A stretch of 64,000 bases of DNA from Jidongwangia harbinensis (GTDB taxonomy: Bacteria > Actinomycetota > Actinomycetes > Mycobacteriales > Micromonosporaceae). The notes under the pieces were generated by a model. It saw only the letters and a list, made by a program, of their open reading frames with translations, had not been told where the DNA came from and made no database searches. This document shows positions 1-64,000 of this stretch, in pieces. The position numbers and the translations under genes were made by a program. The DNA is taken from assembly GCF_020216025.1 (NCBI RefSeq), contig NZ_JAIWNC010000015.1:1-64000 (forward strand), read 5' to 3'. The first letter of the stretch is position 1, and each line of letters begins with the position of its first letter.

Positions 1-71
1 TACTGTTGGGGGGCCCGCGGGGGGGTCCCCCGGGGCGCCCCCCGGCCCCCCCCCACGGTCGTTTCCCGGCC
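1..71. other. G/C homopolymer-rich stretch at the window edge
   Basis: Positions 6-57 consist almost wholly of alternating runs of five to nine G or C residues, with self-complementary G-runs and C-runs. No coding signal is visible. It lies just past the 3' end of the leftward padR gene and could form a strong terminator-like fold. Such runs are also a typical place for sequencing or assembly error. Confidence 0.5.
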
Positions 72-653
72 TCACTCGCTGTCGGCCAGGATGGCGTACA
101 GCCGGCGCTTGGTGTCGTTGAGCACCTCGAGTGCCCGCTGCCGCTGCTCCGGCGTGCCGTTGAAGCCGACCTGCTTGAGCGCGCCCATGATGCCGACGGC
201 CGCGTCGCGGAAGTCCTGGGCCTGCGACATGGTGTCGTCGGTGAACTGTGCCCACGGCGGATTCTGCGCCGCGGCCTCGGCCTCGGCCCGGCCGGCGTCG
301 GTGAGCCGGTAGCTCTTGCGCCCGGTGCCGGCCTCCGGCTCGATCAGGCCCTCGTCCTCCAGGAGCTGGAGGGTCGGGTAGATCGAGCCCGGGCTGGGCC
401 GCCACATGCCGCCGGTGCGGCTCTCCAGTTCCTGAATCAGCTCGTACCCGTGCATCGGCCGCTCCAGCAGAAGTGCCAGGACCGCGGTGCGCACGTTGGG
501 CCGGCTGCCACGCCCGCCGCGGCGGTGGCCGCGTTCGCCGCGCCCGCCGAAGCCCTCCGGACCGGCGCCGAACGGGAACCCGGGCGGGAAGCCGAAGCCG
601 CGCATCCAGGCGACATACGGATGGCCCTCGTGGTGGTGCTGGTGATTCCTCAT
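72..653 (-). CDS. PadR-family transcriptional repressor
   Basis: A 193-residue DNA-binding repressor of the PadR family. The PadR winged helix spans about residues 52-125 and includes the family signature with HGYEL (68-72), SPGSIYPTL (87-95) and a basic wing around 108-116. A C-terminal helical dimerisation segment follows (about 130-190). The first 50 residues are a His/Gly/Arg/Phe-rich disordered extension, seen in many actinobacterial PadR proteins. The ATG at 653 is chosen because GGAG lies about 7 nt upstream and the longer in-frame reading (to 890) runs through the operator and into the divergent gene. A perfect inverted repeat at 671-708 sits directly upstream, so autoregulation is likely. 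The ligand and other targets are unknown. Confidence 0.9.
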   Translation of the reverse strand: MRNHQHHHEGHPYVAWMRGFGFPPGFPFGAGPEGFGGRGERGHRRGGRGSRPNVRTAVLALLLERPMHGYELIQELESRTGGMWRPSPGSIYPTLQLLEDEGLIEPEAGTGRKSYRLTDAGRAEAEAAAQNPPWAQFTDDTMSQAQDFRDAAVGIMGALKQVGFNGTPEQRQRALEVLNDTKRRLYAILADSE

Positions 654-670
654 GACTATCTCCGATCTAT

Positions 671-708
671 TGCCGATACGTTGACGATATATCGGCAACG
701 TATCGGCA
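671..708. promoter_or_regulatory. Palindromic operator upstream of padR
   Basis: A perfect 13-bp inverted repeat (TGCCGATACGTTG at 671-683 and its reverse complement at 696-708) surrounds a 12-bp AT-rich centre, which itself contains the palindrome CGATATATCG (685-694). The site starts 18 bp upstream of the padR start and lies in the gap to the divergent GNAT gene. Position and symmetry suggest the PadR binding site and overlapping promoter elements; binding itself is inferred. Confidence 0.75.
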
Positions 709-776
709 GCAAGGGTTTCTTTGCTGCATGGGGGACGGTCGGCCGGTCCGACCGGACATCTGGCAATCTGATAACC

Positions 777-1616
777 GTGCTGACGGTGCCCGTGCGCCAG
801 CTCGGTGAGTCCGAGCGGGCAACGGTCGAGCGAATCCTCGACCACGACCCCTACGCCGGCGCCCAGATCGCCGAGCGTGTGGCGGCGCACGGCCTGAACT
901 GGTGGCGGGCGGACGGCCGCGTGTACGGCTACGGCTCCGGCCGCAAAGTCGAGTCACTGTGCTGGTCCGGCGCGCACCTGGTGCCGGTCTGCGCCACCGC
1001 GCCGGCCGTCGCCGCGTACGCCGAGGTGCTCGGCGCCGAACCGCGCATCTGCTCGTCGATCATCGGCCGAGCCGACGCCGTGCTCGACCTGTGGAGCCGG
1101 CTCGGCGGGCACTGGGGGCCGGCCCGCGACGTGCGCCCCGATCAACCGCTGCTGGTCGCGGACTCCGAGCCGCCGATCGCCCCGGACCCGGGCGTCCGGC
1201 TGGTGCAGCCGCACGAGGTGGACCAGCTCTTCCCGGCGGCCGTCGCCATGTACTCCGAGGAGGTCGGCGTCTCGCCGCTCATCGACGACGGCGGCCGTGG
1301 CTACCGGCGGCGGATCGCGGAACTGGTACGCGCCAGGCGGGCGTACGCCCGGTTCTCCGGCGACCGCGTGATCTTCAAGGCCGAGCTGGCGGTCGTCACC
1401 CGCCGCACCACACAGGTCCAGGGCGTGTGGGTCGATCCGGAGTTCCGGGGCAGGGGCCTGGCGACGGCGGCCATGGCGGCGGTGACCGCCGACGCGCTGC
1501 GCCGGGTGGCGCCCACGGTCAGCCTGTACGTGAACGACTACAACACCCCGGCCCGCCGGGTGTATGCGCGGTGCGGGTTCGTCCAGTCGGGGACGTTCGC
1601 CACGGTGCTCTTCTAG
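777..1616 (+). CDS. DUF4081 domain GNAT-family N-acetyltransferase
   Basis: A 279-residue cytosolic protein. Residues 1-125 match the DUF4081 type N-terminal domain found fused to GNAT acetyltransferases in actinobacteria. Residues 140-279 form the GNAT domain, with the acetyl-CoA pyrophosphate-binding loop DPEFRGRGLA at 220-229 and the C-terminal YVNDYNTPARRVYARCGF segment (251-268) typical of the fold. The GTG at 777 is chosen because the protein then begins as its family usually does; the frame is open upstream to position 6, but that extension overlaps padR and its operator. No clear Shine-Dalgarno precedes the GTG, so it may be leaderless. The acceptor substrate is unknown. It is divergent from padR and may share its control region. 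Confidence 0.88.
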   Translation: MLTVPVRQLGESERATVERILDHDPYAGAQIAERVAAHGLNWWRADGRVYGYGSGRKVESLCWSGAHLVPVCATAPAVAAYAEVLGAEPRICSSIIGRADAVLDLWSRLGGHWGPARDVRPDQPLLVADSEPPIAPDPGVRLVQPHEVDQLFPAAVAMYSEEVGVSPLIDDGGRGYRRRIAELVRARRAYARFSGDRVIFKAELAVVTRRTTQVQGVWVDPEFRGRGLATAAMAAVTADALRRVAPTVSLYVNDYNTPARRVYARCGFVQSGTFATVLF

Positions 1617-1674
1617 CTGTCACCTCGCCGGCCTGCTGTGGTCTGGGCCGGCCTTTCGCCGGCTGCCCTAGTCG

Positions 1675-1746
1675 GTCAGGTCGTTGGCCGGGTCTGCGGT
1701 CAGGTCGTTTGCCGGGTCTGCGGTCGGGTCGTTTGCCGGGCCTGGT
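1675..1746. repeat. 24-bp tandem repeat, three copies
   Basis: Units at 1675-1698, 1699-1722 and 1723-1746. Units 1 and 2 differ at one base; unit 3 carries a few more changes. The array fills the gap between the convergent GNAT (ends 1616) and LLM oxidoreductase (ends 1756) genes and is probably a variable-number minisatellite. Confidence 0.85.
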
Positions 1747-1755
1747 GGCTGCGGG

Positions 1756-2721
1756 TCAGCGCCCGAGCTGTCGCAGCAGGTCCAGGCTCGGGTCGCCCTC
1801 CGGCGTGCCGATCAGCGCCATCACCGGCACGGTGACCCCGGCGTCGGCGTATGCCTGCACCTTGGCCCGGCACTCGTCCGGCGTGCCGTGCACGACCAGC
1901 TCATCCACCACCGCGTCCGGGATCGCGGCGAGCGCACCCTTGCGGTCGCCCGCCGCCCACCGGTCCCACATCTGCCCGAGCGCGGGCTCGCGGCCGAGCC
2001 AGCGGTGGAACGCGGCATACGCCGGGACGGTCAGGTATGCCGCGATGAGGCGGCGAGCCGCGCGGCGCGCGTGCGCCACGTCGCTGGTGGGACAGACGAA
2101 GATCCGCGCGGCCACCTCGAACCCCGGACCGGCGTCCCTGGTCTCCGCCAGCACCGTCGGCACGTCCCGTGCGGCGAGCCAGTTCAGGATCACCCCGTCG
2201 GCCTCGGCCGCCGCCAGGCGGAGCATGCCGGGTCGCAACGCCGCCAGCATGATCGGCGGTGGCGTGGCGATCGGACGTTCGAGGCGGAAGCGGCGTACCG
2301 CGAAGGTCTCGAACTCGCCGTCCACCAGGTCGCCGGCGAGCGCCGCGCGGAGAAAGCGCAGGACGTCGCGGCTGCGGGCGAACGGTTCGTCGAAGTCGAC
2401 CGCGTTCCAGTCGCCGACCACGACCGGTGAGGACGCCCCGATGCCCAGTTGGAAGCGACCGGGCGCCGCCTCCGCCAGGGCCGCGGCACTCATCGCCAGC
2501 AGCCCCGGCCCGCGCGTGAACACCGGCGCGATCGCGGTGCCGAGCCGGAGACGTGGCTCCCAGGCGGCGGCCAGGGTCAGCGGCGTGAACGCGTCCGAGC
2601 CGGCGACCTCCGACGACCAGACATCGGTGAAGCCGGCGTCGGCCAGCGTCGCGTAGACGGTGGCGTGCTCGGCCAGCGGAACCCCACTCAGCGGGACGGT
2701 CATGCCCCATCGCGTCGACAT
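1756..2721 (-). CDS. LLM-class (F420-type) flavin oxidoreductase
   Basis: A 321-residue luciferase-like TIM-barrel oxidoreductase. It has the actinobacterial layout of LLM-class F420-dependent enzymes: an N-terminal strand (GMTVPLSG), the conserved RLRLGTAIAP segment, the GRFQLGIGASSP loop that lines the cofactor, and a C-terminal helix bundle ending in a G(T)PDECRAKVQAYADAGV motif. F420 rather than FMN is inferred from the subgroup and host, not from a unique residue. The ATG at 2721 is chosen over an upstream in-frame start (2757) because the family begins just before the first strand. The substrate is unknown. It faces the GNAT gene across a minisatellite and reads away from the winged-helix regulator. 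Confidence 0.85.
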   Translation of the reverse strand: MSTRWGMTVPLSGVPLAEHATVYATLADAGFTDVWSSEVAGSDAFTPLTLAAAWEPRLRLGTAIAPVFTRGPGLLAMSAAALAEAAPGRFQLGIGASSPVVVGDWNAVDFDEPFARSRDVLRFLRAALAGDLVDGEFETFAVRRFRLERPIATPPPIMLAALRPGMLRLAAAEADGVILNWLAARDVPTVLAETRDAGPGFEVAARIFVCPTSDVAHARRAARRLIAAYLTVPAYAAFHRWLGREPALGQMWDRWAAGDRKGALAAIPDAVVDELVVHGTPDECRAKVQAYADAGVTVPVMALIGTPEGDPSLDLLRQLGR

Positions 2722-2766
2722 CCCCCGATCTTGCCGGGCGCGGCCGGTCCGGTCCACCGTGGGCGC

Positions 2767-3282
2767 TCACCGGCGCGCCCCCGACAGGATCACCAGGAGC
2801 GCCACCACCCGCTCGCCGGGCACCGCATAGCGCCCGCGGCCGGACGTGCGCAGCCAGCCGGCGGCGACCAGCTGACGCAGGTGGTGGTAGAGCTGCCCGG
2901 TGGTGCCGAAACCCTCCTCGGCGGCCAGCTCGGCGGCGGTGCGTACCCCGGCCAGCACGCGACGCAGCAGCAGCAGGCGCACCGGATGGCCCAAGGCGCC
3001 GAGGGTCTCTGCCGAGTCGGCCCAGTCGGCCTCGAGCAGGTCGTCGACCGCCGTGCCGTGCTGCCAGTCGTAGTGCTCGCCGGTGGGCAGATCGACCGTG
3101 CCGGTGAACAGCACCGCGCCGTGCGCGAAGTCGGCGGCGTGGGCACGCAGGCCCTCCAGCGCCCAGAAGGTGTCGGTGGACGGCGGAGCCGGCGGGGCCG
3201 GCGGGGCCGGGTGATCGGGGCGGGCGATCAGCTCGGCGAGTTGCTGTTCCAGTGCCGAGACCCGGGTTTCGAGCGATTCCAT
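2767..3282 (-). CDS. ArsR-like winged-helix transcriptional regulator
   Basis: A 171-residue predicted DNA-binding regulator. Residues 1-20 form a short heptad-type helix (MESLETRVSALEQQLAELIA), followed by a Pro/Ala linker. The winged helix-turn-helix lies at about 88-165: a helix beginning LGALGHPVRLLLLRRVL, then the recognition region TTGQLYHHLRQLVAAGWL and the wing SGRGRYAVP. This is the ArsR/HTH_20 arrangement with no obvious metal-binding Cys pair, so it is unlikely to be a classic metal sensor. Its first 55 bp overlap the end of the upstream DUF998 gene on the same strand, yet it also has its own promoter at 3294-3317. A short Shine-Dalgarno (GGAG) precedes the ATG. Confidence 0.82.
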   Translation of the reverse strand: MESLETRVSALEQQLAELIARPDHPAPPAPPAPPSTDTFWALEGLRAHAADFAHGAVLFTGTVDLPTGEHYDWQHGTAVDDLLEADWADSAETLGALGHPVRLLLLRRVLAGVRTAAELAAEEGFGTTGQLYHHLRQLVAAGWLRTSGRGRYAVPGERVVALLVILSGARR

Positions 3283-4127
3283 GGCTCCACTTTTACGGAA
3301 TTACGTAGTACTGTCAAGAGGGAGGTGCCGATGAGCCAACTCACCGCGATCACCAGGAGCAGGCGTTCCAGTCCCGCGCTCAGCGGGCCCCGGCCGGCCA
3401 GGAGCATGGTCAGGCCGAGCGTGCCGCCGGTCGGGACGGTGCCGGCCACGGCGACGGTGGCCAGCCGACGCTGGGCGGTGCGCACGTCGGCGAGGGCGAC
3501 CCCGGCCATCGCCGCTGCCAGCAGCACCATGCCGACGATGCTGGCCGCCGTGTGGACGACGTCGGCGGGCGTGGTGGGTTCGAAGGGCGGCAGCGGGCAC
3601 TGGTTACTGCACGGGACGACGGCCGACGTGCCGGCCAGCACCGCGGCGGCGGCGAGCAAGGTGGCCGCCAGGCGGGCCGACCGCACGAACACCGGCTTGT
3701 CGGCCCAGGCGCGGATCCGTCGTACGCGCCGGACGAGGGCTGTGGTCCGGTTGGGCGTCTCGCGTGCGTCTTCGGCTGTCGGCCGCCCCGCTCTTTCCGG
3801 CAAGGCTGTCGTCCGGTCGGGCGTTTCCGGCGGGAACACAGGCTTCGGCACGCCGACCGCAGCACCCTTCGGGTGCGTGCCCGGCCCGGCGCGCAGGACC
3901 AGCGCCGGGCCCAGCAGGGCGACGCCGAGGGCGAGCAGGGACAGCCCCCATCGGTACGCGATCGCGAGCGGCTGGCCGGCGGTGCCCGCCTCGCTCACGT
4001 ACCCCTGGGTCCACGGTCCGGGCGCGGCGACCACGGCGACCAGCATGATCGTCGCACCGGCCAGCACGAACGCGCCGGCGCCGAGACCGATGGCGGTCCG
4101 GGAGCGATCGCTGATCATGAGCGCCAT
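3228..4127 (-). CDS. DUF998-type integral membrane protein
   Basis: About 299 residues with six predicted hydrophobic segments. The first pair lies near residues 10-35 and 50-85. A charged, disordered cytoplasmic loop (about 95-150) is rich in Arg/Pro/Thr and contains the near-repeated motif ETPDRTTAL / ETPNRTTAL. Further segments follow to about residue 280. The CSNQCP motif before a long hydrophilic stretch and the overall layout resemble DUF998 proteins, whose function is unknown. Two ATGs (4127 and 4118) are both possible. Its last 55 bp overlap the start of the winged-helix regulator, suggesting transcriptional coupling. Confidence 0.7.
   Translation of the reverse strand: MALMISDRSRTAIGLGAGAFVLAGATIMLVAVVAAPGPWTQGYVSEAGTAGQPLAIAYRWGLSLLALGVALLGPALVLRAGPGTHPKGAAVGVPKPVFPPETPDRTTALPERAGRPTAEDARETPNRTTALVRRVRRIRAWADKPVFVRSARLAATLLAAAAVLAGTSAVVPCSNQCPLPPFEPTTPADVVHTAASIVGMVLLAAAMAGVALADVRTAQRRLATVAVAGTVPTGGTLGLTMLLAGRGPLSAGLERLLLVIAVSWLIGTSLLTVLRNSVKVEPWNRSKPGSRHWNSNSPS
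3294..3317 (-). promoter_or_regulatory. Promoter and candidate operator of the winged-helix regulator
   Basis: Reading leftward, a perfect TTGACA (complement of 3312-3317) lies about 30 nt before the ATG. It is followed by the imperfect palindrome TACGTAATTCCGTA (3294-3307), which would cover the spacer/-10 zone. The arrangement suggests an autoregulated promoter embedded in the 3' end of the DUF998 coding region. The -10 itself is not well conserved. Confidence 0.6.
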
Positions 4128-4290
4128 GATGATCCACGCCCGGAGGTCGCGGTCCGGGGACCCGCCGCGCGACACCGGCCGGGAAGCCGGAGCGGACCGG
4201 ACCCCGGATACGACCGGCGGCCGACCGGGCCGAGCTTCGCAGCCGCCTGCTCAGCCTGTGCGCGGCGTCCCGTCCGGGCGGGTGGCCCCG

Positions 4291-5361
4291 TCAGTCCACC
4301 AGGGCGCGACTGCGCCACGCGATGGACACCGGCGTCCTCCCGTTGGTGCGCAGCAGCGATCCCTCGTAGATGCGTGCACCCACCGCCAGGAAGATCACCG
4401 CGGCGACGGTCAGCAGCGCGAGCGACGCGATCGGCTCCCAGCCCGCCGCCTCGTCGTTGAACAGCCGGATCGGCATGGCCACCGGCGACGACAGCGGCAG
4501 GTAGGAGAGCACCTTCATGGCGGTGGCGTTGTCGGACAGGAAGACCACCGCGAAGAACGGGATCATCACGGCCATCTGCAGCGGGGTGGACACGCCGCCG
4601 ACGTCCTCCTGGCGGGCGGCCAGCGCTCCCACCCCGGCCCACAGGGTGGCCAGCATGACGAAGCCCAGGACGAAGAACGGCAGGAACCAGGCGATGGCGG
4701 GCCCGATCTGGCCGACCACGCCGGCGTCCACCTCGGCGATCTGCATGCCGACGTAGGACACCACGGCGATCAGCGCGATCTGGCCGAACGCGAGCAGCGT
4801 CATGGCGGCGACCTTGCCGGTCAACAGCGCGCGGACCGGCACGCTCGACACCAGGATCTCCACGATCCGGCTCTGCTTCTCCTCGGTGACGCTCTGCGCG
4901 ATCTGCAGCCCGAAGGCGAACGACGTCATGAAGAACACGAAGGCCAGCGCGAACGGCACGATGAACTCGACGAACGGGTCCAGCGAACTGGGTTCGAGCA
5001 ACTGTACGGGCGGGGCGGTGCTGAGCGCCTGAACCACGTCCCCCGGCGCATCCTCCAAGGCGAGCACCCGGGGACCGGCGACCACCGCGGCCTCGACGTC
5101 ACCGTCGCGGACCAGCCGCTCCGCCTCGGCGTCGGACGCCACGGCACGGACCTCCAGGCCGGCGTCGCGGAGCGCTTCCGCGGAGGGCGACGACGACGCG
5201 GCCGCGACGGTGGTGGGCCCGCCGTCCAGCAGGGCCGGGAGCACCGTGCTGGCCACCGCGATCAACAGAAAGAACGCGGTGCTGAACAGGAACGTCTTGT
5301 CGCGCAGCTTGACCTTGATCTCGCGTTCGGCGACCAACCGCGCCGCGGCGAAGGTGCTCAT
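4291..5361 (-). CDS. ABC-2 type transporter permease (NatB-like)
   Basis: A 356-residue membrane subunit of an ABC exporter. One transmembrane helix lies near residues 25-47. A large extracytoplasmic domain (about 50-140) follows, then five or six closely spaced helices (about 145-340); this is the layout of NatB/ABC-2 permeases of Na+ or drug exporters. The motif SVTEEKQSRIVEILVSSVP (about 176-194) is the conserved cytoplasmic coupling loop of the family. The start overlaps the stop of the ATPase gene by 4 nt, so the two are co-translated. The transported substrate cannot be read from sequence; Na+ is the known NatAB substrate in Bacillus, and the adjacent two-component system parallels NatKR there. 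Confidence 0.88.
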   Translation of the reverse strand: MSTFAAARLVAEREIKVKLRDKTFLFSTAFFLLIAVASTVLPALLDGGPTTVAAASSSPSAEALRDAGLEVRAVASDAEAERLVRDGDVEAAVVAGPRVLALEDAPGDVVQALSTAPPVQLLEPSSLDPFVEFIVPFALAFVFFMTSFAFGLQIAQSVTEEKQSRIVEILVSSVPVRALLTGKVAAMTLLAFGQIALIAVVSYVGMQIAEVDAGVVGQIGPAIAWFLPFFVLGFVMLATLWAGVGALAARQEDVGGVSTPLQMAVMIPFFAVVFLSDNATAMKVLSYLPLSSPVAMPIRLFNDEAAGWEPIASLALLTVAAVIFLAVGARIYEGSLLRTNGRTPVSIAWRSRALVD

Positions 5362-6251
5362 CGGGTGACCTCCCGGAAGATCTCAGCGAGCGAGGGGGTG
5401 ACGGCGCCGAACGAGTGCACCGGACCGCGTTCCAGCGCGGCGTGCAGCACCGACTGGTTGTCGGCTTCCGGCGCCAGATCGAAGACGGCGCGGGGGCCGT
5501 CCAGTTCCACCAGGGTCACCCCGGCCTGGTCCCGGAGCCATCCGGCATCCGCCGCGACCTGGATCGCGAAGCGAGGCTGCGCGTACGACGCACGCAGCGC
5601 CGACCGGCTCCCCGACGCGCGGATTGAGCCGTCCGCGATGATCACCAGGTCGTCGCAGAGTCGCTCCACGAGTTCGAGCTGGTGGCTGGAGAACAGCACC
5701 GGCGCCCCGGCCGCGGCCCGCTCCCGCAGCACGCCCAGCACCGTGTCGACCGCGAGCGGATCCAGTCCGGAGAACGGCTCGTCCAGCACCAGCACCTCCG
5801 GCTCGTGTACCAGCGCCGCGGCCACCTGGACCCGCTGCTGGTTGCCGAGCGACAGCTTCTCCACCTGGTCGCCGGCGCGCTCGCCCAGCCCCAGCCGGTC
5901 CAGCAACGCCGCGGTGTTCCGGCGCGCGTCGGCACGGGTCATGCCATGCAGCTGACCGAGGTAGACGACCTGGTCGGAAACCGTCATCTTCGGGTACAGG
6001 CCCCGTTCCTCCGGCATGTACCCGAACCGCTGACGGGTCGGCCGGTCCAGCGGCGTCCCGCGCCAGGTCACCTGGCCGGAGTCGGCGGACAGCACGCCCA
6101 GCATGATCCGCATGGTGGTGGTCTTGCCGGCTCCGTTGGCTCCCACGAAACCGGTCATCCGGCCCGCGGTCACCAGGAAGGAGACATCCTTGAGTACCTG
6201 TCGATCACCGAAGCTGCGGCTCACGGCGTCGACGTCCAACACGTCGGTCAT
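5358..6251 (-). CDS. ABC transporter ATP-binding protein (NatA-like)
   Basis: A 297-residue ATPase partner of the downstream permease. Walker A is GANGAGKTT (37-45), the signature motif is LSLGNQQRVQ (about 133-142), Walker B is VLVLDEPFSGLDP (about 153-165), and the switch His lies in LFSSHQLE. The C-terminal 80 residues match the DUF4162 extension typical of NatA/drug-exporter ATPases. The signature has LSLGN rather than the usual LSGGQ, which is common in NatA-type proteins. It lies 59 nt downstream of the response regulator on the same strand and overlaps the permease by 4 nt, so the four genes may form one operon. Confidence 0.92.
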   Translation of the reverse strand: MTDVLDVDAVSRSFGDRQVLKDVSFLVTAGRMTGFVGANGAGKTTTMRIMLGVLSADSGQVTWRGTPLDRPTRQRFGYMPEERGLYPKMTVSDQVVYLGQLHGMTRADARRNTAALLDRLGLGERAGDQVEKLSLGNQQRVQVAAALVHEPEVLVLDEPFSGLDPLAVDTVLGVLRERAAAGAPVLFSSHQLELVERLCDDLVIIADGSIRASGSRSALRASYAQPRFAIQVAADAGWLRDQAGVTLVELDGPRAVFDLAPEADNQSVLHAALERGPVHSFGAVTPSLAEIFREVTR

Positions 6252-6310
6252 ACCTTGACGCTAGGCAAGCGGCGGCCTCCGCGCGTCCGGCCCGGGAACG
6301 ATCACCAGGG

Positions 6311-6973
6311 TCATCCGCGCGGAGGACCCGGCCGCACCACACCCAGCTCGTACGCGAGCACCACCGCCTGGGTCCGGTCCCGCGCGCCCAGCTTCATCAG
6401 CACCCTGCTGACGTGGGTCTTCACCGTGGTCTCGCCCAGCTGCAGGTCAGCGGCGATCTCCGCGTTCGTGGCGCCGCCGGCCAGCAGCACCAGCACTTCG
6501 TGCTCGCGCGGGGTCAACTCCGCGAGGCGGCGCGGGTCGGAACCGGCGGTGACGCCCGGCCGGGCGAACGCGGCGATGACCCGGCGGGTGATCTGCGGGG
6601 CGAGCAGCGCGTCGCCGCGGGCCACGACCCGGACCGCGTCGGTCAGCGCCTCGGGCGTGCCGTTCTTGAGCAGGAAGCCGCTCGCGCCGGCCTGCAGGGC
6701 GGAGAACAGGTACTCGTCGTGGTCGAACGTGGTGAGGATCAGCACGGAGGGGCCGTTCGCCGTGGTGATCCGCCGGGTGGCTTCGAGGCCGTCCATCCCC
6801 GGCATCTCCACGTCCATCAGGATCACGTCGGGCCGGAGACGCTCCGCGAGATACACCGCCTGCTTGCCGTCGGACGCCTCGCCCACCACCTCGATGTCGT
6901 CCTCAATCTCCAGGATGACCCGGAACCCGGTGCGGACCAGTTGGTGGTCGTCCGCGAGCAGCACCCGGATCAT
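6311..6973 (-). CDS. NarL/LuxR-family response regulator
   Basis: A 220-residue two-component response regulator. The receiver domain (1-120) has the acidic pair D8/D9, phospho-acceptor D54 in LMDVEMPGMDG, the Thr of ILTTFD and K103. The LuxR-type helix-turn-helix (about 148-210) contains LTPREHEVLVLLAGG and ETTVKTHVSRVLMKLG. Its start overlaps the stop of the sensor kinase gene by 4 nt, so the pair are cognate partners. Most likely it controls the downstream NatAB-type exporter, as in the Bacillus NatKR-NatAB arrangement; this is inferred from context. Confidence 0.93.
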   Translation of the reverse strand: MIRVLLADDHQLVRTGFRVILEIEDDIEVVGEASDGKQAVYLAERLRPDVILMDVEMPGMDGLEATRRITTANGPSVLILTTFDHDEYLFSALQAGASGFLLKNGTPEALTDAVRVVARGDALLAPQITRRVIAAFARPGVTAGSDPRRLAELTPREHEVLVLLAGGATNAEIAADLQLGETTVKTHVSRVLMKLGARDRTQAVVLAYELGVVRPGPPRG

Positions 6974-8256
6974 GCCTGTGCCGCCAGTTCGCGCTGCACC
7001 GGGAGCCGGGCGCGTACCCGGAAGCCGCCCGTGGCGCGGGGGCCGGCCTCCACCGTGCCGTCGTGCACCGACACCCGCTCCCGCATGCCGATCAGGCCCA
7101 TCCCGTCGCCCGTCCCGTCGCCCGGCGCGGTGCCCCCTCGGCCGTCGTCGGCCACGTCGATCTCCAGTTCCCGTTCGAGGTAGCGGATTCGCACGTCCAC
7201 AGAGGAGGCACGCGCGTGCTTCAACGTGTTGGTCACGGCTTCCTGCACGATCCGGTACGCCGCCTGCGACACCGACTGGGGCACCGGCAGCGGGTCGCCG
7301 TACACGGTCAGGGTTCCGGTGAGGCCGGACTCCCGTACCCGCGTGATGATCTCATCGATCCGCTCCAGGCCGGCGGGCGCGGACGGCTCCGGTCCCGACG
7401 ACGACGCCCGCAGGGCGCCGAGCATGCGGCGCAGTTCGTCCACCGCGGTGCGGGCGCTCTCCTCCACCGCGCCCAGCGCGGTCCGGGCCTTGCCCACGTC
7501 CTTGTCCAGCGCCCGCCGGGCCGCCGAGGCCTGAATGCCCATCACCGACACGTGATGCGCGACGACGTCGTGCAGTTCGCGGGCGATGCGCACCCGTTCG
7601 CCGAACACCGCACGCTCCTTCGCCTGGTCCTGCGCGGCGCGCAACTCCTCGGCCTGCTGCTCCAGCTGGTACTGACGGCGCGCCGCCAGCCATGCCGTCT
7701 CGCCGAACAGATAGGCGAAGCCGAAGATCAGGATATTGATCAGGACGCCGTTGGCCAGCGCGGCCAGCAACGGCGTGATCGGACCGGCGGCGTCCGTTCG
7801 GGTCTGCTCGCGGATCTCGTCGAAGGAGAGCAACCAGGAGATGCCCAGCCACACGAACATCGCGGAGATGGCGACGAGCCGCACCCAGCGCGCCCGATCC
7901 CGGTTGCGGCCCCAGGCGCCGAGCGCATAGATGGCGGCGAAGATCGCCCCCGAGGCGATCTGGGTCTCCTGCGAACCGCGCACCTGGCCGGCGATGAACA
8001 CCGCCGCCACGACGAGCAGCGCGATCTCCGGATGCGTGCGCCGCCAGATCAGCGGCGCCGCCACCGCGAAGGCCAAGGCGTACTGCTCCGCGGCCCCCGG
8101 GGTGGTGCCGAAGGGGAACAGGCCCAGGCTCCGGGCCATCGCCACGTTCGCCAGCGCGGCCGCGACGGTGGCGAGTCCGATGTAGAGGTCGATGCGGCGC
8201 TGCCGGGCGGTGGGCCCGGGACGGTGCCAGTCGTCGAGGGTCGGCGGCGTGGGCAT
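6970..8256 (-). CDS. Sensor histidine kinase (HisKA_3 type)
   Basis: A 428-residue membrane sensor kinase. The N-terminal half contains about six transmembrane helices with almost no extracytoplasmic domain, so it probably senses a membrane or intramembrane signal. The dimerisation domain is of the HisKA_3 type, with the phospho-acceptor His in ARELHDVVAHHV. The HATPase_c domain carries the N-box in VQEAVTNTLKHA and the G-box DVADDGRGG. The ATG at 8256 is preferred over an upstream in-frame codon (8274) because the family starts near the first helix. The stop overlaps the response regulator start, giving a cognate NarL-type pair next to the exporter genes. Confidence 0.9.
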   Translation of the reverse strand: MPTPPTLDDWHRPGPTARQRRIDLYIGLATVAAALANVAMARSLGLFPFGTTPGAAEQYALAFAVAAPLIWRRTHPEIALLVVAAVFIAGQVRGSQETQIASGAIFAAIYALGAWGRNRDRARWVRLVAISAMFVWLGISWLLSFDEIREQTRTDAAGPITPLLAALANGVLINILIFGFAYLFGETAWLAARRQYQLEQQAEELRAAQDQAKERAVFGERVRIARELHDVVAHHVSVMGIQASAARRALDKDVGKARTALGAVEESARTAVDELRRMLGALRASSSGPEPSAPAGLERIDEIITRVRESGLTGTLTVYGDPLPVPQSVSQAAYRIVQEAVTNTLKHARASSVDVRIRYLERELEIDVADDGRGGTAPGDGTGDGMGLIGMRERVSVHDGTVEAGPRATGGFRVRARLPVQRELAAQA

Positions 8257-8310
8257 GCGGCGACCATCGCACATCGCCGGCGGCGACGGCGAGGGGGTAT
8301 GGGGGGACCG

Positions 8311-8425
8311 GGCCGGAGACGGGCGGGTGATCAGGGGGGCGGGGGTGCGGGCCGGAGGCGGGCGGGTGGTCAGGGGCGGGGGTGCGGGCCGGGGACGGGC
8401 GGGTGGTCAGGGGGCGGGGGTGCGG
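8311..8425. repeat. 37-39 bp tandem repeat, three copies
   Basis: G-rich units begin with GGCCGG at 8311, 8350 and 8387. They are close copies (core GGGCGGGTGGTCAGGGG) with indels within the G-runs. The array occupies the gap between the kinase start and the merR stop codon (8407) and its third unit runs into the merR 3' end. Unit lengths of 39, 37 and about 39 bp preserve no reading frame. Confidence 0.85.
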
Positions 8426-8787
8426 TAATAGCTTGGCGTGGCGATGTCCGGGTGGGTCTGGGTGGGGACGTTGGCGTCGTCGTCCGGGGTGAGCGTGCCG
8501 CCGAGGTCGAGGATGTGGCGGTGCGCGGCGGCGAGCCGGTCCTCCAGGGTGACGATGCGGCACGCCGCGGTGAGGGGCATGCCCTCGTCGAGGAGTTGGC
8601 GCACGCGGCCGGCGAGCTGGAGCTGGTGCCTCGAGTAGCGGCGGTGGCCGCCCAGCGAGCGCTGCGGTTCGATCAGACCGGCCGTGCCGAGGCTGCGCAG
8701 GAAGGCAGGCGTCACGCCGATCATCTCGGCGGCGCGGCCCATCGTGTATGCCGGGTAGTCGGCGTCGTCAAACGCGGTGTTCATCAT
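8407..8787 (-). CDS. MerR-like helix-turn-helix regulator
   Basis: About 126 residues. The MerR-type winged helix is clear: YTMGRAAEMIGVTPAFLRSLGTAGLI (helix-turn-helix), then the wing GGHRRYSRHQLQLAGRVRQLLDEGMPL, and a short helix with RIVTLEDRLAAAHRHILDL for dimerisation. There is no effector domain and no Cys cluster, so it is not a metal-responsive MerR. The C-terminal 20 residues are polar and run into a minisatellite. Starts at GTG 8796, ATG 8787 and ATG 8784 are all possible; a GGAAGG motif immediately precedes the two ATGs. A strong hairpin (8802-8832) lies just upstream in its leader. The target is unknown. Confidence 0.8.
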   Translation of the reverse strand: MMNTAFDDADYPAYTMGRAAEMIGVTPAFLRSLGTAGLIEPQRSLGGHRRYSRHQLQLAGRVRQLLDEGMPLTAACRIVTLEDRLAAAHRHILDLGGTLTPDDDANVPTQTHPDIATPSYYRTPAP

Positions 8788-8801
8788 GCCTTCCACACAA
8801 T

Positions 8802-8832
8802 CCAGGGCCCCGGCGGGTAACCGGGGCCCTGG
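8802..8832 (-). terminator. Perfect 12-bp hairpin upstream of merR
   Basis: CCAGGGCCCCGG (8802-8813) and its exact complement (8821-8832) flank a 7-nt loop. No U-tract follows on either strand. It lies 5 nt beyond the stop of a candidate small ORF and 15-18 nt before the merR ATGs, so it is either a terminator of the preceding transcript or an attenuator/leader structure for merR. Confidence 0.6.
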
Positions 8833-8836
8833 CTGT

Positions 8837-8998
8837 TCAATTCTGGTGCCGACTGAGGTCGGCGCATGCGGTCGTTCGCCTGCGTGCCGCTAGCGATCGA
8901 CCGTAGTGATGGGCATCGGCTGCGATCACCTCTTGTCGGGTCGGGGACGTTGCGATTTCGCTGAGATGCGGTATCTCGTCCTCCTTACGCCAACTCAA
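8837..8998 (-). CDS. Candidate small protein upstream of merR (unrecognised)
   Basis: A possible 45-53 residue basic protein ending ADLSRHQN. An excellent Shine-Dalgarno (AAGGAGG, complement of about 8981-8987) lies just upstream of an ATA codon, from which the frame is open for 45 codons to the TGA at 8837-8839. The nearest accepted start is TTG at 8996-8998, which overlaps the Shine-Dalgarno and gives 53 residues. The frame is open much further upstream but only through a non-coding minisatellite. The local base composition is lower in GC than the neighbours. I do not recognise the sequence. It could be an uncharacterised leader/partner of merR or chance. Confidence 0.3.
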   Translation of the reverse strand: MSWRKEDEIPHLSEIATSPTRQEVIAADAHHYGRSLAARRRTTACADLSRHQN

Positions 8999-9395
8999 AG
9001 TTGTGCCAGTTGCTTGCCGGCTGTGCGTGGCCGACTCCTTGGATGTTATGCCCACCACGAGCGGATTTCTAGTGTCGCCGCTGTAGATTTTTGCTCGGGT
9101 GCTCGCTCGCGGGGGCGGCTGTCCGTTGCCGGTGGCGCGGTCGGCCTTCGTGGGCCGTCGGCCCGGCTCAGGGTCGGCGGGTTGTGGCGTGCGGTTGAGC
9201 CGGGTGCCGCGTGCCTCCGATGGATATGGCCACCCGGGCGGCGCCGCTGGTCGGCGGGTCGTCGCGGAGGAGGGGAGAGCGGTGGTGTGGCGGCGCGGGG
9301 ACGGGCGCATGGCGCGGCGATGCCGCGTGAGAGAGAGGTGACCGCGTCCCCGCGCCGCCGCGGGAGGGCGGGCCCGTGCCTGCCCGCCCGAGGGG
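8999..9395. other. Intergenic stretch without a supported gene
   Basis: About 400 bp between the candidate small ORF and the 26-bp minisatellite. The part nearest 9000-9090 is relatively AT-rich; the rest is G-rich. Several overlapping frames are open on both strands, but none has codon bias, a recognisable domain or a ribosome-binding site that would support a gene. Confidence 0.5.
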
Positions 9396-9540
9396 AGCCG
9401 GCGTCGGCCCGCCACGTGCGGGGCCGGTGTCGACCCGCCCTGGGTGAGCCGGTGTCGGCCCGCCGCATGGGAGCCGGTGTCGGCCCGCCACGTGCGGAGC
9501 CGGGGTAGGCCCGCTGTGTGCGGGGCCGGTGTCGGCTCCA
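9396..9540. repeat. 25/26-bp tandem repeat, about 5.7 copies
   Basis: Units at 9396-9421, 9422-9446, 9447-9471, 9472-9497, 9498-9523 and a partial 9524-9540, with core GCCGGTGTCGGCCCGCC. Because unit length switches between 25 and 26 bp, the reading frame is lost from unit to unit; the long overlapping frames seen across the array on the minus strand are therefore repeat artefacts and not genes. The array is upstream of the permease operon. Confidence 0.88.
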
Positions 9541-9705
9541 CGGTGTCGCGAGGCTTGCCGAGGGCCGCGCTTGCCTAGAAGTGTGCGGCCGTGGGTGATC
9601 GGCCGGCAACGCAATTAACCCAGCTCATTGACGCGCGTAACAACTGGGGGAGATCATTCCGACAGGCGTGGCCTGGATCACACCGCCCCTGGCTGAGGGA
9701 GAGAC

Positions 9706-11241
9706 ATGAGCACTCCACCCGTCCCCAGCACCGACGAGGAACGACTCGCCCAGCTCGGCTACCAACAGGAACTCCACCGTCGGCTGTCCGGCTTCTCGAA
9801 CTTCGCGGTTTCCTTCTCGATCATCTCCATCCTGGCCGGCGCCATCACGTCGTACGGCATCGCCATGACCGCGGGCGGGCCGATGGCCATCACGCTCGGC
9901 TGGGTCTTCGTCGGCGTCATGGTCACGTTCGTGGCGCTGGCCATGGCCGAGGTGTGCTCGGCGTATCCGACCGCGGGCGCGCTCTACTGGTGGGCGGCCG
10001 CGCTGGCGAAACGCAACAAGGCCGCCTGGGCGTGGTTCGTGGGGTGGTTCAACTTCCTCGGCGAGGTGGCGGTGACCGCGGCCATTGACTTCGGAGCCGC
10101 GATCACCACGTCCGCGTTCCTCAGCCTGACCTTCGACATGGAGGTCACCGCCGGGCGTACCTTCCTGATCTTCCTGGTCATCATCGCCGTGCACGGCCTG
10201 CTGAACACGTTCGGCGTGAACCTGGTCCGGCTGCTGTCCGACGTCAGCGCGTGGTGGCACCTGGTCGGCGTGGCGGTCATCGTGGGCGTGCTGGCCATCG
10301 TGCCGGACCAGCACAAGCCGATCTCCGAGGTGTTCTTCGAGGTCCGCAACGAGACCGGCTTCACGTTCGCCGGGGCGTCGTTGTACGCGGTGCTGATCGG
10401 CCTGTTGATGGCGCAGTACACGTACACCGGCTATGACGCCTCCGCGCACGTCGCGGAGGAGACCCACGACGCGGCCCGCGCGGCGCCCAAGGGCATCGTG
10501 ATGTCCGTGGTGGTCTCGCTGATCGCCGGATTCTTCCTGTTGTTCGCGATCACCTGGTCGATCCAGGACTACGACGCCCAGCGGACCACAGAACTGGGTC
10601 TGCCGCCGGCGCAGATCTTCATCGACGCGGCCGGCGACAACCTGGGCGCGTTCCTGCTGTTCATCTGCATGGTGGCGCAGTGGTTCTGCGGGATGGCGTC
10701 GGTGACCGCGAACTCGCGGATGGCGTACGCGTTCGCCCGGGACGGTGCGCTGCCCGGTTCGCGGCTGTGGAAGCAGGTCAACCCCCGCACGGGTACGCCG
10801 ACGAACTCGATCTGGCTGTGCGTCACGCTGTCCACCCTGCTGGTGCTGCCGTCGTTGTGGAACACCACCGCGTATCTCGCCGCCACGTCGGTCGCGGTGA
10901 TCGGGCTCTACATCGCGTACGTCGGGCCGGTGCTGTTGCGCCGGCTCAACCCGGACTTCCAGCCGGGGCCGTGGAACCTGGGCCGGTGGAGTGCGCCGGT
11001 GGGGTGGATCGCGATCGGCTGGGTAGTGGTGATCTGCGTGCTGTTCGTGCTGCCGCCGGCCAGTCCGATCACGCCGAGCACCTTCAACTACACGATCGTG
11101 GCGGTGGTGGTGGTGCTCGGTCTCGCGACGATCTGGTGGTTCGCCAGCGCCCGCAAGTGGTTCACCGGTCCGAAGCAGAATCTGATCGAGAAGGCGGCGC
11201 AGGGAGAACAGACCATGCCCACCATGCCGACCGACGGATAA
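9706..11241 (+). CDS. APC-superfamily amino acid/polyamine permease
   Basis: A 511-residue inner-membrane transporter with about twelve predicted helices. The conserved first helix motif is FSNFAVSFSIISILAGAITSYG (about residues 27-48), and the consensus GWVFVGVMVTFVALAMAEVCSAYPTAGALYWW follows (about 65-96); both are characteristic of APC permeases of the GABA/choline/ethanolamine-polyamine branch. The ATG at 9706 is preceded by GAGGGAGAG. It heads a rightward gene set with a glutamine-synthetase-like ligase 9 nt downstream, so the substrate is probably an amine destined for gamma-glutamylation (polyamine, ethanolamine or related). A TTGACG at 9628-9633 is a possible -35 element. Confidence 0.9.
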   Translation: MSTPPVPSTDEERLAQLGYQQELHRRLSGFSNFAVSFSIISILAGAITSYGIAMTAGGPMAITLGWVFVGVMVTFVALAMAEVCSAYPTAGALYWWAAALAKRNKAAWAWFVGWFNFLGEVAVTAAIDFGAAITTSAFLSLTFDMEVTAGRTFLIFLVIIAVHGLLNTFGVNLVRLLSDVSAWWHLVGVAVIVGVLAIVPDQHKPISEVFFEVRNETGFTFAGASLYAVLIGLLMAQYTYTGYDASAHVAEETHDAARAAPKGIVMSVVVSLIAGFFLLFAITWSIQDYDAQRTTELGLPPAQIFIDAAGDNLGAFLLFICMVAQWFCGMASVTANSRMAYAFARDGALPGSRLWKQVNPRTGTPTNSIWLCVTLSTLLVLPSLWNTTAYLAATSVAVIGLYIAYVGPVLLRRLNPDFQPGPWNLGRWSAPVGWIAIGWVVVICVLFVLPPASPITPSTFNYTIVAVVVVLGLATIWWFASARKWFTGPKQNLIEKAAQGEQTMPTMPTDG

Positions 11242-11250
11242 GGAAACTGG

Positions 11251-12597
11251 ATGCAACTCGAGGACCTTGATGTCGCCGTCGACAACGGCAGCATCGACAC
11301 GGTGCTGCTGGCCCTGACCGACATGCAGGGCCGGCTGCAGGGCAAGCGCCTGCACGGCCGGTACTTCATGGACGAGGTGGCCGGTGGCGGCAGCGAGGGC
11401 TGCAACTACCTGCTCGCGGTGGACGTGGACATGAACACCGTCGACGGGTACGCGATGTCGTCGTGGAACTCCGGGTACGGCGACTTCGTGATGCGGCCCG
11501 ACTTCGCCACGCTGCGCCGGGTGCCGTGGCAGCCGGGCACCGCGATGGTCCTCGCGGACCTGGAGACGACGGCCGGTGAGCCGGTGTACGCGTCGCCGCG
11601 CCAGATCCTGCGCCGCCAGCTGGACCGGCTGGCGGCGCACGGACTGACCGCGTACGCGGGCACCGAGCTGGAGTTCGTGCTCTACCGGGACACGTACGAG
11701 CAGGCGTTCCGGAAGAACTACCGGGACCTGGAGCCGGCGAACCAGTACAACGTCGACTACTCGATGCTCGGCACCGCGCGGGTGGAGCCCCTGCTGCGCC
11801 GGATCCGGAACGACATGTACGGCGCCGGCCTGGTCCCGGAGAGCGCCAAGGGCGAGTGCAACTTCGGCCAGCACGAGATCGCGTTCCGCTACGCCGAGGC
11901 GCTGACCTGCGCGGACAACCACGTCATCTACAAGAACGGCGCCAAGGAGATCGCCGCGCAGGAGGGCATGGCGCTGACCTTCATGGCCAAGCCGAACGAC
12001 CGGGAGGGCAACTCCTGCCACATCCACTTCTCGTTGCGCGGCGACGACGACCGGTCCGCGATGCTCGGCGACGGCCCGGCCCACCTCAGCGTCACCGGGC
12101 AGCGGGCGGTGGCCGGGCTGCTCGCCACCATGCGGGAGTTCAGCCTGCTGTTCGCGCCGAACATCAACTCGTACAAGCGGTACCAGCCGGGTTCGTTCGC
12201 GCCGACCGCGCTGCGCTGGGGCGTGGACAACCGGACCTGCGCGCTGCGGATGGCGGGGCACGGGCAGGGGATGCGGGTGGAGAACCGGGTGCCGGGCGGG
12301 GACGTGAACCCGTACCTGGCGATCGCCGCGCTGGTCGCCGGCGCGGTGCACGGCATCGAGAACGAGTTGGCGCTGGAGGACGAGTTCGTCGGCAACGCCT
12401 ACGACGACGCGCACGCCCCGCGGGTGCCGTCGACGTTGCGTGACGCCCACGAGTTGTGGGAGCTGAGTCCCACGGCGCGGGAGGCGTTCGGCGCGGAGGT
12501 GGTCGCGCACTACGCGAACATGGCGAAGGTGGAGCTGGCCGCGTACGACGCCGCGGTGACGGACTGGGAGCTGCGGCGCGGCTTCGAGCGCCTGTGA
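11251..12597 (+). CDS. Glutamine synthetase-like gamma-glutamyl-amine ligase
   Basis: A 448-residue member of the glutamine synthetase fold. The N-terminal beta-grasp domain covers about 1-105 (with TDMQGRLQGKRLHGRYFM). The catalytic domain starts near 110 and shows GTELEFVLY (metal ligands), KGECNFGQHEIAFRYA, the NSCHIHFSLRG metal-binding His segment, the NSYKRYQPGSFAPTALRWG ATP/glutamate loop and ENRVPGGDVNPYLAIAALVAG. It lacks the adenylylation-loop Tyr context of true GlnA. Genes of this type beside a permease, aldehyde dehydrogenase and gamma-glutamyl hydrolase encode gamma-glutamylpolyamine or gamma-glutamylethanolamide synthetases (PuuA; Streptomyces GlnA3/GlnA4). The exact amine cannot be told. 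AAGGA precedes the ATG. Confidence 0.88.
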   Translation: MQLEDLDVAVDNGSIDTVLLALTDMQGRLQGKRLHGRYFMDEVAGGGSEGCNYLLAVDVDMNTVDGYAMSSWNSGYGDFVMRPDFATLRRVPWQPGTAMVLADLETTAGEPVYASPRQILRRQLDRLAAHGLTAYAGTELEFVLYRDTYEQAFRKNYRDLEPANQYNVDYSMLGTARVEPLLRRIRNDMYGAGLVPESAKGECNFGQHEIAFRYAEALTCADNHVIYKNGAKEIAAQEGMALTFMAKPNDREGNSCHIHFSLRGDDDRSAMLGDGPAHLSVTGQRAVAGLLATMREFSLLFAPNINSYKRYQPGSFAPTALRWGVDNRTCALRMAGHGQGMRVENRVPGGDVNPYLAIAALVAGAVHGIENELALEDEFVGNAYDDAHAPRVPSTLRDAHELWELSPTAREAFGAEVVAHYANMAKVELAAYDAAVTDWELRRGFERL

Positions 12598-12606
12598 TCC
12601 ACTCGG

Positions 12607-12644
12607 GTGGTACACCACGGTTGTTATGGACGCCGGATAACGAC
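12607..12644 (+). other. Minor hairpins after the ligase gene
   Basis: A short GTGG-TACA-CCAC stem (12607-12618) is followed by an 8-bp stem with one U-G pair (12620-12627 with 12637-12644). The second stem's right arm overlaps by 3 nt the left arm of the large hairpin at 12642-12685, so the two could compete in the transcript. Confidence 0.35.
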
Positions 12645-12685
12645 GCTGGTGTTCCACTGGAGCACTCCAGTGGAACACCAGCGTC
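12642..12685 (+). terminator. Perfect 20-bp hairpin between ligase and aldehyde dehydrogenase genes
   Basis: The arms at 12642-12661 and 12666-12685 are exact reverse complements with a GCAC loop. It follows the ligase stop by 45 nt and precedes the aldehyde dehydrogenase GTG by 15 nt. There is no U-tract, so it could act as a weak terminator, an mRNA-stabilising 3' end for the permease-ligase mRNA, an RNase III site, or a protein-binding palindrome. Confidence 0.7.
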
Positions 12686-12700
12686 AGCGGAGGTGCGCGG

Positions 12701-14053
12701 GTGACTGAGGTGATCAACCCGGCGACGGGGGCGGTGCTGACGGACGTACCCGCGTCGGATCTGGCCCGGACCGACGCGGCGATCGAGCGTGCGCACCGGG
12801 CCTTCGCCGACTGGCGCGGGGTCGCCCCGGCGGACCGCGCCCGCCTGCTGCGCCGGTTCGCGGCGGTGGTCGACGCGCACGTCGACGAACTGGCCGACCT
12901 GGAGGTGCGCAACTCCGGGCACACCATCGGCAACGCCCGCTGGGAGGCGGGCAACGTGCGCGACGTGCTGGACTACTACGCGGGCGCGCCCGAACGCCTG
13001 GCCGGGCGGCAGATCCCGGTGGCCGGCGGGGTGGACGTGACGTTCCACGAGCCGCTCGGCGTGGTCGGGATCATCGTGCCGTGGAACTTCCCGATGCCGA
13101 TCGCGGGCTGGGGGTTCGGGCCGGCGCTGGCGGCCGGCAACACGGTGGTGCTGAAACCGGCCGAGCTGACCCCGCTGACCGCGATCCGCCTGGGTGAGCT
13201 GGCGCTGGAGGCGGGCCTGCCGGAGGACGTGTTCACCGTGCTGCCGGGCAAGGGCGGCGTGGTGGGCCAGCGGTTCGTGACGCATCCGGCGGTCCGCAAG
13301 GTGTGTTTCACCGGCTCCACCGGCGTCGGCAAGTCGATCATGGCGGGCTGTGCCGAGCAGGTGAAGCGGGTGACGCTGGAGCTGGGCGGCAAGAGTGCCA
13401 ACATCGTCTTCGCGGACGCCGACCTGGACCGGGCCGCCGCGTCCGCGCCGGCGAGCGTGTTCGACAACGCCGGGCAGGACTGCTGCGCCCGGTCCCGGCT
13501 GCTGGTCCAGGATTCGGTGTACGACCGCTTCCTGGCCCTGCTGGAGCCGGCCGTGAAGGCGTTCCGGGTGGAGGATCCGTCCCGGCCCACCGCGGAGATG
13601 GGACCGCTCATCTCGGCGGGGCAGCGGTCCAGCGTGGCGTCCTACGTGACCGGCGCCGACGTGGCGTTCACCGGCGACGCCCCGGACGGCGACGGCTGGT
13701 GGTACCCGCCGACGGTGCTGCTCGCGCACTCGACCGGCGACCGGCACTGGCGCGAGGAGGTCTTCGGGCCGGTGCTCTCGGTGCTGCCGTTCCGCGACGA
13801 GGAGGAGGCGCTCCGGCTGGCCAACGACACCGAGTACGGCCTGTCCGGCTCGATCTGGACCCGCGACGTGGGCCGGGCGCTGCGGGTGGCCCGCGGTGTC
13901 GAGTCCGGCAACCTGAGCGTCAACTCGCACTCGTCGGTGCGGTACTCGACTCCGTTCGGCGGGATGAAGCAGTCCGGTCTGGGTCGGGAGCTGGGTCCGG
14001 ACGCCCTGCAGTCGTTCACCGACGTCAAGAACGTCTTCATCTCCACGGATTGA
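12701..14053 (+). CDS. NAD(P)-dependent aldehyde dehydrogenase
   Basis: A 450-residue ALDH-superfamily enzyme, slightly shorter than the usual 475-500. The Rossmann/substrate segment is VVGIIVPWNFPMPIAGWGFGPALAAGNTVVLKPAE. The NAD loop is FTGSTGVGKSI, the general base Glu is E227 in LELGGK, and the nucleophile is C261 or C262 in GQDCCARSR; the doublet Cys is common in aminoaldehyde dehydrogenases. GPVLSVLPF and the C-terminal PFGGMKQSGLGRELG are also present. GTG 12701 is the start, 15 nt after a large hairpin. In context it should oxidise the gamma-glutamyl-amino-aldehyde formed from an imported amine. No amine oxidase is in the cluster, so that step may be done by the SDR or elsewhere. Confidence 0.9.
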   Translation: MTEVINPATGAVLTDVPASDLARTDAAIERAHRAFADWRGVAPADRARLLRRFAAVVDAHVDELADLEVRNSGHTIGNARWEAGNVRDVLDYYAGAPERLAGRQIPVAGGVDVTFHEPLGVVGIIVPWNFPMPIAGWGFGPALAAGNTVVLKPAELTPLTAIRLGELALEAGLPEDVFTVLPGKGGVVGQRFVTHPAVRKVCFTGSTGVGKSIMAGCAEQVKRVTLELGGKSANIVFADADLDRAAASAPASVFDNAGQDCCARSRLLVQDSVYDRFLALLEPAVKAFRVEDPSRPTAEMGPLISAGQRSSVASYVTGADVAFTGDAPDGDGWWYPPTVLLAHSTGDRHWREEVFGPVLSVLPFRDEEEALRLANDTEYGLSGSIWTRDVGRALRVARGVESGNLSVNSHSSVRYSTPFGGMKQSGLGRELGPDALQSFTDVKNVFISTD

Positions 14054-14060
14054 GGGTTGC

Positions 14061-14825
14061 ATGGAACGACTGCAGGACCGGGTCGCGGTGATCACCGGGG
14101 CGGGGAGCGGGATCGGTCGGGCGACGGCCCACCGCTTCGCCGCCGAGGGCGCCCGGGTGGTTTGCGCTGATGTTTCGGAAAAATCGGGCAAGGCAGTGGC
14201 GGCGGAGGTCGGGGGCACGTTCGTGGCCTGCGACGTCGCCGACGAGAACTCGGTCCGCGACCTGTTCGACGGGGTGGCCGCCGACCACGGACGGGTGGAC
14301 ATCGCGTTCAACAACGCCGGCATCTCGCCGCCCGACGACGACTCCATCCTGGTCACCGGGCTGGACGCGTGGGAGCGGGTGCTCAAGGTCAACACCACCA
14401 GCGTGTTCCTGTGCTGCAAGTACGCCATCCCGCACATGCAGCGGCAGGGCAAGGGCTCGATCATCAACACCGCGTCGTTCGTGGCGCTGATGGGCGCGGC
14501 GACCTCGCAGATCGCGTACACGGCAAGCAAGGGCGGAGTGCTGGCGATGACCCGGGAACTGGGCGTGCAGTTCGCCCGGGAGGGCATCCGGGTGAACGCG
14601 CTGTGCCCCGGCCCGGTCGCCACGCCGCTGCTGATGGACCTGTTCGCCAAGGACCCGGAACGCGCCGCGCGGCGGCTGGTGCACGTGCCGATGGGCCGGT
14701 TCGCCGAACCCGAGGAGATCGCCGCCGCGGTGGCGTTCCTGGCCAGCGACGACGCCAGCTTCATGACGGGGGCCCAGTTCGTGGTGGACGGGGGCATCAC
14801 CGGGGCGTACGTCACCCCGCTGTGA
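14061..14825 (+). CDS. Short-chain dehydrogenase/reductase (SDR)
   Basis: A 254-residue classical SDR. The coenzyme motif TGAGSGIG is at 12-19, followed by the NNAG motif. The catalytic Ser sits in NTASFVALMGA, the catalytic pair is Y153 and K157 in YTASK, and the PG motif in LCPGPVATPL completes the site. Acidic D38-like residues after the second strand (VCADVS) favour NAD over NADP. It lies 7 nt downstream of the aldehyde dehydrogenase. It may interconvert an alcohol and the aldehyde used by the dehydrogenase, as would suit ethanolamine- or amino-alcohol-derived intermediates. The substrate is inferred from context only. Confidence 0.88.
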   Translation: MERLQDRVAVITGAGSGIGRATAHRFAAEGARVVCADVSEKSGKAVAAEVGGTFVACDVADENSVRDLFDGVAADHGRVDIAFNNAGISPPDDDSILVTGLDAWERVLKVNTTSVFLCCKYAIPHMQRQGKGSIINTASFVALMGAATSQIAYTASKGGVLAMTRELGVQFAREGIRVNALCPGPVATPLLMDLFAKDPERAARRLVHVPMGRFAEPEEIAAAVAFLASDDASFMTGAQFVVDGGITGAYVTPL

Positions 14826-14851
14826 CGCGACGGTCTGGTTACGGTGGAGAG

Positions 14852-15538
14852 ATGCGCCCGATCATCGGCATCACCACCTACGTGGAACCGGCGTCCTGGG
14901 GGGTCTGGCAGGACCTCGACACGACGCTGGTCCCGCACGCGTACACCGAGGCGGTGACCCGGGCCGGTGGCCGGGCGGTGCTGCTGCCGCCGGACGACGC
15001 CGACGCCGACGTGCTGCGGCTGCTCGACGGCCTGGTGCTCAGCGGCGGCGCCGATCTGGACCCGGCGCTGTACGGCGCGGCCGCGGAGCCGCTGACCGTC
15101 ACCCGGCCGGACCGGGACTCCGCGGAGATGCTGCTCACCCGGGCCGCGCTCGCCGCCGACCTGCCGGTGCTCGGCGTCTGCCGGGGCATCCAGATGCTGG
15201 CGGTGGCCGCCGGCGGCGCCCTGCACCAGCACCTGCCGGACGTGCTCGGGCACGAGAAGCACCGCCCGGCGCCCGGGGTGTACGGCTCGCACGAGGCCCG
15301 GTTCACCCCGGGCAGCCGGATCGCGGCGCTGATGGGCGACGACCGGGAGGTGCACTGCTACCACCACCAGGGGGTGGCCGACCCCGGCACGCTCATCGTC
15401 ACCGGACGGGCCGAGGACGGCACGGTCGAGGCGGTGGAAGATCCGGCGCACAGGTTTGTCCTGGGCGTGCAGTGGCATCCAGAGTTGTACTCCGACCAGC
15501 GCCTGTTCGGTGCCCTGGTGACGGCGGCGACCGCCTGA
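14852..15538 (+). CDS. Class I glutamine amidotransferase-like gamma-glutamyl hydrolase (copy 1)
   Basis: A 228-residue peptidase C26-type hydrolase related to PuuD, the gamma-glutamyl-GABA hydrolase. The nucleophile C110 lies in the elbow GVCRG, the catalytic His is in LGVQWHPE, and the oxyanion strand FSGGADLDP-like region (LVLSGGADLDPALYG) is present. Expected role: release glutamate from a gamma-glutamylated product of the ligase/dehydrogenase pathway. It begins 26 nt after the SDR with GGAGAG upstream. A second homologue starts 29 nt after its stop. Confidence 0.9.
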   Translation: MRPIIGITTYVEPASWGVWQDLDTTLVPHAYTEAVTRAGGRAVLLPPDDADADVLRLLDGLVLSGGADLDPALYGAAAEPLTVTRPDRDSAEMLLTRAALAADLPVLGVCRGIQMLAVAAGGALHQHLPDVLGHEKHRPAPGVYGSHEARFTPGSRIAALMGDDREVHCYHHQGVADPGTLIVTGRAEDGTVEAVEDPAHRFVLGVQWHPELYSDQRLFGALVTAATA

Positions 15539-15567
15539 CCTACGACGAGACGAGGAGACCGCACCAC

Positions 15568-16317
15568 ATGCGCAGGCCCCTGATCGGACTAACCGCATAC
15601 GCACAGCACGTCCAGTACAGCGGCAACGAACTGATGGCCGGGATGCTCCCGATGACGTACGTCCGGGCCGTGCACGCCACCGGCGGCCGCGCGGTCCTGA
15701 TCACCCCGGACGACCCGGGCACCGACGTGCTCGAGTCCCTGGACGGCATCATGTTCTCCGGCGGCGGTGACATCGACCCGGCGTACTGGGGCGCGGAGCC
15801 GCACCCGGCCACCGACATCGACCCGGCCCGGGACACCGCCGAGCTGATGCTGATGAAGGCGGCTCTGGAGATGGACCTGCCGGTGCTCGGCGTCTGCCGG
15901 GGCCAGCAGGTGATGGCGGTGGCCGGCGGCGGTTCGCTGCACCAGCACCTGCCGGACGTGATCGGCCACGACCGGCACCGGGCCGCGCCGGGCACCGACC
16001 CGCTGGCCGCGGACGCCGCCGCGTACGGCCGGCACGACGTGGTCACCAAGACCGGATCCCGGGCGCACGCACTGCTCGGCGGGCACCTCACCGTCAACTC
16101 GTTCCACCACCAGGCGGTGGACGACCCGGGCACGTTCACGCCGACCGGCTGGTGCCCGGACGACCAGGTCATCGAGATCATCGAGGACCCGCGCCGGACG
16201 TTCGCGCTGGGCGTGCAGTGGCACCCGGAACGCACCGGCGACCTGCGGGTGTTCGCCGCGCTGGCGGAGGCCGCGGCCCGCCGCGCCGGGCTGGCCCGCC
16301 CCGCCCTCGCCGCCTGA
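15568..16317 (+). CDS. Class I glutamine amidotransferase-like gamma-glutamyl hydrolase (copy 2)
   Basis: A 249-residue paralogue of the upstream hydrolase, with the nucleophile at the same position (C110 in GVCRGQQVM), the catalytic LGVQWHPE and the FSGGGDIDPAYWG segment. It has an insertion of about 20 residues after the RHRAAPG loop and a different N-terminal lid (YAQHVQYSGNELMAGMLP). Conserved catalytic residues but diverged lid suggest different gamma-glutamyl substrates for the two copies. ACGAGGAGACC precedes the ATG. It is the last gene of the operon. Confidence 0.9.
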   Translation: MRRPLIGLTAYAQHVQYSGNELMAGMLPMTYVRAVHATGGRAVLITPDDPGTDVLESLDGIMFSGGGDIDPAYWGAEPHPATDIDPARDTAELMLMKAALEMDLPVLGVCRGQQVMAVAGGGSLHQHLPDVIGHDRHRAAPGTDPLAADAAAYGRHDVVTKTGSRAHALLGGHLTVNSFHHQAVDDPGTFTPTGWCPDDQVIEIIEDPRRTFALGVQWHPERTGDLRVFAALAEAAARRAGLARPALAA

Positions 16318-16331
16318 CGCCGGGCCGGCGG

Positions 16332-16946
16332 TCAGGCCGCGACCGGGAACGCGAACTGGAACGCGAGCCGTTCGTCCGCTCCGGCCGCCAGGTTCTCCAG
16401 CACGTCGTCCAGTTCGATCAGCGCCTCCCACGGCGTGCGGCCGCTGTGCTCCACCACCCGCTGCTCCAGCTCCGGCAGCCGGTTGCCCTTCCAGATCTTG
16501 TCGGCGAGGGTCACCAGCAGATCGTCCGTCGTGACGTCCGGCGCGGTCCAGGAGCCGTGGGTGCCGGCGAAACGGGCCAGGTGCTGGGGTACGCCGTAGC
16601 GCAGCAGCAGCCGCTCGCCGGCCGCCTCGTGCGCGGAGCCCGGGCCGGACAACTCCTCCGGGTGAAGCACCTTGCCGATGTCGTGGCTGGCGGCACCGAA
16701 CAGCACCGCGGTGGTGTCGAACGGCACCGTGGGCCAGCACCGTCCCAGCGCGTCGGTCAGGGTCCACGCCACGTCGTGCACCAGGCGCAGGTGGGCGCCG
16801 AGCCGGGGCGGTGCCTGCAGGTCCAGCAGCAGTTCGGCGGCCGGGGCGGGCAGCGGCCGCAACGCCGAGGCGGTCAACGCGCGTTCCAGCGGGGAGGCGG
16901 TCACCCCGGCAAGGGTAGCCACGCGCCCACCGGTCCTCCGGCGCAC
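16332..16946 (-). CDS. HD-domain phosphohydrolase-like protein
   Basis: Up to 204 residues with an HD superfamily metal-binding core. The first His is in LVHDVAWTL, the HD pair is in LFGAASHDIGKVLHP, another His is in GTHGSW, and the distal Asp is in VTLADKIWKGN; together they give the H-HD-D metal set. HD proteins of this size usually hydrolyse nucleotides or phosphoesters; the substrate is unknown. The start is uncertain: 16946 gives the full frame, while GTG 16922 (8 residues shorter) is also plausible. It is convergent with the hydrolase operon (14 nt gap) and divergent from the large sensor gene. Confidence 0.75.
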   Translation of the reverse strand: MRRRTGGRVATLAGVTASPLERALTASALRPLPAPAAELLLDLQAPPRLGAHLRLVHDVAWTLTDALGRCWPTVPFDTTAVLFGAASHDIGKVLHPEELSGPGSAHEAAGERLLLRYGVPQHLARFAGTHGSWTAPDVTTDDLLVTLADKIWKGNRLPELEQRVVEHSGRTPWEALIELDDVLENLAAGADERLAFQFAFPVAA

Positions 16947-17016
16947 TCCCGCTGAAGGACCGACCGCGCGGTGTTACGGTGCAGAACTTGCCGGTGGAAC
17001 AGGGACGGGAGGGTGG

Positions 17017-20000
17017 ATGGGCGCGGGCTCGGACGGCGTCCTGCCGCGGCAACTGCGGACTGCCTTCGAGCGCGGCGGCGAGATGGGCCGCCGGATGCTG
17101 GCGATGGACTGGTCCTCCTCACCGCTCGGCCCGCCCGCGCAGTGGCCGGCGGAACTGCGCCAGGCCGTCGCCACCATGCTCGCGTCGCGCGCCCAGATCG
17201 TGCTGTTCTACGGGCCGGACTACTGCGCGCTCTACAACGACGCGTACATCGTCACGATGGGCAGCAAGCACCCCGGCTACCTCGGTGCGCCCGGCCGCCA
17301 GATGTGGTCCGAGACCTGGTCGGTGCTGCAGGAACTGTTCGATGGCGTGGTGCGGGCCGACGAGTCGTACTGGGCCACCGACCACCCGTTCACGCTGGAA
17401 CGGTACGGCTTCCTCGAGGAGACGTACTTCGACATCTCGTACGACCCGATCCGGGCCGACGACGGCTCGGTGCGCGGCGTCTTCTGCATCGTCAGCGACA
17501 CCACCGGACGGGTGCTGGGCGCGCGCCGGGTGCGTGCCCTGAGCGCCCTCGGGTCCCGGCTGGCCGACGCGCCCGACCAGGCCACGCTGGGCGCCCGGGT
17601 GGCCGAGTGGTTCGGCGAGAACGGCGCCGACGTGCCGTTCGCCGCGCTCTACCTGAACGACCCCGCCGAGGGCGGCGAGCCGACCCTGGCGAGCGCGGCG
17701 GGCGCGCCGGCGGAGGCCTTCGGCAGGCGGTACGACCAGGTCCGCGAGTCCATCGCCGAGGTGCTGCGGTCCAGCCGCCCGGACCGGTTGCCCGCCGCGA
17801 CGACCTGCGATCCGCCGCCACCGTCGGCCGCCGCCGAGGCCCTGGTGCTGCCGGTCGGCGTGGGCACCGGCAACGTCGGGGTGCTGGTCCTCGGGCTGAG
17901 CCGGTACCTGGCACTGGACCGGGGCTACTCCGACTTCCTGGAACTGACCAACGGGCAGATCTCCCGGGCCGTCGCCAACCTCCGCGCGTACGAGCAGGAA
18001 CGCCGCCGCGCCGCCGACCTGGCCGCGCTGGACGCCGCCAAGACGAACTTCTTCTCCAATGTCAGTCACGAGTTCCGTACCCCGCTGACGTTGATCCTGG
18101 GCCCGCTGGAGGACCTGCTCGACATGCCGGCGCTGCCCGCGGCGATGCGCGAGCGGCTGGAACCGATGCAGCGCAACGGCCTGCGCCTGCTGAAGCTGGT
18201 CAACACGGTGCTGGACTTCTCCCGGCTGGAGTCCGGGCGGCTGCGCGCCGCGTACCGGCCCACCGACCTGTCCGACTACACCGCGCGGCTGGCCAGCACG
18301 TTCCGGTCCGCGATCGAACGGGCCGGGCTGCGGCTCGAGGTGGACACCCCGCCGCTGCCCGCGCCGGTGCTGGTGGACCGCGAGATGTGGGAGAAGATCG
18401 TCTTCAACCTGCTCTCCAACGCGGTGAAATTCACCCGGGTGGGGCAGATCACCGTGCGGGTCTCCGTGCAGGACGACGACGCGGTGCTCGAGGTCGCCGA
18501 CACCGGCGTGGGCGTGCCGCCGGCCGAGCAGAAGCTGCTCTTCGACCGGTTCCACCGGGTCAGCAGCACCTGGTCGCGCAGCCACGAGGGCACCGGTATC
18601 GGGCTGGCGCTGGTGCACGAGCTGGCCGAACTGCACGGCGGCACCGCCACCGCGCAGAGCGAACTGGGCCGGGGCAGCACGTTCACGGTGCGGATCCCGT
18701 TCGGCACCGCCCACCTGCCGGCCGACCGGATCCTGGCGGACGACGGCGCGGAGACCGAGATGGAGCCGCGCCTCTACGTCGAGGAGGCGCGCTGGTGGGC
18801 CGGCGGTCCGGTGCCCGAGACCCCGGAACAGTCGGCCGGTGAGGTCCAGCCCGGGCGGCGGGGCCGGGTCCTGCTCGCCGACGACAACGCCGACCTGCGT
18901 GACCACGTCGCCCGGCTGCTGCGCCCGCACTGGGAGGTGACCGCGGTCGCGGACGGCCAGGAGGCGCTGGACCGGGCCGTGGCCCAGCCCTTCGACCTGG
19001 TCCTCACGGACGTGATGATGCCGCGGCTGGACGGCTTCGGGCTGATCAAGGCGTTGCGGGCGGACGAACGTACCCGGGATGTGCCGATCGTGGTCCTGTC
19101 CGCCCGGGCCGGCGAGGAGTCCTCCGTGGAGGGGCTCACCGCGGGTGCCGACGACTATCTGGTCAAGCCGTTCTCCGCGCGGGACCTCACCGCCCGGGTC
19201 CGCGCCAACCTGGAGCTGGGGCAGGTCCGCCGGCAGATCATCAGCCGGCTGCGCGGGCTGGTCGACGCGGCCGCCGCGGTCAACACCGTGCGGACCACGG
19301 CCGAGGTGCTGGACATGGCGGCGCGTCACGTCCGGGCGATGACCGCGGCCGGCCGGGTGGTGGTGACCGCGCCCGGCGCCCGGTCCGAGGTGGACGGCGG
19401 CGCCGACGCGGGCGCCGGGCCGGACGCCGTGCTGCCGCTGCCGGACACGTCCGGCGCCGCGCTCGGCGAGCTGCGGGTCTGGGCCGGCGAGGACGGCCGG
19501 CCCGAGCCGGTGCTGCTCACCCAGCTGGCCCGGCTGATCGGCCTGCGGCTGGAGAACGCCCGCCTCTACGAGGCGGAACACCGGATCGCCAGCACGCTGC
19601 AGCACAGCCTGCTGCCGCAGTCGCTGCCGCGGGTGCCCGGGGCCATCGTGGCCAGCCGGTACGTGCCGGGCAGCAGCGAGGCGGAGGTGGGCGGCGACTG
19701 GTACGACGTGATCCTGGCCCCCGACGACCAGCTGTTCCTGGTGATCGGCGACGTGGTCGGCAAGGGCGTGCAGGCCGCCGCCGGGATGGGTCAGCTCCGC
19801 AACGCGCTCCGGGCGTACATCCTGGAGGGTTTCGACTGCGGCGAGGCCCTGACCCGCCTCAACCGCCTGGTGGACAACCTGGGCCGGCGGCAGTTCGCCA
19901 CCGTGGTGTGCGTGCGGTTCGACCCGCGCAGCCGGCAGCTGCACTACTCGTCCGCGGGACATCCCTCGCCGGTGCTGGTGACCCCGGGGCGGCTTGGCTC

Positions 20001-20664
20001 GTTCCTCTACTCGTCGGCGCTGGGTCCACCGGTCGGCGCGCTCAGCGACGTGACGTATCCGACGCGGGAGACCGAACTGGGTGCCGGAGACCGGCTCCTG
20101 CTCTACACCGACGGCCTGGTCGAGGACCGCAAGGCCGGCATCGACAGCGGACTGACGGAGCTCACCTCGAACGCCGCCACGCCCGCCGAACACGTGGAGG
20201 ATCTGCTGGACTCGCTGCTCGAGAAGGTGGTCCGGCAGACCCGGCGCGACGACATCGCCCTGCTCGCCCTGCAGGTGACCGAGCCGCGCGAGTTCGTCCT
20301 GCGGCTGCCCGCCGACCCCAACCGGCTCAGCGTGCTGCGCCGGCGCCTGGACGACTTCCTCACCGCGCACGAGGTGCCGGAGAACGACGTCTTCGACCTC
20401 ACCGTGGCCGTGTCGGAGGCGGTGGCGAACGCCATCGAACACCCGATAGAGCCCCGCGAGCCGGTGGTCACGGTGGAGGCGAGCCTGGCCGACGACGCGG
20501 TGGTGATCACGGTACGGGACACCGGGCGCTGGCGGCCGTCGACGTCGGCGGGTTTCCGCGGTCGCGGCCTGGCGCTGATCGGGGCGCTGTCCGAGCTGTC
20601 CGTGGTGCGGTCCGACTCGGGCACGTCGGTGACGCTGCGCCGGCCGCTCGGCGCGGCCGGCTGA
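17017..20664 (+). CDS. Hybrid histidine kinase-receiver-SpoIIE phosphatase-RsbW-like fusion
   Basis: A 1215-residue cytosolic signalling protein without transmembrane segments. Order of domains: PAS-like (about 25-165); GAF-like (about 175-325); HisKA with H351 in SHEFRTP; HATPase_c with N-box N468 and DTGVG from D495; receiver with phospho-acceptor D665 and a LVKPF lysine; a second GAF-like region (about 740-860); SpoIIE/PP2C phosphatase with GGDWYD (D894), IGDVVGKG and LLYTDGL/DD metal sites; and a C-terminal RsbW-type HATPase with N-box around N1138. This joins a complete two-component phosphorelay to both halves of a partner-switching module. A STAS protein, the expected phosphatase/kinase substrate, is encoded convergently 6 nt away. 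GGGAGGGTGG precedes the ATG. Confidence 0.93.
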   Translation: MGAGSDGVLPRQLRTAFERGGEMGRRMLAMDWSSSPLGPPAQWPAELRQAVATMLASRAQIVLFYGPDYCALYNDAYIVTMGSKHPGYLGAPGRQMWSETWSVLQELFDGVVRADESYWATDHPFTLERYGFLEETYFDISYDPIRADDGSVRGVFCIVSDTTGRVLGARRVRALSALGSRLADAPDQATLGARVAEWFGENGADVPFAALYLNDPAEGGEPTLASAAGAPAEAFGRRYDQVRESIAEVLRSSRPDRLPAATTCDPPPPSAAAEALVLPVGVGTGNVGVLVLGLSRYLALDRGYSDFLELTNGQISRAVANLRAYEQERRRAADLAALDAAKTNFFSNVSHEFRTPLTLILGPLEDLLDMPALPAAMRERLEPMQRNGLRLLKLVNTVLDFSRLESGRLRAAYRPTDLSDYTARLASTFRSAIERAGLRLEVDTPPLPAPVLVDREMWEKIVFNLLSNAVKFTRVGQITVRVSVQDDDAVLEVADTGVGVPPAEQKLLFDRFHRVSSTWSRSHEGTGIGLALVHELAELHGGTATAQSELGRGSTFTVRIPFGTAHLPADRILADDGAETEMEPRLYVEEARWWAGGPVPETPEQSAGEVQPGRRGRVLLADDNADLRDHVARLLRPHWEVTAVADGQEALDRAVAQPFDLVLTDVMMPRLDGFGLIKALRADERTRDVPIVVLSARAGEESSVEGLTAGADDYLVKPFSARDLTARVRANLELGQVRRQIISRLRGLVDAAAAVNTVRTTAEVLDMAARHVRAMTAAGRVVVTAPGARSEVDGGADAGAGPDAVLPLPDTSGAALGELRVWAGEDGRPEPVLLTQLARLIGLRLENARLYEAEHRIASTLQHSLLPQSLPRVPGAIVASRYVPGSSEAEVGGDWYDVILAPDDQLFLVIGDVVGKGVQAAAGMGQLRNALRAYILEGFDCGEALTRLNRLVDNLGRRQFATVVCVRFDPRSRQLHYSSAGHPSPVLVTPGRLGSFLYSSALGPPVGALSDVTYPTRETELGAGDRLLLYTDGLVEDRKAGIDSGLTELTSNAATPAEHVEDLLDSLLEKVVRQTRRDDIALLALQVTEPREFVLRLPADPNRLSVLRRRLDDFLTAHEVPENDVFDLTVAVSEAVANAIEHPIEPREPVVTVEASLADDAVVITVRDTGRWRPSTSAGFRGRGLALIGALSELSVVRSDSGTSVTLRRPLGAAG

Positions 20665-20670
20665 GTTCGC

Positions 20671-20979
20671 TCAGCTCTTCAGCCAGGGCTGGCCGCTCAG
20701 CCCGGAGATGTCCAGGACGCGGCGCACCTGCGGGGACGGCAGGACCTCCAGCGTCTCCGGGTAGCGCTCGGCGAGCCGGACCAGCGCGTGGATGGCCGCC
20801 GAGTCGAAGAACGTGACACCGCGCAGGTCCAGCGTCGCCGCGCGGGCCGAGTCGCGGGTGGCCGCGGAGATCATGTCGCCGGCCGTGGACATGTCGACCT
20901 CGCCGGTCACGACCACGGTGACGCGGTCACCGTCGACCGCACCGGTCGCCGAGAAGATGTCGGGGTCGTCTTGATCCAC
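20671..20979 (-). CDS. STAS-domain anti-sigma factor antagonist
   Basis: A 102-residue single STAS domain protein. The strand-helix pattern VTVVVTGEVDMSTAGDM is followed by LDLRGVTFFDSAAIHALVRLAERYP, in which the Ser of the FDSAAIH segment is the usual phosphorylation site of SpoIIAA/RsbV-type antagonists. The expected role is a switch that binds an anti-sigma kinase when unphosphorylated. It is convergent with the fusion protein that carries both an RsbW-like kinase domain and a SpoIIE phosphatase, so the pair probably act together. The sigma factor target is not encoded nearby. The start is GTG, with an AT-containing TGTAAT about 8-10 nt upstream, suggesting a short or absent leader. Confidence 0.88.
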   Translation of the reverse strand: MDQDDPDIFSATGAVDGDRVTVVVTGEVDMSTAGDMISAATRDSARAATLDLRGVTFFDSAAIHALVRLAERYPETLEVLPSPQVRRVLDISGLSGQPWLKS

Positions 20980-21107
20980 GCTGACACGATTACACAGGGG
21001 GTCAGGGGCGGCAAGAACCGGTTCATTATGGGCAACGGACCCGTTACCCGACCGTGGCCGTACCGGACGCCGGCGGCCGTGCCGACGTACGGCGATAGGC
21101 TGTGGCT

Positions 21108-21965
21108 ATGACGGTTCGTGCCCCATTGGTCCCGGGTCAGCAGTCGCCGTGGCGGGCGGTGCCGCCGCAGATCCCCCGTCCGGAGTACGTCGGCAAGAAG
21201 CGCCCGAAAGAGTGGCGCGGCTCGCACGTCCAGACCCCCGAGACGATCGAGAAGATGCGGATCGCGGGCCGGCTCGCCGCCCAGGCCACCCAGCTGGCCG
21301 GCGAGCACTGCAAGCCGGGCGTGACCACCGACGAGATCGACCGGGTGGTGCACGAGTTCCTCTGCGACCACGGCGCGTACCCGTCCACGCTCGGCTACAA
21401 GGGTTTTCCCAAGTCGTGCTGCACGTCGCTGAACGAGGTGATCTGCCACGGCATCCCGGACTCGACGGTGCTGGCCGACGGCGACATCATCAACGTCGAC
21501 GTCACCGCGTTCCTGAACGGCGTGCACGGCGACACCGACGCCACGTTCTGCGTCGGCGAGGTCAGCGACGAGGTCCGGCTGCTGGTCGAACGCACCCACG
21601 AGGCGATGATGCGGGGCATCCGCACGGTCGCCCCGGGTCGGCCGATCAACGCCATCGGCCGGGTGATCGAGGCCTACGCACGGCGTTTCGGGTACGGCGT
21701 GGTCCGCGACTTCACCGGGCACGGCATCGGCGAGACGTTCCACTCCGGGCTGTACATCCCGCACTACGACAACCCGCGCCTGGACGCCGTCATGGAACCC
21801 GGCATGACGTTCACCATCGAACCGATGATCACGCTCGGCACCCACGAGTACCACATGTGGGACGACGGCTGGACCGTCGTCACCAAGGACCTGAAGTGGA
21901 CCGCCCAGTTCGAGCACACCCTGGTGGTCACGGACGACGGGTACGAGATCCTGACGCTCCCGTGA
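21108..21965 (+). CDS. map: Methionine aminopeptidase, type I
   Basis: A 285-residue dimetal enzyme that removes the initiator Met from nascent proteins. The substrate His is in EVICHGIP; metal ligands are the two Asp of [20 protein letters not shown], the His of FTGHGIG, the Glu of TIEPM and the Glu of QFEHTL. Residues 1-40 form an extension containing a PxxP-rich segment ([18 protein letters not shown]) that resembles the MapB-type linker of actinobacterial enzymes with an SH3-binding motif. ATG 21108 is chosen over GTG 21102. A TAGGCT -10-like element lies about 11 nt upstream, so the transcript leader is short. The stop overlaps the next gene's GTG. Confidence 0.95.
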
Positions 21966-22672
21966 CCACCGGCACGCACCCGCCGCCGGAGCACCACCAC
22001 GCCGACGTCTCCGGCGGCTGGCTCCGGGCCGCCACGTTCGGCGCGATGGACGGCCTGGTCACCAACATCGCGCTGATCGCCGGCGTGGGCGGTGGCGGGG
22101 CGGACCGCCGCACGCTGATCCTCACCGGCGTGGCCGGCCTGATCGCCGGCGCCATCTCGATGGGGATCGGCGAGTACACCAGCGTGCGCACCCAGAACGA
22201 GCAGGTCGCCGCGGAACTCGCCAAGGAACTCCGGGAGCTGCGGCTGAACCCGGAGGGCGAGGCCGACGAACTGGTCGACGCGTGGACCGCCCGCGGCCTG
22301 CCGGCGGACCTGGCCCGGCAGGTCGCCGACGTGCTGAAGGCGCACCCGGAGCAGGCGCTGCGGGTGCACGCCCAGGAGGAGCTGGGTGTGGTGCCGGACG
22401 AACTGCCCGGCCCGTGGACCGCGGCGGCGTCGTCGTTCGTGTGCTTCTCGATCGGTGCGCTGGTGCCGCTGCTGACGTACCTGCTGGGCTTCGACAGCCT
22501 GTGGCTGGCGCTCGCGGTGGGCGGGGTCGGGCTGTTCGCGGCCGGGGCGCTGATCGCCCGGTTCACCGGCCGGTCCTGGGTGCTCAGCGGCGGGCGACAG
22601 TTCCTGCTGGGCGCGCTGGCGACCGCCGTCACCTACGGCGTGGGCACGCTGATCGGCGTGGGCGTCGCCTGA
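21962..22672 (+). CDS. VIT1/CCC1-family iron/manganese transporter
   Basis: A 236-residue membrane protein of the VIT1/CCC1 family, whose members move Fe2+ or Mn2+. The signature first helix [19 protein letters not shown] and the second [22 protein letters not shown] (containing the conserved Met and Glu) are present. A cytosolic helical metal-binding domain (about 75-140) and three C-terminal helices follow. The GTG start overlaps the map stop by 4 nt, indicating co-translation. No regulator is adjacent. Confidence 0.9.
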
Positions 22673-22699
22673 CCGTCTGGCCGAACAGGGCGGCCCGTT

Positions 22700-23410
22700 C
22701 TAGTCGAACAGGGCGGCCAGGGTGCCGTCCACCGGGCGGCCGCGGGCGGTCAGATCGGCCGCCTGGGTCTTCAGCACCGCGGCGAGTTCCTGCATGTCGG
22801 CGCCGGCCAGCCCGGTGCGCTTGACCGCGTCCGCCCGGTTCCGGAAGTAGGTCCGGGACAACAGCCCGGTCACCATGGCCGCGTGCAGCCGGGCCTCGGC
22901 GATCAGCACCAGGGCCGCGTCGGTGTCGTACCACTCGGCCAGCCGCACCGCCCGGGCGTGCGCCGACGAGGCGATGCACCAGTTGCGCCGGGCCAGGGTG
23001 CTGAACTCGGCCGGCCGGGCCTCGGCCAGCCGGCCCAGGTGCGCGTCCCGCTGGGCGGCGAACCAGCCGTGCGGGTCGAACAGCGCCCTGGTGGTGAGGA
23101 AGCGGTCCGCGACGAGTGGCCACCGGGGCGTGAGTTCCCGGGCCCGGCGCAGCCCCTCGTCCGCGGTCACCACGGACAGGTCGACCAGGATGCCGTCGAC
23201 CCGGCGCAGCGACGGGCGCGGACCGGTGCCCGGCCGGTACGTGACCACGACCAGGTTCACGTCACTGCCGTCGGTGTCGTCGCCGTGGGCCAGCGAACCG
23301 TGCACGCCGATCGCCTGGACGTCCGCGGACCAGCGTCGCTGCACCACGTCCCGGAGCCGCACGGCCAGGTATCCACGGGGGTTGGCGACGTCCATCTCGT
23401 CCTGCGTCAC
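22700..23410 (-). CDS. Nucleotidyltransferase-fold protein (MNT/aminoglycoside type)
   Basis: About 236 residues. The polymerase-beta-like nucleotidyltransferase motif is GVHGSLAHGDDTDGSDVNLVVV (about residues 33-54), with the GS and acidic residues needed for metal/NTP binding; the third Asp is in ILVDLSVV. A C-terminal helical domain (about 110-236) is similar to HEPN/KNTase-C bundles that pair with such domains. This could be a nucleotidyltransferase acting on a small molecule or protein; the substrate is unknown. GTG 23410 is preferred to an upstream ATG at 23476 because the extra segment lacks homology-like features. The stop region carries a 13-bp direct repeat also found at 22683-22695. 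Confidence 0.75.
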   Translation of the reverse strand: MTQDEMDVANPRGYLAVRLRDVVQRRWSADVQAIGVHGSLAHGDDTDGSDVNLVVVTYRPGTGPRPSLRRVDGILVDLSVVTADEGLRRARELTPRWPLVADRFLTTRALFDPHGWFAAQRDAHLGRLAEARPAEFSTLARRNWCIASSAHARAVRLAEWYDTDAALVLIAEARLHAAMVTGLLSRTYFRNRADAVKRTGLAGADMQELAAVLKTQAADLTARGRPVDGTLAALFD

Positions 23411-23541
23411 TCCGCCATTCTCGACCCCGAACGGCCATCGTGGCGGACCCGCGTCACCCGATCTCGGAGGCGTCATGCCGGGGTTGTCGCGGTTATCAGC
23501 TTTGTCCCGGTGCCGGCCGCCGGCCCGGCGGCGCGGAACGG

Positions 23542-23964
23542 TCAGGGCCGGCCGGGAAAGGGGACCGTGACCGGGCTGACCCCGGCGAGGCGTCGCCAGC
23601 GGGTGGCGCGCACCGCCGCCCCGGCAAGCGCGTCCACGGCGGTGGCCCGGTCGTCGTCGGCGGTGGCCGGCAGGGCGGCACGCCAGGCCGCCGCCACCCC
23701 CTGCTCGACCTCGATGGCGAGCTTGAGCGCGCTGCCGTGGTCGGTGACCTCGAACGGCAGCTGGTACCCGGCCGGCGCCGGCGCCGCGCTCGCGCGCAAC
23801 TCGTCCAGGCGGGCCACCAGCACGTCCCGCCGGTTGCGGTGGCCGGCCTCGGCGGTACGCGCCTCCGCCCGCGCACCGGCACCGTCGAGGTGCACGCCGA
23901 TCAGGCCGTAGGCATAGATCGCCGCTTCCTCGGCGGCCAGGGCCGCCGCCAGTTCCGCGCTCAT
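23542..23964 (-). CDS. Ferritin-like DUF4439 protein
   Basis: A 140-residue helical protein. Four helices with the ferritin-like pattern are seen: AAALAAEEAAIYAYGLIGVHL (about 5-26), RTAEAGHRNRRDVLVARLDEL, SALKLAIEVEQGVAAAWRAAL and DRATAVDALAGAAVRATRWRRLAGV. Carboxylate and His positions in helices 1 and 2 could bind metal, but the full di-iron set is not evident. No signal peptide is seen. The ATG overlaps the stop of the upstream lipoprotein gene by 4 nt, so the two proteins are made together and probably interact. The function is not known. Confidence 0.8.
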   Translation of the reverse strand: MSAELAAALAAEEAAIYAYGLIGVHLDGAGARAEARTAEAGHRNRRDVLVARLDELRASAAPAPAGYQLPFEVTDHGSALKLAIEVEQGVAAAWRAALPATADDDRATAVDALAGAAVRATRWRRLAGVSPVTVPFPGRP

Positions 23965-24473
23965 CGCAGCGCCTCGGCGTGGCTGCCCCGGCAGGCGGCG
24001 ATCGACCCGACCAGGGCGGCCCGCTCGGCCGGCACCTGCCGGGCCAGCGCGGCCGCGGTGCGCTGCGCCCGCCGTTCCGCGCTCCGCAGCCCGGACAGCG
24101 TCTCCCCGGGATCCGAGCCGGCCGGCGCCGACGACGCCGCGGCGGACGGCACGTTCCGCCCGATCACCCGGACGAGTTCCTCGAGGTGGGCGCGGTGGTC
24201 CGCGGCCAGCGGGTCGAGCCGCTTCGCCAGCGACGGCTGGGTGGCCACCGCCCGCTCGTACGCGGCGGACAGCGCCCGGGCCTCGTCCAGCACCGGCTGC
24301 AGCGGATCCGGCGCGGGCGGTTCCGGGTCGTCGCCGAACAGCCCGCATCCGGCCGGCGCGGCGACGCCGATGGCCGTGCCGACGGTCACTCCGAGCAGCC
24401 GGCGACGGGTATGTCCACCGCCCGTCCGGACGACCCCATTCGCCCCGTTCCCCACGCGGGTAGTCAACACCAT
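23961..24473 (-). CDS. Tat-type lipoprotein with helical bundle
   Basis: A 170-residue predicted surface lipoprotein. The N-terminus has a twin-arginine motif (GHTRRRLLGVT, about 18-28), a hydrophobic stretch and a lipobox (APAGC), so the mature protein would be folded in the cytosol, exported by Tat and lipid-anchored. The mature region is a predicted four-helix bundle with HRAHLEELV and RGSHAEAL segments. It is co-translated with the DUF4439 ferritin-like protein and read divergently from rimP. ATG 24473 is chosen because it places the Tat motif correctly; longer forms lack sense. The function is unknown. Confidence 0.75.
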   Translation of the reverse strand: MVLTTRVGNGANGVVRTGGGHTRRRLLGVTVGTAIGVAAPAGCGLFGDDPEPPAPDPLQPVLDEARALSAAYERAVATQPSLAKRLDPLAADHRAHLEELVRVIGRNVPSAAASSAPAGSDPGETLSGLRSAERRAQRTAAALARQVPAERAALVGSIAACRGSHAEALR

Positions 24474-24673
24474 CGGGGCACGGCCGTGGCGTCGCCCCCG
24501 CTGACCTGGGCATGCTGAGGATTCGGTGCGGCGCCGGACGGCCGAAGCGACCGGCGCGTTACGCTCTGCGCAGCCGCCGGGCGTTTCCTGCCCGGGGGCG
24601 TGCCGGTGTTTCCGGCGACCGGGCCGCGCCGCACCGGCGACGGGGTACCGGACAGGACTGAGGGGTGGCACCG

Positions 24674-25312
24674 ATGACGCAGCGTGGTCGCGCCGGCGCC
24701 CGTCCGGGATCGGGCGGACGCCGCTCCGACTCCCGTGGCCGGGGGGCCGCGGAGCCCCGTACCCCGGTAGCTCCGCGCATCGATCTGGCGGCCGCCAGAT
24801 CGGCCGTGCAGGCGGTGGTCGAGCCGGTGGTGTCCGCGGCCGGGTACGACCTGGAGGATCTCCGCCTGTCCCGGGCCGGGCGCCGCTTCCTGGTGCGGGT
24901 GCTGGTCGACGCGGACGGCGGCATCAGCCTGGACGACGTGGCGGCCGTCTCCCGCGACATCTCGCAGGCGCTGGACGCGGCCGAGGAGACCGGCGGGGAG
25001 CTGCTGGCCGGGGAGTACCAGCTGGAGGTGGGTTCGCCCGGCGTGGACCGGCCGCTGACGCTGCCCCGCCACTGGCGGCGGAACGTGGGCCGGCTGGTGG
25101 CCGTGAACGGCCGTACCGGACGGGTGACCGCCGCGGACGACGAGGGCATCGTGCTGGATGTCGACGGGGTGGCGCACGAGCTGGGCCACGCCGAACTCGG
25201 GCCGGGCAAGGTGCAGATCGAGTTCAAGCGCCTCGACGAGGCCGAGTTCGACGAAGAAGACGACGACGTAGACGACGAAGACGACGAGGATGGGGAGGGC
25301 GAGGAGAAGTGA
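24674..25312 (+). CDS. rimP: Ribosome maturation factor RimP
   Basis: A 212-residue protein needed for 30S subunit maturation. A basic disordered N-terminus (about 1-35) precedes the alpha/beta domain (about 36-115), which contains [42 protein letters not shown] and the hallmark [14 protein letters not shown]. The C-terminal SH3-like barrel (about 120-180) is followed by a strongly acidic tail ([21 protein letters not shown]). ATG 24674 is chosen over GTG 24665, which sits on the Shine-Dalgarno. The last codons overlap the nusA GTG, the usual rimP-nusA coupling. Confidence 0.95.
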
Positions 25313-26328
25313 ACATCGACCTCGCGGCGCTGCGCGCCCTGGAGCGCGAGCGGGAGATCCCGTTCGAGACGATCCTCGCGGCGATCGAGACCGCGCTGCT
25401 GACCGCGTACCGGCACACCGACGGCTCGGAGAGCCACGCCCGGGTGGAGATCGACCGCAAGACCGGCACGGCGTCCGTCTTCGCGCAGGAACTGGACGCC
25501 GACGGCAGCGTGGTGCGGGAGTGGGACGACACCCCGCACGACTTCGGCCGCATCGCGGCGATGACCGCGAAGCAGGTGATTCTGCAGCGGTTGCGGGAGG
25601 CGACCGACGAGGTGCACTTCGGGGAGTACGCCGGACGCGACGGTGACCTGGTCACCGGCGTCGTGCAGGCGGACGCGGCGCGCGCCGAGAAGGGCATCGT
25701 GATCGTCGACCTCGGCAAGATCGAGGCGGTGCTGCCGCAGTCGGAGCAGGTGCCCGGCGAGGCGCCGTACCCGCACGGGTCCCGGATCCGGGCCATCGTG
25801 GTGCACGTCGCCAAGGGCTTCCGCGGACCCCAGATCACCCTGTCCCGATCCCATCCGGCGCTGGTGAAGAAGCTGTTCGCGCTGGAGGTGCCGGAGATCG
25901 CCGACGGCACGGTGGAGATCGCCGCGATCGCACGTGAGGCAGGTCACCGTACGAAGATCGCGGTACGTTCGGCGGTCCCCGGGGTGAACGCCAAGGGTGC
26001 CTGCATCGGGCCGATGGGCCAGCGGGTCCGTGCCGTGATGAGTGAGCTGCAGGGCGAGAAGATCGACATCATCGACTGGTCGGACGACCCGGCCCGGTTC
26101 GTGGGCAACGCGTTGTCCCCGGCCAAGTCGCTGCGGGTCGAGGTGGTCGACGCGGCCGCGCGGGCGGCCCGGGTCACGGTGCCGGACTTCCAGCTCTCCC
26201 TGGCGATCGGCCGGGAGGGGCAGAACGCTCGTCTGGCCGCCCGGCTGACCGGATGGCGGATCGACATTCAACCGGACAACCAGCCGGCCGAGGCCACGAA
26301 CCGGGATGCCGCGGAAGCGGGAAGCTGA
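25309..26328 (+). CDS. nusA: Transcription termination/antitermination factor NusA
   Basis: A 339-residue RNA-polymerase-binding factor. The N-terminal domain (about 1-105) begins [22 protein letters not shown]. The S1 domain (about 110-180) has VTGVVQ and [16 protein letters not shown]. Two KH domains follow (about 195-330), including [27 protein letters not shown] and [19 protein letters not shown]. There is no acidic C-terminal repeat region, which is normal for actinobacteria. The GTG start overlaps the rimP stop. Confidence 0.96.
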
Positions 26329-26368
26329 CCGGATACGCGCCGCGGGCGTACGGGGGGTAGACTTTCAG

Positions 26369-26716
26369 GTGGCCGGTCCGACACGGACTCCTACCCGGAC
26401 TTGTGTCGGTTGTCGTAAGCGCGCACCGGCCTTCGAATTGCTGCGGTTCGTCGCGGTGCGAGCGGGAGATCATCTTCAGCTCCGCCCCGACCCGAATCGC
26501 CGACTGCCGGGTCGGGGCGCTCATGTGCATCCTGATCCGGCCTGCTTCGCGCAGGCGGAGCGGCGCCGTGCCTTCGGGCGGGCGTTGCGATTCACCGGTG
26601 TTGCTGACACCGGTCCGCTGGCCGAGCACCTCCGTGCGGTCTCCGTGCCGCCCGGAACCAACGAAGACGGGGCGTCGGCGCCCCGTCCGACCAGCAAGGT
26701 AGGACGACCGACATGA
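26369..26716 (+). CDS. YlxR-family (DUF448) RNA-binding protein
   Basis: A 115-residue basic protein encoded in the standard slot between nusA and infB. The YlxR signature is present: RTCVGCRKRAPAFELLRFV near the start and GRGAHVHPDPACFAQAERRRAFGRALR after it. Family members are small nucleoid/RNA-binding proteins thought to affect transcription. GTG 26369 is the first start that gives the normal family N-terminus, but no good Shine-Dalgarno is visible; TAGACT at about 26358-26363 could be a -10 element of an internal promoter for ylxR-infB. The C-terminal 30 residues are disordered. Confidence 0.85.
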   Translation: MAGPTRTPTRTCVGCRKRAPAFELLRFVAVRAGDHLQLRPDPNRRLPGRGAHVHPDPACFAQAERRRAFGRALRFTGVADTGPLAEHLRAVSVPPGTNEDGASAPRPTSKVGRPT

Positions 26717-26809
26717 GCACACGATGAAGTCCCTGAAATGAACAGGCTTCTAGTGCACGAGTGAGGTCGCTGCGGGTACTGCTCGCACGACCTCGAAGTG
26801 AGGAGTGCA

Positions 26810-29800
26810 GTGCCAGGTAAGGCCCGCGTACACGAGCTCGCAAAGGAGCTCGGGGTCGACAGCAAGACCGTTCTCGCCAAGCTCAAAGAGATGGGCGAGT
26901 TCGTCAAGTCCGCATCCAGCACCGTCGAGGCCCCGGTGGCCCGGCGGCTCCGTGGTGCGCTCGACGCCCAGGACAGTGGCGCTCCGGCGGCGCCCACCGC
27001 CGCCCCGAGTGAACCCAAGCCACCGACGACCGCCCGGCCCGCGCCGCCGCGTCGTCCCGCCGCTCCGGCTGCCGGCGCGCCCAGCGCGCCCAGCACGCCG
27101 GCGGCTCCGACCCCGGGCCCGATGGTCCGTCCCAAGCCACCGGTCCGTCCCGGTCCCACGCCCGGCCCGGTCGCCAAGCCGGCCAGCGCGCACGACATCG
27201 AGGTGGCGGCCGCCGAGGCGCGCGCCTCGGCGCTGAAGGCCGAGCAGGAGGCCGCGGTCAAGGCCGCTCAGGCGGCCCGGACCCGTGATGCCGAACGCCG
27301 GGCGCAGCAGCCTCCGGCCGACGGCACCACCCGTCCCCGTCCGCCGGGTCCCGGTTCGGTACCGCCGCGTCCGGGTTCCCCGGCCGCCGGCAGCCGTCCG
27401 GCCGCTCCGGGCACGCCCACGCCGGGCCGTCCGGGTCCGGCCGGTGGGGCCCGTCCGCCGGCGCGTAGTCCCGGCAACAACCCGTTCGGGGTCTCCGGTG
27501 GCGGCTCCCGGCCGTCGCCCGCGGCGATGCCCCGACCCAACCAGCCCGGCATGCCGCCGCGGCCGAGCCCGGCGTCCATGCCGCCGCGGCCCAGCCCGGC
27601 GTCCATGCCCTCGCAGCGCCCGGCCGGCCCCGGTGGCGGTCGCGGCGGTCCCGGCGGTGGCGCCGGTCGTCCCGGTGGTCCCGGCGGCGGCCGTGGCGGT
27701 CCCGGCGGTGGCGGTGGCGGTTTCCGTCCCGGTGGCGGCGGCGGTGCCGGTGGCGGTTTCCGTCCCGGTGGCGGCGGCGGTGCCGGTGGTGGCGGCGGTT
27801 ACCGCGGCGGCCCCGGCGGCGGTGCCGGTGGTGGCGGCGGCTACCGCGGCGGCCCCGGCGGCGGTGCTCCGGCCGGCGGCGCGCCCGGTCGTCCGGGTGG
27901 CGGCGGTCGCGGTCGCGGCGGCGGTGCGGCGGGGGCCTTCGGGCGTCCCGGCGGCCGGCCGACCCGCGGTCGCAAGTCGAAGAAGCAGCGGCGTCAGGAG
28001 TTCGACAACCTGTCGGCTCCGCAGATGTCGTCGGGTGCTCCCCGCGGTTCGGGCCAGGAGGTCCGGCTGTCGCGTGGCGCGTCCCTCTCCGACTTCGCCG
28101 ACAAGATCAACGCCAACCCGGGTTCGCTGGTCCAGGAGATGTTCAACCTGGGCGAGATGGTGACCGCGACGCAGTCGTGTTCCGACGACACGTTGCTGTT
28201 GCTCGGCGAGCACCTGGGCTTCGACGTGCAGATCGTCAGCCCGGAGGACGAGGACCGCGAGCTGTTGTCGCGGTTCAACATCGACCTCGACGCCGAGATC
28301 GCCGAGGACCGGCTGGTCACCCGGCCGCCGGTGGTGACCGTCATGGGTCACGTCGACCACGGTAAGACGAAGCTGCTGGACGCGATCCGCAAGACCAACG
28401 TGGTCGCCGGCGAGGCGGGTGGCATCACCCAGCACATCGGCGCCTACCAGGTCGTCGTCCCCCACCAGGGGGAGGAGCGGGCGATCACCTTCATCGACAC
28501 CCCGGGTCACGAGGCGTTCACCGCCATGCGTGCTCGCGGTGCCCAGGTGACCGACATCGTGATCCTGGTGGTCGCGGCCGACGACGGCGTCATGCCGCAG
28601 ACGGTCGAGGCGCTCAACCACGCCAAGGCCGCGGATGTGCCGATCGTGGTCGCGGTCAACAAGGTGGACAAGCCGGACGCCAACCCGGACAAGGTCCGCC
28701 AGCAGCTGACCGACTACGGCCTGCTCGCCGAGGAGTACGGCGGCGACACGATGTTCGTCAACGTGGCCGCCAAGCCCGGCATCGGCATCGACGAGCTGCT
28801 CGAGGCCGTCCTGCTGACCGCCGACGCGTCGCTGGAGCTGACCGCTCCGATCGACGGGCCGGCGCAGGGTGTCGCGGTCGAGGCACACCTCGACAAGGGC
28901 CGCGGCGCGGTCGCCACCGTCCTGGTGCAGAAGGGCACGCTGCGGGCCGGCGACTCGATCGTGGCGGGTGGCGCGCACGGCCGCGTCCGCGCCATGCTCG
29001 ACGAGAACGGCAAGCAGGTGGCCGAGGCGGCACCGGCGCGGCCGGTCCTGGTGCTGGGTCTGACGTCCGTGCCGAGCGCGGGCGACACGTTCCTGGCGGC
29101 CGAGGACGACCGCACGGTGCGGCAGATCGCCGAGCAGCGGCAGGCCCGCCGCCGTGCGGCGAGCTTCGCCAACTCGCGTGGCCGGGCGACGCTCGAGACG
29201 CTCATGGAGCAGCTCAAGGAGGGCGAGAAGACCTCGCTCACCCTGGTGCTCAAGGGTGACGGCTCGGGTTCGGTCGAGGCGCTCGAGGACGCGCTGTTCA
29301 AGATCGAGATTCCGGACGAGGTCCAGCTCAAGGTCATCCACCGCGGCGTCGGTGCGATCACCGAGAGCGACGTGAACCTGGCGTCTGCGTCCTCGGACCA
29401 GACCGCCACGATCATCGGCTTCAACGTCCGGGCCTCGAACAAGGTCAAGGAGATGGCCGACCGGGCCGGTGTCGAAATCCGGTACTACTCGGTCATCTAC
29501 CAGGCCATCGAGGAGATCGAGGCGGCGCTCAAGGGCCTGCTCAAGCCCGAGTACGAGGAGGTCGAGCTCGGCACGGCGGAGATCCGCGAGGTGTTCCGCT
29601 CGTCCAAGATCGGTCTCATCGCGGGTTGTATGGTCCGGTCCGGTCTCATCCGCCGCAACGCCAAGGCGCGCATCCTGCGCGACGGCACCGTGGTGGCGGA
29701 CGCGGTCACGATCAGCTCGCTGAAGCGGTTCAAGGACGACGCCACCGAGGTCCGCGAGGGCTTCGAGTGTGGTCTGACCCTGACCGGCTTCGGCACCCCG

Positions 29801-29854
29801 CAGGTCGGCGACATCATCGAGACCTTCGAGATGCGGGAGAAGCCCCGCGCGTAG
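26810..29854 (+). CDS. infB: Translation initiation factor IF-2
   Basis: A 1014-residue GTPase that delivers fMet-tRNA to the 30S subunit. The IF2_N domain is at about 1-55 ([22 protein letters not shown]). A Pro/Ala/Gly-rich disordered region follows to about residue 390, ending in an [18 protein letters not shown] array, then a basic linker ([12 protein letters not shown]) and a second IF2_N. The G domain has G1 with K519 in [17 protein letters not shown] and NKVDK. Domains II, III and IV/C2 complete the protein. It is longer than the E. coli form (890) because of the Gly-rich region. The GTG start is preceded by GAGGAG. Confidence 0.96.
27721..27883 (+). repeat. Glycine-rich repeat array inside infB
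   Basis: In-frame tandem repeats: a 36-bp unit at 27721-27756 and 27757-27792 ([12 protein letters not shown]), then a 42-bp unit with its conserved TAC at 27800 and 27842 ([14 protein letters not shown]). They encode a low-complexity Arg/Gly/aromatic segment. The multiples of three keep the frame, so copy number can vary without loss of function. Confidence 0.85.
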
Positions 29855-29864
29855 GTAGTTCGCG

Positions 29865-29906
29865 ACAACGGCCCCCGGCGCTTCGGCGTCGGGGGCCGTT
29901 GTCTTT
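29865..29906 (+). terminator. Rho-independent terminator after infB
   Basis: A 13-bp perfect stem (29865-29877 with 29890-29902) has a loop containing a smaller GCG-CTTCG stem and is followed by TCTTT. It lies 10 nt after the infB stop and 11 nt before the next gene's ATG, the clearest terminator in the window. Confidence 0.85.
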
Positions 29907-29916
29907 ACTTACCACC

Positions 29917-30942
29917 ATGTCCCGGTACGCCCTGCTGCTCGCGCCGTCCGCCAACCGTGTCTACGCCGACCAGGCCGGTCGCCTGTCCCAGGTCGAACTG
30001 GCCGCCTTCGGGCCGGCGCTGTCCGCCCCGCTCGACGACATCGGCACGTCCCTGCTCGGCGGCGTCGAGTACCTCACCTTCGCCGCCGACCTCACCGCCC
30101 GCGACGTGGCGCTGCTGTCCAACCTCTCCGCCGCGTACGCGCTGTTCGGGCTCCCCGGCGACGGCTCGCTCCGGCCGGTCACGATGGAGCCCCTGGCCCG
30201 CTACGACAGCGACCTGATCACCATCCCGAAGTACGCCGGGAAGACCAATGAGCAGTTCACCAAGCTGCTGCTCAACCTCACCCTGCTGGCCGGTGCCACG
30301 GCCGGGCGGATGCTGGACGGCACCGTCACGGTCTGCGACCCGCTGTGCGGCCGGGGCACCACGCTGAACCAGGCCCTGATGTACGGCTACGACGCGGTCG
30401 GCGTGGAGATCGACGCGAAGGACGTGGAGGCGTACGCGGCGTTCCTGAAGGCGTACCTCAAACGCAAGCGTCTCAAGCACACCGCCGAGCTGGTCCCGGT
30501 GCGCCGGGCCGGCAAGCGGGCCGCCCGGCGCCTGGACGTGACGCTGGCGCCGTCGAAGGAGGACCACAAGGCGGGCGCCGTGCAGAAGGTCACCGTGCTG
30601 CAGGCGGACACCACCCGGCTGGACGGGCTGCTCAAGGCGCCCTGCGCGGACGTGCTGGTCGCCGACCTGCCGTACGGCGTGGCGCACGGCAGCTACGACG
30701 ACGAGGGCAACCTGAACCGGCGTCCGCTGGACCTGCTGGAGCGCGCGGTGCCGCAGTGGGTCGGGTTGCTGCGGCCGGGCGGCGCGATCGGCCTGTCCTG
30801 GAACCTGAAGGTCGCGCGGCGGGACCTGGCCGAGGACATCCTGCTCGCCAACGGCCTGGAGGTCGTCCGGCACGGCGATCTCAGTCACCGGGTCGACCAG
30901 GGCATCGAGCGCGACGTGGTGGTGGCCCGGAAACCGGGCTGA
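29917..30942 (+). CDS. TRM11-like SAM-dependent methyltransferase
   Basis: A 341-residue Rossmann-fold methyltransferase. The SAM-binding motif is CDPLCGRGTTLNQALMYGYDAVGVEID and the catalytic motif is VADLPYG, the (D/N)PPY-type loop of N-methyltransferases acting on nucleic acid bases. An insertion of about 50 basic residues (KAYLKRKRLKHTAELV...) sits between SAM motifs and may bind RNA. The N-terminal 100 residues are a distinct domain without a recognisable THUMP signature, unlike archaeal/eukaryotic Trm11. The substrate is probably tRNA by family (N2-guanine), but this is inferred. It follows the infB terminator and has no good Shine-Dalgarno. Confidence 0.78.
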   Translation: MSRYALLLAPSANRVYADQAGRLSQVELAAFGPALSAPLDDIGTSLLGGVEYLTFAADLTARDVALLSNLSAAYALFGLPGDGSLRPVTMEPLARYDSDLITIPKYAGKTNEQFTKLLLNLTLLAGATAGRMLDGTVTVCDPLCGRGTTLNQALMYGYDAVGVEIDAKDVEAYAAFLKAYLKRKRLKHTAELVPVRRAGKRAARRLDVTLAPSKEDHKAGAVQKVTVLQADTTRLDGLLKAPCADVLVADLPYGVAHGSYDDEGNLNRRPLDLLERAVPQWVGLLRPGGAIGLSWNLKVARRDLAEDILLANGLEVVRHGDLSHRVDQGIERDVVVARKPG

Positions 30943-30975
30943 CCGGGGCCGCCGGCGGGCGTAGCCTCCTCGGTC

Positions 30976-31269
30976 GTGTATACCGAGACCGCGCTCTTCG
31001 ACCTGCTGCTGCCCGACGACTCGCGCTCGCTGAAGCAGAAGCGCTCCTACGTCCGCCCGATCCTCGCCGCGCTGCGCAAGTACGAGGTGGCCGTGGCCGA
31101 GGTGGGCGCGCTCGACCTGCACGGCCGCGCCGAGGTCGGGGTGGCCGTGGTAGCCGCCGACCCGGGCCAGGCGCGCCGGGTGATCGACACGTGCGAGCAC
31201 CACATGGCCGGGCGTCCCGAGATCGAACTGCTGTCGGTGAGGCGCCGGCTACACGGCGACGACGACTGA
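30976..31269 (+). CDS. DUF503 family small protein
   Basis: A 97-residue protein with the DUF503 pattern: a first strand (TALFDLLLPDDSRSLKQKRSYVRPILAALRKY), the AVAEVG...GRAEVGVAVV strands and a C-terminal helix with CEHH. The fold is ferredoxin-like and the family regularly sits between infB and rbfA, so a role in translation or ribosome maturation is likely but unproven. The GTG start is close behind a TAGCCT element (30961-30966), suggesting a near-leaderless transcript. Confidence 0.88.
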   Translation: MYTETALFDLLLPDDSRSLKQKRSYVRPILAALRKYEVAVAEVGALDLHGRAEVGVAVVAADPGQARRVIDTCEHHMAGRPEIELLSVRRRLHGDDD

Positions 31270-31433
31270 GCCCATCCGCGGCGGAAAACCCGTGCCAGTC
31301 CCCTTCCACGAGGCCGGGATTCTCCATCCCTGTCCACAGACGGACGGTGCGACGTTCGCCCGTAGGACGTCGTGGGTAGGCTCCATCCGTTGGGCGGGAC
31401 TCCCGCGGACAACGGTTGTCGGAGGTGGGCGAT

Positions 31434-31919
31434 ATGTCGGACCCGGCCAAGACCCGTCGGCACGCCGAGCGCGTGCGTGAACTGGTGGCTTCGCTGGTGC
31501 GTGAGATCAAGGACCCCCGTCTCGGCATGGTGACGGTCACCGACGCCAGGATCACGGGCGACCTGCGCGACGCCACGGTCTACTACACGGTGCTGGGCGA
31601 CCAGGCCGAGCAGTCGGCCACCGCGGCCGCGCTGGAGAGCGCCAAGGGCATGCTCCGCAGCCGGGTCGGTCACGCACTCGGCCTGCGGCACTCGCCCAGC
31701 CTGACGTTCATCCTGGACAACGTGCTGGACCACGCCAAGGAGATCGACGACCTGCTCGCGGCCGCCCGTAACCGGGACGCCGAGGTGCAGCGCCTGGCCG
31801 CCGGCAAGCAGTACGCCGGCGATCCGGACCCGTACAAGAGCGAGCCCGAGGACGACGAGGACGCGGGCGCCGGCACGGACACCGATGATCGGGTCGGAGC
31901 CCGCGAGGAACGCGGGTGA
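31434..31919 (+). CDS. rbfA: Ribosome-binding factor A
   Basis: A 161-residue 30S assembly factor that helps mature the 16S rRNA 5' end. The single KH-like domain (about 1-115) contains TRRHAERVRELVASLVREIKDPRLG, VTVTDARITGDLRDATVYYTVLG and PSLTFILDNVLDHAKEIDDLL. A disordered acidic tail follows (EPEDDEDAGAGTDTDD). ATG 31434 is chosen because it follows GGAGGTGGGCGAT; the frame's earlier ATG at 31416 lacks support. The stop overlaps the nrnA GTG. Confidence 0.95.
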   Translation: MSDPAKTRRHAERVRELVASLVREIKDPRLGMVTVTDARITGDLRDATVYYTVLGDQAEQSATAAALESAKGMLRSRVGHALGLRHSPSLTFILDNVLDHAKEIDDLLAAARNRDAEVQRLAAGKQYAGDPDPYKSEPEDDEDAGAGTDTDDRVGAREERG

Positions 31920-33019
31920 CCGAGCTGGCGGCTCCCGTCCGGGCCTCCGTGGCGGCGCCGGTACCGGGCGCGGGCGGCGTCGCCCCGGCCGCCCGGGGCC
32001 GGGGTGCCGCCACCTCGGGACCGGCCGAGGCGGACTGGTCCGCCGCGGTGGCCGCGATCCGGGAACACGCGCCCGCCGGACGGGTGCTGCTGATCTGCCA
32101 CGTGAATCCGGACGGCGACGCGCTCGGCAGCATGCTCGGCTTCGGGCTGGGCCTGCGGCGGATGGGGGTGTCGCAGGTGCAGGCGACGTTCCCCGGCGAG
32201 TTCGAGGTGCCGGAGCCGTTCGTGGCGCTGCCCGGCATGGACCTGCTGGTGCCCGAGCCGCAGGCGTACCCCGATCCCGATCTGGTGATCGTGTTCGACG
32301 TGGCCGCGGAGTCCCGGCTCGGCGGCCTGGTCGACCGCCTGGCACCGGCGAAGGCCGCTGTGGTGCTCGACCACCACGCCTCGAACACCGGCTTCGGCGG
32401 GATCAACCTGGTCGACGCCGAGGCCGCGGCCACCTCCGTGGTCGCCGAGGAGTTGCTGTCCCGGCTCGGCGTGCCGCTGGACGCCGGCATCGCCGAGTGC
32501 CTCTACGTGGCGCTGGCCACCGACACCGGGTCGTTCAAGTTCGACATGACCACGCCGCGGGTGCACGAGATGGCGGCCCGGCTGATCGCCACCGGCATCC
32601 GTCCGGGTGACATCTCCCGGCGCATCTTCGACACCCGGCCGTTCGGCGCCATGAAGCTGTTCGCCGAGGTGCTGGCGCGGGCCGCGCTGGACCCCACGGC
32701 GGCGGGCGGGCACGGCATGGTGTGGACCCACGTGACGCAGGCCGACCTGGAGCGGCATGGGCAGCGCCCGTACGTCATGGACGCGCTCATCGACCCGGTC
32801 CGCACGGTGGCCGAGGCGGACGTGGCGGTGCTGGTGAAGCAGCTCGGCGAGGCCGAGTGGGCGGTGTCGCTGCGCAGCAAGGGCGCGGTCGACGTGAGCG
32901 CGGTGGCGGTCGCGATGGGCGGCGGCGGACACCGGCTGGCGGCCGGGTTCACCGGGTACGGCACGCCCGGCGACGTCGTGGTGGCGGTCCGGGAGAAGCT
33001 CGACCAGTTCCTGATCTAG
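31916..33019 (+). CDS. DHH-family oligoribonuclease/pAp phosphatase (NrnA-like)
   Basis: A 367-residue DHH/DHHA1 phosphoesterase. A 40-residue Ala/Pro-rich N-terminus precedes the DHH domain with LICHVNPDGDALG, FDVA and VLDHHASN metal motifs and ATDTGSFKFD. The DHHA1 domain ends with the GGGGHRLAAGF substrate loop. NrnA enzymes degrade short oligoribonucleotides and dephosphorylate pAp. Its position after rbfA is the usual actinobacterial arrangement. The GTG start overlaps rbfA. A terminator follows at 33062. Confidence 0.92.
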   Translation: MTELAAPVRASVAAPVPGAGGVAPAARGRGAATSGPAEADWSAAVAAIREHAPAGRVLLICHVNPDGDALGSMLGFGLGLRRMGVSQVQATFPGEFEVPEPFVALPGMDLLVPEPQAYPDPDLVIVFDVAAESRLGGLVDRLAPAKAAVVLDHHASNTGFGGINLVDAEAAATSVVAEELLSRLGVPLDAGIAECLYVALATDTGSFKFDMTTPRVHEMAARLIATGIRPGDISRRIFDTRPFGAMKLFAEVLARAALDPTAAGGHGMVWTHVTQADLERHGQRPYVMDALIDPVRTVAEADVAVLVKQLGEAEWAVSLRSKGAVDVSAVAVAMGGGGHRLAAGFTGYGTPGDVVVAVREKLDQFLI

Positions 33020-33398
33020 AAAGGTTCCGCCGGCGCGGTGAATTTCCCGCGCCCGGCTGTCAAGCGCCGGCTCATCGAGCCGGCGCTTTGTCATGTCCTC
33101 GCACATCCGGTCCGCCGCGGGTCGGCCGGAGCGGGGCACTCTCGTCGGTCGGGTGTCCCGGAGTGCGGGATGTCCGCAGCACAGAGCGAGACTGAACGAT
33201 AGTTTGAGTTAACGGTGATTTGGTTTTGCGCAGGCCGTGACCAGCGCCCGCCGCGGAACCTCGAGCCACCCGGGTCCACCGACCCGGGACGCGTCGCCCC
33301 GCACGAGTCCGGCGATCCCGGACCGGCCCTGTGACGCCATCGCTCGACCCGATCTTCGGGTGCCTGGGCACCCGTCCCGCCGTGGAAGGACCACGATC
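33020..33398. other. Gene-free stretch between nrnA and small ORF
   Basis: About 380 bp. It holds the nrnA terminator (33062-33090) and then a locally AT-rich segment (33187-33230) that may contain a promoter for the downstream small ORF, but no confident -35/-10 pair was identified. Open frames here lack coding features. Confidence 0.5.
33062..33090 (+). terminator. Rho-independent-like terminator after nrnA
   Basis: A 12-bp perfect stem (AAGCGCCGGCTC at 33062-33073 with its complement at 33077-33088) with a 3-nt loop, followed by TG. The stem is very stable and placed 43 nt past the stop. Confidence 0.75.
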
Positions 33399-33488
33399 AT
33401 GGCCGCCAAGCCGAAGCCTCCGCCCTCCGACGACGCCCGCGAGCAGGCCCGTCGCGCCCTGCAGACGTCCATGGACACCCGTCAGTGA
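33399..33488 (+). CDS. Small hypothetical protein, 29 residues
   Basis: A short ORF with ATG 33399 preceded at suitable distance by GGAAGGA. The protein is basic then amphipathic: MAAKPKPPPSD followed by a helix-like DAREQARRALQTSMDTRQ. It sits alone between the nrnA terminator and the MATE exporter gene. I do not recognise a family. Good ribosome-binding site and codon bias support translation. Confidence 0.5.
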   Translation: MAAKPKPPPSDDAREQARRALQTSMDTRQ

Positions 33489-33556
33489 CGGACCCCGCTC
33501 GGTAAGCACCGCTCCGCATTGCATTCCTTACGTCCCGGCGGGCATCATGGTCCACC

Positions 33557-34942
33557 ATGAGCCCGTCCGCCGAGCCCAACCCGCAGCCCACCGCGCCCGC
33601 GGAGCCGGGTTCCGCCGCGCGGGTCCCCGAGGCTGACCGCGCGCCCGATCCGGCCACCGCCCGGCGGATCGCCGCGCTCGCCCTGCCCGCGCTGGTGGTG
33701 CTCGCCGCCGAGCCGCTCTACGTGCTCGTCGACACGGCGGTGGTCGGGCACCTCGGTTCCGTGCCGCTCGCCGCCGTCGCGGTGGGCGGCACCGTCATGT
33801 CGGTGGCGGTGTGGTTCGGGACGCTGATGGCGTACGGCACCACCGGGCGGGCGGCCCGGCGGTTCGGGGCGGGGGACCGCGCGGCGGCCGTCGCGGAAGG
33901 CGTGCAGGCGTCCTGGCTGGCGCTGGCCCTCGGGATGCTGCTGGCGCTGGCCGGGCAACTCGCCGCCGGACCGGTGACCCGGGCGCTGGCCGCCGACCCG
34001 GCCGCCGCCGACGCCGCGGCGGGATGGCTGCGGATCGCCGTCCTCGGTGCGCCCGGGCTGCTGCTCGCGGCGGCCGGCAACGGCTGGATGCGGGGCGTTC
34101 AGGACACCCGGCGCCCGCTGCTCTACGTGCTCGGGGCGAACGTGCTCTCCGCCGTACTCTGTCCGCTTCTGGTCTATCCCGCCGGGCTGGGCCTGACCGG
34201 GTCGGCGATCGCGAACGTGCTCGCCCAGACGTTGTCCGGGGTGCTGTTCCTGCTGGCGGTGGTGCGCGAGGGCGCCTCGCTGCGGCCCGATCCGGCGGTC
34301 ATCCTGCGGCAGGTCGTGCTGGGCCGCGACCTGCTCATCCGGGGCGGGGCCTTCCAGGTCTGCTGGCTCTCCGCCACCGCCGTGGCCGCGCGGTTCGGGG
34401 TCGCGGCGGTCGGTGCCCACCAGATCGCGCTGCAACTCTGGTTCTTCCTGGCGCTCGTGCTGGACGCGGTGGCGATCGCGGCGCAGTCGCTGGTCGGCGC
34501 CGCACTGGGCGCCTCGGACGCGGCCGCCGCCCGGAGCGTGGCGCGCCGGGTGACGCTGGCCGGCGCGGTCGCCGGGGCCGGGTTCGCGGTGCTGGCCGCC
34601 GCGGGTGCGGGCGTGGTGCCGGCGCTGTTCACGAGTGACCCGGCGGTGCTGCACCAGGCGGCGGTCGTGTGGCCCTGGTTCGTCGGGCTGCTGCCGTTCG
34701 CGGGCGTGGTCTACGCGCTGGACGGCGTGCTGATCGGCGCGGGTGACGTGGCGTTCCTGCGCAACGTGACGATCGTGGCGGCCCTGGCCGGGTTCCTGCC
34801 GGCGATCTGGCTGGCCTACGCGCTGGACCTGGGACTCGGCGGGGTGTGGGCCGGCCTGGGGCTGTTCACGCTGGTCCGGTTCACCATGCTGGTGGTGCGC
34901 TGGCGGTCCGGTCGCTGGGCGGTGCTCGGAGTCACCCGCTGA
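33557..34942 (+). CDS. MATE-family efflux transporter (DinF-like)
   Basis: A 461-residue multidrug/toxin exporter with about twelve helices after a disordered 30-residue N-terminus. MatE repeats show LPALVVLAAEPLYVLVDTAVVGHLG in the first half and GGAFQVCWLSATAVAARFGVAAVGAHQIALQLWFFLALVLDAVAIAAQSLVGAALGA in the second. DinF-type MATE genes between nrnA and truB are common in actinobacteria. The substrate is unknown. The start follows a short gap after the small ORF. Confidence 0.92.
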   Translation: MSPSAEPNPQPTAPAEPGSAARVPEADRAPDPATARRIAALALPALVVLAAEPLYVLVDTAVVGHLGSVPLAAVAVGGTVMSVAVWFGTLMAYGTTGRAARRFGAGDRAAAVAEGVQASWLALALGMLLALAGQLAAGPVTRALAADPAAADAAAGWLRIAVLGAPGLLLAAAGNGWMRGVQDTRRPLLYVLGANVLSAVLCPLLVYPAGLGLTGSAIANVLAQTLSGVLFLLAVVREGASLRPDPAVILRQVVLGRDLLIRGGAFQVCWLSATAVAARFGVAAVGAHQIALQLWFFLALVLDAVAIAAQSLVGAALGASDAAAARSVARRVTLAGAVAGAGFAVLAAAGAGVVPALFTSDPAVLHQAAVVWPWFVGLLPFAGVVYALDGVLIGAGDVAFLRNVTIVAALAGFLPAIWLAYALDLGLGGVWAGLGLFTLVRFTMLVVRWRSGRWAVLGVTR

Positions 34943-34951
34943 CCGGGCGCC

Positions 34952-35008
34952 TAGGGCGTGTGTCGAAGTGAGGGCCGCAGCCCGTCTCCCACTTCGACAC
35001 ACGCCCTA
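34952..35008. mobile_element. MITE-like inverted-repeat element between dinF and truB
   Basis: A perfect 19-bp inverted repeat (34952-34970 with 34990-35008) encloses 19 bp. If the outer TA is counted as target duplication, the element is TA-GGGCGTGTGTCGAAGTG...CACTTCGACACACGCCC-TA. The terminal GGGCGTGT sequence resembles ends of IS5/IS630-type actinobacterial elements. It contains no ORF and lies exactly in the 76-bp gap between two genes of a conserved operon. It could also serve as a terminator. Confidence 0.55.
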
Positions 35009-35018
35009 AGGTGGGCGG

Positions 35019-35906
35019 GTGAACCTGGACGGACTCATCGTGGTGGACAAGCCCGGCGGCATGACGTCGCACGACGTGGTGGCCCGGGTGCGGCGGCTGG
35101 CGAAGACCCGGCGGGTCGGGCACGGCGGCACGCTGGACCCGATGGCCACCGGCGTGCTGATCATCGGGGTGAACCGGGCCACCCGGCTGCTCACCTACGT
35201 CATCGGTGCGGAGAAGAGCTACACCGCGACGGTACGGCTGGGCCAGGCCACGGTCACCGACGACGCCGAGGGCGAGGTGACCGCCACGGTTCCCGCCGCC
35301 GGGGTGGCCGAGGCGGCGGTCCGGGCCGGGCTCGCCGCGCAGACCGGCGAGATCGACCAGGTGCCGAGCGCGGTCAGCGCCATCAAGATCAACGGAGAGC
35401 GGGCCTACAAGCGGGTACGCGACGGCGAGGACGTGGAGATCCCGTCCCGCCGGGTGACCGTGCACCGGCTGGACGTCCGGGAGATCCGCCGCCCGGACGG
35501 CGCGGACGTGCTGGACGTGGACATCGACGTGACCTGCTCGTCCGGCACCTACATCCGGGCCATCGCCCGCGACCTGGGCCGGACGCTCGGTGTGGGCGGG
35601 CACCTCACCGCGCTCCGCCGGACCGCGGTCGGCGGGTTCACCCTGGCCGAGGCGGCCACCCTCGCCGAGCTGGAGTCGCGCGCGCCGGACGTGATCGGGC
35701 TGTCCCTGGCGGACGCGGCCCGGCGGGCGTTCCCGGAGCGCATCGCGACCGCCGAGGAGGAGCGGGTGCTGCGGCACGGCGGACCGCTGGACCCGGCCGG
35801 CATCACCGGGCCGTACGCGGTCTTCGACGCCGCGGGCGACGTCCTGGCGGTGGTGACCGAACGCGACGGCCGCGCCCGGCCGGACATCGTGCTCGCCCCG
35901 GCCTAG
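35019..35906 (+). CDS. truB: tRNA pseudouridine-55 synthase
   Basis: A 295-residue enzyme that makes pseudouridine 55 in tRNA. Catalytic D40 is in GHGGTLDPMATGVL, and KPGGMTSHDVV (11-21), the SAIKINGERAYKR loop and the SSGTYIRAIARDLG segment (about 177-190) are conserved. The C-terminal PUA-like region is short. The GTG start is placed 10 nt after the MITE-like element; no strong Shine-Dalgarno is seen apart from GGTGGGCGG. Confidence 0.95.
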   Translation: MNLDGLIVVDKPGGMTSHDVVARVRRLAKTRRVGHGGTLDPMATGVLIIGVNRATRLLTYVIGAEKSYTATVRLGQATVTDDAEGEVTATVPAAGVAEAAVRAGLAAQTGEIDQVPSAVSAIKINGERAYKRVRDGEDVEIPSRRVTVHRLDVREIRRPDGADVLDVDIDVTCSSGTYIRAIARDLGRTLGVGGHLTALRRTAVGGFTLAEAATLAELESRAPDVIGLSLADAARRAFPERIATAEEERVLRHGGPLDPAGITGPYAVFDAAGDVLAVVTERDGRARPDIVLAPA

Positions 35907-36003
35907 GTTCTGTCCGGTGGCCCGGGCGCCCCGCCCGGTGCCCGGGGTGTGACAGGGCCGACCGGCCTGCGCGATCTCCCTCCGGCATGGCCGCCCGTGG
36001 ACG

Positions 36004-36043
36004 CCCTCGTCTAGAAATGGTCCGGACGAACCACGGACGAGGG
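36004..36043 (+). promoter_or_regulatory. Hairpin sequestering the subtilase Shine-Dalgarno
   Basis: CCCTCGTC (36004-36011) pairs with GACGAGGG (36036-36043), which contains the GAGGGG ribosome-binding site of the secreted protease gene (start 36052). The loop contains a smaller TGGT/ACCA stem. This may restrain translation until melted. Confidence 0.4.
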
Positions 36044-36051
36044 GCGCCATC

Positions 36052-38592
36052 GTGACAATTCGACCCGGACGGCTCCCGCTGCTGGTCGCGCTCACCGTGC
36101 TGGTGGTGCCGCTGACCGGCCCGCCCCCGGCCGCCGCCGCGCCCGACGACGTGGTCCGGGCCAAGGTGGACGCCCGGGTCCGGGAGCAGGTGGCCGGCGG
36201 CGCCCGTACCGCGTTCTGGCTGACCCTCCCCGGGCGCGCCGACCTCTCCGGTGTCCGGTCCCGGACCACCAAGCCGGCGAAGGGCGCGTACGTCCGGGCC
36301 ATTCTGCGGTCCCACGCCGAGAATTCCCAGGCCGGACTGCGGCGCTTCCTGCGGCAGCGCGGTGCCGACTTCACCCCGTTCTGGATCACCAACGCGATCC
36401 GGGTGACCGGCGGCCGGGACCTGGTGACCGCGCTGGCGCAGCGGCCGGACGTGGCCCGGATCACCCCCGAGCCCCCGCCCACGGCACCCGGGCCGGGCCC
36501 GGCGCCGCAGCCGGGCCGGGCCCGGGCGGACGACGGCGTCGAGTGGAACATCGAGCGGGTCCGGGCCGACCGGGTGTGGCGCGACTTCGGGGTACGCGGC
36601 GAGGGCGTGGTGGTCGCGACCATCGACAGCGGCGTCATGTTCGACCACCCGGCGCTGCTCGCCGGCTACCGCGGCCGGTACGGCAACGGCCGGCTCAACC
36701 ACAACTACAACTGGTACGACGCGGGCGGCCGGTGCCCCACCGAGGCGCCGTGCGACGACGACTACGGCCTCCCGCACGGCACCCACGTGATGGGCATCCA
36801 GGTCGGCGGTTCCCCGGACGGCGCGAACCGGATCGGGGTGGCTCCCGGGGCCCGCTGGATCGCGGCCCGGGCGCGCGGGATGGCGGACCAGCTCAGTGCC
36901 GGGCAGTGGATGCTGGCGCCCACCGACCTGTCCGGCGCGAACCCCCGCCCCGAGCTGGCCCCGGACGTGGTGAACAACTCCTGGCACCTGCCCGGTGCCG
37001 AGCCGGGCTACTACGCCGACGTGGTGGCGGCCTGGGTGGCCGCCGGCATCTTTCCGGTCTTCGCCGCGGGCAACGCCGGGCGGGAGGGCACCTGCCAGCA
37101 CGTCGGCTGGCCGCCCTCACTGGCCGACGCGTACACCGTCGGCAACACCGACGCGCAGGACCGGCTGAATCCGTCGTCGAGCCGGGGACCGACCGTGGAC
37201 GGCCTGGTCAAGCCGGACGTGTCCGCACCCGGGACGGGCATCCGGTCCGCCGTGCCGACCGGCGAGTACGACCTGATGACCGGCACCTCCCAGGCGGCGC
37301 CGCACGTCGCCGGGGCGGTCGCCCTGCTCTGGTCGGCGGCCCCCGCGCTGGACGGGGACGTCGCCGCCACCCGCCGGATCCTGGACGGCAGCGCCACGCC
37401 GGTCCCGGACCTGGCCTGCGGTGGGACGGCCGAGCACAACAACGCCGCCGGGCACGGACTCGTCGACCTGTACGCGGCGGTCCGGGCGGCGCCGCGTACC
37501 GGCCTGGGCGGGTTGCGGGGCGTGCTGCGGGACGCGGTCACCGGGCAACCGCTGCCGGACGCCACCGTGCTGCTGACCGGGCCCCGGCGGAAGGTGCTGA
37601 GCACCGGCGCCGACGGCTCGTTCCGGCTGGACCGGGCGGTGCCGGGCAGCTACCCGTACCGGATCACCAGCTTCGGCCACGCCGACCGCACCGGCTCGGT
37701 GACCGTCCGAGCCGGAGCGGTGGGCCGGCTGGACGTGACCGCCGCCCCGCTGCCGTCGGCCACGGTCACCGGCACCGTCCGCGCGCCCGGCGGCGCGGCG
37801 GTGGCCGGGGCGACCGTCGGGGTGGACGACACACCGGTGCGCACGGTGACCGGGGCGGACGGCCGGTACCGCCTGACCCTGCCCAAGGGCGGGCACGACC
37901 TGGTGGTCGACTCGGCGGACCGGTGCCTGCGGCCGGGCGGGCGGTCGGTCACGGTGGCGCACGGGGCGACCGCCGACGTCGACCTGCCGGCGCGGACCGA
38001 CGCGTTCGGGCACACCTGCACGTCGACCGGTGCGTACCGGGCGGGGGAGGAGGCGCTGGCGATCGCCGGGCGCACCGGTGACGCGACCGAGGTGCCGCTG
38101 CCGTTCCCGGTGACCGTGTACGGCCGGCGGTTCGACACCGCCTGGATCGCCACCGACGGCGTGCTCGCGTTCGGCGCCGCGCCGACCTTCGACTGGTCGT
38201 CGCAGCTCCCGGACCTGTCCTGGGTGGAGCCGCTGCCACGCTTCACGCCGGACCTGGCGCTGTACCCGTTCCACGCGCGGATGGACGTGGATGCGGCGGC
38301 GGGCGTGTACACCGCGGCGACGGCGGACACGTTCGTGGTGGAGTGGCGCAACGTGCTGGCGTTGAAGCTGGCCGGGGCGCCGGGCAACCGGATCTCGGTG
38401 AGTGCGACGCTGCACCGGGACGGCAGCTACACGTACGCCTACCGCGGGGTGGCGCCGGGAGTCTGGGCGGCCGGCCGCAACGCCGTGGTGGGCCTGGCCG
38501 ACCCGCAGTTCGACGCGTTCGTCTACGGCAACCGGGAACCGGTGGTGACCGACGGGCTGGCCGTGACGATCCGGCCGCCGGCCGGGGGCTGA
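36052..38592 (+). CDS. Secreted S8-family serine protease (subtilase) with C-terminal beta domains
   Basis: An 846-residue protein. A signal peptide (about 1-30, cut near PAAAAP) is followed by an I9-like pro-region (about 35-145). The peptidase domain (about 160-480) has catalytic D192 (TIDSGV), H242 (HGTHV) and S413 in GTSQAAPH (commonly GTSMAAPH). Two carboxypeptidase-regulatory-like beta domains lie at about 485-570 and 570-650, and a C-terminal beta domain (about 655-846) resembles the domain seen in other actinobacterial extracellular proteases. Residues C-rich at CPTEAPCDDD suggest a disulfide. The GTG start follows GAGGGG inside a hairpin. Role: extracellular protein degradation. Confidence 0.9.
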   Translation: MTIRPGRLPLLVALTVLVVPLTGPPPAAAAPDDVVRAKVDARVREQVAGGARTAFWLTLPGRADLSGVRSRTTKPAKGAYVRAILRSHAENSQAGLRRFLRQRGADFTPFWITNAIRVTGGRDLVTALAQRPDVARITPEPPPTAPGPGPAPQPGRARADDGVEWNIERVRADRVWRDFGVRGEGVVVATIDSGVMFDHPALLAGYRGRYGNGRLNHNYNWYDAGGRCPTEAPCDDDYGLPHGTHVMGIQVGGSPDGANRIGVAPGARWIAARARGMADQLSAGQWMLAPTDLSGANPRPELAPDVVNNSWHLPGAEPGYYADVVAAWVAAGIFPVFAAGNAGREGTCQHVGWPPSLADAYTVGNTDAQDRLNPSSSRGPTVDGLVKPDVSAPGTGIRSAVPTGEYDLMTGTSQAAPHVAGAVALLWSAAPALDGDVAATRRILDGSATPVPDLACGGTAEHNNAAGHGLVDLYAAVRAAPRTGLGGLRGVLRDAVTGQPLPDATVLLTGPRRKVLSTGADGSFRLDRAVPGSYPYRITSFGHADRTGSVTVRAGAVGRLDVTAAPLPSATVTGTVRAPGGAAVAGATVGVDDTPVRTVTGADGRYRLTLPKGGHDLVVDSADRCLRPGGRSVTVAHGATADVDLPARTDAFGHTCTSTGAYRAGEEALAIAGRTGDATEVPLPFPVTVYGRRFDTAWIATDGVLAFGAAPTFDWSSQLPDLSWVEPLPRFTPDLALYPFHARMDVDAAAGVYTAATADTFVVEWRNVLALKLAGAPGNRISVSATLHRDGSYTYAYRGVAPGVWAAGRNAVVGLADPQFDAFVYGNREPVVTDGLAVTIRPPAGG

Positions 38593-38596
38593 CCGG

Positions 38597-38986
38597 TCAC
38601 GTCAGGTGGGTGGCGACCACGGAGACCAGGTCGGCGGCGGCGTACGGCTTGTCCAGGAAGCCGTCGCACCCGGCCTCCAGCGCGGCCGCCCGGTCCTGCG
38701 GCAGCACGCTCGCGGTCACCGCGACCACCGTGGGCCGGCGCCGTCCCTCCGGGCCCGCCTCGGCCGCCAGCTCGCGGGCCAGGGTGAGGCCGTGCCCGTC
38801 GGGCAGGTTCATGTCCAGCAGGATCAGGTCGACGTCCCGGCTGCGCAGGTGTTCCCGGGCGGCCGCCAGGCTGGCCGCGTCGACGATCTCCGCCTGGCGC
38901 ACCGTGGTGTCCGACGCCCGGGACAGCACCGCCTTGACCAGGGTGCGATTCAGTTCTTCGTCCTCGACCAGCAGGATGGTGCTCAC
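38597..38986 (-). CDS. Single-domain response regulator
   Basis: A 129-residue CheY-like receiver. Acidic residues E8/D9 lie in LVEDEELN, phospho-acceptor D58 in LILLDMNLPDG, the Thr in VAVTASV and K113 in LDKPY. It has no output domain, so it probably acts by protein contact or as a phosphate shuttle. The GTG start overlaps the stop of the hybrid kinase gene by 4 nt, so it should be part of a phosphorelay with that kinase. Confidence 0.9.
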   Translation of the reverse strand: MSTILLVEDEELNRTLVKAVLSRASDTTVRQAEIVDAASLAAAREHLRSRDVDLILLDMNLPDGHGLTLARELAAEAGPEGRRRPTVVAVTASVLPQDRAAALEAGCDGFLDKPYAAADLVSVVATHLT

Positions 38987-41670
38987 GGCGTGTCCTTTCG
39001 GGCGGTCCGGCGGCGGAGCAGCGGTGCCAGTGACGCCCAGCCCGCGCCGCCGGCCATCGCCTCGGCGACCACGCCGCCGGCCATCGCGGTGGCCACCAGC
39101 GGTGCGGTGTCCCGGGGGTCGGCGCCGGGGGTGGTGGTCAGGCCGAGTACCGGCGTGTGCCGGGTGGCCGGGTCCTGTTCGATCGCGGCGAGCAGGTGGA
39201 ACCCGTCCGCGTCGGGGTGCTGCATGTCGCAGACGATCAGGTCGAACCGGCTCTCCCGGCTGAGGGCCAGCCCGTCCCGGCCGGTCGCGCACGCCACCAC
39301 GTCCGCCCCGCCGGCCCGCAGGCCCTCCTCGATGCTCTGCCGGACCGCGTCGTCCGGGTCCACCACCAGGACGCGGGGCGTGGGCCGGGTGGCGATGCCG
39401 CGGGCCAGCGCGCCCAGCAGGGTGGTCCGGTCGACCGGCTTGACGAAGTAGTCGTGTGCGCCCAGCGCCAGGCCGGCCGACCGCTCGTCGAGGATGCTGG
39501 CGAAGTAGACCGGGATGTCGGCCAGCCGGTCGTCGGCCTTGAGCCGCCGGATCACCTCCCAGCCGTCGATGCCGGGCAGCGTCACGTCCAGCACGATCGC
39601 GTCCGGCGGGTCACTGCCGGCACTGGCCAGCCCGGATTCGCCGCTGCTCGCCACCTCCACCCGGTAGCCGGCCCCGGCCAGGTGGGTGCAGTGCAGCTCG
39701 GCGGACTGCGGGTCGTCCTCGATGAGCAGGACCCGCGGTCCCTCGGCCGGCGCGGCCGGCGACCCGGCGGTGGTCGCGGCCGGAACCGCGGACGAGGTGA
39801 CCGGCTCCGCGGCGCCGGCGGGCAGCCGTACGGTGAAGGCACTGCCCTCGCCCGGCACCGAGGCCACCGAGATCTCGCCGCCGTGCGCCTCCACCAGGCG
39901 TTTGGTCAGCGCCAGCCCCAGTCCGGTGCCGGCGCGCTGCCGGTCCGCGTCGCCGACCTGCTGGAACTCCTCGAACACGCGGCCCAGGTCGGACTCGGCG
40001 ATGCCCACCCCGGTGTCCGTCACGGTCACCGTCACCCAGTCCGGCCCGTCGTCCGCGGTGATGGTGATCCGGCCACCCCGCGGGGTGAACTTGATCGCGT
40101 TGGAGAGCAGGTTCTCCACGATCTGGCGGAACCGGACGCGGTCGGCCAGCGCGGTCACCTCGGGCAGGTCGGTGGTGGCGGTGAGGTCGTTCGCGATCAG
40201 CAGCGGCGACAGGCCGGTGAGCAGCTCGGTCACCGAGGTGTCCACGCGCAGCGGCACGAGGCGCAGGTCCAGCCGGCCGGCCTCGACCTTGGCCAGGTCC
40301 AGGATGTCGTTGATCAGGCCGAGCAGGTGCCGGCCGCTGGTGTGGATGTGGTCCACCCACTCGGCGGGCACCTTGCGCCGGTCGCCGTCCGCCTCCTCGG
40401 CCCGCATCAGGTCGCTGAACCCGATGATCGCGTTGAGCGGCGTCCGCAGCTCGTGGCTCATGTTCGCCAGGAACGCGCTCTTCGCCTGGTTGGCCCGGGT
40501 CAGCGCGGTGACCGAGGCGCTGAGTTCGGCGGCCAGGCGGCGTTCCGCGGCGGCGACGGCCTGCCGTTCGGCGAGGATCCCGGCCTGCCCGCCGAGCGCC
40601 GCGAGCAGCCGCAGGTCGTCGTCGCTGAACAGGCTGCGGTGACGGTTGAACAGCAGCACCGCGCCCTCGGCGTCGGGCGGCACCGGCATGCTCAGCACCG
40701 TGACGAAGTCGTCGCCGAGGTCGGCGCCGTAGTGCCGGACCAGGGTCTGGCTGCCCTCCCGCAGCCGGGCCGGCTGCCCGGCGCGGATCAGCGCGGTCAG
40801 GTCGGCGATGCTGATCTCTTCGAGCGTCGGTACCGGCGGCCCGGCGTAACCGGTCGGCGTGAGCTGGCCGTCCGCGCGGGGCTTCAGCACGGCCACCGCG
40901 TCGGCGCCGGTCTGCACCCGCATGATCTCGGCGTAGATCTGCCAGACCTGTTCGGGGGAGTCGACCGGTGCGCGCAGCAGGCGTTCGGTCACCGACTGGG
41001 CGGCGGAGGCCGAGAACATCCGGCGCAGCCAGCGGGGCGGTGCGAACGCCACCAGGTAGCCGAGCGCGCACCCCAGCGCCAGCACCCGGTTCGCGGCGCC
41101 GAAGGCGGGGTGCACCCCGGGGATGGTGGTGATCCCGATCAGCACGACCACGGCCCCGAACGCCATGGTGGCGCCGGCCGCGGTCATCAGCCGGGCCCGG
41201 TTGGCGCCGCTCCGGGTGCGGGCCTTGCCGAACAGCAGCACCGCCGCGACCAGCTCGCTGATCAGGAAGGCGGTCACGGCCAGCAGGACCACGGCCGGGG
41301 GCAGCGGCCGGTCCAGGAAGAAGACCGGCACCGCCACGGCGAGGAAGAGCACCAGCACGGCCCGGTCCAGCCAGGTCGGCACGGCGCGCAGGCGCCCGGC
41401 GAGCCGGACCGTCAGGTACGGCTGGGCGAGCAGCGCGGTGAGCGCCACCGCACCGACCACCGGGGGCAGCGAGCCGCCGTTGATCCGGCGCACGATGTCC
41501 ACCACGAACAGCACCGTGCACGGGGCGAAGACCAGCGTGACGTCGCGTTGCAGCGGGTCCCGGCGACGCAGGTAGCCGACCAGGGCGCGGAGGAAGACCA
41601 CGGCGAAGGTGAACTCCGCAGTGAGGAGGACAAAAGCACTCCAATAGACACTCATTTCATCATTCATCAT
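38983..41670 (-). CDS. Membrane hybrid sensor histidine kinase with two receivers
   Basis: An 895-residue protein. The N-terminal 215 residues hold about seven or eight transmembrane helices (MASE-like integral sensor). A GAF-like domain (about 235-385), HisKA with H406 in SHELRTP, HATPase_c (N-box NLLSNAIKF, G-box DTGVGI), and two receivers follow. Receiver 1 has D695 and a KP lysine; receiver 2 keeps D815 but lacks the LxKP motif and ends in an Ala/Gly-rich tail, so its phosphotransfer ability is doubtful. Starts at 41670, 41667 and 41655 are possible; a TATGAT sequence overlapping the first two would favour 41655. It is co-translated with the downstream receiver and divergent from ribF. 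Confidence 0.9.
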   Translation of the reverse strand: MMNDEMSVYWSAFVLLTAEFTFAVVFLRALVGYLRRRDPLQRDVTLVFAPCTVLFVVDIVRRINGGSLPPVVGAVALTALLAQPYLTVRLAGRLRAVPTWLDRAVLVLFLAVAVPVFFLDRPLPPAVVLLAVTAFLISELVAAVLLFGKARTRSGANRARLMTAAGATMAFGAVVVLIGITTIPGVHPAFGAANRVLALGCALGYLVAFAPPRWLRRMFSASAAQSVTERLLRAPVDSPEQVWQIYAEIMRVQTGADAVAVLKPRADGQLTPTGYAGPPVPTLEEISIADLTALIRAGQPARLREGSQTLVRHYGADLGDDFVTVLSMPVPPDAEGAVLLFNRHRSLFSDDDLRLLAALGGQAGILAERQAVAAAERRLAAELSASVTALTRANQAKSAFLANMSHELRTPLNAIIGFSDLMRAEEADGDRRKVPAEWVDHIHTSGRHLLGLINDILDLAKVEAGRLDLRLVPLRVDTSVTELLTGLSPLLIANDLTATTDLPEVTALADRVRFRQIVENLLSNAIKFTPRGGRITITADDGPDWVTVTVTDTGVGIAESDLGRVFEEFQQVGDADRQRAGTGLGLALTKRLVEAHGGEISVASVPGEGSAFTVRLPAGAAEPVTSSAVPAATTAGSPAAPAEGPRVLLIEDDPQSAELHCTHLAGAGYRVEVASSGESGLASAGSDPPDAIVLDVTLPGIDGWEVIRRLKADDRLADIPVYFASILDERSAGLALGAHDYFVKPVDRTTLLGALARGIATRPTPRVLVVDPDDAVRQSIEEGLRAGGADVVACATGRDGLALSRESRFDLIVCDMQHPDADGFHLLAAIEQDPATRHTPVLGLTTTPGADPRDTAPLVATAMAGGVVAEAMAGGAGWASLAPLLRRRTARKDTP

Positions 41671-41737
41671 ACTGTTTCAGACACCTGAACGACGCCCGAT
41701 ACGCTGTCTCCGGTGCATCGCAGGGGGAGGCAGTCAG

Positions 41738-42670
41738 ATGCAGCGTTGGCGGGGGTATGAGGCCGTGCCCGGTGGTTGGGGCCGGTCCGTGGTGACCATC
41801 GGGGTGTTCGACGGCGTCCACCGCGGCCACCAGGCGATCATCGGGCACGCGGTGAAGCGGGCCCGCGATCTCGGTCTGCAGTCGGTGGTCGTGACGTTCG
41901 ATCCGCACCCGGCCGAGGTGGTCCGGCCCGGGTCGCACCCGGCCGTCCTGACCGAGCCGGTGCGCAAGGCCGAGCTGCTCGAGCAACTCGGCGTGGACGC
42001 GGTCTGCGTGGTGCCGTTCACGCCGGCGTTCTCCCAGCTCAGCCCGGAGGCGTTCGGGCACGACGTGCTGGTCGAGGCGCTGCACGCGGCGGTCGTGGTG
42101 GTCGGCGACAACTTCCGCTTCGGGCACCGGGCGGCCGGCGACCTGCGGTTGCTGGCGGGGCTGGGCCGGTCGTTCGGCTTCACCGTGGAGGAGGCCCCGC
42201 TGGTCACCGCGGACGGGGTGGTGTTCTCCTCGACGTACATCCGCAGCTGTGTGGACGCCGGGGACGTGCGGGCCGCGGCGGCCGCGCTGGGCCGGCCGCA
42301 CCGGCTGGCCGGCGTGGTGGTCCGCGGCGACCAGCGCGGCCGGGAGATCGGGTTCCCCACCGCCAACCTGATGTGCCACCGGTACGCGGCGATCCCGGCC
42401 GACGGCGTCTACGCCGCGTGGCTCATCCGGGGCGGAACGCACGCCGGGCGGCAGATGGCGTCCGTGTCGATCGGGACCAATCCGACATTCTCCGGGCGTG
42501 AGCGGCGCGTCGAGGCGTACGTACTGGACTTCGCCGGCGACCTGTACGGCGAGCGGGTCAGCCTCGACTTCGTCGCCCACCTGCGGGAACAACGCCGGTA
42601 CGACGCGATCGAACCGCTCGTGGCGCAGATCCGCGAGGACGTCGAACAGACCCGCGCGCTGCTCCAGTAA
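41738..42670 (+). CDS. ribF: Bifunctional riboflavin kinase/FAD synthetase
   Basis: A 310-residue enzyme that converts riboflavin to FMN and FAD. The FAD synthetase (nucleotidyltransferase) half has GVFDGVHRGHQ (about 22-32), FDPHPAEVV and SSTYIR (about 165-170). The riboflavin kinase half has GEIGFPTANL-like GREIGFPTANL and the C-terminal FAGDLYGERVSLDFVAHLREQ segments. No FMN riboswitch is visible in the short 67-nt gap upstream. It is divergent from the hybrid kinase gene. Confidence 0.95.
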   Translation: MQRWRGYEAVPGGWGRSVVTIGVFDGVHRGHQAIIGHAVKRARDLGLQSVVVTFDPHPAEVVRPGSHPAVLTEPVRKAELLEQLGVDAVCVVPFTPAFSQLSPEAFGHDVLVEALHAAVVVVGDNFRFGHRAAGDLRLLAGLGRSFGFTVEEAPLVTADGVVFSSTYIRSCVDAGDVRAAAAALGRPHRLAGVVVRGDQRGREIGFPTANLMCHRYAAIPADGVYAAWLIRGGTHAGRQMASVSIGTNPTFSGRERRVEAYVLDFAGDLYGERVSLDFVAHLREQRRYDAIEPLVAQIREDVEQTRALLQ

Positions 42671-42722
42671 GGGGCTTAAGTCCGGTTAAGGGCGGTGGCC
42701 GGGGCGGTCGGATCAGGGCTGG

Positions 42723-42752
42723 TAGAGTTGACGCGACGTCGGATAACCGACG
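42723..42752 (+). promoter_or_regulatory. Promoter -10 and leader hairpin of rpsO
   Basis: TAGAGT at 42723-42728 fits a -10 element; a -35 was not identified. A 6-bp stem CGTCGG-ATAA-CCGACG (42737-42752) is at the presumed 5' end of the rpsO transcript. Confidence 0.4.
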
Positions 42753-42827
42753 ACCGGTCTCGCCTGCCTGCCCGACGCCGCGGACCGCGAGAACCGCTTT
42801 CACCGGCAACACAGAATCACGGAGAAC

Positions 42828-43097
42828 ATGGCGCTCGACCAAGAGACCAAGACCAAGATCATGACCGAGTACGCGACCCTCGAGGGCGACACCGGCTCGC
42901 CCGAGGTGCAGGTCGCGATGCTCACCAAGCGGATCGCCGACCTGACCGAGCACCTCAAGGTGCACAAGCACGACCACCACAGCCGTCGTGGTCTGCTGCT
43001 GCTGGTCGGCCGCCGGCGCCGCCTGCTCAACTACGTACAGAAGAAGGACATCGCCCGCTACCGGACGCTGATCGAGCGTCTCGGCCTGCGTCGATGA
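42828..43097 (+). CDS. rpsO: 30S ribosomal protein S15
   Basis: An 89-residue primary 16S rRNA-binding protein. Conserved segments include [57 protein letters not shown] precedes the ATG. It is the first gene of the rpsO-pnp pair, with processing signals downstream. Confidence 0.98.
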
Positions 43098-43102
43098 CCT
43101 GA

Positions 43103-43132
43103 CGGGGGAGTGGCCGCCTGGCCGCTCCCCCG
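43103..43132 (+). terminator. Intergenic hairpin after rpsO
   Basis: A 13-bp stem (43103-43115 with 43120-43132) containing one U-G pair and a 4-nt loop, placed directly after the rpsO stop. In Streptomyces the rpsO-pnp intergenic hairpin is an RNase III processing site; this one is in the equivalent place and could also attenuate read-through to pnp. Confidence 0.7.
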
Positions 43133-43270
43133 CGTTCTACCCCACGGACCCGCGCGGCCGACAGGCACGACGGCACCGGTCTCCGGTAGTGGTTCCCAGG
43201 CGCTATTCCTGGGCACTTCGATCGAAGACCGGCCAGCCTGACGACATACCGCGCTGTGCAGACCGCCGGG

Positions 43271-43285
43271 TCCTTCGACGAAGGA
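43271..43285 (+). promoter_or_regulatory. Hairpin covering the pnp Shine-Dalgarno
   Basis: TCCTTC (43271-43276) pairs perfectly with GAAGGA (43280-43285) across a 3-nt loop, and the right arm is the pnp ribosome-binding site. It is suited to translational control of PNPase, known to be autoregulated at its leader in several bacteria. Confidence 0.6.
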
Positions 43286-43297
43286 GTACCGCACCAC

Positions 43298-45631
43298 ATG
43301 ACAGAGCAGAACACCGCTCTCGGCACCGAATCCAGGACCGCGACGATCGACAACGGTTCGTTCGGCACCCGGGAAATCACGTTCTCGACCGGACGGCTGG
43401 CCAAGCAGGCCGCCGGCTCGGTGATCGTCCAGCTCGGCGAGACCACCGTCCTCTCCGCGACCACGGCCAGCAAGCAGCCGAAGGAGCACTTCGACTTCTT
43501 CCCGCTGACCGTCGACGTGGAGGAGCGGATGTACGCCGTGGGCCGCATCCCCGGCTCGTTCTTCCGCCGCGAGGGCCGCCCCAGCGAGGACGCCATCCTC
43601 ACCTGCCGCCTGATCGACCGGCCGCTGCGCCCGTCGTTCACCAAGGGCCTGCGCAACGAGGTCCAGGTCGTCGAGACCATCCTCGCGCTCGACCCGCAGC
43701 ACCCGTACGACGTGGTCGCCATGAACGGCGCGTCGATGTCCACCAAGCTGTCCGGTCTGCCGTTCAGCGGCCCGGTCGGCTCGACCCGGGTGGCCCACAT
43801 CGAGGGTCAGTGGGTCAACTTCCCCACGCTGGAGGAGCTGGCCCGGGCCACCTTTGACATGATCGTCGCCGGCCGCACCCTGCCGGACGGCGAGGTCGCG
43901 ATCATGATGGTCGAGGCCGAGGCCACCCCGCACGCGCTGGGCCTGATCGCCGCCGGTGCGCCGAAGCCGACCGAGGAGGTCGTGGCCAGCGGGCTGGAGG
44001 CCGCCAAGTCGGCCATCCGTGAGCTGTGCCGCGCGCAGAGTGAACTCGCCGAGATCGCCGCCAAGCCGGTCGCCGACTTCCCGGTGTTCCTGGACTACCA
44101 GGACGACGTGTTCTCGGCGGTGTCCGAGGCGGTCCGCGAGGAGACCGCGGAGGCGCTGAAGATCGCCGGCAAGGCCGACCGCGAGGAGGCCCTGGACCGG
44201 ATCAAGGCCAAGGCGCATGAGACCGTCGCCCCGCAGTTCGAGGGCCGCGAGAAGGAGATCAGCGCCGCGTTCCGGTCGCTGACCAAGTCCGAGGTCCGCG
44301 CCCGCGTGCTGCGCGAGCAGGTCCGCATCGACGGCCGCGGCCCGCGCGACATCCGGCCGCTGAGCGCTCAGGTCGGCGTGCTGCCGCGGGTGCACGGCTC
44401 GGCGCTGTTCGAGCGTGGCGAGACGCAGATCCTCGGCGTCACCACGCTGAACATGCTGCGTCTGGAGCAGGCGCTGGACACGCTCGCGCCGGAGAAGTCC
44501 AAGCGCTACATGCACAACTACAACTTCCCGCCGTACTCGACCGGTGAGACCGGCCGGGTCGGCTCGCCGAAGCGCCGCGAGATCGGTCACGGCGCGCTGG
44601 CCGAGCGGGCCCTGGTGCCGGTGCTGCCGTCGCGCGAGGAGTTCCCGTACGCGATCCGCCAGGTCTCCGAGGCGCTGAGCTCGAACGGCTCGACGTCGAT
44701 GGGCTCGGTCTGCGCCTCGACCCTGTCGCTGCTGTCCGCCGGTGTGCCGCTGAAGGCCCCGGTCGCCGGCATCGCGATGGGCCTGATCTCGGACGAGGTC
44801 GACGGCAAGACCCAGTACGTCGCGCTCACCGACATCCTCGGTGCCGAGGACGCGTTCGGCGACATGGACTTCAAGGTCGCCGGCACGTCCGAGTTCGTCA
44901 CCGCGCTGCAGCTCGACACCAAGCTGGACGGCATCCCGTCGGACGTGCTGGCGTCCGCGCTGCAGCAGGCGCACGACGCCCGGGCGACCATCCTCGGCGT
45001 GATGCAGGAGGCGATCAACGCCCCGGCCGAGATGTCCGAGTACGCGCCGCGGGTCACCAGCGTCAAGATCCCGGTCGACAAGATCGGCATGGTGATCGGG
45101 CCGAAGGGCCAGACCATCAACGCGATCCAGGACGAGACCGGCGCCGACATCTCCATCGAGGACGACGGCACGATCTACGTGGGCGCGACCAACGGCCCGG
45201 CGGCCGAGGCGGCGGTCGAGCGGATCAACGCGATCGCCAACCCGACCATGCCGAAGTCCGGCGACAAGTTCCTCGGCACGGTGGTGAAGACGGCCGCGTT
45301 CGGCGCGTTCATTTCGCTGCTGCCCGGCCGCGACGGCCTGCTGCACATCTCCAAGGTGGGCGACGGCAAGCGGGTCGACAAGGTCGAGGACTTCCTCAAC
45401 GTCGGCGACAAGGTCGAGGTGCAGATCGCGGACATCGACGCCCGCGGCAAGATCTACCTCGACAAGGTCCGTCCGGAGGGTGCCGAGGCGCCCGAGGCGC
45501 CGGCCGGCGCGGCAGCCGAGGGCGGCCGTCCGCCGCGCGAGGACCGCGGACCGCGCGGTGAGGGCGGCGGCGAACCCCGCCGGCGCCGTCAGCGCTCCGG
45601 CGGCGGCGACCGCGGACCGCGCGAAAGCTGA
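43298..45631 (+). CDS. pnp: Polyribonucleotide nucleotidyltransferase (PNPase)
   Basis: A 777-residue 3'-5' phosphorolytic RNase and RNA polymerase. Two RNase PH domains carry [27 protein letters not shown] and the second-core catalytic segment [22 protein letters not shown]. The helical domain lies between. KH ([30 protein letters not shown]) and S1 ([30 protein letters not shown]) domains follow, with an Arg/Gly/Pro-rich disordered tail (about 735-777). ATG 43298 is chosen because the AAGGAG is 8-12 nt upstream and the extra 14 codons of the longer frame include the hairpin. Confidence 0.97.
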
Positions 45632-45632
45632 G

Positions 45633-47002
45633 ATGACAGTTGGGCAACGCGGGCCGGCCGGGAGGCCGGCCCGCACCTCCACCCCGTCCGACCGCCCCAC
45701 CGCCGCCCTGAACCGGATGAAAACGACTAACCTGCAGGACGGCGTACGCCGTACCGTGCTCCCCAGCGGCCTGCGGATCGTCACCGAGAGCATCCAGACC
45801 ACCCGCAGCGCCTCGATCGGCGTCTGGGTGAACGTAGGCTCCCGGGACGAGACCCCGGCTCTCTCCGGCGCCTCGCACTTCCTCGAGCACCTGCTGTTCA
45901 AGGGCACCCGGAAGCGCACCGCGCTGGACATCTCCGCCGAGATCGAGGCGGTCGGCGGCGAGACGAACGCCTTCACCACGAAGGAATACACCTGCTACTA
46001 CGCGCGGGTGCTGGACGCCGACCTGCCGCTCGCCGTGGATGTGCTCTGCGACGCGGTGGCCGACTCGGTGCTCGCACCGCCCGACGTGGAGACCGAACGT
46101 GGCGTGATCCTGGAGGAGATCGCCATGCACGACGACGAGCCCGGTGACGAGGTCCATGACCTGTTCACCGAGGTCATCTTCGGCGACCACCCGCTCGGCC
46201 GGCTGATCTCGGGCACCGAGGCGACCATCGCCCCGATGACCCGGACCCAGATCAACCGGTTCTACCGGCGCCGCTACGTGCCGCCGCGCATCGTCATCGC
46301 CGCGGCCGGCAACCTGGACCACGGCACGGTCGTCCGGCTCATCCGCAAGGCGATCGCCGGCACCGCGCTGGACACCGAACCCGCCGCGCCCGAGGCGCAC
46401 CGCCCCGCGGACCGCCGGGTCCGCACGCTGCCCGCGCAGACCGTGGTGCGCAGCCGCGACACCGAACAGGCGCACATCGTGCTCGGCGCCACCGGCATCG
46501 GCCGGCTGGACGACCGCCGGTTCGCGCTGGGCGTGCTGAACAACGTGCTCGGTGGCGGCATGTCCAGCCGGTTGTTCCAGGAGATCCGGGAGAAGCGCGG
46601 GCTGGCGTACTCGGTCTACTCCTACGGCAGCCAGTACGCCGACGCCGGCCTGTTCGGCGTCTACGCCGGCTGCGCGCCCGGCAAGGTGGACGAGGTGCTG
46701 GATCTGGCCCGGGCGGAACTCGGCAAGATCGCGAAGTCCGGGGTCACCGCCGAGGAGGTGGCGCGCGGCAAGGGCATGGTGAAGGGCTCGTACGTGCTGG
46801 GCCTGGAGGACACCGGCTCGCGGATGAGCCGGCTGGCCAAGAGCGAGATGCTGTACGGCGACCTGATGACCGTGGACGGCCTGCTCGCCGAGGTCGACGC
46901 GGTGACGCTGGACGACGTCAACGCGCTCGCCCACGACCTGCTGTCCCAGCCGATGTCCCTGGCCGTGGTCGGCCCGTTCGACTCCTCGGCGTTTACTGGT
47001 CG

Positions 47003-47006
<4 letters not shown>
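45633..47006 (+). CDS. M16-family zinc metalloprotease
   Basis: A 457-residue pitrilysin-type peptidase. The inverted zinc motif is HFLEH (H82, E85, H86), with the third ligand Glu in a downstream helix around TERGVILEEIAMHDDEP. A C-terminal inactive-fold half carries LGGGMSSRLFQEIREKRGLAYSVYSYGSQYADAGLF, typical for the family. The ATG follows the pnp stop by 1 nt, the usual pnp-M16 arrangement, and its stop overlaps the next gene. The substrate is unknown. Confidence 0.94.
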
Positions 47007-48743
<1,737 letters not shown>

Positions 48744-48772
48744 CCGCCCCGTTCGAGTCCCGGCCGGCCCGT

Positions 48773-49342
48773 TCAGTCGGTCGGGGGGCTCAGGTCGACG
48801 TGCAGGCGGAACTGGGGGACCAGCATGTCGTCCACGTCGAGCGCGCGCCCGGCCCCGTCCGGCTCCCACCCGGTCGAGGTGAGGAACTTCTTCATCGCCT
48901 CGTCCGCGTCGTACGCCCAGGCCACCGCGCGCTGGAAGCCGTCCTCCCGCCACAGGTCCACGGTGGCCGCCAGCAGCCGGCTGCCGTGCCCGCGCCGGCT
49001 CCAGCGCGGCTCCACCAGCAGATCGGTCACCGCCGCGACCTCGTCGCCCAGCGCCGGTTCCTCCGGGGCGAGAGCCTGCTCGTCGGCCGGGCCGCCGGCC
49101 GCGAACCCGACCGTGGTGGTGGCGGACTCGCCCTGTTCCACGGCGATCAGCACGCGGTGCCGCGGGGACGGCGGCGCGGTGATCGCCTCGGTCCAGCCCC
49201 GGGCCAGGTACGCCTCGTCCAGGTTGGCGAGCACGTGCGCGGGGAACATCCGCCGGTACGCCGTACGCCAGGTGAGAAGTTGGATGCGGGCGATCTCGCC
49301 GGCGTCCTCGGGACGGGCGGGACGGACGTAGCCGAGTGCCAT
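48773..49342 (-). CDS. GNAT-family N-acetyltransferase
   Basis: A 189-residue acetyltransferase-fold protein. The domain starts at the ATG (GYVRPARPEDAGEIARIQLLTWRTAYRRMFP), and the acetyl-CoA loop is EPRWSRRGHGSRLLAATVDLW (about 111-131). The C-terminal strand has FQRAVAWAYDADEAMKKFLTSTGWEPDG. ATG 49342 is chosen as the natural domain start. It lies downstream of a second GNAT gene on the same strand with 10 nt between. Substrates are unknown. Confidence 0.88.
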   Translation of the reverse strand: MALGYVRPARPEDAGEIARIQLLTWRTAYRRMFPAHVLANLDEAYLARGWTEAITAPPSPRHRVLIAVEQGESATTTVGFAAGGPADEQALAPEEPALGDEVAAVTDLLVEPRWSRRGHGSRLLAATVDLWREDGFQRAVAWAYDADEAMKKFLTSTGWEPDGAGRALDVDDMLVPQFRLHVDLSPPTD

Positions 49343-49352
49343 GGTGGGCAGC

Positions 49353-49874
49353 CTACAGACGTACCGCGTAGCGGATCTCGGGCAGTTCCACGGTGGTGCC
49401 GCGCGGGGTGTACGTGTCCCGCACCCCGTCCGGACGGAGCCCGGCGCGTTCGTAGAACCGGCGCGCCCGCGAGTTGCCCTCGAGCACCCAGAGCCGCATC
49501 TCCCGGAACCCGGCCGCGCCGAGGTCGGTCCGGGCCCGGCCGAGCAGGTCCCGTCCGGTCCCGGCACCCCACCGTCCGGGGTCGACGTACACGGCGTAGA
49601 GCTCGCCCGCCGCCGGCTCGTCCGGTTCGCCGTGCTCCGCCCGGTACGGGCCGTACGCGGCGAACCCGATGATCACGCCCTCGTCGTCGGCCACCACAGT
49701 GCGCACGCCGGGGACCGGGGACCGTCGCCGGCGGCGCTCGGCGAACACGGCCGGATCCAGCCGGTCGAGGTGCTCGGCGGGCACGAGTCCGGCGTACGCC
49801 ACCTGCCAGGTCCGCACGTGCACCGCGGCCACCGCGTCGATGTCCGCGTCCCGGAGCGGGCGGATCGCCACCAT
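49353..49874 (-). CDS. GNAT-family N-acetyltransferase
   Basis: A 173-residue acetyltransferase with the pattern VAIRPLRDADIDAVAAVHVRTWQVAYAGLVP at the start, acetyl-CoA loop DPGRWGAGTGRDLLGRARTDL (about 98-118) and WVLEGNSRARRFYERAGLRPDG at the end. ATG 49874 is preferred to an upstream in-frame start (49922), which would overlap the divergent YcaQ-like gene. The two tandem GNAT genes are similar in length and layout and may be an old duplication. Confidence 0.88.
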   Translation of the reverse strand: MVAIRPLRDADIDAVAAVHVRTWQVAYAGLVPAEHLDRLDPAVFAERRRRRSPVPGVRTVVADDEGVIIGFAAYGPYRAEHGEPDEPAAGELYAVYVDPGRWGAGTGRDLLGRARTDLGAAGFREMRLWVLEGNSRARRFYERAGLRPDGVRDTYTPRGTTVELPEIRYAVRL

Positions 49875-49915
49875 GGCGCCGATTCTGTCGTACCCCTGGT
49901 TTAGCGTGCTCGGCG

Positions 49916-51148
49916 ATGGCACTCCCAGACTCGCTCTCCGTGTCGCAGGCCCGCCGCATCACGCTGGCCGCGCAGGGCTTCACCGACCCCGCGCCCGGCG
50001 GTGCGACCGACCTGCGGCACCTGCGCCGGGTGCTGCGCCGCCTGCACCTGATCCAGATGGACTCGGTGAATGTGCTGCAGCGCGCGCACTTCATGCCGCT
50101 GTACAGCCGCCTCGGCCCCTATCCGGCCGCGCTGCTGGAGCGGGCGGCCTATCGGCGGCCCCGGGAACTGTTCGAGTTCTGGGGCCACGAGGCGTCGCTG
50201 ATCACCGTCGACCTGCAGCCGCTGTTCCGCTGGCGGATGTCGAACGCGAAGGATTTCGCCTGGGGCAACATGCGGCGGATCGCCACCGAGCAGCCCGACC
50301 TGGTGGCCTGGGTGCTCGACGAGGTGCGCCGGCGGGGCCCGATCACCGCGGCGGACATCGAGCACGACGCGCCCCGCAGCAAGGACCACTGGGGATGGAA
50401 CTGGTCGGTGGTCAAGCAGGCCCTGGAGTGGCTGTTCTACAGCGGTCAGGTCACCGCGGCGGACCGCACCACGTCCTTCGCCCGACGGTACGACCTGCCC
50501 GAGCGGGTGCTGCCGCCGGCCGTGCTGGACGCGCCCACTCCGGCGTTCCCGGATGCGGTCCGGGCCCTGGTCGAGCTGTCCGCGCGGGCGCTGGGGGTGG
50601 CCGCCGAGGGTGAGCTGCGCGACTACTTCCGGCTGCCGGTGGCCGGGTTCAAGCAGGCCGTGGCGGAACTGGTGGAGGACGGGGTGCTGCGGCCGGTGGC
50701 GGTGCAGGGCTGGAAGCAGCCGGCCTATCTGCATCATCAGGCCCGGCTGCCGCGGTGGGTGCGGGCGGCCACCCTGGTCAGCCCGTTCGATCCGCTGATC
50801 TGGGAGCGGGCGCGCACCGAGCGGCTGTTCGACATGACCTATCGGATCGAGATCTACGTGCCCGCGCCGCAGCGGCTCTACGGCTACTACGTGCTGCCGT
50901 TCCTGCTGGGAGAGCGGTTCGCCGCCCGGGTGGACCTCAAGGCGGACCGCAAGGCGGGGGTGCTGCAGATCCCGGCGGCCTGGATCGAGCCGGGCGCGGA
51001 CGAGTCGGAGACCGCCGGTGCGCTCGCCGCCGAGTTGCGCCGGTTGTCCGGTTGGCTCGGCCTGGACCGGATCGCCGCACCCGAGCGGGGCGACCTGGCC
51101 CGCCCGCTCGCGGCCGCCCTGGCCGCCGGATCGGCGGCCATCCCGTGA
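49916..51148 (+). CDS. YcaQ-like DNA glycosylase/winged-helix protein
   Basis: A 410-residue HTH_42-family protein with tandem winged-helix domains. The N-terminus SVSQARRITLAAQGF and the motif IQMDSVNVLQRAHFMPLYSRLG match the family; QxD in IQMDSV is the motif reported for the E. coli YcaQ (AlkX) interstrand-crosslink glycosylase, in contrast to QxQ of AlkZ. The segment FDPLIWERARTERLFDMTYRIEIYVPAPQRLYGYYVLPFLLGERFAARVDLKADRK is conserved in the family. It probably removes bulky or crosslinking alkylated bases. Its 3' end runs into a 33-bp minisatellite. Confidence 0.85.
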   Translation: MALPDSLSVSQARRITLAAQGFTDPAPGGATDLRHLRRVLRRLHLIQMDSVNVLQRAHFMPLYSRLGPYPAALLERAAYRRPRELFEFWGHEASLITVDLQPLFRWRMSNAKDFAWGNMRRIATEQPDLVAWVLDEVRRRGPITAADIEHDAPRSKDHWGWNWSVVKQALEWLFYSGQVTAADRTTSFARRYDLPERVLPPAVLDAPTPAFPDAVRALVELSARALGVAAEGELRDYFRLPVAGFKQAVAELVEDGVLRPVAVQGWKQPAYLHHQARLPRWVRAATLVSPFDPLIWERARTERLFDMTYRIEIYVPAPQRLYGYYVLPFLLGERFAARVDLKADRKAGVLQIPAAWIEPGADESETAGALAAELRRLSGWLGLDRIAAPERGDLARPLAAALAAGSAAIP

Positions 51149-51251
51149 GTGCCGCGCACCGGATCGGCGGGCGTCTGGTGAGTGGCGCGCACCGGATCGG
51201 CGGCCGTCCCGTGAGGCCGCGCACCGGATCGGCCGGTGTACCGTGACGGCC
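51128..51251. repeat. 32/33-bp tandem repeat, about 3.7 copies
   Basis: Units at 51128-51160, 51161-51193, 51194-51225 and a partial 51226-51251, each starting GGATCGGC. The first unit encodes the last six codons of the YcaQ-like gene; the last ends at the next gene's ATG. The third unit has lost 1 bp, so frame is not kept. Confidence 0.88.
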
Positions 51252-51755
51252 ATGACCGAGACCGCCCAGCAGGAGTGGCCCGGACACCCGCCGTACCCGC
51301 CGCCCACGCCGGACCGGTTCACCAGGTTTGTCCACCGGGTCTGGTACGGCTCGCCGGTCTGGGCCGCGCCCACCGCACTGCTGGTCTGCATGGGCGGCGC
51401 GATCGGCTACACGATGGCCAGCCACCCCACCGAGGCCGGCGCCGGCGACCCACCGACCTGCCTGCTCAAATACACCACCGGGTTCGTCTGCCCGGGGTGC
51501 GGCGGCACCCGCGCCGCGTGGTACCTGCTGCACGGCGACCTGCCCGCCGCCGCGCGCCACCACGCGCTGTTCGTGTTCGCGGTGCCGTTCCTCCTCTACC
51601 TCTACGTGGCCTGGGCCGGCGAGCGCATGTTCGGCCGCCGGTTGCCGCAGCTGAACCTCTCCCCGAAGGTGATCGGCGCGTTCATCGCCGCCTGGGGTGT
51701 GTGGAGCGTGCTGCGCAACCTGCCCTGGGCGCCGTTCACCTCGTTCTACGTGTGA
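51252..51755 (+). CDS. DUF2752 membrane protein
   Basis: A 167-residue protein with three or four hydrophobic helices. The DUF2752 signature is the GFVCPGCGGTRAAWYLLHGDLPAAARHHALFV segment, with a CPGCG pair that may bind metal or form a disulfide. A Pro-rich 25-residue N-terminus precedes the first helix. Function unknown. ATG 51252 immediately follows a minisatellite; there is no clear Shine-Dalgarno. Confidence 0.85.
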   Translation: MTETAQQEWPGHPPYPPPTPDRFTRFVHRVWYGSPVWAAPTALLVCMGGAIGYTMASHPTEAGAGDPPTCLLKYTTGFVCPGCGGTRAAWYLLHGDLPAAARHHALFVFAVPFLLYLYVAWAGERMFGRRLPQLNLSPKVIGAFIAAWGVWSVLRNLPWAPFTSFYV

Positions 51756-51817
51756 GGCCGTGTGCGGCCGTGTGAAGTCGTGGAAAGCCGCGGGAAGTCT
51801 GTGAAGTGGGGAAGCGC

Positions 51818-52618
51818 ATGACCGTCGACACCCAGTACGAACAGTTGCTGCGCCGGGTGCTGGAGACCGGCACACCGAAGGAGGACCGCACCGGCACCGG
51901 TACGGCCAGCCTCTTCGGCGAGCGGCTGCGCTACGACCTGTCGGAGTCGTTTCCGCTGGTCACCACGAAGCGGGTGCACTTCAAGTCGGTCGCGGTCGAG
52001 CTGCTGTGGTTCCTGCGCGGCGACAGCAACACCGCCTGGCTGCGGGAGCAGGGCGTGACGATCTGGGACGAGTGGGCGGACCCGGACGGAAACCTGGGCC
52101 CGGTGTACGGCCACCAGTGGCGCGCCTGGCCCACGCCGGACGGCGGCACCGTCGACCAGATCGCCAAGGTGCTCGACACGTTGCGCACCAACCCGGACTC
52201 GCGGCGCATGGTGGTCTCCGCCTGGAACGTGGCCGACCTGCCCAAGATGGCGCTGGAGCCGTGCCACGCGCTGTTCCAGTTCTACGTGGCCGACGGGCGC
52301 CTGTCCTGCCAGCTGTACCAGCGCAGCGCCGACCTGTTCCTCGGCGTGCCGTTCAACATCGCGAGTTACGCGCTGCTGACCCGGATGGTGGCCGCCCAGG
52401 TCGGGCTGCTTCCGGGCGATCTCATCTGGGTGGGCGGGGACTGCCACATCTATGCCAACCACGTCGAGCAGGTCCGCGAGCAGCTGTCCCGCCCGGCGTA
52501 CCCGTTCCCGCGCCTGGAGCTGGCCCCGGCGCCCTCGCTGTTCGACTACACGTTCGACCACTTCACGGTCGTGGACTACCAGCACCACCCGGCGCTGCGC
52601 GCCCCCGTGGCGGTATGA
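51818..52618 (+). CDS. thyA: Thymidylate synthase (ThyA)
   Basis: A 266-residue folate-dependent enzyme that makes dTMP from dUMP. The nucleophile is C149 in [12 protein letters not shown], with [10 protein letters not shown] near the start, the [20 protein letters not shown] loop and the C-terminal [13 protein letters not shown] tail that closes on folate. ATG 51818 is preceded by GTGGGGAAG. The stop overlaps the DHFR gene by 4 nt, the functional pair thyA-folA. Confidence 0.97.
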
Positions 52619-53109
52619 CGGTCCGGCTGATCTGGGCCGAGGCCCACGACCGGGTCATCGGGGCGGCCGGCACCATCCCCTGGCACCTGCCGGAGGACAT
52701 GCGGCACTTCAAGGACCGCACCATGGGCGCGACCGTGGTGATGGGCCGGGGCACCTGGGACTCGCTGCCGGCCGGCGTGCGGCCGCTGCCGGGACGGCGC
52801 AACGTGGTGCTCACCCGCCGGAGGGAATGGTCGGCGCCGGGCGCGGAACCGGCCGGCTCGGTGTCCGAGGTGCTGGCCGGTCACGACGACGTCTGGGTGA
52901 TCGGCGGCGCGGAGGTCTACGCGGCCTTCCTGCCGCACGCCGGTCACGTGGTCCGCACGCTGGTCGAACTCGATGTACCGGGCGACGCCCGGGCGCCCGA
53001 GCTGGGTGCCGGGTGGCGGGAGCTGACCGGGGCACCGCCGGGTTGGCAGACCTCCCGGACCGGCCTGCGGTACCGCATCGGTGAGTACGTCCGTACCCCG
53101 GGTGGCTGA
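52615..53109 (+). CDS. folA: Dihydrofolate reductase
   Basis: A 164-residue NADPH-dependent enzyme regenerating tetrahydrofolate consumed by ThyA. Conserved residues include the [21 protein letters not shown] loop, [12 protein letters not shown] and the [16 protein letters not shown] glycine motif. The ATG overlaps the thyA stop by 4 nt. A 47-nt gap leads to dapA. Confidence 0.96.
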
Positions 53110-53156
53110 CCGGCGCGCGGTGCTGCCGGTCCCGGCCGTCCGATAAGTTGTTGGGT

Positions 53157-54062
53157 ATGACGCAGGACCCGCGGCCCTTCGGACGGCTGCTGACGGCCAT
53201 GGTGACCCCGTTCGCTCCGGACGGCTCGCTCGATGTCGACGGCGCCCAGAAGCTGGCCGCACACCTGGTCGACCACCAGCGCAACGACGCACTCGTGATC
53301 AGTGGCACCGGCGGCGAGTCGCCGACCACCACGGACGCGGAGAAGGAGACGCTGATCCGCGCGGTGGTCGAGGCGGTCGGCGACCGGGCCCGGATCGTCG
53401 CCGGCGTGGGCACGAACAACACCGCGCACACCGTCGAGCTGGCCCGGAGCGCGGAGAAGGCGGGCGCGCACGGCCTGCTGGTCGTGACCCCTTACTACAA
53501 CAAGCCGCCGCAGTCGGGCCTGATCCGGCATTTCACGACCGTTGCGGACGCCACCGGCCTGCCGGTCATGCTGTATGACATTCCGCACCGGTCCGGGGTG
53601 CCGATCGCCACCGAGACGCTGCTGCGGCTCGCCGAGCACCCGGCGATCGTCGCGGTCAAGGACGCCAAGGGCGATCTGGCCGGCTCCGCGCGGGTGATGG
53701 CGCAGAGCAACCTCGCGTACTACTCCGGCGAGGACGCCGCCACGCTGCCCTGGCTGTCCATCGGGGCGGTCGGCGTGGTGGGCACGTCCACGCACCTGAT
53801 CGGGGCACCGACCCAGGACATGATCTCCGCGTACGAGCGCGGCGAGACCGCCACCGCTCTGGCGCTGCACCGGCAGCTGCTTCCGCTGTTCACCGGAATC
53901 TTCCGGACCCAGGGGACCATCCTGGTCAAGGCGGGGCTGACGCTGCTGGGACTCCCCGCCGGGCCGGTGCGGTCGCCGCTGGTGGACGCGACCGAGGCCG
54001 AGACGAACCAACTGATCGAGGACGCCGCTGCGGCGGGTCTGTCCCTCGGCGCACACGATTAG
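53157..54062 (+). CDS. dapA: 4-hydroxy-tetrahydrodipicolinate synthase
   Basis: A 301-residue aldolase-fold enzyme for the first committed step of the diaminopimelate/lysine pathway. The Schiff-base Lys is K168 in IVAVKDAKGDL. The motifs GTGGESPTTT, TPYYNKPPQSG and MLYDIPHRSG (catalytic Tyr) are in place. ATG 53157 fits the family length; an upstream start at 53148 is less likely. It is followed 10 nt later by rnj. Confidence 0.96.
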   Translation: MTQDPRPFGRLLTAMVTPFAPDGSLDVDGAQKLAAHLVDHQRNDALVISGTGGESPTTTDAEKETLIRAVVEAVGDRARIVAGVGTNNTAHTVELARSAEKAGAHGLLVVTPYYNKPPQSGLIRHFTTVADATGLPVMLYDIPHRSGVPIATETLLRLAEHPAIVAVKDAKGDLAGSARVMAQSNLAYYSGEDAATLPWLSIGAVGVVGTSTHLIGAPTQDMISAYERGETATALALHRQLLPLFTGIFRTQGTILVKAGLTLLGLPAGPVRSPLVDATEAETNQLIEDAAAAGLSLGAHD

Positions 54063-54072
54063 AAAGACAGGA

Positions 54073-55761
54073 ATGAGTCAAGCTCACGCGGAGCTGGATC
54101 CGCCTCCGCCGTTGCCCGAGGGCGCCCTGCGCGTCATCCCGCTCGGCGGCCTCGGTGCCATCGGCCGCAACATGACGGTCTTCGAGTTCGACGGCAAGCT
54201 GCTGGTGGTGGACTGCGGGGTGTTGTTCCCCGACGTCGAGCAGCCGGGCGTCGACCTGATTCTGCCGGACTTCTCGCCGATTCTGGACCGGCTCGACGAC
54301 GTGCAGGCGATCGTGCTGACCCACGGTCACGAGGACCACATCGGCGCGGTGCCCTATCTACTCGCCCACAAACCGGACATCCCGCTGGTGGGTTCGGAGT
54401 TCACCCTGGCGCTGGTCGAGGCGAAACTCGCCGAGCGGCGGCTGGACCCGTACACGCTGACCGTGCGGGAGGGGCAGCGTGAGCGGCTCGGGCCGTTCGA
54501 GTGCGAGTTCTTCGCGGTGAACCACTCGATCCCGGACGCGCTCGCGGTGGCGGTCCGGACGCCGGCCGGTCTGATCCTGCACACCGGCGACTTCAAGATG
54601 GACCAGGTCCCGCTGGACGGCCGGATCACCGACCTGGCCGGCTTCGCCCGGCTCGGCGCCGAGGGCGTGGACCTGCTGCTGTCCGACTCCACGAACGCGG
54701 AGATCCCCGGCTTCGTCACGCCGGAACGCGACATCGGCCCGGTGCTGAACGCCATCTTCGGCAAGGCCAAGGGCCGGGTCATCGTGGCCAGTTTCGCCTC
54801 GCACGTGCACCGCGTGCAGCAGGTGATGGACGCCGCGTACGAGTACGAGCGCAAGGTCGCGCTGATCGGCCGGTCCATGGTCCGCAACATGGGCATCGCC
54901 CGCGACCTGGGCCTGCTGCGCATCCCGGAGGGGCTGCTGGTCAGCCTGGACGAGGCGACGAACCTGCCGCCGGACGAGATCGTCTTCATGTCCACCGGGT
55001 CGCAGGGCGAGCCGATGAGCGCGCTGGGCCGGATGTCCACCGGCGACCACCGGCACATCACGATCGAGCCCGGCGACACCGTGGTGCTGGCCAGCTCGCT
55101 GGTGCCGGGCAACGAGACCTCGGTGTACCGGGTGATCAACCAGCTGGCCCGGGCCGGCGCCACCGTGGTGCACAAGGACACCGCCAAGGTGCACGTGTCC
55201 GGTCACGCCCCGGCCGGCGAACTGCTCTACCTGCTCAACGTGGTCCGGCCGAGCAACCTGATGCCGGTGCACGGCGAGTGGCGGCACCTGCGCGCGCACG
55301 CCCAGCTCGGCATCGAGTCCGGGGTCGCGCCGGACCGGGTGGTGCTGTGCGAGGACGGCGACGTGGTCGACCTGATCGAGGGTCACGCCCGGCACGTGGG
55401 CCGGGTCAAGAGCCGTTACGTGTACGTCGACGGCCTGGCCGTGGGCGACGTCAGCGAGTCGTTGCTGACCGAGCGTCGCATCCTGGGCGACGGCGGCTTC
55501 ATCTCGGCCACCGTGGTGATCGACTCGGTGACCGGCAAGGTGGTCGGCGAGCCGAACATCTCGGCGAAGGGCTTCTCCGAGGACCCGGAGGCGTTCAACC
55601 CGGTGATCCCGCTGCTCACCGCCGCGTTGCACCGTTCGGCCGAGGACGGCATCACCGATCCGCACCAGCTGCAGCAGGTGGTCCGCCGGACCGTCGGGCG
55701 CTGGGTCAACGACGCGTACCGGCGGCGGCCGATGATCGTGCCGACCGTGGTCGAGGTGTGA
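54073..55761 (+). CDS. rnj: Ribonuclease J
   Basis: A 562-residue metallo-beta-lactamase/beta-CASP exo- and endoribonuclease. Zinc motif HGHEDHIG begins at H84. Other conserved elements are LHTGDFKMD, LLSDSTNAEIPGFVTPE, ASFASHVHRVQQV, the MSTGSQGEPMSALGRMSTG loop, HVSGHAPAGELLYLLNVVRPSNLMPVHGEWRHL. It has the expected length. The dapA-rnj order is usual in actinobacteria. AGACAGGA precedes the ATG. Confidence 0.97.
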   Translation: MSQAHAELDPPPPLPEGALRVIPLGGLGAIGRNMTVFEFDGKLLVVDCGVLFPDVEQPGVDLILPDFSPILDRLDDVQAIVLTHGHEDHIGAVPYLLAHKPDIPLVGSEFTLALVEAKLAERRLDPYTLTVREGQRERLGPFECEFFAVNHSIPDALAVAVRTPAGLILHTGDFKMDQVPLDGRITDLAGFARLGAEGVDLLLSDSTNAEIPGFVTPERDIGPVLNAIFGKAKGRVIVASFASHVHRVQQVMDAAYEYERKVALIGRSMVRNMGIARDLGLLRIPEGLLVSLDEATNLPPDEIVFMSTGSQGEPMSALGRMSTGDHRHITIEPGDTVVLASSLVPGNETSVYRVINQLARAGATVVHKDTAKVHVSGHAPAGELLYLLNVVRPSNLMPVHGEWRHLRAHAQLGIESGVAPDRVVLCEDGDVVDLIEGHARHVGRVKSRYVYVDGLAVGDVSESLLTERRILGDGGFISATVVIDSVTGKVVGEPNISAKGFSEDPEAFNPVIPLLTAALHRSAEDGITDPHQLQQVVRRTVGRWVNDAYRRRPMIVPTVVEV

Positions 55762-55875
55762 CGCCGGAGATTGTTTCTTAGGAATGTCTGAATAGTTCAA
55801 CCGTTCCGGTCCCCCCTCCGTACTCCCGGGCACGGCGCCGCCCCCACGGCGCCCGTGTCGAGGGGAGTGCGGAGT

Positions 55876-57417
55876 ATGCAGCGCAAGCGGATCGCCATTG
55901 CGGCGGTGGCGGTGGTGGCGACCGGGGCAGCGGTGGCTTTCACGTTGCCCTCGATGGCCGGCACGACCTCGCCCCGTGGTGGCAGCGCCCCGAGGGCCGC
56001 CGCCGGTGACGTCGCTCCGCAACTGCTCGAGGCGATGCGGCGCGACCTGGGCGTGGACGACGCCGAGGCACGTGCCCGGGTGGACCGGGCGGAATGGGCC
56101 GGCCGGACCTCGGCGCGGCTGGCCGCGCAGACCGGCAGCGAGTTCGGTGGCGCCTGGCTGGCCGACGACGGCACCACGCTGAAGATCGCGGTGACCGACC
56201 GGGACGCGATGGCCCGGGTCAGGGCCGCCGGTGCCGAACCGGTCCTGGTCAAGCGCAGCGAGCAGGATCTGGACGTGGCGAAGGAGAAGCTGGACGCGGC
56301 CCGGTCCGCGGCCGGCGACCTGACCGGCTGGTACGTGGACCCGGCGACGAACAAGCTGGTGGTGGTCGCGCAGCCCGGCAACACCGACGACGCCTGGGCG
56401 TTCGCCGAGGAGGCCGGCCTGGACACCGACGCGGTGGCGGTGAAGACGCAGGAGCGTCCGAAGCCGCTGGTCGACGTGCGGGGCGCCGACGCGTACCTGA
56501 TCAACGGCAACGCCAAGTGCTCGGTCGGCTTCTCGGTGGAGGGCGGCTTCGTCACCGCCGGTCACTGCGGGCGGGCCGGTTCCCCGACCAGTACCGAGGA
56601 CGGTCAGCAGCAGGGCACCGTGCGCGCCTCGGTCTTCCCGGGCACCGCCGACATGGGCTTCGTCGAGGTGAACGGAAACTTCACCCCGGAGCCGGTGGTC
56701 AACGACTTCGCCGGCAACCTGCTGCCGGTGGCCGGCAACACCGAGGCCCCGGTGGGCGCGGCGATCTGCCGGTCCGGTTCCACCACCGGCACCTTCTGCG
56801 GCGAGATCCTGGCGAAGAACCAGACCGTGGTCTACCCGGAGGGCGCGGTCACCGGCCTCACCCAGACCAACGTCTGCGCGGAGCCCGGCGACTCCGGCGG
56901 CCCGTGGCTCTCCGGCGACCAGGCCCAGGGCGTCACGTCCGGCGGCTCCGGCAACTGCGACGACGGCGGCGTCACGTTCTTCCAGCCGGTCAACGAGATC
57001 CTCGCGGTGAACGACCTGACCCTGGTCACCACGGGCGGCGGCGGCGAGACCGCGCCTCCGGCCGAGGAGGGTGAGCAGGGCGACGAGGGCGGCGAGGACG
57101 AGACGTCCGCCTGCGCCGGCCTGCCGAACCAGCGCGAGGGCTCGCTGTCCCGCGCCGGCAACGCCCAGGCCCAGCCGAACGGCGGCGCGTACCGGGCCGG
57201 TTCCGGCCGGCAGACCGCCTGCCTGGACGCCCCCGAGGGCGCCGACTTCGACCTGGTGCTGCAGCGGCTGACCCTGGGCGGCTTCCGTACCGTCGCGCAG
57301 GCCAACGGCACCGGCGACAAGGAACTCACCTTCAGCGGCCGGTCCGGCACCTACCGGTACGTGGTGGTGGCGCGCAGCGGCACCGGCGCCTACACGCTCG
57401 GCTTCAGCACCCCGTAA
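55876..57417 (+). CDS. Secreted chymotrypsin-like (S1) serine protease with pro-domain
   Basis: A 513-residue alpha-lytic-type protease. A signal peptide (about 1-29, ending SMAGT) is followed by a long alpha-lytic pro-domain (about 40-195) that serves as folding chaperone. The mature S1 domain has catalytic H230 (VTAGHCG), D259 (TADMGFVE) and S340 (GDSGGPW) and three disulfide pairs are possible. A Glu/Gly-rich linker (about 390-415) leads to a C-terminal beta domain (about 415-513) resembling bacterial pre-peptidase C-terminal domains. The upstream 55768-55800 segment is AT-rich and probably carries its promoter. A strong terminator follows. Confidence 0.92.
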   Translation: MQRKRIAIAAVAVVATGAAVAFTLPSMAGTTSPRGGSAPRAAAGDVAPQLLEAMRRDLGVDDAEARARVDRAEWAGRTSARLAAQTGSEFGGAWLADDGTTLKIAVTDRDAMARVRAAGAEPVLVKRSEQDLDVAKEKLDAARSAAGDLTGWYVDPATNKLVVVAQPGNTDDAWAFAEEAGLDTDAVAVKTQERPKPLVDVRGADAYLINGNAKCSVGFSVEGGFVTAGHCGRAGSPTSTEDGQQQGTVRASVFPGTADMGFVEVNGNFTPEPVVNDFAGNLLPVAGNTEAPVGAAICRSGSTTGTFCGEILAKNQTVVYPEGAVTGLTQTNVCAEPGDSGGPWLSGDQAQGVTSGGSGNCDDGGVTFFQPVNEILAVNDLTLVTTGGGGETAPPAEEGEQGDEGGEDETSACAGLPNQREGSLSRAGNAQAQPNGGAYRAGSGRQTACLDAPEGADFDLVLQRLTLGGFRTVAQANGTGDKELTFSGRSGTYRYVVVARSGTGAYTLGFSTP

Positions 57418-57430
57418 CCCGCCCCGATCC

Positions 57431-57471
57431 GCTGCCCCGTGCCGGTCTTCCTCCGTCCGGCACGGGGCAGC
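57431..57471 (+). terminator. Terminator after the S1 protease gene
   Basis: A 15-bp perfect inverted repeat (57431-57445 with 57457-57471) around an 11-nt loop, 13 nt past the stop. There is no U-tract, but the stem is very stable, and the next gene starts 21 nt later. Confidence 0.75.
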
Positions 57472-57491
57472 ACTGCGCGTACCGTAGGGCC

Positions 57492-57866
57492 GTGGGATAC
57501 CGCCTGGTCGCCTATGCCGCCGCCGTCGCGCACTTCGCGTTCCTCGCCTTCGGTGTGTTCGGCGGTTTCCTCGCCTGGCGGTGGCCGCGCCTGATCTGGG
57601 CGCAGGTGGCCGGCGCGGCCTGGCTGGTGCTGGTGGTGGCGGCCAGCCTGTTGTGCCCGCTGACCTGGCTGGAGGACCGGGCCCGGGAACGCGCCGGGAT
57701 GGCGCCGAAACCGGGTGGCTTCCTGCAGAACTACGTCGAGGGTGTGATCTTCCCGACCGGGTACCGGACCGTGGCCATGGTCGTGGCCGGCGTGGTGGTG
57801 CTCGTCTCCTGGGTCGGTTACGTCCGCATTCATCACCGTCGCACCCCGGCCGCCGCCTCCCGGTAG
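57492..57866 (+). CDS. DUF2784 membrane protein
   Basis: A 124-residue protein with three or four helices. The DUF2784 pattern is visible: AHFAFLAFGVFGGFLAWRWPRLIWAQVAGAAWLVLVV, the CPLTWLEDRARERAG segment and FLQNYVEGVIFPTGYR before the last helix. Function unknown. The GTG start is 12 nt after a GTACCGTAGGG stretch. Confidence 0.88.
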   Translation: MGYRLVAYAAAVAHFAFLAFGVFGGFLAWRWPRLIWAQVAGAAWLVLVVAASLLCPLTWLEDRARERAGMAPKPGGFLQNYVEGVIFPTGYRTVAMVVAGVVVLVSWVGYVRIHHRRTPAAASR

Positions 57867-57934
57867 GCAAAAGCGAAAAACCTCCACGGTGCGGCGCCGT
57901 GGCTCCCGGACGTCGCGCCGCTACCGTGGTCGGC

Positions 57935-60454
57935 ATGGCGGGCCGCACTCCTCCGGCGAGCCGGGGCCGCGCCGCGTCCAACCAGCGCGGTGCCGCGTCG
58001 TCGCGCGCCCGCAAACAACCCGCCAAGCAGACCGCCGCCCGTCAGCCGGCCCGGCGCCCGGCCGCGCGCCGCAGCACGGTCCGCCGGCCCAGCGCGGGCG
58101 CCGTGGTCGCCACCGGGGTCGCCCGGGGCGTCCGCGGGCTCTGGATGGGCCTCGCGCACAGCGTGGGCTGGGCCGCCCGCGGCGTCGGCCGGCAGGCCGC
58201 CACCGCCCGGGAGATCGACCCGGAACACCGCCGCGACGGCGCCGGTCTCCTGCTGCTCGGCCTCGCCATCCTGATCGGGGTGGCGGTGTGGGCGGGCAGC
58301 GCCGGCCCGGTCGGCCTCTGGCTGGCCGACGCGGTACGCCTGTTCTTCGGCAGCCTGTCCGTGCTGCTGCCGGTGCTGCTGCTGTACGGCGCGGTCCGGC
58401 TGATGCGCAAGCCCGCCGACCCGGAGCACCGCGGCCGGTCGGTGGTCGGCTGGTCGGCGATCGTGGTGGCCACCGCCGGGCTGCTGCACGTGGCCCAGCA
58501 GCCGGTCGACGACGTCGAGCTGAACTCCTCCGGCGGACTCATCGGCTTCGGCGTCGGCGCGCTGCTGCAGCGCGCGGTGACCGCCTGGGTGGCCGTACCC
58601 CTGCTGATCCTGCTCCTGCTGTTCGGCCTGCTGGTGATCACCGCGACGCCGATCAGCCGGATCCCGGAACGCTTCCTGCTGCTGACCGACGTGCTGCTGC
58701 GCCGGTCCACCGCCCGGGCCCCGCTGCCCCCGCCGGACGACCCGGACGACGACGCCGAGGCGGACGAGCAGCCGGCCAAGACCCGCCGTCCGGCCCGCCG
58801 CCGCCAGGGCTCGCTGGCCGACATCGGGCTGGACCCGGACGCCGAGCCGGACGACGCGGTCGTGCACGACACGGTCCTGCTGGCACGCGAGCCGAAGGTG
58901 CCGGCCAGCCGCAAGGCGCAGCCGGAACCCCCGGAGCACTCGCCGCTGCCCACCCGCGCCGAGCAGCTGGACATCACCGCGGTACCCGGCGACTACCGCC
59001 TGCCGCCGCCGACCATCCTGGGCAAGGGCTCCGCGCCGAAGACCCGCAGCCGCGCCAACGACGAGGTGATGGCCGCGCTGACCGGGGTGTTCGACCAGTT
59101 CAACATCGACGCCCAGGTCACCGGCTTCACCCGCGGACCGACCGTGACCCGGTACGAGGTCGAGGTCGGCCCGGGCGTCAAGGTGGAGCGGATCACCCAG
59201 CTGTCCCGCAACATCGCCTACTCGGTGAAGTCGCCGGACGTGCGCATCCTCAGCCCGATCCCGGGCAAGAGCGCGGTCGGCGTGGAGATCCCCAACACCG
59301 ACCCGGAGAACGTGTCGCTCGGCGACGTGCTGCGGTCCCGGGCGGCCGCCGCCGACCACCACCCGATGCTGGTCGCGCTCGGCAAGGACATCGAAGGCGG
59401 GTTCGTGGTCGCGAACCTGGCCAAGATGCCGCACATCCTGATCGCCGGCGCCACCGGCGCGGGCAAGAGTTCCTGCCTGAACTCGCTGCTGGTGTCGCTG
59501 CTCACCCGGGCCACGCCGGACGAGGTGCGGCTGCTGCTGGTCGACCCGAAGCGGGTCGAGATGACCGCGTACGAGGGCATCCCGCACCTGGTCACGCCGA
59601 TCATCACGAACCCGAAGAAGGCCGCCGACGCGCTCGAGTGGGTCGTCCGCGAGATGGACATGCGGTACGACGACCTGGCCGCCAACGGGGTACGCCACAT
59701 CGACGACTTCAACCGCAAGGTCCGCAGCGGCGAGATCACCGCACCGCCGGGCAGCGAACGGGTGATGAAGCCGTACCCGTATCTGCTGGTCATCATCGAC
59801 GAGCTGGCCGACCTGATGATGGTCGCGCCGCGCGACGTCGAGGACTCGGTGGTCCGGATCACCCAGCTGGCCCGCGCCGCCGGCATCCACCTGGTGCTGG
59901 CCACCCAGCGCCCGTCGGTGGACGTGGTCACCGGCCTGATCAAGGCGAACGTGCCGTCCCGGCTGGCGTTCGCCACCAGCTCGCTGGCCGACTCCCGGGT
60001 CATCCTGGACCAGCCCGGCGCGGAGAAGCTGCTGGGCCGCGGCGACGGGCTGTTCCTGCCGATGGGTGCCTCCAAGCCGGTTCGCATCCAGGGCGCCTGG
60101 GTGGACGAGAAGGAAATCCACGCGGTCGTCAAGTTCTGCAAGGAACAGCGGGAACCGGAGTTCCGCGAGGACGTCACCGCCCCGCCGGCGGACAAGAAGA
60201 AGCAGATCGACGAGGAGATCGGCGACGACCTGGACGTGCTGATCCAGGCCATCGAGCTGGTCGTCACGTCGCAGTTCGGTTCCACCTCGATGCTGCAGCG
60301 CAAGCTGCGGGTCGGATTCGCCAAGGCGGGCCGCCTGATGGACCTGATGGAGACGCGCGGCATCGTCGGCCCGTCCGAGGGTTCCAAGGCCCGCGACGTG
60401 CTGGTCAAGCCGGACGAGCTGGAGGAGACGCTGGCCCAGCTGCGGGTGGACTGA
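57935..60454 (+). CDS. ftsK: DNA translocase FtsK
   Basis: An 839-residue septal DNA pump. A basic, disordered N-terminus (about 1-55), four transmembrane helices (about 90-250), a charged linker (about 255-360) and the RecA-like motor follow. The motor has Walker A with K511 in GATGAGKSS, Walker B LLVIIDELADLMM and ATQRPSVDVVTGLIKANVP. The C-terminal gamma winged helix (about 760-839; SQFGSTSMLQRKLRVGFAKAGRLMDLMETRGIVGPSEGSKARDVLV) reads KOPS-like sites. ATG 57935 is the natural start. Confidence 0.95.
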   Translation: MAGRTPPASRGRAASNQRGAASSRARKQPAKQTAARQPARRPAARRSTVRRPSAGAVVATGVARGVRGLWMGLAHSVGWAARGVGRQAATAREIDPEHRRDGAGLLLLGLAILIGVAVWAGSAGPVGLWLADAVRLFFGSLSVLLPVLLLYGAVRLMRKPADPEHRGRSVVGWSAIVVATAGLLHVAQQPVDDVELNSSGGLIGFGVGALLQRAVTAWVAVPLLILLLLFGLLVITATPISRIPERFLLLTDVLLRRSTARAPLPPPDDPDDDAEADEQPAKTRRPARRRQGSLADIGLDPDAEPDDAVVHDTVLLAREPKVPASRKAQPEPPEHSPLPTRAEQLDITAVPGDYRLPPPTILGKGSAPKTRSRANDEVMAALTGVFDQFNIDAQVTGFTRGPTVTRYEVEVGPGVKVERITQLSRNIAYSVKSPDVRILSPIPGKSAVGVEIPNTDPENVSLGDVLRSRAAAADHHPMLVALGKDIEGGFVVANLAKMPHILIAGATGAGKSSCLNSLLVSLLTRATPDEVRLLLVDPKRVEMTAYEGIPHLVTPIITNPKKAADALEWVVREMDMRYDDLAANGVRHIDDFNRKVRSGEITAPPGSERVMKPYPYLLVIIDELADLMMVAPRDVEDSVVRITQLARAAGIHLVLATQRPSVDVVTGLIKANVPSRLAFATSSLADSRVILDQPGAEKLLGRGDGLFLPMGASKPVRIQGAWVDEKEIHAVVKFCKEQREPEFREDVTAPPADKKKQIDEEIGDDLDVLIQAIELVVTSQFGSTSMLQRKLRVGFAKAGRLMDLMETRGIVGPSEGSKARDVLVKPDELEETLAQLRVD

Positions 60455-60462
60455 CCGGCCGC

Positions 60463-61779
60463 TCAGCCGCGCCGGCCGACCAGTACGGCGGTCAGGTCCG
60501 GCGCACACCGCAGCGCGGCCCGGCGCAGGTCGCCGACCCGCCGCGCCTGTTCGTCCGCCGGCAGCGCGGTGAGCGCACGCCAGGTCTCGGCGCCCTCGTC
60601 GGCGTCGGCCGGGGCCTGCCCGGCCAGCCAGTACCCGGCCGCCTGGCGCGCCGCGTAGTCGTCGTCCGACATCCGGACACAGGCCGGGGCGCCGCCGCCG
60701 GCGAGCAGCTCCAGCAACAGTGACCCGGGATCGGCCAGCCGGCGCTCCCGGTCGAGGTAGGCGGAGAACGAGACCTCGTCCGGGCCCGGCCGTTCCGTGC
60801 CCAGCGGACTGCCCGGGTAGCTGACCGCCTCCACCACGGACGTCGGCGGATCGGGCAGCACGGCCAGCCGGGCCAGGGCCTGCCGGCCGAGCGGCACGAC
60901 CTCCGGCAGCAGTACGGCGTGCGCCCGGCGGACGCAGACCCGGGGGGTGCCCGGCGCGCAGACCAGCGCGGTGGCGCCGGGATCGAGCCGGGCGGCGGCG
61001 TGCAGACCCTCGGACCGGGGCAGCAGCGGTACGGCCACGGCGGCGGCCACCAGCGGGAGCACCACGGCCGCCGCCCGGGCCCGGCGGCCGCGGGCGGCGA
61101 GCAGCAGGAAGCCGGCGCCGGCCAGGGCGGCGAACCAGAGCGCCTGACCGGCGGTGAACCGGGACGGAACGATGACGAAGTCCTGGAACATGGTGTTCAG
61201 CTGGGGCGTGAGCAGGAGCACCGTGCTCTGCATCCGCTCGGCGTCGAAGTAGTTGACGAAGGAGATCGACACCACGTACATCAGGCCCAGGACGGCGAGC
61301 GTGGGCGCGGTCAGCCGGGAGGGCAGGAGCCGGCCGGCGGCCATGCCGAGCAGGCCGGCCGCCAGCAGGGACAGCAGCCCGACCGCCAGGATGCCGACCA
61401 CCGCGGGATGGAAGTAGGTGGCCGTGTCCGCGACCAGGGGCACGCAGGCCGCGATGACCAGCAGATATCCGCCGGAGGTGGCGATGGTCAGCGCGGTGGC
61501 CGGGGACAGCACCCGCTGCCAGCCCGGCCGGGCGGTGCTGGCGAACAGCTCGCCGACCCGGCCGCGCCGGTCCCGGCCGGTCAGCCAGCAGCCGCCGGCC
61601 AGCGTCACCGGCCACATGAAGCCCAGGTAGAGCCGCACGGTCAGGGCCATCGCCGTCCACCGGCCGGCCCATTCGGCCCCGGACAGCAGGTACATGCCGG
61701 CCAGGCCGAACGCGAGCACGAGCAGGCCGACGGCCACCGCGGGGGACCGGCGCAGGTCGATCCGGAGTGCCCGGCTCAC
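60463..61779 (-). CDS. ABC transporter permease-like membrane protein
   Basis: A 438-residue protein with about six N-terminal helices (residues about 10-260) and a C-terminal soluble region (about 275-438) that is extracytoplasmic or peripheral. The membrane half resembles ABC-2-type permeases (RVGELFASTARPGWQRVLSPA is similar to the coupling region). The C-terminal region has several Cys (VCAPGTPRVCVRRAH) and acidic stretches. The GTG start overlaps the stop of the ATPase gene, so it is the transporter partner. Substrate unknown. It converges on ftsK. Confidence 0.75.
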   Translation of the reverse strand: MSRALRIDLRRSPAVAVGLLVLAFGLAGMYLLSGAEWAGRWTAMALTVRLYLGFMWPVTLAGGCWLTGRDRRGRVGELFASTARPGWQRVLSPATALTIATSGGYLLVIAACVPLVADTATYFHPAVVGILAVGLLSLLAAGLLGMAAGRLLPSRLTAPTLAVLGLMYVVSISFVNYFDAERMQSTVLLLTPQLNTMFQDFVIVPSRFTAGQALWFAALAGAGFLLLAARGRRARAAAVVLPLVAAAVAVPLLPRSEGLHAAARLDPGATALVCAPGTPRVCVRRAHAVLLPEVVPLGRQALARLAVLPDPPTSVVEAVSYPGSPLGTERPGPDEVSFSAYLDRERRLADPGSLLLELLAGGGAPACVRMSDDDYAARQAAGYWLAGQAPADADEGAETWRALTALPADEQARRVGDLRRAALRCAPDLTAVLVGRRG

Positions 61780-62588
61780 GCGTCCGTCCCCCGTTCGGCC
61801 CGGTGCTGCTGGAGCAGCGTCGCGTACCCGCGTTCGGCCGGGCTGTCGCCGGCGTGCCCGGCCGCGCCGGCCGCCGCCAGTTCCTCCGGCGTGCCCTGCC
61901 ACGCCAGGCGGCCGGCGTGCAGCAGCACCACCTCGGTGCAGGCCGCCACCACGTCCTCGACCAGGTGGGTGGAGACCACCACGCAGCTGTCGGTGCCGAC
62001 GTCCCGCAGCAGTTCGCGGAAGCCGAGCCGCTGCTCCGGGTCCAGGCCGACGGTGGGTTCGTCGAGCAGCAGCACCGCCGGATCGTTCACGATCGCCTGG
62101 GCGATGCCGGCCCGGCGGAGCATGCCGCCGGAGAGCGTCTTCAGCCGCCGGTCCGCCCGGTCGGTCAGCCCGGTCCGCTCGATCGCCCGCTGCGCGGCGC
62201 CGGGGATGTCCGCCTTCGGCATCTCCTTCAGCCAGGCCAGGTACTCGACGAACTCGCGGACCGTGAAGCGGGGGTAGTAGCCGAACTGCTGCGGCAGGTA
62301 GCCCACCGCCCGCCGGACCGTCCGCAGGTCGCCGTCCCGCTCGTGCACCGGCCGGCCGAGCAGTTCGAGCTGCCCGCCGGCCGGGCGGACCACGGTGGCC
62401 AGGGCCCGCATCAGGGTGGTCTTGCCGGCCCCGTTCGGGCCGAGCAGGCCGTGCACGCCGGTGCCGAGGGACAGGTCGAGGCCGTCCACGGCCAGATGGC
62501 GGCCGGCCCGGACCCGCAGGCCACGGGCCCGGACCGGATGGGCCCAGGTGGTCGGCGCCAGTTCGGCGGCGGGTACGGCACGGATCAT
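61776..62588 (-). CDS. ABC transporter ATP-binding protein
   Basis: A 270-residue ATPase. Walker A is GPNGAGKTT (50-58), the Q-loop is in VGYLPQQFGYYP, the signature is LSGGMLRR (about 152-159), Walker B is VLLLDEPTVGLDP (172-184) and the switch is VVSTHLVED. The C-terminal 40 residues contain the helix AERGYATLLQQHRAERGTDA. ATG 62588 is chosen since the upstream frame overlaps the gap after the anti-sigma gene. It is co-translated with the permease. Confidence 0.93.
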   Translation of the reverse strand: MIRAVPAAELAPTTWAHPVRARGLRVRAGRHLAVDGLDLSLGTGVHGLLGPNGAGKTTLMRALATVVRPAGGQLELLGRPVHERDGDLRTVRRAVGYLPQQFGYYPRFTVREFVEYLAWLKEMPKADIPGAAQRAIERTGLTDRADRRLKTLSGGMLRRAGIAQAIVNDPAVLLLDEPTVGLDPEQRLGFRELLRDVGTDSCVVVSTHLVEDVVAACTEVVLLHAGRLAWQGTPEELAAAGAAGHAGDSPAERGYATLLQQHRAERGTDA

Positions 62589-62626
62589 CGGGTGATCTTC
62601 TCCTCGGGACGACGGGTTCGGCATGC

Positions 62627-63418
62627 TCAGTACCGGCTGGCCAGCCGGTGGAAGTCGCCGGCGCGGAACCACACCAGCGCGGCCAGGGCCACCGTGGCGG
62701 CCGCCCAGCCGGGCCAGCTGCCGGCGCCCAGCACCACCGGCAGCCGTTCGGTGAGCACGGCCGGTGCGGCCACCGCGGCGATCCACGTGCCGGTCACCAC
62801 GGCGGCCGCCCGGGGCACGCCCAGGCGGCTGCCCAGGGCCAGTGTCGCGGCCGTGGTGGCCAGGCAGGGCAGCAGCCACAGCGCGGGCGACGCCCCGGCG
62901 ATCCCGCCGGCCACCGCGAGCACCGGGACGAGCGTGGCGAGCACGGCGACCGTGCGCCGCAGGAGCAGCAGCAGCCCGCTCTGCGGCGCCGCCGTGATCA
63001 GCTCCCAGGCCGGGTCGGTACGCCGGGACCAGACCGCCGCCACCCCGGCGAGCGGGGCCACCGGCGCGACCAGCAGCACCGGCGAGGGGAACTCGGGCAT
63101 CAGCAGTTCCAGGGTCAGCGCGGCGGTCAGCGCGCCGATCACGACGGCCAACCGGGGCAGCAGCGTCCAGGCGAGCCACCGGTGCAGCCGGGCCGGCATC
63201 CGGCGCCGGGCCGGTGCCGGGCCCAGCGCCCCGGCCAGGCCGCCGCCGACCCGGTCCACCAGGGCGGCGGTGCCCGGGTCGAGCCGGCCGGCGAGTCCGG
63301 CCCGGCAGTCCGGGCAGGACTCCAGGTGGATCTCGACTCCCCAGACGTCCGCGTCGTCCGGGCCGGCGGTCCCGGTCGCGTACCGGGCCAGCTGCCCGGC
63401 GGAGATGTGGGTGCTCAC
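62627..63418 (-). CDS. Zinc-finger anti-sigma factor, multi-pass membrane protein
   Basis: A 263-residue membrane protein. The N-terminal domain has the zf-HC2 ZAS motif H31-x3-C35-x2-C38 (EIHLESCPDCRAGL) that holds ECF sigma factors. A charged linker (about 60-80) precedes six predicted helices (about 85-255). This is larger than usual single-pass anti-sigma proteins and resembles a permease in its C-terminal part. The GTG start overlaps the sigma gene's stop by 4 nt, indicating a cognate pair. Confidence 0.85.
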   Translation of the reverse strand: MSTHISAGQLARYATGTAGPDDADVWGVEIHLESCPDCRAGLAGRLDPGTAALVDRVGGGLAGALGPAPARRRMPARLHRWLAWTLLPRLAVVIGALTAALTLELLMPEFPSPVLLVAPVAPLAGVAAVWSRRTDPAWELITAAPQSGLLLLLRRTVAVLATLVPVLAVAGGIAGASPALWLLPCLATTAATLALGSRLGVPRAAAVVTGTWIAAVAAPAVLTERLPVVLGAGSWPGWAAATVALAALVWFRAGDFHRLASRY

Positions 63419-63951
63419 GACAGCGCCTCCCGCAGCAGGATGCGGGCCCGGCGGGCCCGCGTCTTGACCGTGCTCTCCGGCACCCCGAGCAGTGCCGAGG
63501 TGTCCCGCACCGACAGCCCGTCGAGCACCATGGCCTGCAGCACCTGGCGCAGCTCCGGCGCCAGCGCCTGCAGTGCGACGCCGAGCTCGGCGCTGACCCG
63601 GCCGGCCAGGACCTCGTCCTCGGCGGCGGGTGCCGCGGCCGGTGGTGCGGCGGCGGGCGGCGGCCCGGCCAGGCGGGCGCGCCGCCGGAACGCGTCGACC
63701 AGCCGCCGGGCCGCGATGGTCCAGAGCCAGCCCACCGCGCTGCCGTCCACCGCGGCGCCGGCGAACGAGCCGGCCGCGCGCCACACCGCCAGGTACGTCT
63801 CCTGCATGACCTCGGCGACGATCTCCTCGTCGGCGCACCGGCGGCGCAGGCGCAGGGCCAGCCAGGGCGCGGTACGCCGGTACAGCTCCTCGAACGCCGC
63901 CCGGTCACCGCGCGCCGAGCGGCGGACCAGCTCCGCCTCGTCAGTAGTCAC
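63415..63951 (-). CDS. ECF-type RNA polymerase sigma factor
   Basis: A 178-residue sigma-70 family factor. Region 2 contains DEAELVRRSARGDRAAFEELYRRTAPWLALRLRRRCADEEIVAEVMQETYLAVWRAAGSF and WLWTIAARRLVDAFRRR; an Ala/Pro-rich linker follows; region 4 has LAPELRQVLQAMVLDGLSVRDTSALLGVPESTVKTRARRARILLREAL. GTG 63951 is chosen to give the common N-terminus; GTG 63993 is also possible, and upstream sequence lies at the window edge. It begins an operon with the anti-sigma factor and an ABC transporter, which are its likely targets. Confidence 0.9.
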   Translation of the reverse strand: MTTDEAELVRRSARGDRAAFEELYRRTAPWLALRLRRRCADEEIVAEVMQETYLAVWRAAGSFAGAAVDGSAVGWLWTIAARRLVDAFRRRARLAGPPPAAAPPAAAPAAEDEVLAGRVSAELGVALQALAPELRQVLQAMVLDGLSVRDTSALLGVPESTVKTRARRARILLREALS

Positions 63952-64000
63952 GTGGGGTAAGACGGCGCGGCCCGCCGCCCGGACGGCGTCCACGGTGTGT

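Follow-up and report, generated by a model that had tools for sequence, protein, structure and literature searches.

In the window (the analysed stretch of 64,000 nt, positions 1 to 64,000 of contig NZ_JAIWNC010000015.1 of the soil bacterium Jidongwangia harbinensis), a frame of 1215 codons that starts with an ATG at position 17017 and ends at 20664 on the forward strand encodes the fusion protein P0001. Its stop codon is separated by 6 nt (20665-20670) from that of the gene for the STAS-domain protein P0002 on the opposite strand, and the two convergent genes cannot share an operon. The following features were assigned:

17017..20664, + strand: fusion protein P0001, 1215 residues; orthologues in 56 of the 60 sampled genus genomes
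17074..17574, + strand: N-terminal PAS region, residues 20-186 (PAS_4 below cut-off; AlphaFold2; profile)
17590..17973, + strand: first GAF domain, residues 192-319 (GAF_2 below cut-off; AlphaFold2)
18037..18237, + strand: HisKA dimerisation/phospho-acceptor domain with H351 (Pfam, 56.8 bits)
18385..18702, + strand: HATPase_c of the histidine kinase with N468 and D495 (Pfam)
18868..19203, + strand: receiver domain with D665 (Pfam, 87.4 bits)
19297..19506, + strand: small GAF-like domain, residues 761-830 (AlphaFold2 topology only, no Pfam match)
19507..19611, + strand: 35-residue helix leading into the phosphatase, residues 831-865 (AlphaFold2 model)
19720..20277, + strand: SpoIIE/PP2C phosphatase with D894, D912, D1032, D1078 and D1079 (Pfam, 177.5 bits)
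20305..20640, + strand: RsbW-type HATPase with E1134, N1138, D1168 and G1182 (HATPase_c_2, 88.1 bits)
20671..20979, - strand: STAS-domain protein P0002, 102 residues, convergent; found in 58 of the 60 sampled genus genomes
20800..20802, - strand: codon of Ser60 in the FFDSAAI motif, predicted phospho-acceptor (sequence alignment with SpoIIAA)

Pfam and AlphaFold2 together give P0001 the order PAS-GAF-HisKA-HATPase-REC-small GAF-like-PP2C-RsbW-type HATPase, which bears out the bounds and layout of the multi-domain chain described in the original prediction, with AlphaFold2 supporting the PAS and GAF domains. Matches above the cut-off were obtained for HisKA (residues 341-407), HATPase_c (457-562), Response_reg (618-729), SpoIIE (902-1087) and HATPase_c_2 (1097-1208). 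PAS_4 (21.1 bits, cut-off 23.1) and, for the first GAF domain, GAF_2 (24.7 bits, cut-off 28.6) fell short in P0001 itself, and relatives exceed the cut-off for both (PAS_4, 27.7 bits in L192; GAF_2, 37.3 bits in L098). The model of residues 2-348 (pLDDT 94.4) contains a PAS-like fold, a GAF-like fold and a long helix. In the model of residues 733-1215 (pLDDT 87.5), a domain of about 70 residues with helix-four-strand-helix topology lies where a second GAF domain had been proposed; a fold of this kind is thus modelled there, whereas Pfam gave no match for the region. This small domain between receiver and PP2C is GAF-like by topology only, and the VIA-align list of fold matches covers it scantly. 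Up to E 0.1, Pfam matched neither an Hpt domain nor a second receiver in P0001, and none of its recognised domains is a membrane part.

Conservation of the active sites

The active-site residues named in the original prediction (H351, N468, D495, D665, D894 and N1138) are all present at these positions, and the alignment revealed conservation where a loss would have spoken against the proposed activities. This alignment has 65 rows, including one duplicate (L072 is contained letter for letter in L092). Residue 351 is a histidine in all 57 rows with this column (8 rows are gapped), N468 and D495 are both kept wherever the column is present (58 of 58 rows), and position 665 is an aspartate in 59 of 59. 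D894, D912 and D1032 of the PP2C domain occur in 65/65 rows each and D1078 and D1079 in 64/65 each; in the RsbW-type HATPase, E1134, N1138 and D1168 are found in 64/65 rows and G1182 in all 65, the exception in both domains being L197, a broken frame. Orthologues with about 60-80% identity keep the catalytic residues, and the least conserved domain is the first GAF (mean identity 50%). HisKA, HATPase_c and receiver occur in one chain with their active-site residues, as in hybrid histidine kinases, and by sequence P0001 carries a hybrid histidine kinase, a PP2C phosphatase and an RsbW-type serine kinase that are all intact. The term phosphorelay, used in the original prediction, goes too far, since P0001 has no Hpt or second receiver among its Pfam matches: it is a hybrid kinase and does not contain the His-Asp-His-Asp series with Hpt of a multi-step phosphorelay.

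The coordinates and the Pfam matches of P0002 (STAS_2, 36.3 bits; STAS, 32.4 bits; both above the cut-off) confirm the expected convergent STAS gene 6 nt away. In an alignment with SpoIIAA, Ser60 of P0002 falls on the first serine of the DSSG motif, and FFDS is found in 65/65 rows as well as in two loci that have the STAS gene only. The parts of an RsbU/RsbW/RsbV-type partner switch, i.e. a PP2C phosphatase, an RsbW-type kinase and a STAS protein with an acceptor serine, are all present. Two-component and partner-switching parts are indeed joined in one chain according to the Pfam order, and the Pfam matches likewise show that a single chain holds both phosphatase and kinase parts for the same class of substrate. 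By eye, a conserved element is visible upstream of the STAS start. A scan of positions 16800-21200 for sigma-70-type sites returned a single weak site, which lies within the STAS gene, and no terminator was found in a scan of the same region.

Distribution of the fusion and STAS genes

Both genes were found in 56 of the 60 sampled genus genomes, as convergent neighbours every time. Among 200 family genomes, matched with E up to 1e-12 for STAS and up to 1e-75 for residues 741-1215, 87 contain the STAS gene together with the C-terminal half, 7 have STAS alone, 3 have the C-terminal half alone, and 103 have neither; the co-occurrence in related genomes proposed as a check on the original prediction is thus found at both levels. 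The two parts are convergent and within 250 nt in 84 of the 87 genomes. Fisher's test for the family gives p 6e-44, a value that overstates independence because the species are related. Dozens of species have the two genes in this arrangement, so chance accounts for neither the pair nor its layout.

The pairing may not be exclusive. STAS occurs without a working fusion in two of the 60 genus genomes, G019, which retains a 26-residue remnant, and G036. Three of the seven STAS-only family genomes were inspected: G145 and G183 have no fusion in the stretch retrieved, and in G077 the contig ends too soon. Two of the three family genomes with a C-terminal half but without STAS were also inspected. 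A lone HATPase is left in G025. As STAS sometimes occurs without the fusion, it may have other partners. Partial co-divergence with STAS, calculated for 49 of the 56 genus rows (leaving out L192-L196, which lack the histidine kinase, the broken L197, and L185), was highest for REC (0.30) and HATPase 1 (0.29), with values of 0.13 (p 0.055) for HATPase 2 and 0.06 (p 0.23) for PP2C, so these 49 rows hold no special STAS-HATPase 2 signal. Lone STAS genes, lone C-terminal halves and co-divergence all speak against an exclusive pairing. In most loci sampled, the pair is flanked by map and VIT-type genes.

Variability is also found in the histidine kinase-receiver part (HK-REC). HK, REC and PP2C occur together in 51 of the 56 genus orthologues (frames are broken in G031, which is among the 51), and HK-REC is missing in five (L192-L196) and in Micromonospora avicenniae (L146). 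The losses do not include L100 and L197, whose HK pieces sit in other frames. This distribution needs four changes on the tree, three of which are forced by well-supported branches. Because the PAS-GAF-HK-REC block occurs in other phyla, the changes are most simply read as losses, although the three could be one gain and two losses. STAS stays the convergent neighbour in all six cases without the kinase; with HK-REC lost and STAS kept, the constant unit would therefore be PP2C-HATPase plus STAS.

The full HK-REC-PP2C-HATPase chain recurs in several actinobacterial families, distant actinobacteria included. It is not rare, as 34 of 80 fetched relatives have matches to HK, REC, PP2C and HATPase in one frame, counting L100, which has frame breaks inside the HK part. 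STAS lies co-directionally just downstream in 19 of the 34 (including L137 and L157, hand-assigned to this class, which both also have a divergent STAS upstream), is convergent in 9 and is absent in 6. L159 encodes the chain without HATPase 2 and has STAS only upstream, in divergent orientation. Swapped N-terminal sensors, considered for nine genus matches that start at residues 243-266 (L182-L184 and L186-L191), were rejected: these are full chains split by the search, and tblastn with the N-terminal part gave a match in each of them from residues 1-9 through 739-740, at 61-70%. A literature search, with most subscription journals outside its coverage, returned no title or opening of an abstract on the full chain among the matches listed, a weak indication that no such study exists.

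Elsewhere in the genome of J. harbinensis, three SigBFG sigma factors score above the cut-off; contig NZ_JAIWNC010000015.1 has no match to this family. A Rosetta-stone candidate, C40, thought to carry SpoIIE, HATPase and STAS in one frame, was rejected after a Pfam scan of the frame found no STAS; by coordinate arithmetic, the STAS match is in a different frame a little further downstream.

Relation to known partner-switching systems

The closest solved sequence relative of the PP2C-HATPase part is Rv1364c of Mycobacterium tuberculosis (E 3e-48; profile 5.3e-81), whose PAS domain was also matched by the PAS profile A2 among PDB sequences (E 3.7e-10). The best fold match of the PP2C-HATPase model is 3KE6 (Z 29.6, 330 aligned, rmsd 10.6), and the C-terminal HATPase aligns with RsbW 6M37 (Z 17.9, rmsd 1.7, 112 aligned). 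By fold, the N-terminal model matches bacteriophytochrome PAS-GAF structures first, with the Rv1364c PAS domain (3k3c) at rank 46 and 25% identity. Rv1364c has the order PAS-PP2C-RsbW kinase-STAS and shares with P0001 a PP2C domain directly followed by an RsbW-type HATPase; according to the available part of PMC10950880, its phosphatase and kinase act on one STAS serine within one chain. In contrast, P0001 contains GAF-HisKA-HATPase-REC-GAF-like between PAS and PP2C, and its STAS is not fused at the C-terminus but encoded by a separate convergent gene. Judging from sequence, P0001 therefore reads as a PAS-PP2C-RsbW module of the Rv1364c type into which GAF-HK-REC is inserted and from which STAS is detached.

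Receiver, PP2C and kinase/anti-sigma domains are also known in one chain from HsbR-HsbA of Pseudomonas aeruginosa and CrsR-CrsA of Shewanella oneidensis, which have a separate STAS-type antagonist (PMC6482189), as in P0001/P0002. P0001 follows their receiver-PP2C-kinase order, with the GAF-like domain intervening between receiver and PP2C. HsbR is fed by separate hybrid kinases via HptB (PMC6482189), whereas P0001 itself contains the PAS, GAF and histidine kinase domains and has no Hpt among its Pfam matches; it is thus not a stand-alone receiver fed by a separate kinase or Hpt, as HsbR and CrsR are. In RsfS-RsfR of Mycobacterium smegmatis (PMC10950880) and RsbK-RsbY of Bacillus cereus (PMC4574943), a histidine kinase controls a receiver-PP2C protein that dephosphorylates an anti-sigma antagonist; these are separate proteins, and the available parts of both sources describe no RsbW-type domain on the phosphatase. 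To call the two logics normally separate, as in the original prediction, is too strong, since HsbR and CrsR (PMC6482189) and Rv1364c (PMC10950880) already combine such parts. With close relatives of each half known, P0001 appears to be a variant that has not been studied, not a system of a new kind.

OsaC of Streptomyces coelicolor carries an RsbW-like domain. It has GAF and PAS sensor domains ahead of PP2C and, unlike P0001, no histidine kinase or receiver named in the available part of PMC12143880. The same paper describes control of PP2C by a helical linker, which favours the signal path proposed below for P0001, and puts forward the idea that the sensor domains preceding PP2C phosphatases can be exchanged.

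Proposed signalling within one chain

P0001 is probably a sensor that sets the phosphorylation state of the neighbouring STAS protein, an Rv1364c-type module with an HK-REC cassette. Signals perceived by PAS and GAF would set the autophosphorylation of H351, from which the phosphoryl group would pass to D665 within the same dimer. The receiver state could then reach the PP2C dimer by way of the small GAF-like domain and the helix of 35 residues, altering the rate at which phosphate is removed from Ser60 of STAS, and the C-terminal HATPase would re-phosphorylate this serine. Unphosphorylated STAS may bind an anti-sigma factor or other HATPase partner, either the C-terminal domain of P0001 or another one, and the bound partner would let go of its client.

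We consider it rather unlikely that the PP2C-HATPase part instead acts mainly on one of the cell's other STAS proteins while P0002 serves another kinase, the pairing being kept by synteny with map. Such a situation would fit the STAS genes without fusion (2/60 genus and 7/200 family genomes), the C-terminal halves without STAS (3/200 family genomes), the map and VIT-type genes that also flank the pair and the co-divergence result; moreover, the 28 SpoIIE and 35 STAS matches in the genome make cross-talk possible, the latter offering other substrates. However, of the 97 family genomes with a match to STAS or to the C-terminal half, 87 have both, and the co-directional STAS in 19 of the 34 full chains is an arrangement that shared synteny does not explain.

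Somewhat less likely still, HK-REC might not gate its own PP2C, the receiver being a brake on the kinase or a phosphate sink and H351 signalling to another response regulator. The receiver of RsbK from B. cereus is inhibitory (available part of PMC4574943), and HK-REC can vanish with the remainder retained, but the receiver immediately precedes the GAF-like domain and helix through which the chain continues into PP2C, and HK, REC and PP2C stay together in most genus orthologues and in distant actinobacteria. Decay of the locus, with the fusion as a non-working protein, appears very improbable: although relatives show deletions and remnants and the copies in L100 and G031 have broken frames, possibly through assembly errors, the copy in the window is one open frame with all catalytic residues, kept in its orthologues.

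If P0001 indeed sets the state of P0002, a two-component sensor would feed a partner switch directly, with no diffusible intermediates. More tentatively, P0001 might be a one-chain converter of His/Asp into Ser phosphorylation, in which a complete two-component sensor, as a removable plug-in, shifts in cis the balance of a bifunctional serine phosphatase/kinase. A single dimer would then hold the signal, the two opposing enzymes and the set-point, and the repeated natural losses of the plug-in or of either partner would form a ready-made deletion series. Natural variants of the locus either have or lack the histidine kinase, the phosphatase or STAS, so that the proposal of exchangeable sensors, as put forward in the accessible part of PMC12143880, would become directly testable in one orthologous series.

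Domain composition and conservation of the fusion

The fusion protein P0001 and its convergent STAS neighbour are encoded as follows:

17017-20664, + strand: fusion gene, ATG start, 1215 residues encoded
20671-20979, - strand: STAS gene, tail to tail with the fusion gene, 6 nt apart

Of the domains named in the original prediction of a one-chain phosphorelay and partner-switching hub, five exceeded the Pfam cut-off, in the order HisKA, HATPase_c, Response_reg, SpoIIE, and HATPase_c_2, whereas the proposed sensory domains, PAS_4 and GAF_2, fell slightly below it. All residues it had named (H351, N468, D495, D665, D894, and N1138) lie at their predicted positions, and the coordinates confirm the convergent STAS gene. 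AlphaFold2, run on an orthologue alignment, modelled residues 2-348 (pLDDT 94.4) as PAS-like and GAF-like folds with a long helix towards HisKA, and residues 733-1215 (pLDDT 87.5) as a helix followed by a small GAF-like domain, then a 35-residue helix, PP2C, and finally a GHKL HATPase.

Conservation was assessed in an alignment of 65 rows, comprising P0001 and 64 loci of genus and Micromonospora-type genomes, with one row a duplicate. H351 is a histidine in all 57 rows with this column (gaps in L100, L146, and L192-L197), D665 is an aspartate in 59 of 59, and the PP2C aspartates D894, D912, and D1032 are invariant in all 65. N1138 deviates in a single locus, L197, the frame of which is broken. 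Mean identity to P0001 is 75-85% in HisKA, the receiver (REC), the GAF-like region, PP2C, and the C-terminal RsbW-type HATPase (HATPase 2), 71% in the kinase HATPase (HATPase 1), 69% in PAS, and only 50% in the first GAF, the pattern expected of a signal that varies among species. The FFDS motif of STAS is present in all 65 rows and in both STAS-only loci read; when aligned with SpoIIAA, its serine falls on the first serine of the DSSG motif, the residue phosphorylated in that protein.

The surroundings of the pair were also inspected. STAS and the methionine aminopeptidase-like gene map are divergent (20980-21110), and the sequence between them is short in 63 loci. Comparing these loci by eye shows good conservation of CTTGCCG and CTGTGTAATCGTG close to where STAS starts and of AGCCTATC close to where map starts; these elements look like candidate leaderless promoters. 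Upstream of the fusion (9706-16317) lie genes for an amino-acid permease, a glutamine synthetase-like protein, an aldehyde dehydrogenase, a short-chain dehydrogenase, and a C26 glutamine amidotransferase, a run resembling a polyamine or ethanolamine gamma-glutamyl pathway. In the genus loci sampled, an amidotransferase gene lies ahead of the fusion locus; none was found in the sampled Micromonospora-type loci. Another hybrid kinase on this contig is an 895-residue frame (38983-41670, - strand) with one histidine kinase and two receiver matches.

Linkage of the fusion and STAS genes

In the genus sample of 60 genomes, the fusion (matches with E up to 1e-200) was found in 56 and STAS in 58, and STAS was the convergent neighbour in all 56 fusion-bearing genomes. 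Counting the stop codons, the ends of the fusion and STAS frames overlap in 44 of 63 orthologous loci. The remaining four genus genomes carry natural deletions, all in one interval between puuD and map. G036 lost the fusion, and G019 kept only 26 residues of the fusion's last domain; G023 lost both genes, and G025 lost STAS and all of the fusion except a free-standing HATPase. This HATPase, derived from the fusion's last domain (L220, contig C1 of G025, 1098-1469), has an intact frame and adjoins map, with PP2C and STAS gone.

Across 200 family genomes queried with STAS and P0001 residues 741-1215, STAS matched in 94 (11 of 44 genera) and the C-terminal half in 90. Both were present in 87 and neither in 103; seven had STAS only and three the C-terminal half only. 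Where both occurred, they were convergent and at most 250 nt apart in 84 genomes and convergent but farther apart in three; about 3.6 kb separates them at L264 (G104, C4), and the gap in G139 is similar. Among three of the seven STAS-only genomes inspected, no fusion trace was found in the inspected stretches of G145 and G183, and in G077 the contig ends too early. Two of the three genomes with the C-terminal half only, on inspection, carried a short PP2C-HATPase beside map without STAS. From these counts, the pair is therefore strongly, though not strictly, linked.

Genomes with either partner alone are evidence against the proposed pairing, as are the many other STAS and SpoIIE matches in the window's own genome. 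Also weighing against it, partial co-divergence with STAS (49 of 56 genus rows used) was best for REC and HATPase 1 and not for HATPase 2 or PP2C. Two SpoIIE matches in this genome (C23:141165-141722 and C29:139362-139919) lie on separate contigs and agree exactly in score and frame length, which makes them a duplication or an assembly repeat.

Full chains and forms without the two-component part

HK, REC, and PP2C matches shared one frame in 39 of the 80 best matches listed in the relative search, 34 of them also with HATPase 2 (including L100, whose HK part contains a frame break). Just downstream of these 34 full chains, STAS is co-directional in 19 and convergent in nine, and six lack it within 400 nt. 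Pfam scans of 14 relatives recovered the whole HisKA-HATPase-REC-SpoIIE-HATPase_c_2 chain in 10, including Streptomyces cellulosae, Mycolicibacterium austroafricanum, Saccharothrix algeriensis, Pseudonocardia acaciae, Nocardioides caldifontis, and Micromonospora antibiotica, and in several of these a PAS separates REC from PP2C. The last domain was absent from Herbidospora mongoliensis, and HK-REC from L192, L146, and L198. A second full chain in the window's genome (L216, C120, 3289-6975) has the same layout, is 41% identical to P0001, and has a partial SpoIIE match (profile positions 1-130 of 192); no STAS match was found on C120.

In five genus genomes (L192-L196) and Micromonospora avicenniae (L146), PAS leads into the GAF-like region and PP2C in one open frame, with HisKA, HATPase, and REC missing (Pfam on L192 and L146) and the first GAF detectable in four of the six loci. 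On the tree of the C-terminal part, the distribution of HK-REC requires four changes, at least three of them unavoidable given the well-supported branches. Since STAS is kept in all six, the core that persists is PP2C-HATPase plus STAS, with the two-component part as an extra input.

Proposed signalling and relationship to Rv1364c

Judged from sequence, the active sites of P0001 are intact and its partner STAS is conserved. Phosphoryl transfer would run from H351 to D665, within the molecule or dimer, and the receiver may control PP2C via a helix. This control is proposed because the RsbU work suggests that PP2C dimers are coupled to PAS, GAF, and receiver domains by coiled-coil linkers (PMC12143880). 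The last domain would phosphorylate the STAS serine, opposing PP2C, and unphosphorylated STAS would release a client. Precedents for the sign of the receiver's effect run opposite ways: in RsfR, phosphatase activity falls when the receiver is phosphorylated (PMC10950880), whereas for HsbR and RsbY receiver phosphorylation is reported or proposed to promote it (PMC6482189, PMC4574943). Three SigBFG sigma factors exceed the cut-off in this genome and no SigBFG match was found on the fusion's contig, so that none can be singled out as the client. Elsewhere (C56:30065-32918), a SigBFG sigma factor is followed in the same frame by a STAS match, with another nearby, resembling the SsdA/SipA sigma/anti-sigma system of Actinoplanes missouriensis (PMC10733313).

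By sequence, the solved structure closest to PP2C-HATPase is that of the Rv1364c RsbU-RsbW domains (phmmer E 3e-48; profile 5.3e-81). Rv1364c (3KE6) is also closest by fold (Foldseek E 1.8e-26; VIA-align Z 29.6 over 330 residues), and the high rmsd of 10.6 suggests that the domains are arranged differently. With the N-terminal profile, only three solved structures reached E < 1e-8, all Rv1364c PAS; by fold, bacteriophytochrome PAS-GAF structures came first and Rv1364c PAS ranked 46th. Rv1364c is a one-chain PAS-PP2C-kinase-STAS protein that both phosphorylates and dephosphorylates the serine of its own STAS domain (PMC10950880). The window's pair has this layout, but with a GAF-HK-REC-GAF-like insert in the fusion and STAS set apart. 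This reading concerns layout and homology and implies no order of events, because the PAS-GAF-HK-REC block (approximately residues 20-740) also occurs, among the matches listed, in proteobacteria, cyanobacteria, and other phyla (best segment 41-50% identity). No study of the full chain was found among the matches listed in the literature search. The fusion and its STAS are a real, conserved variant joining the HsbR and Rv1364c kinds.
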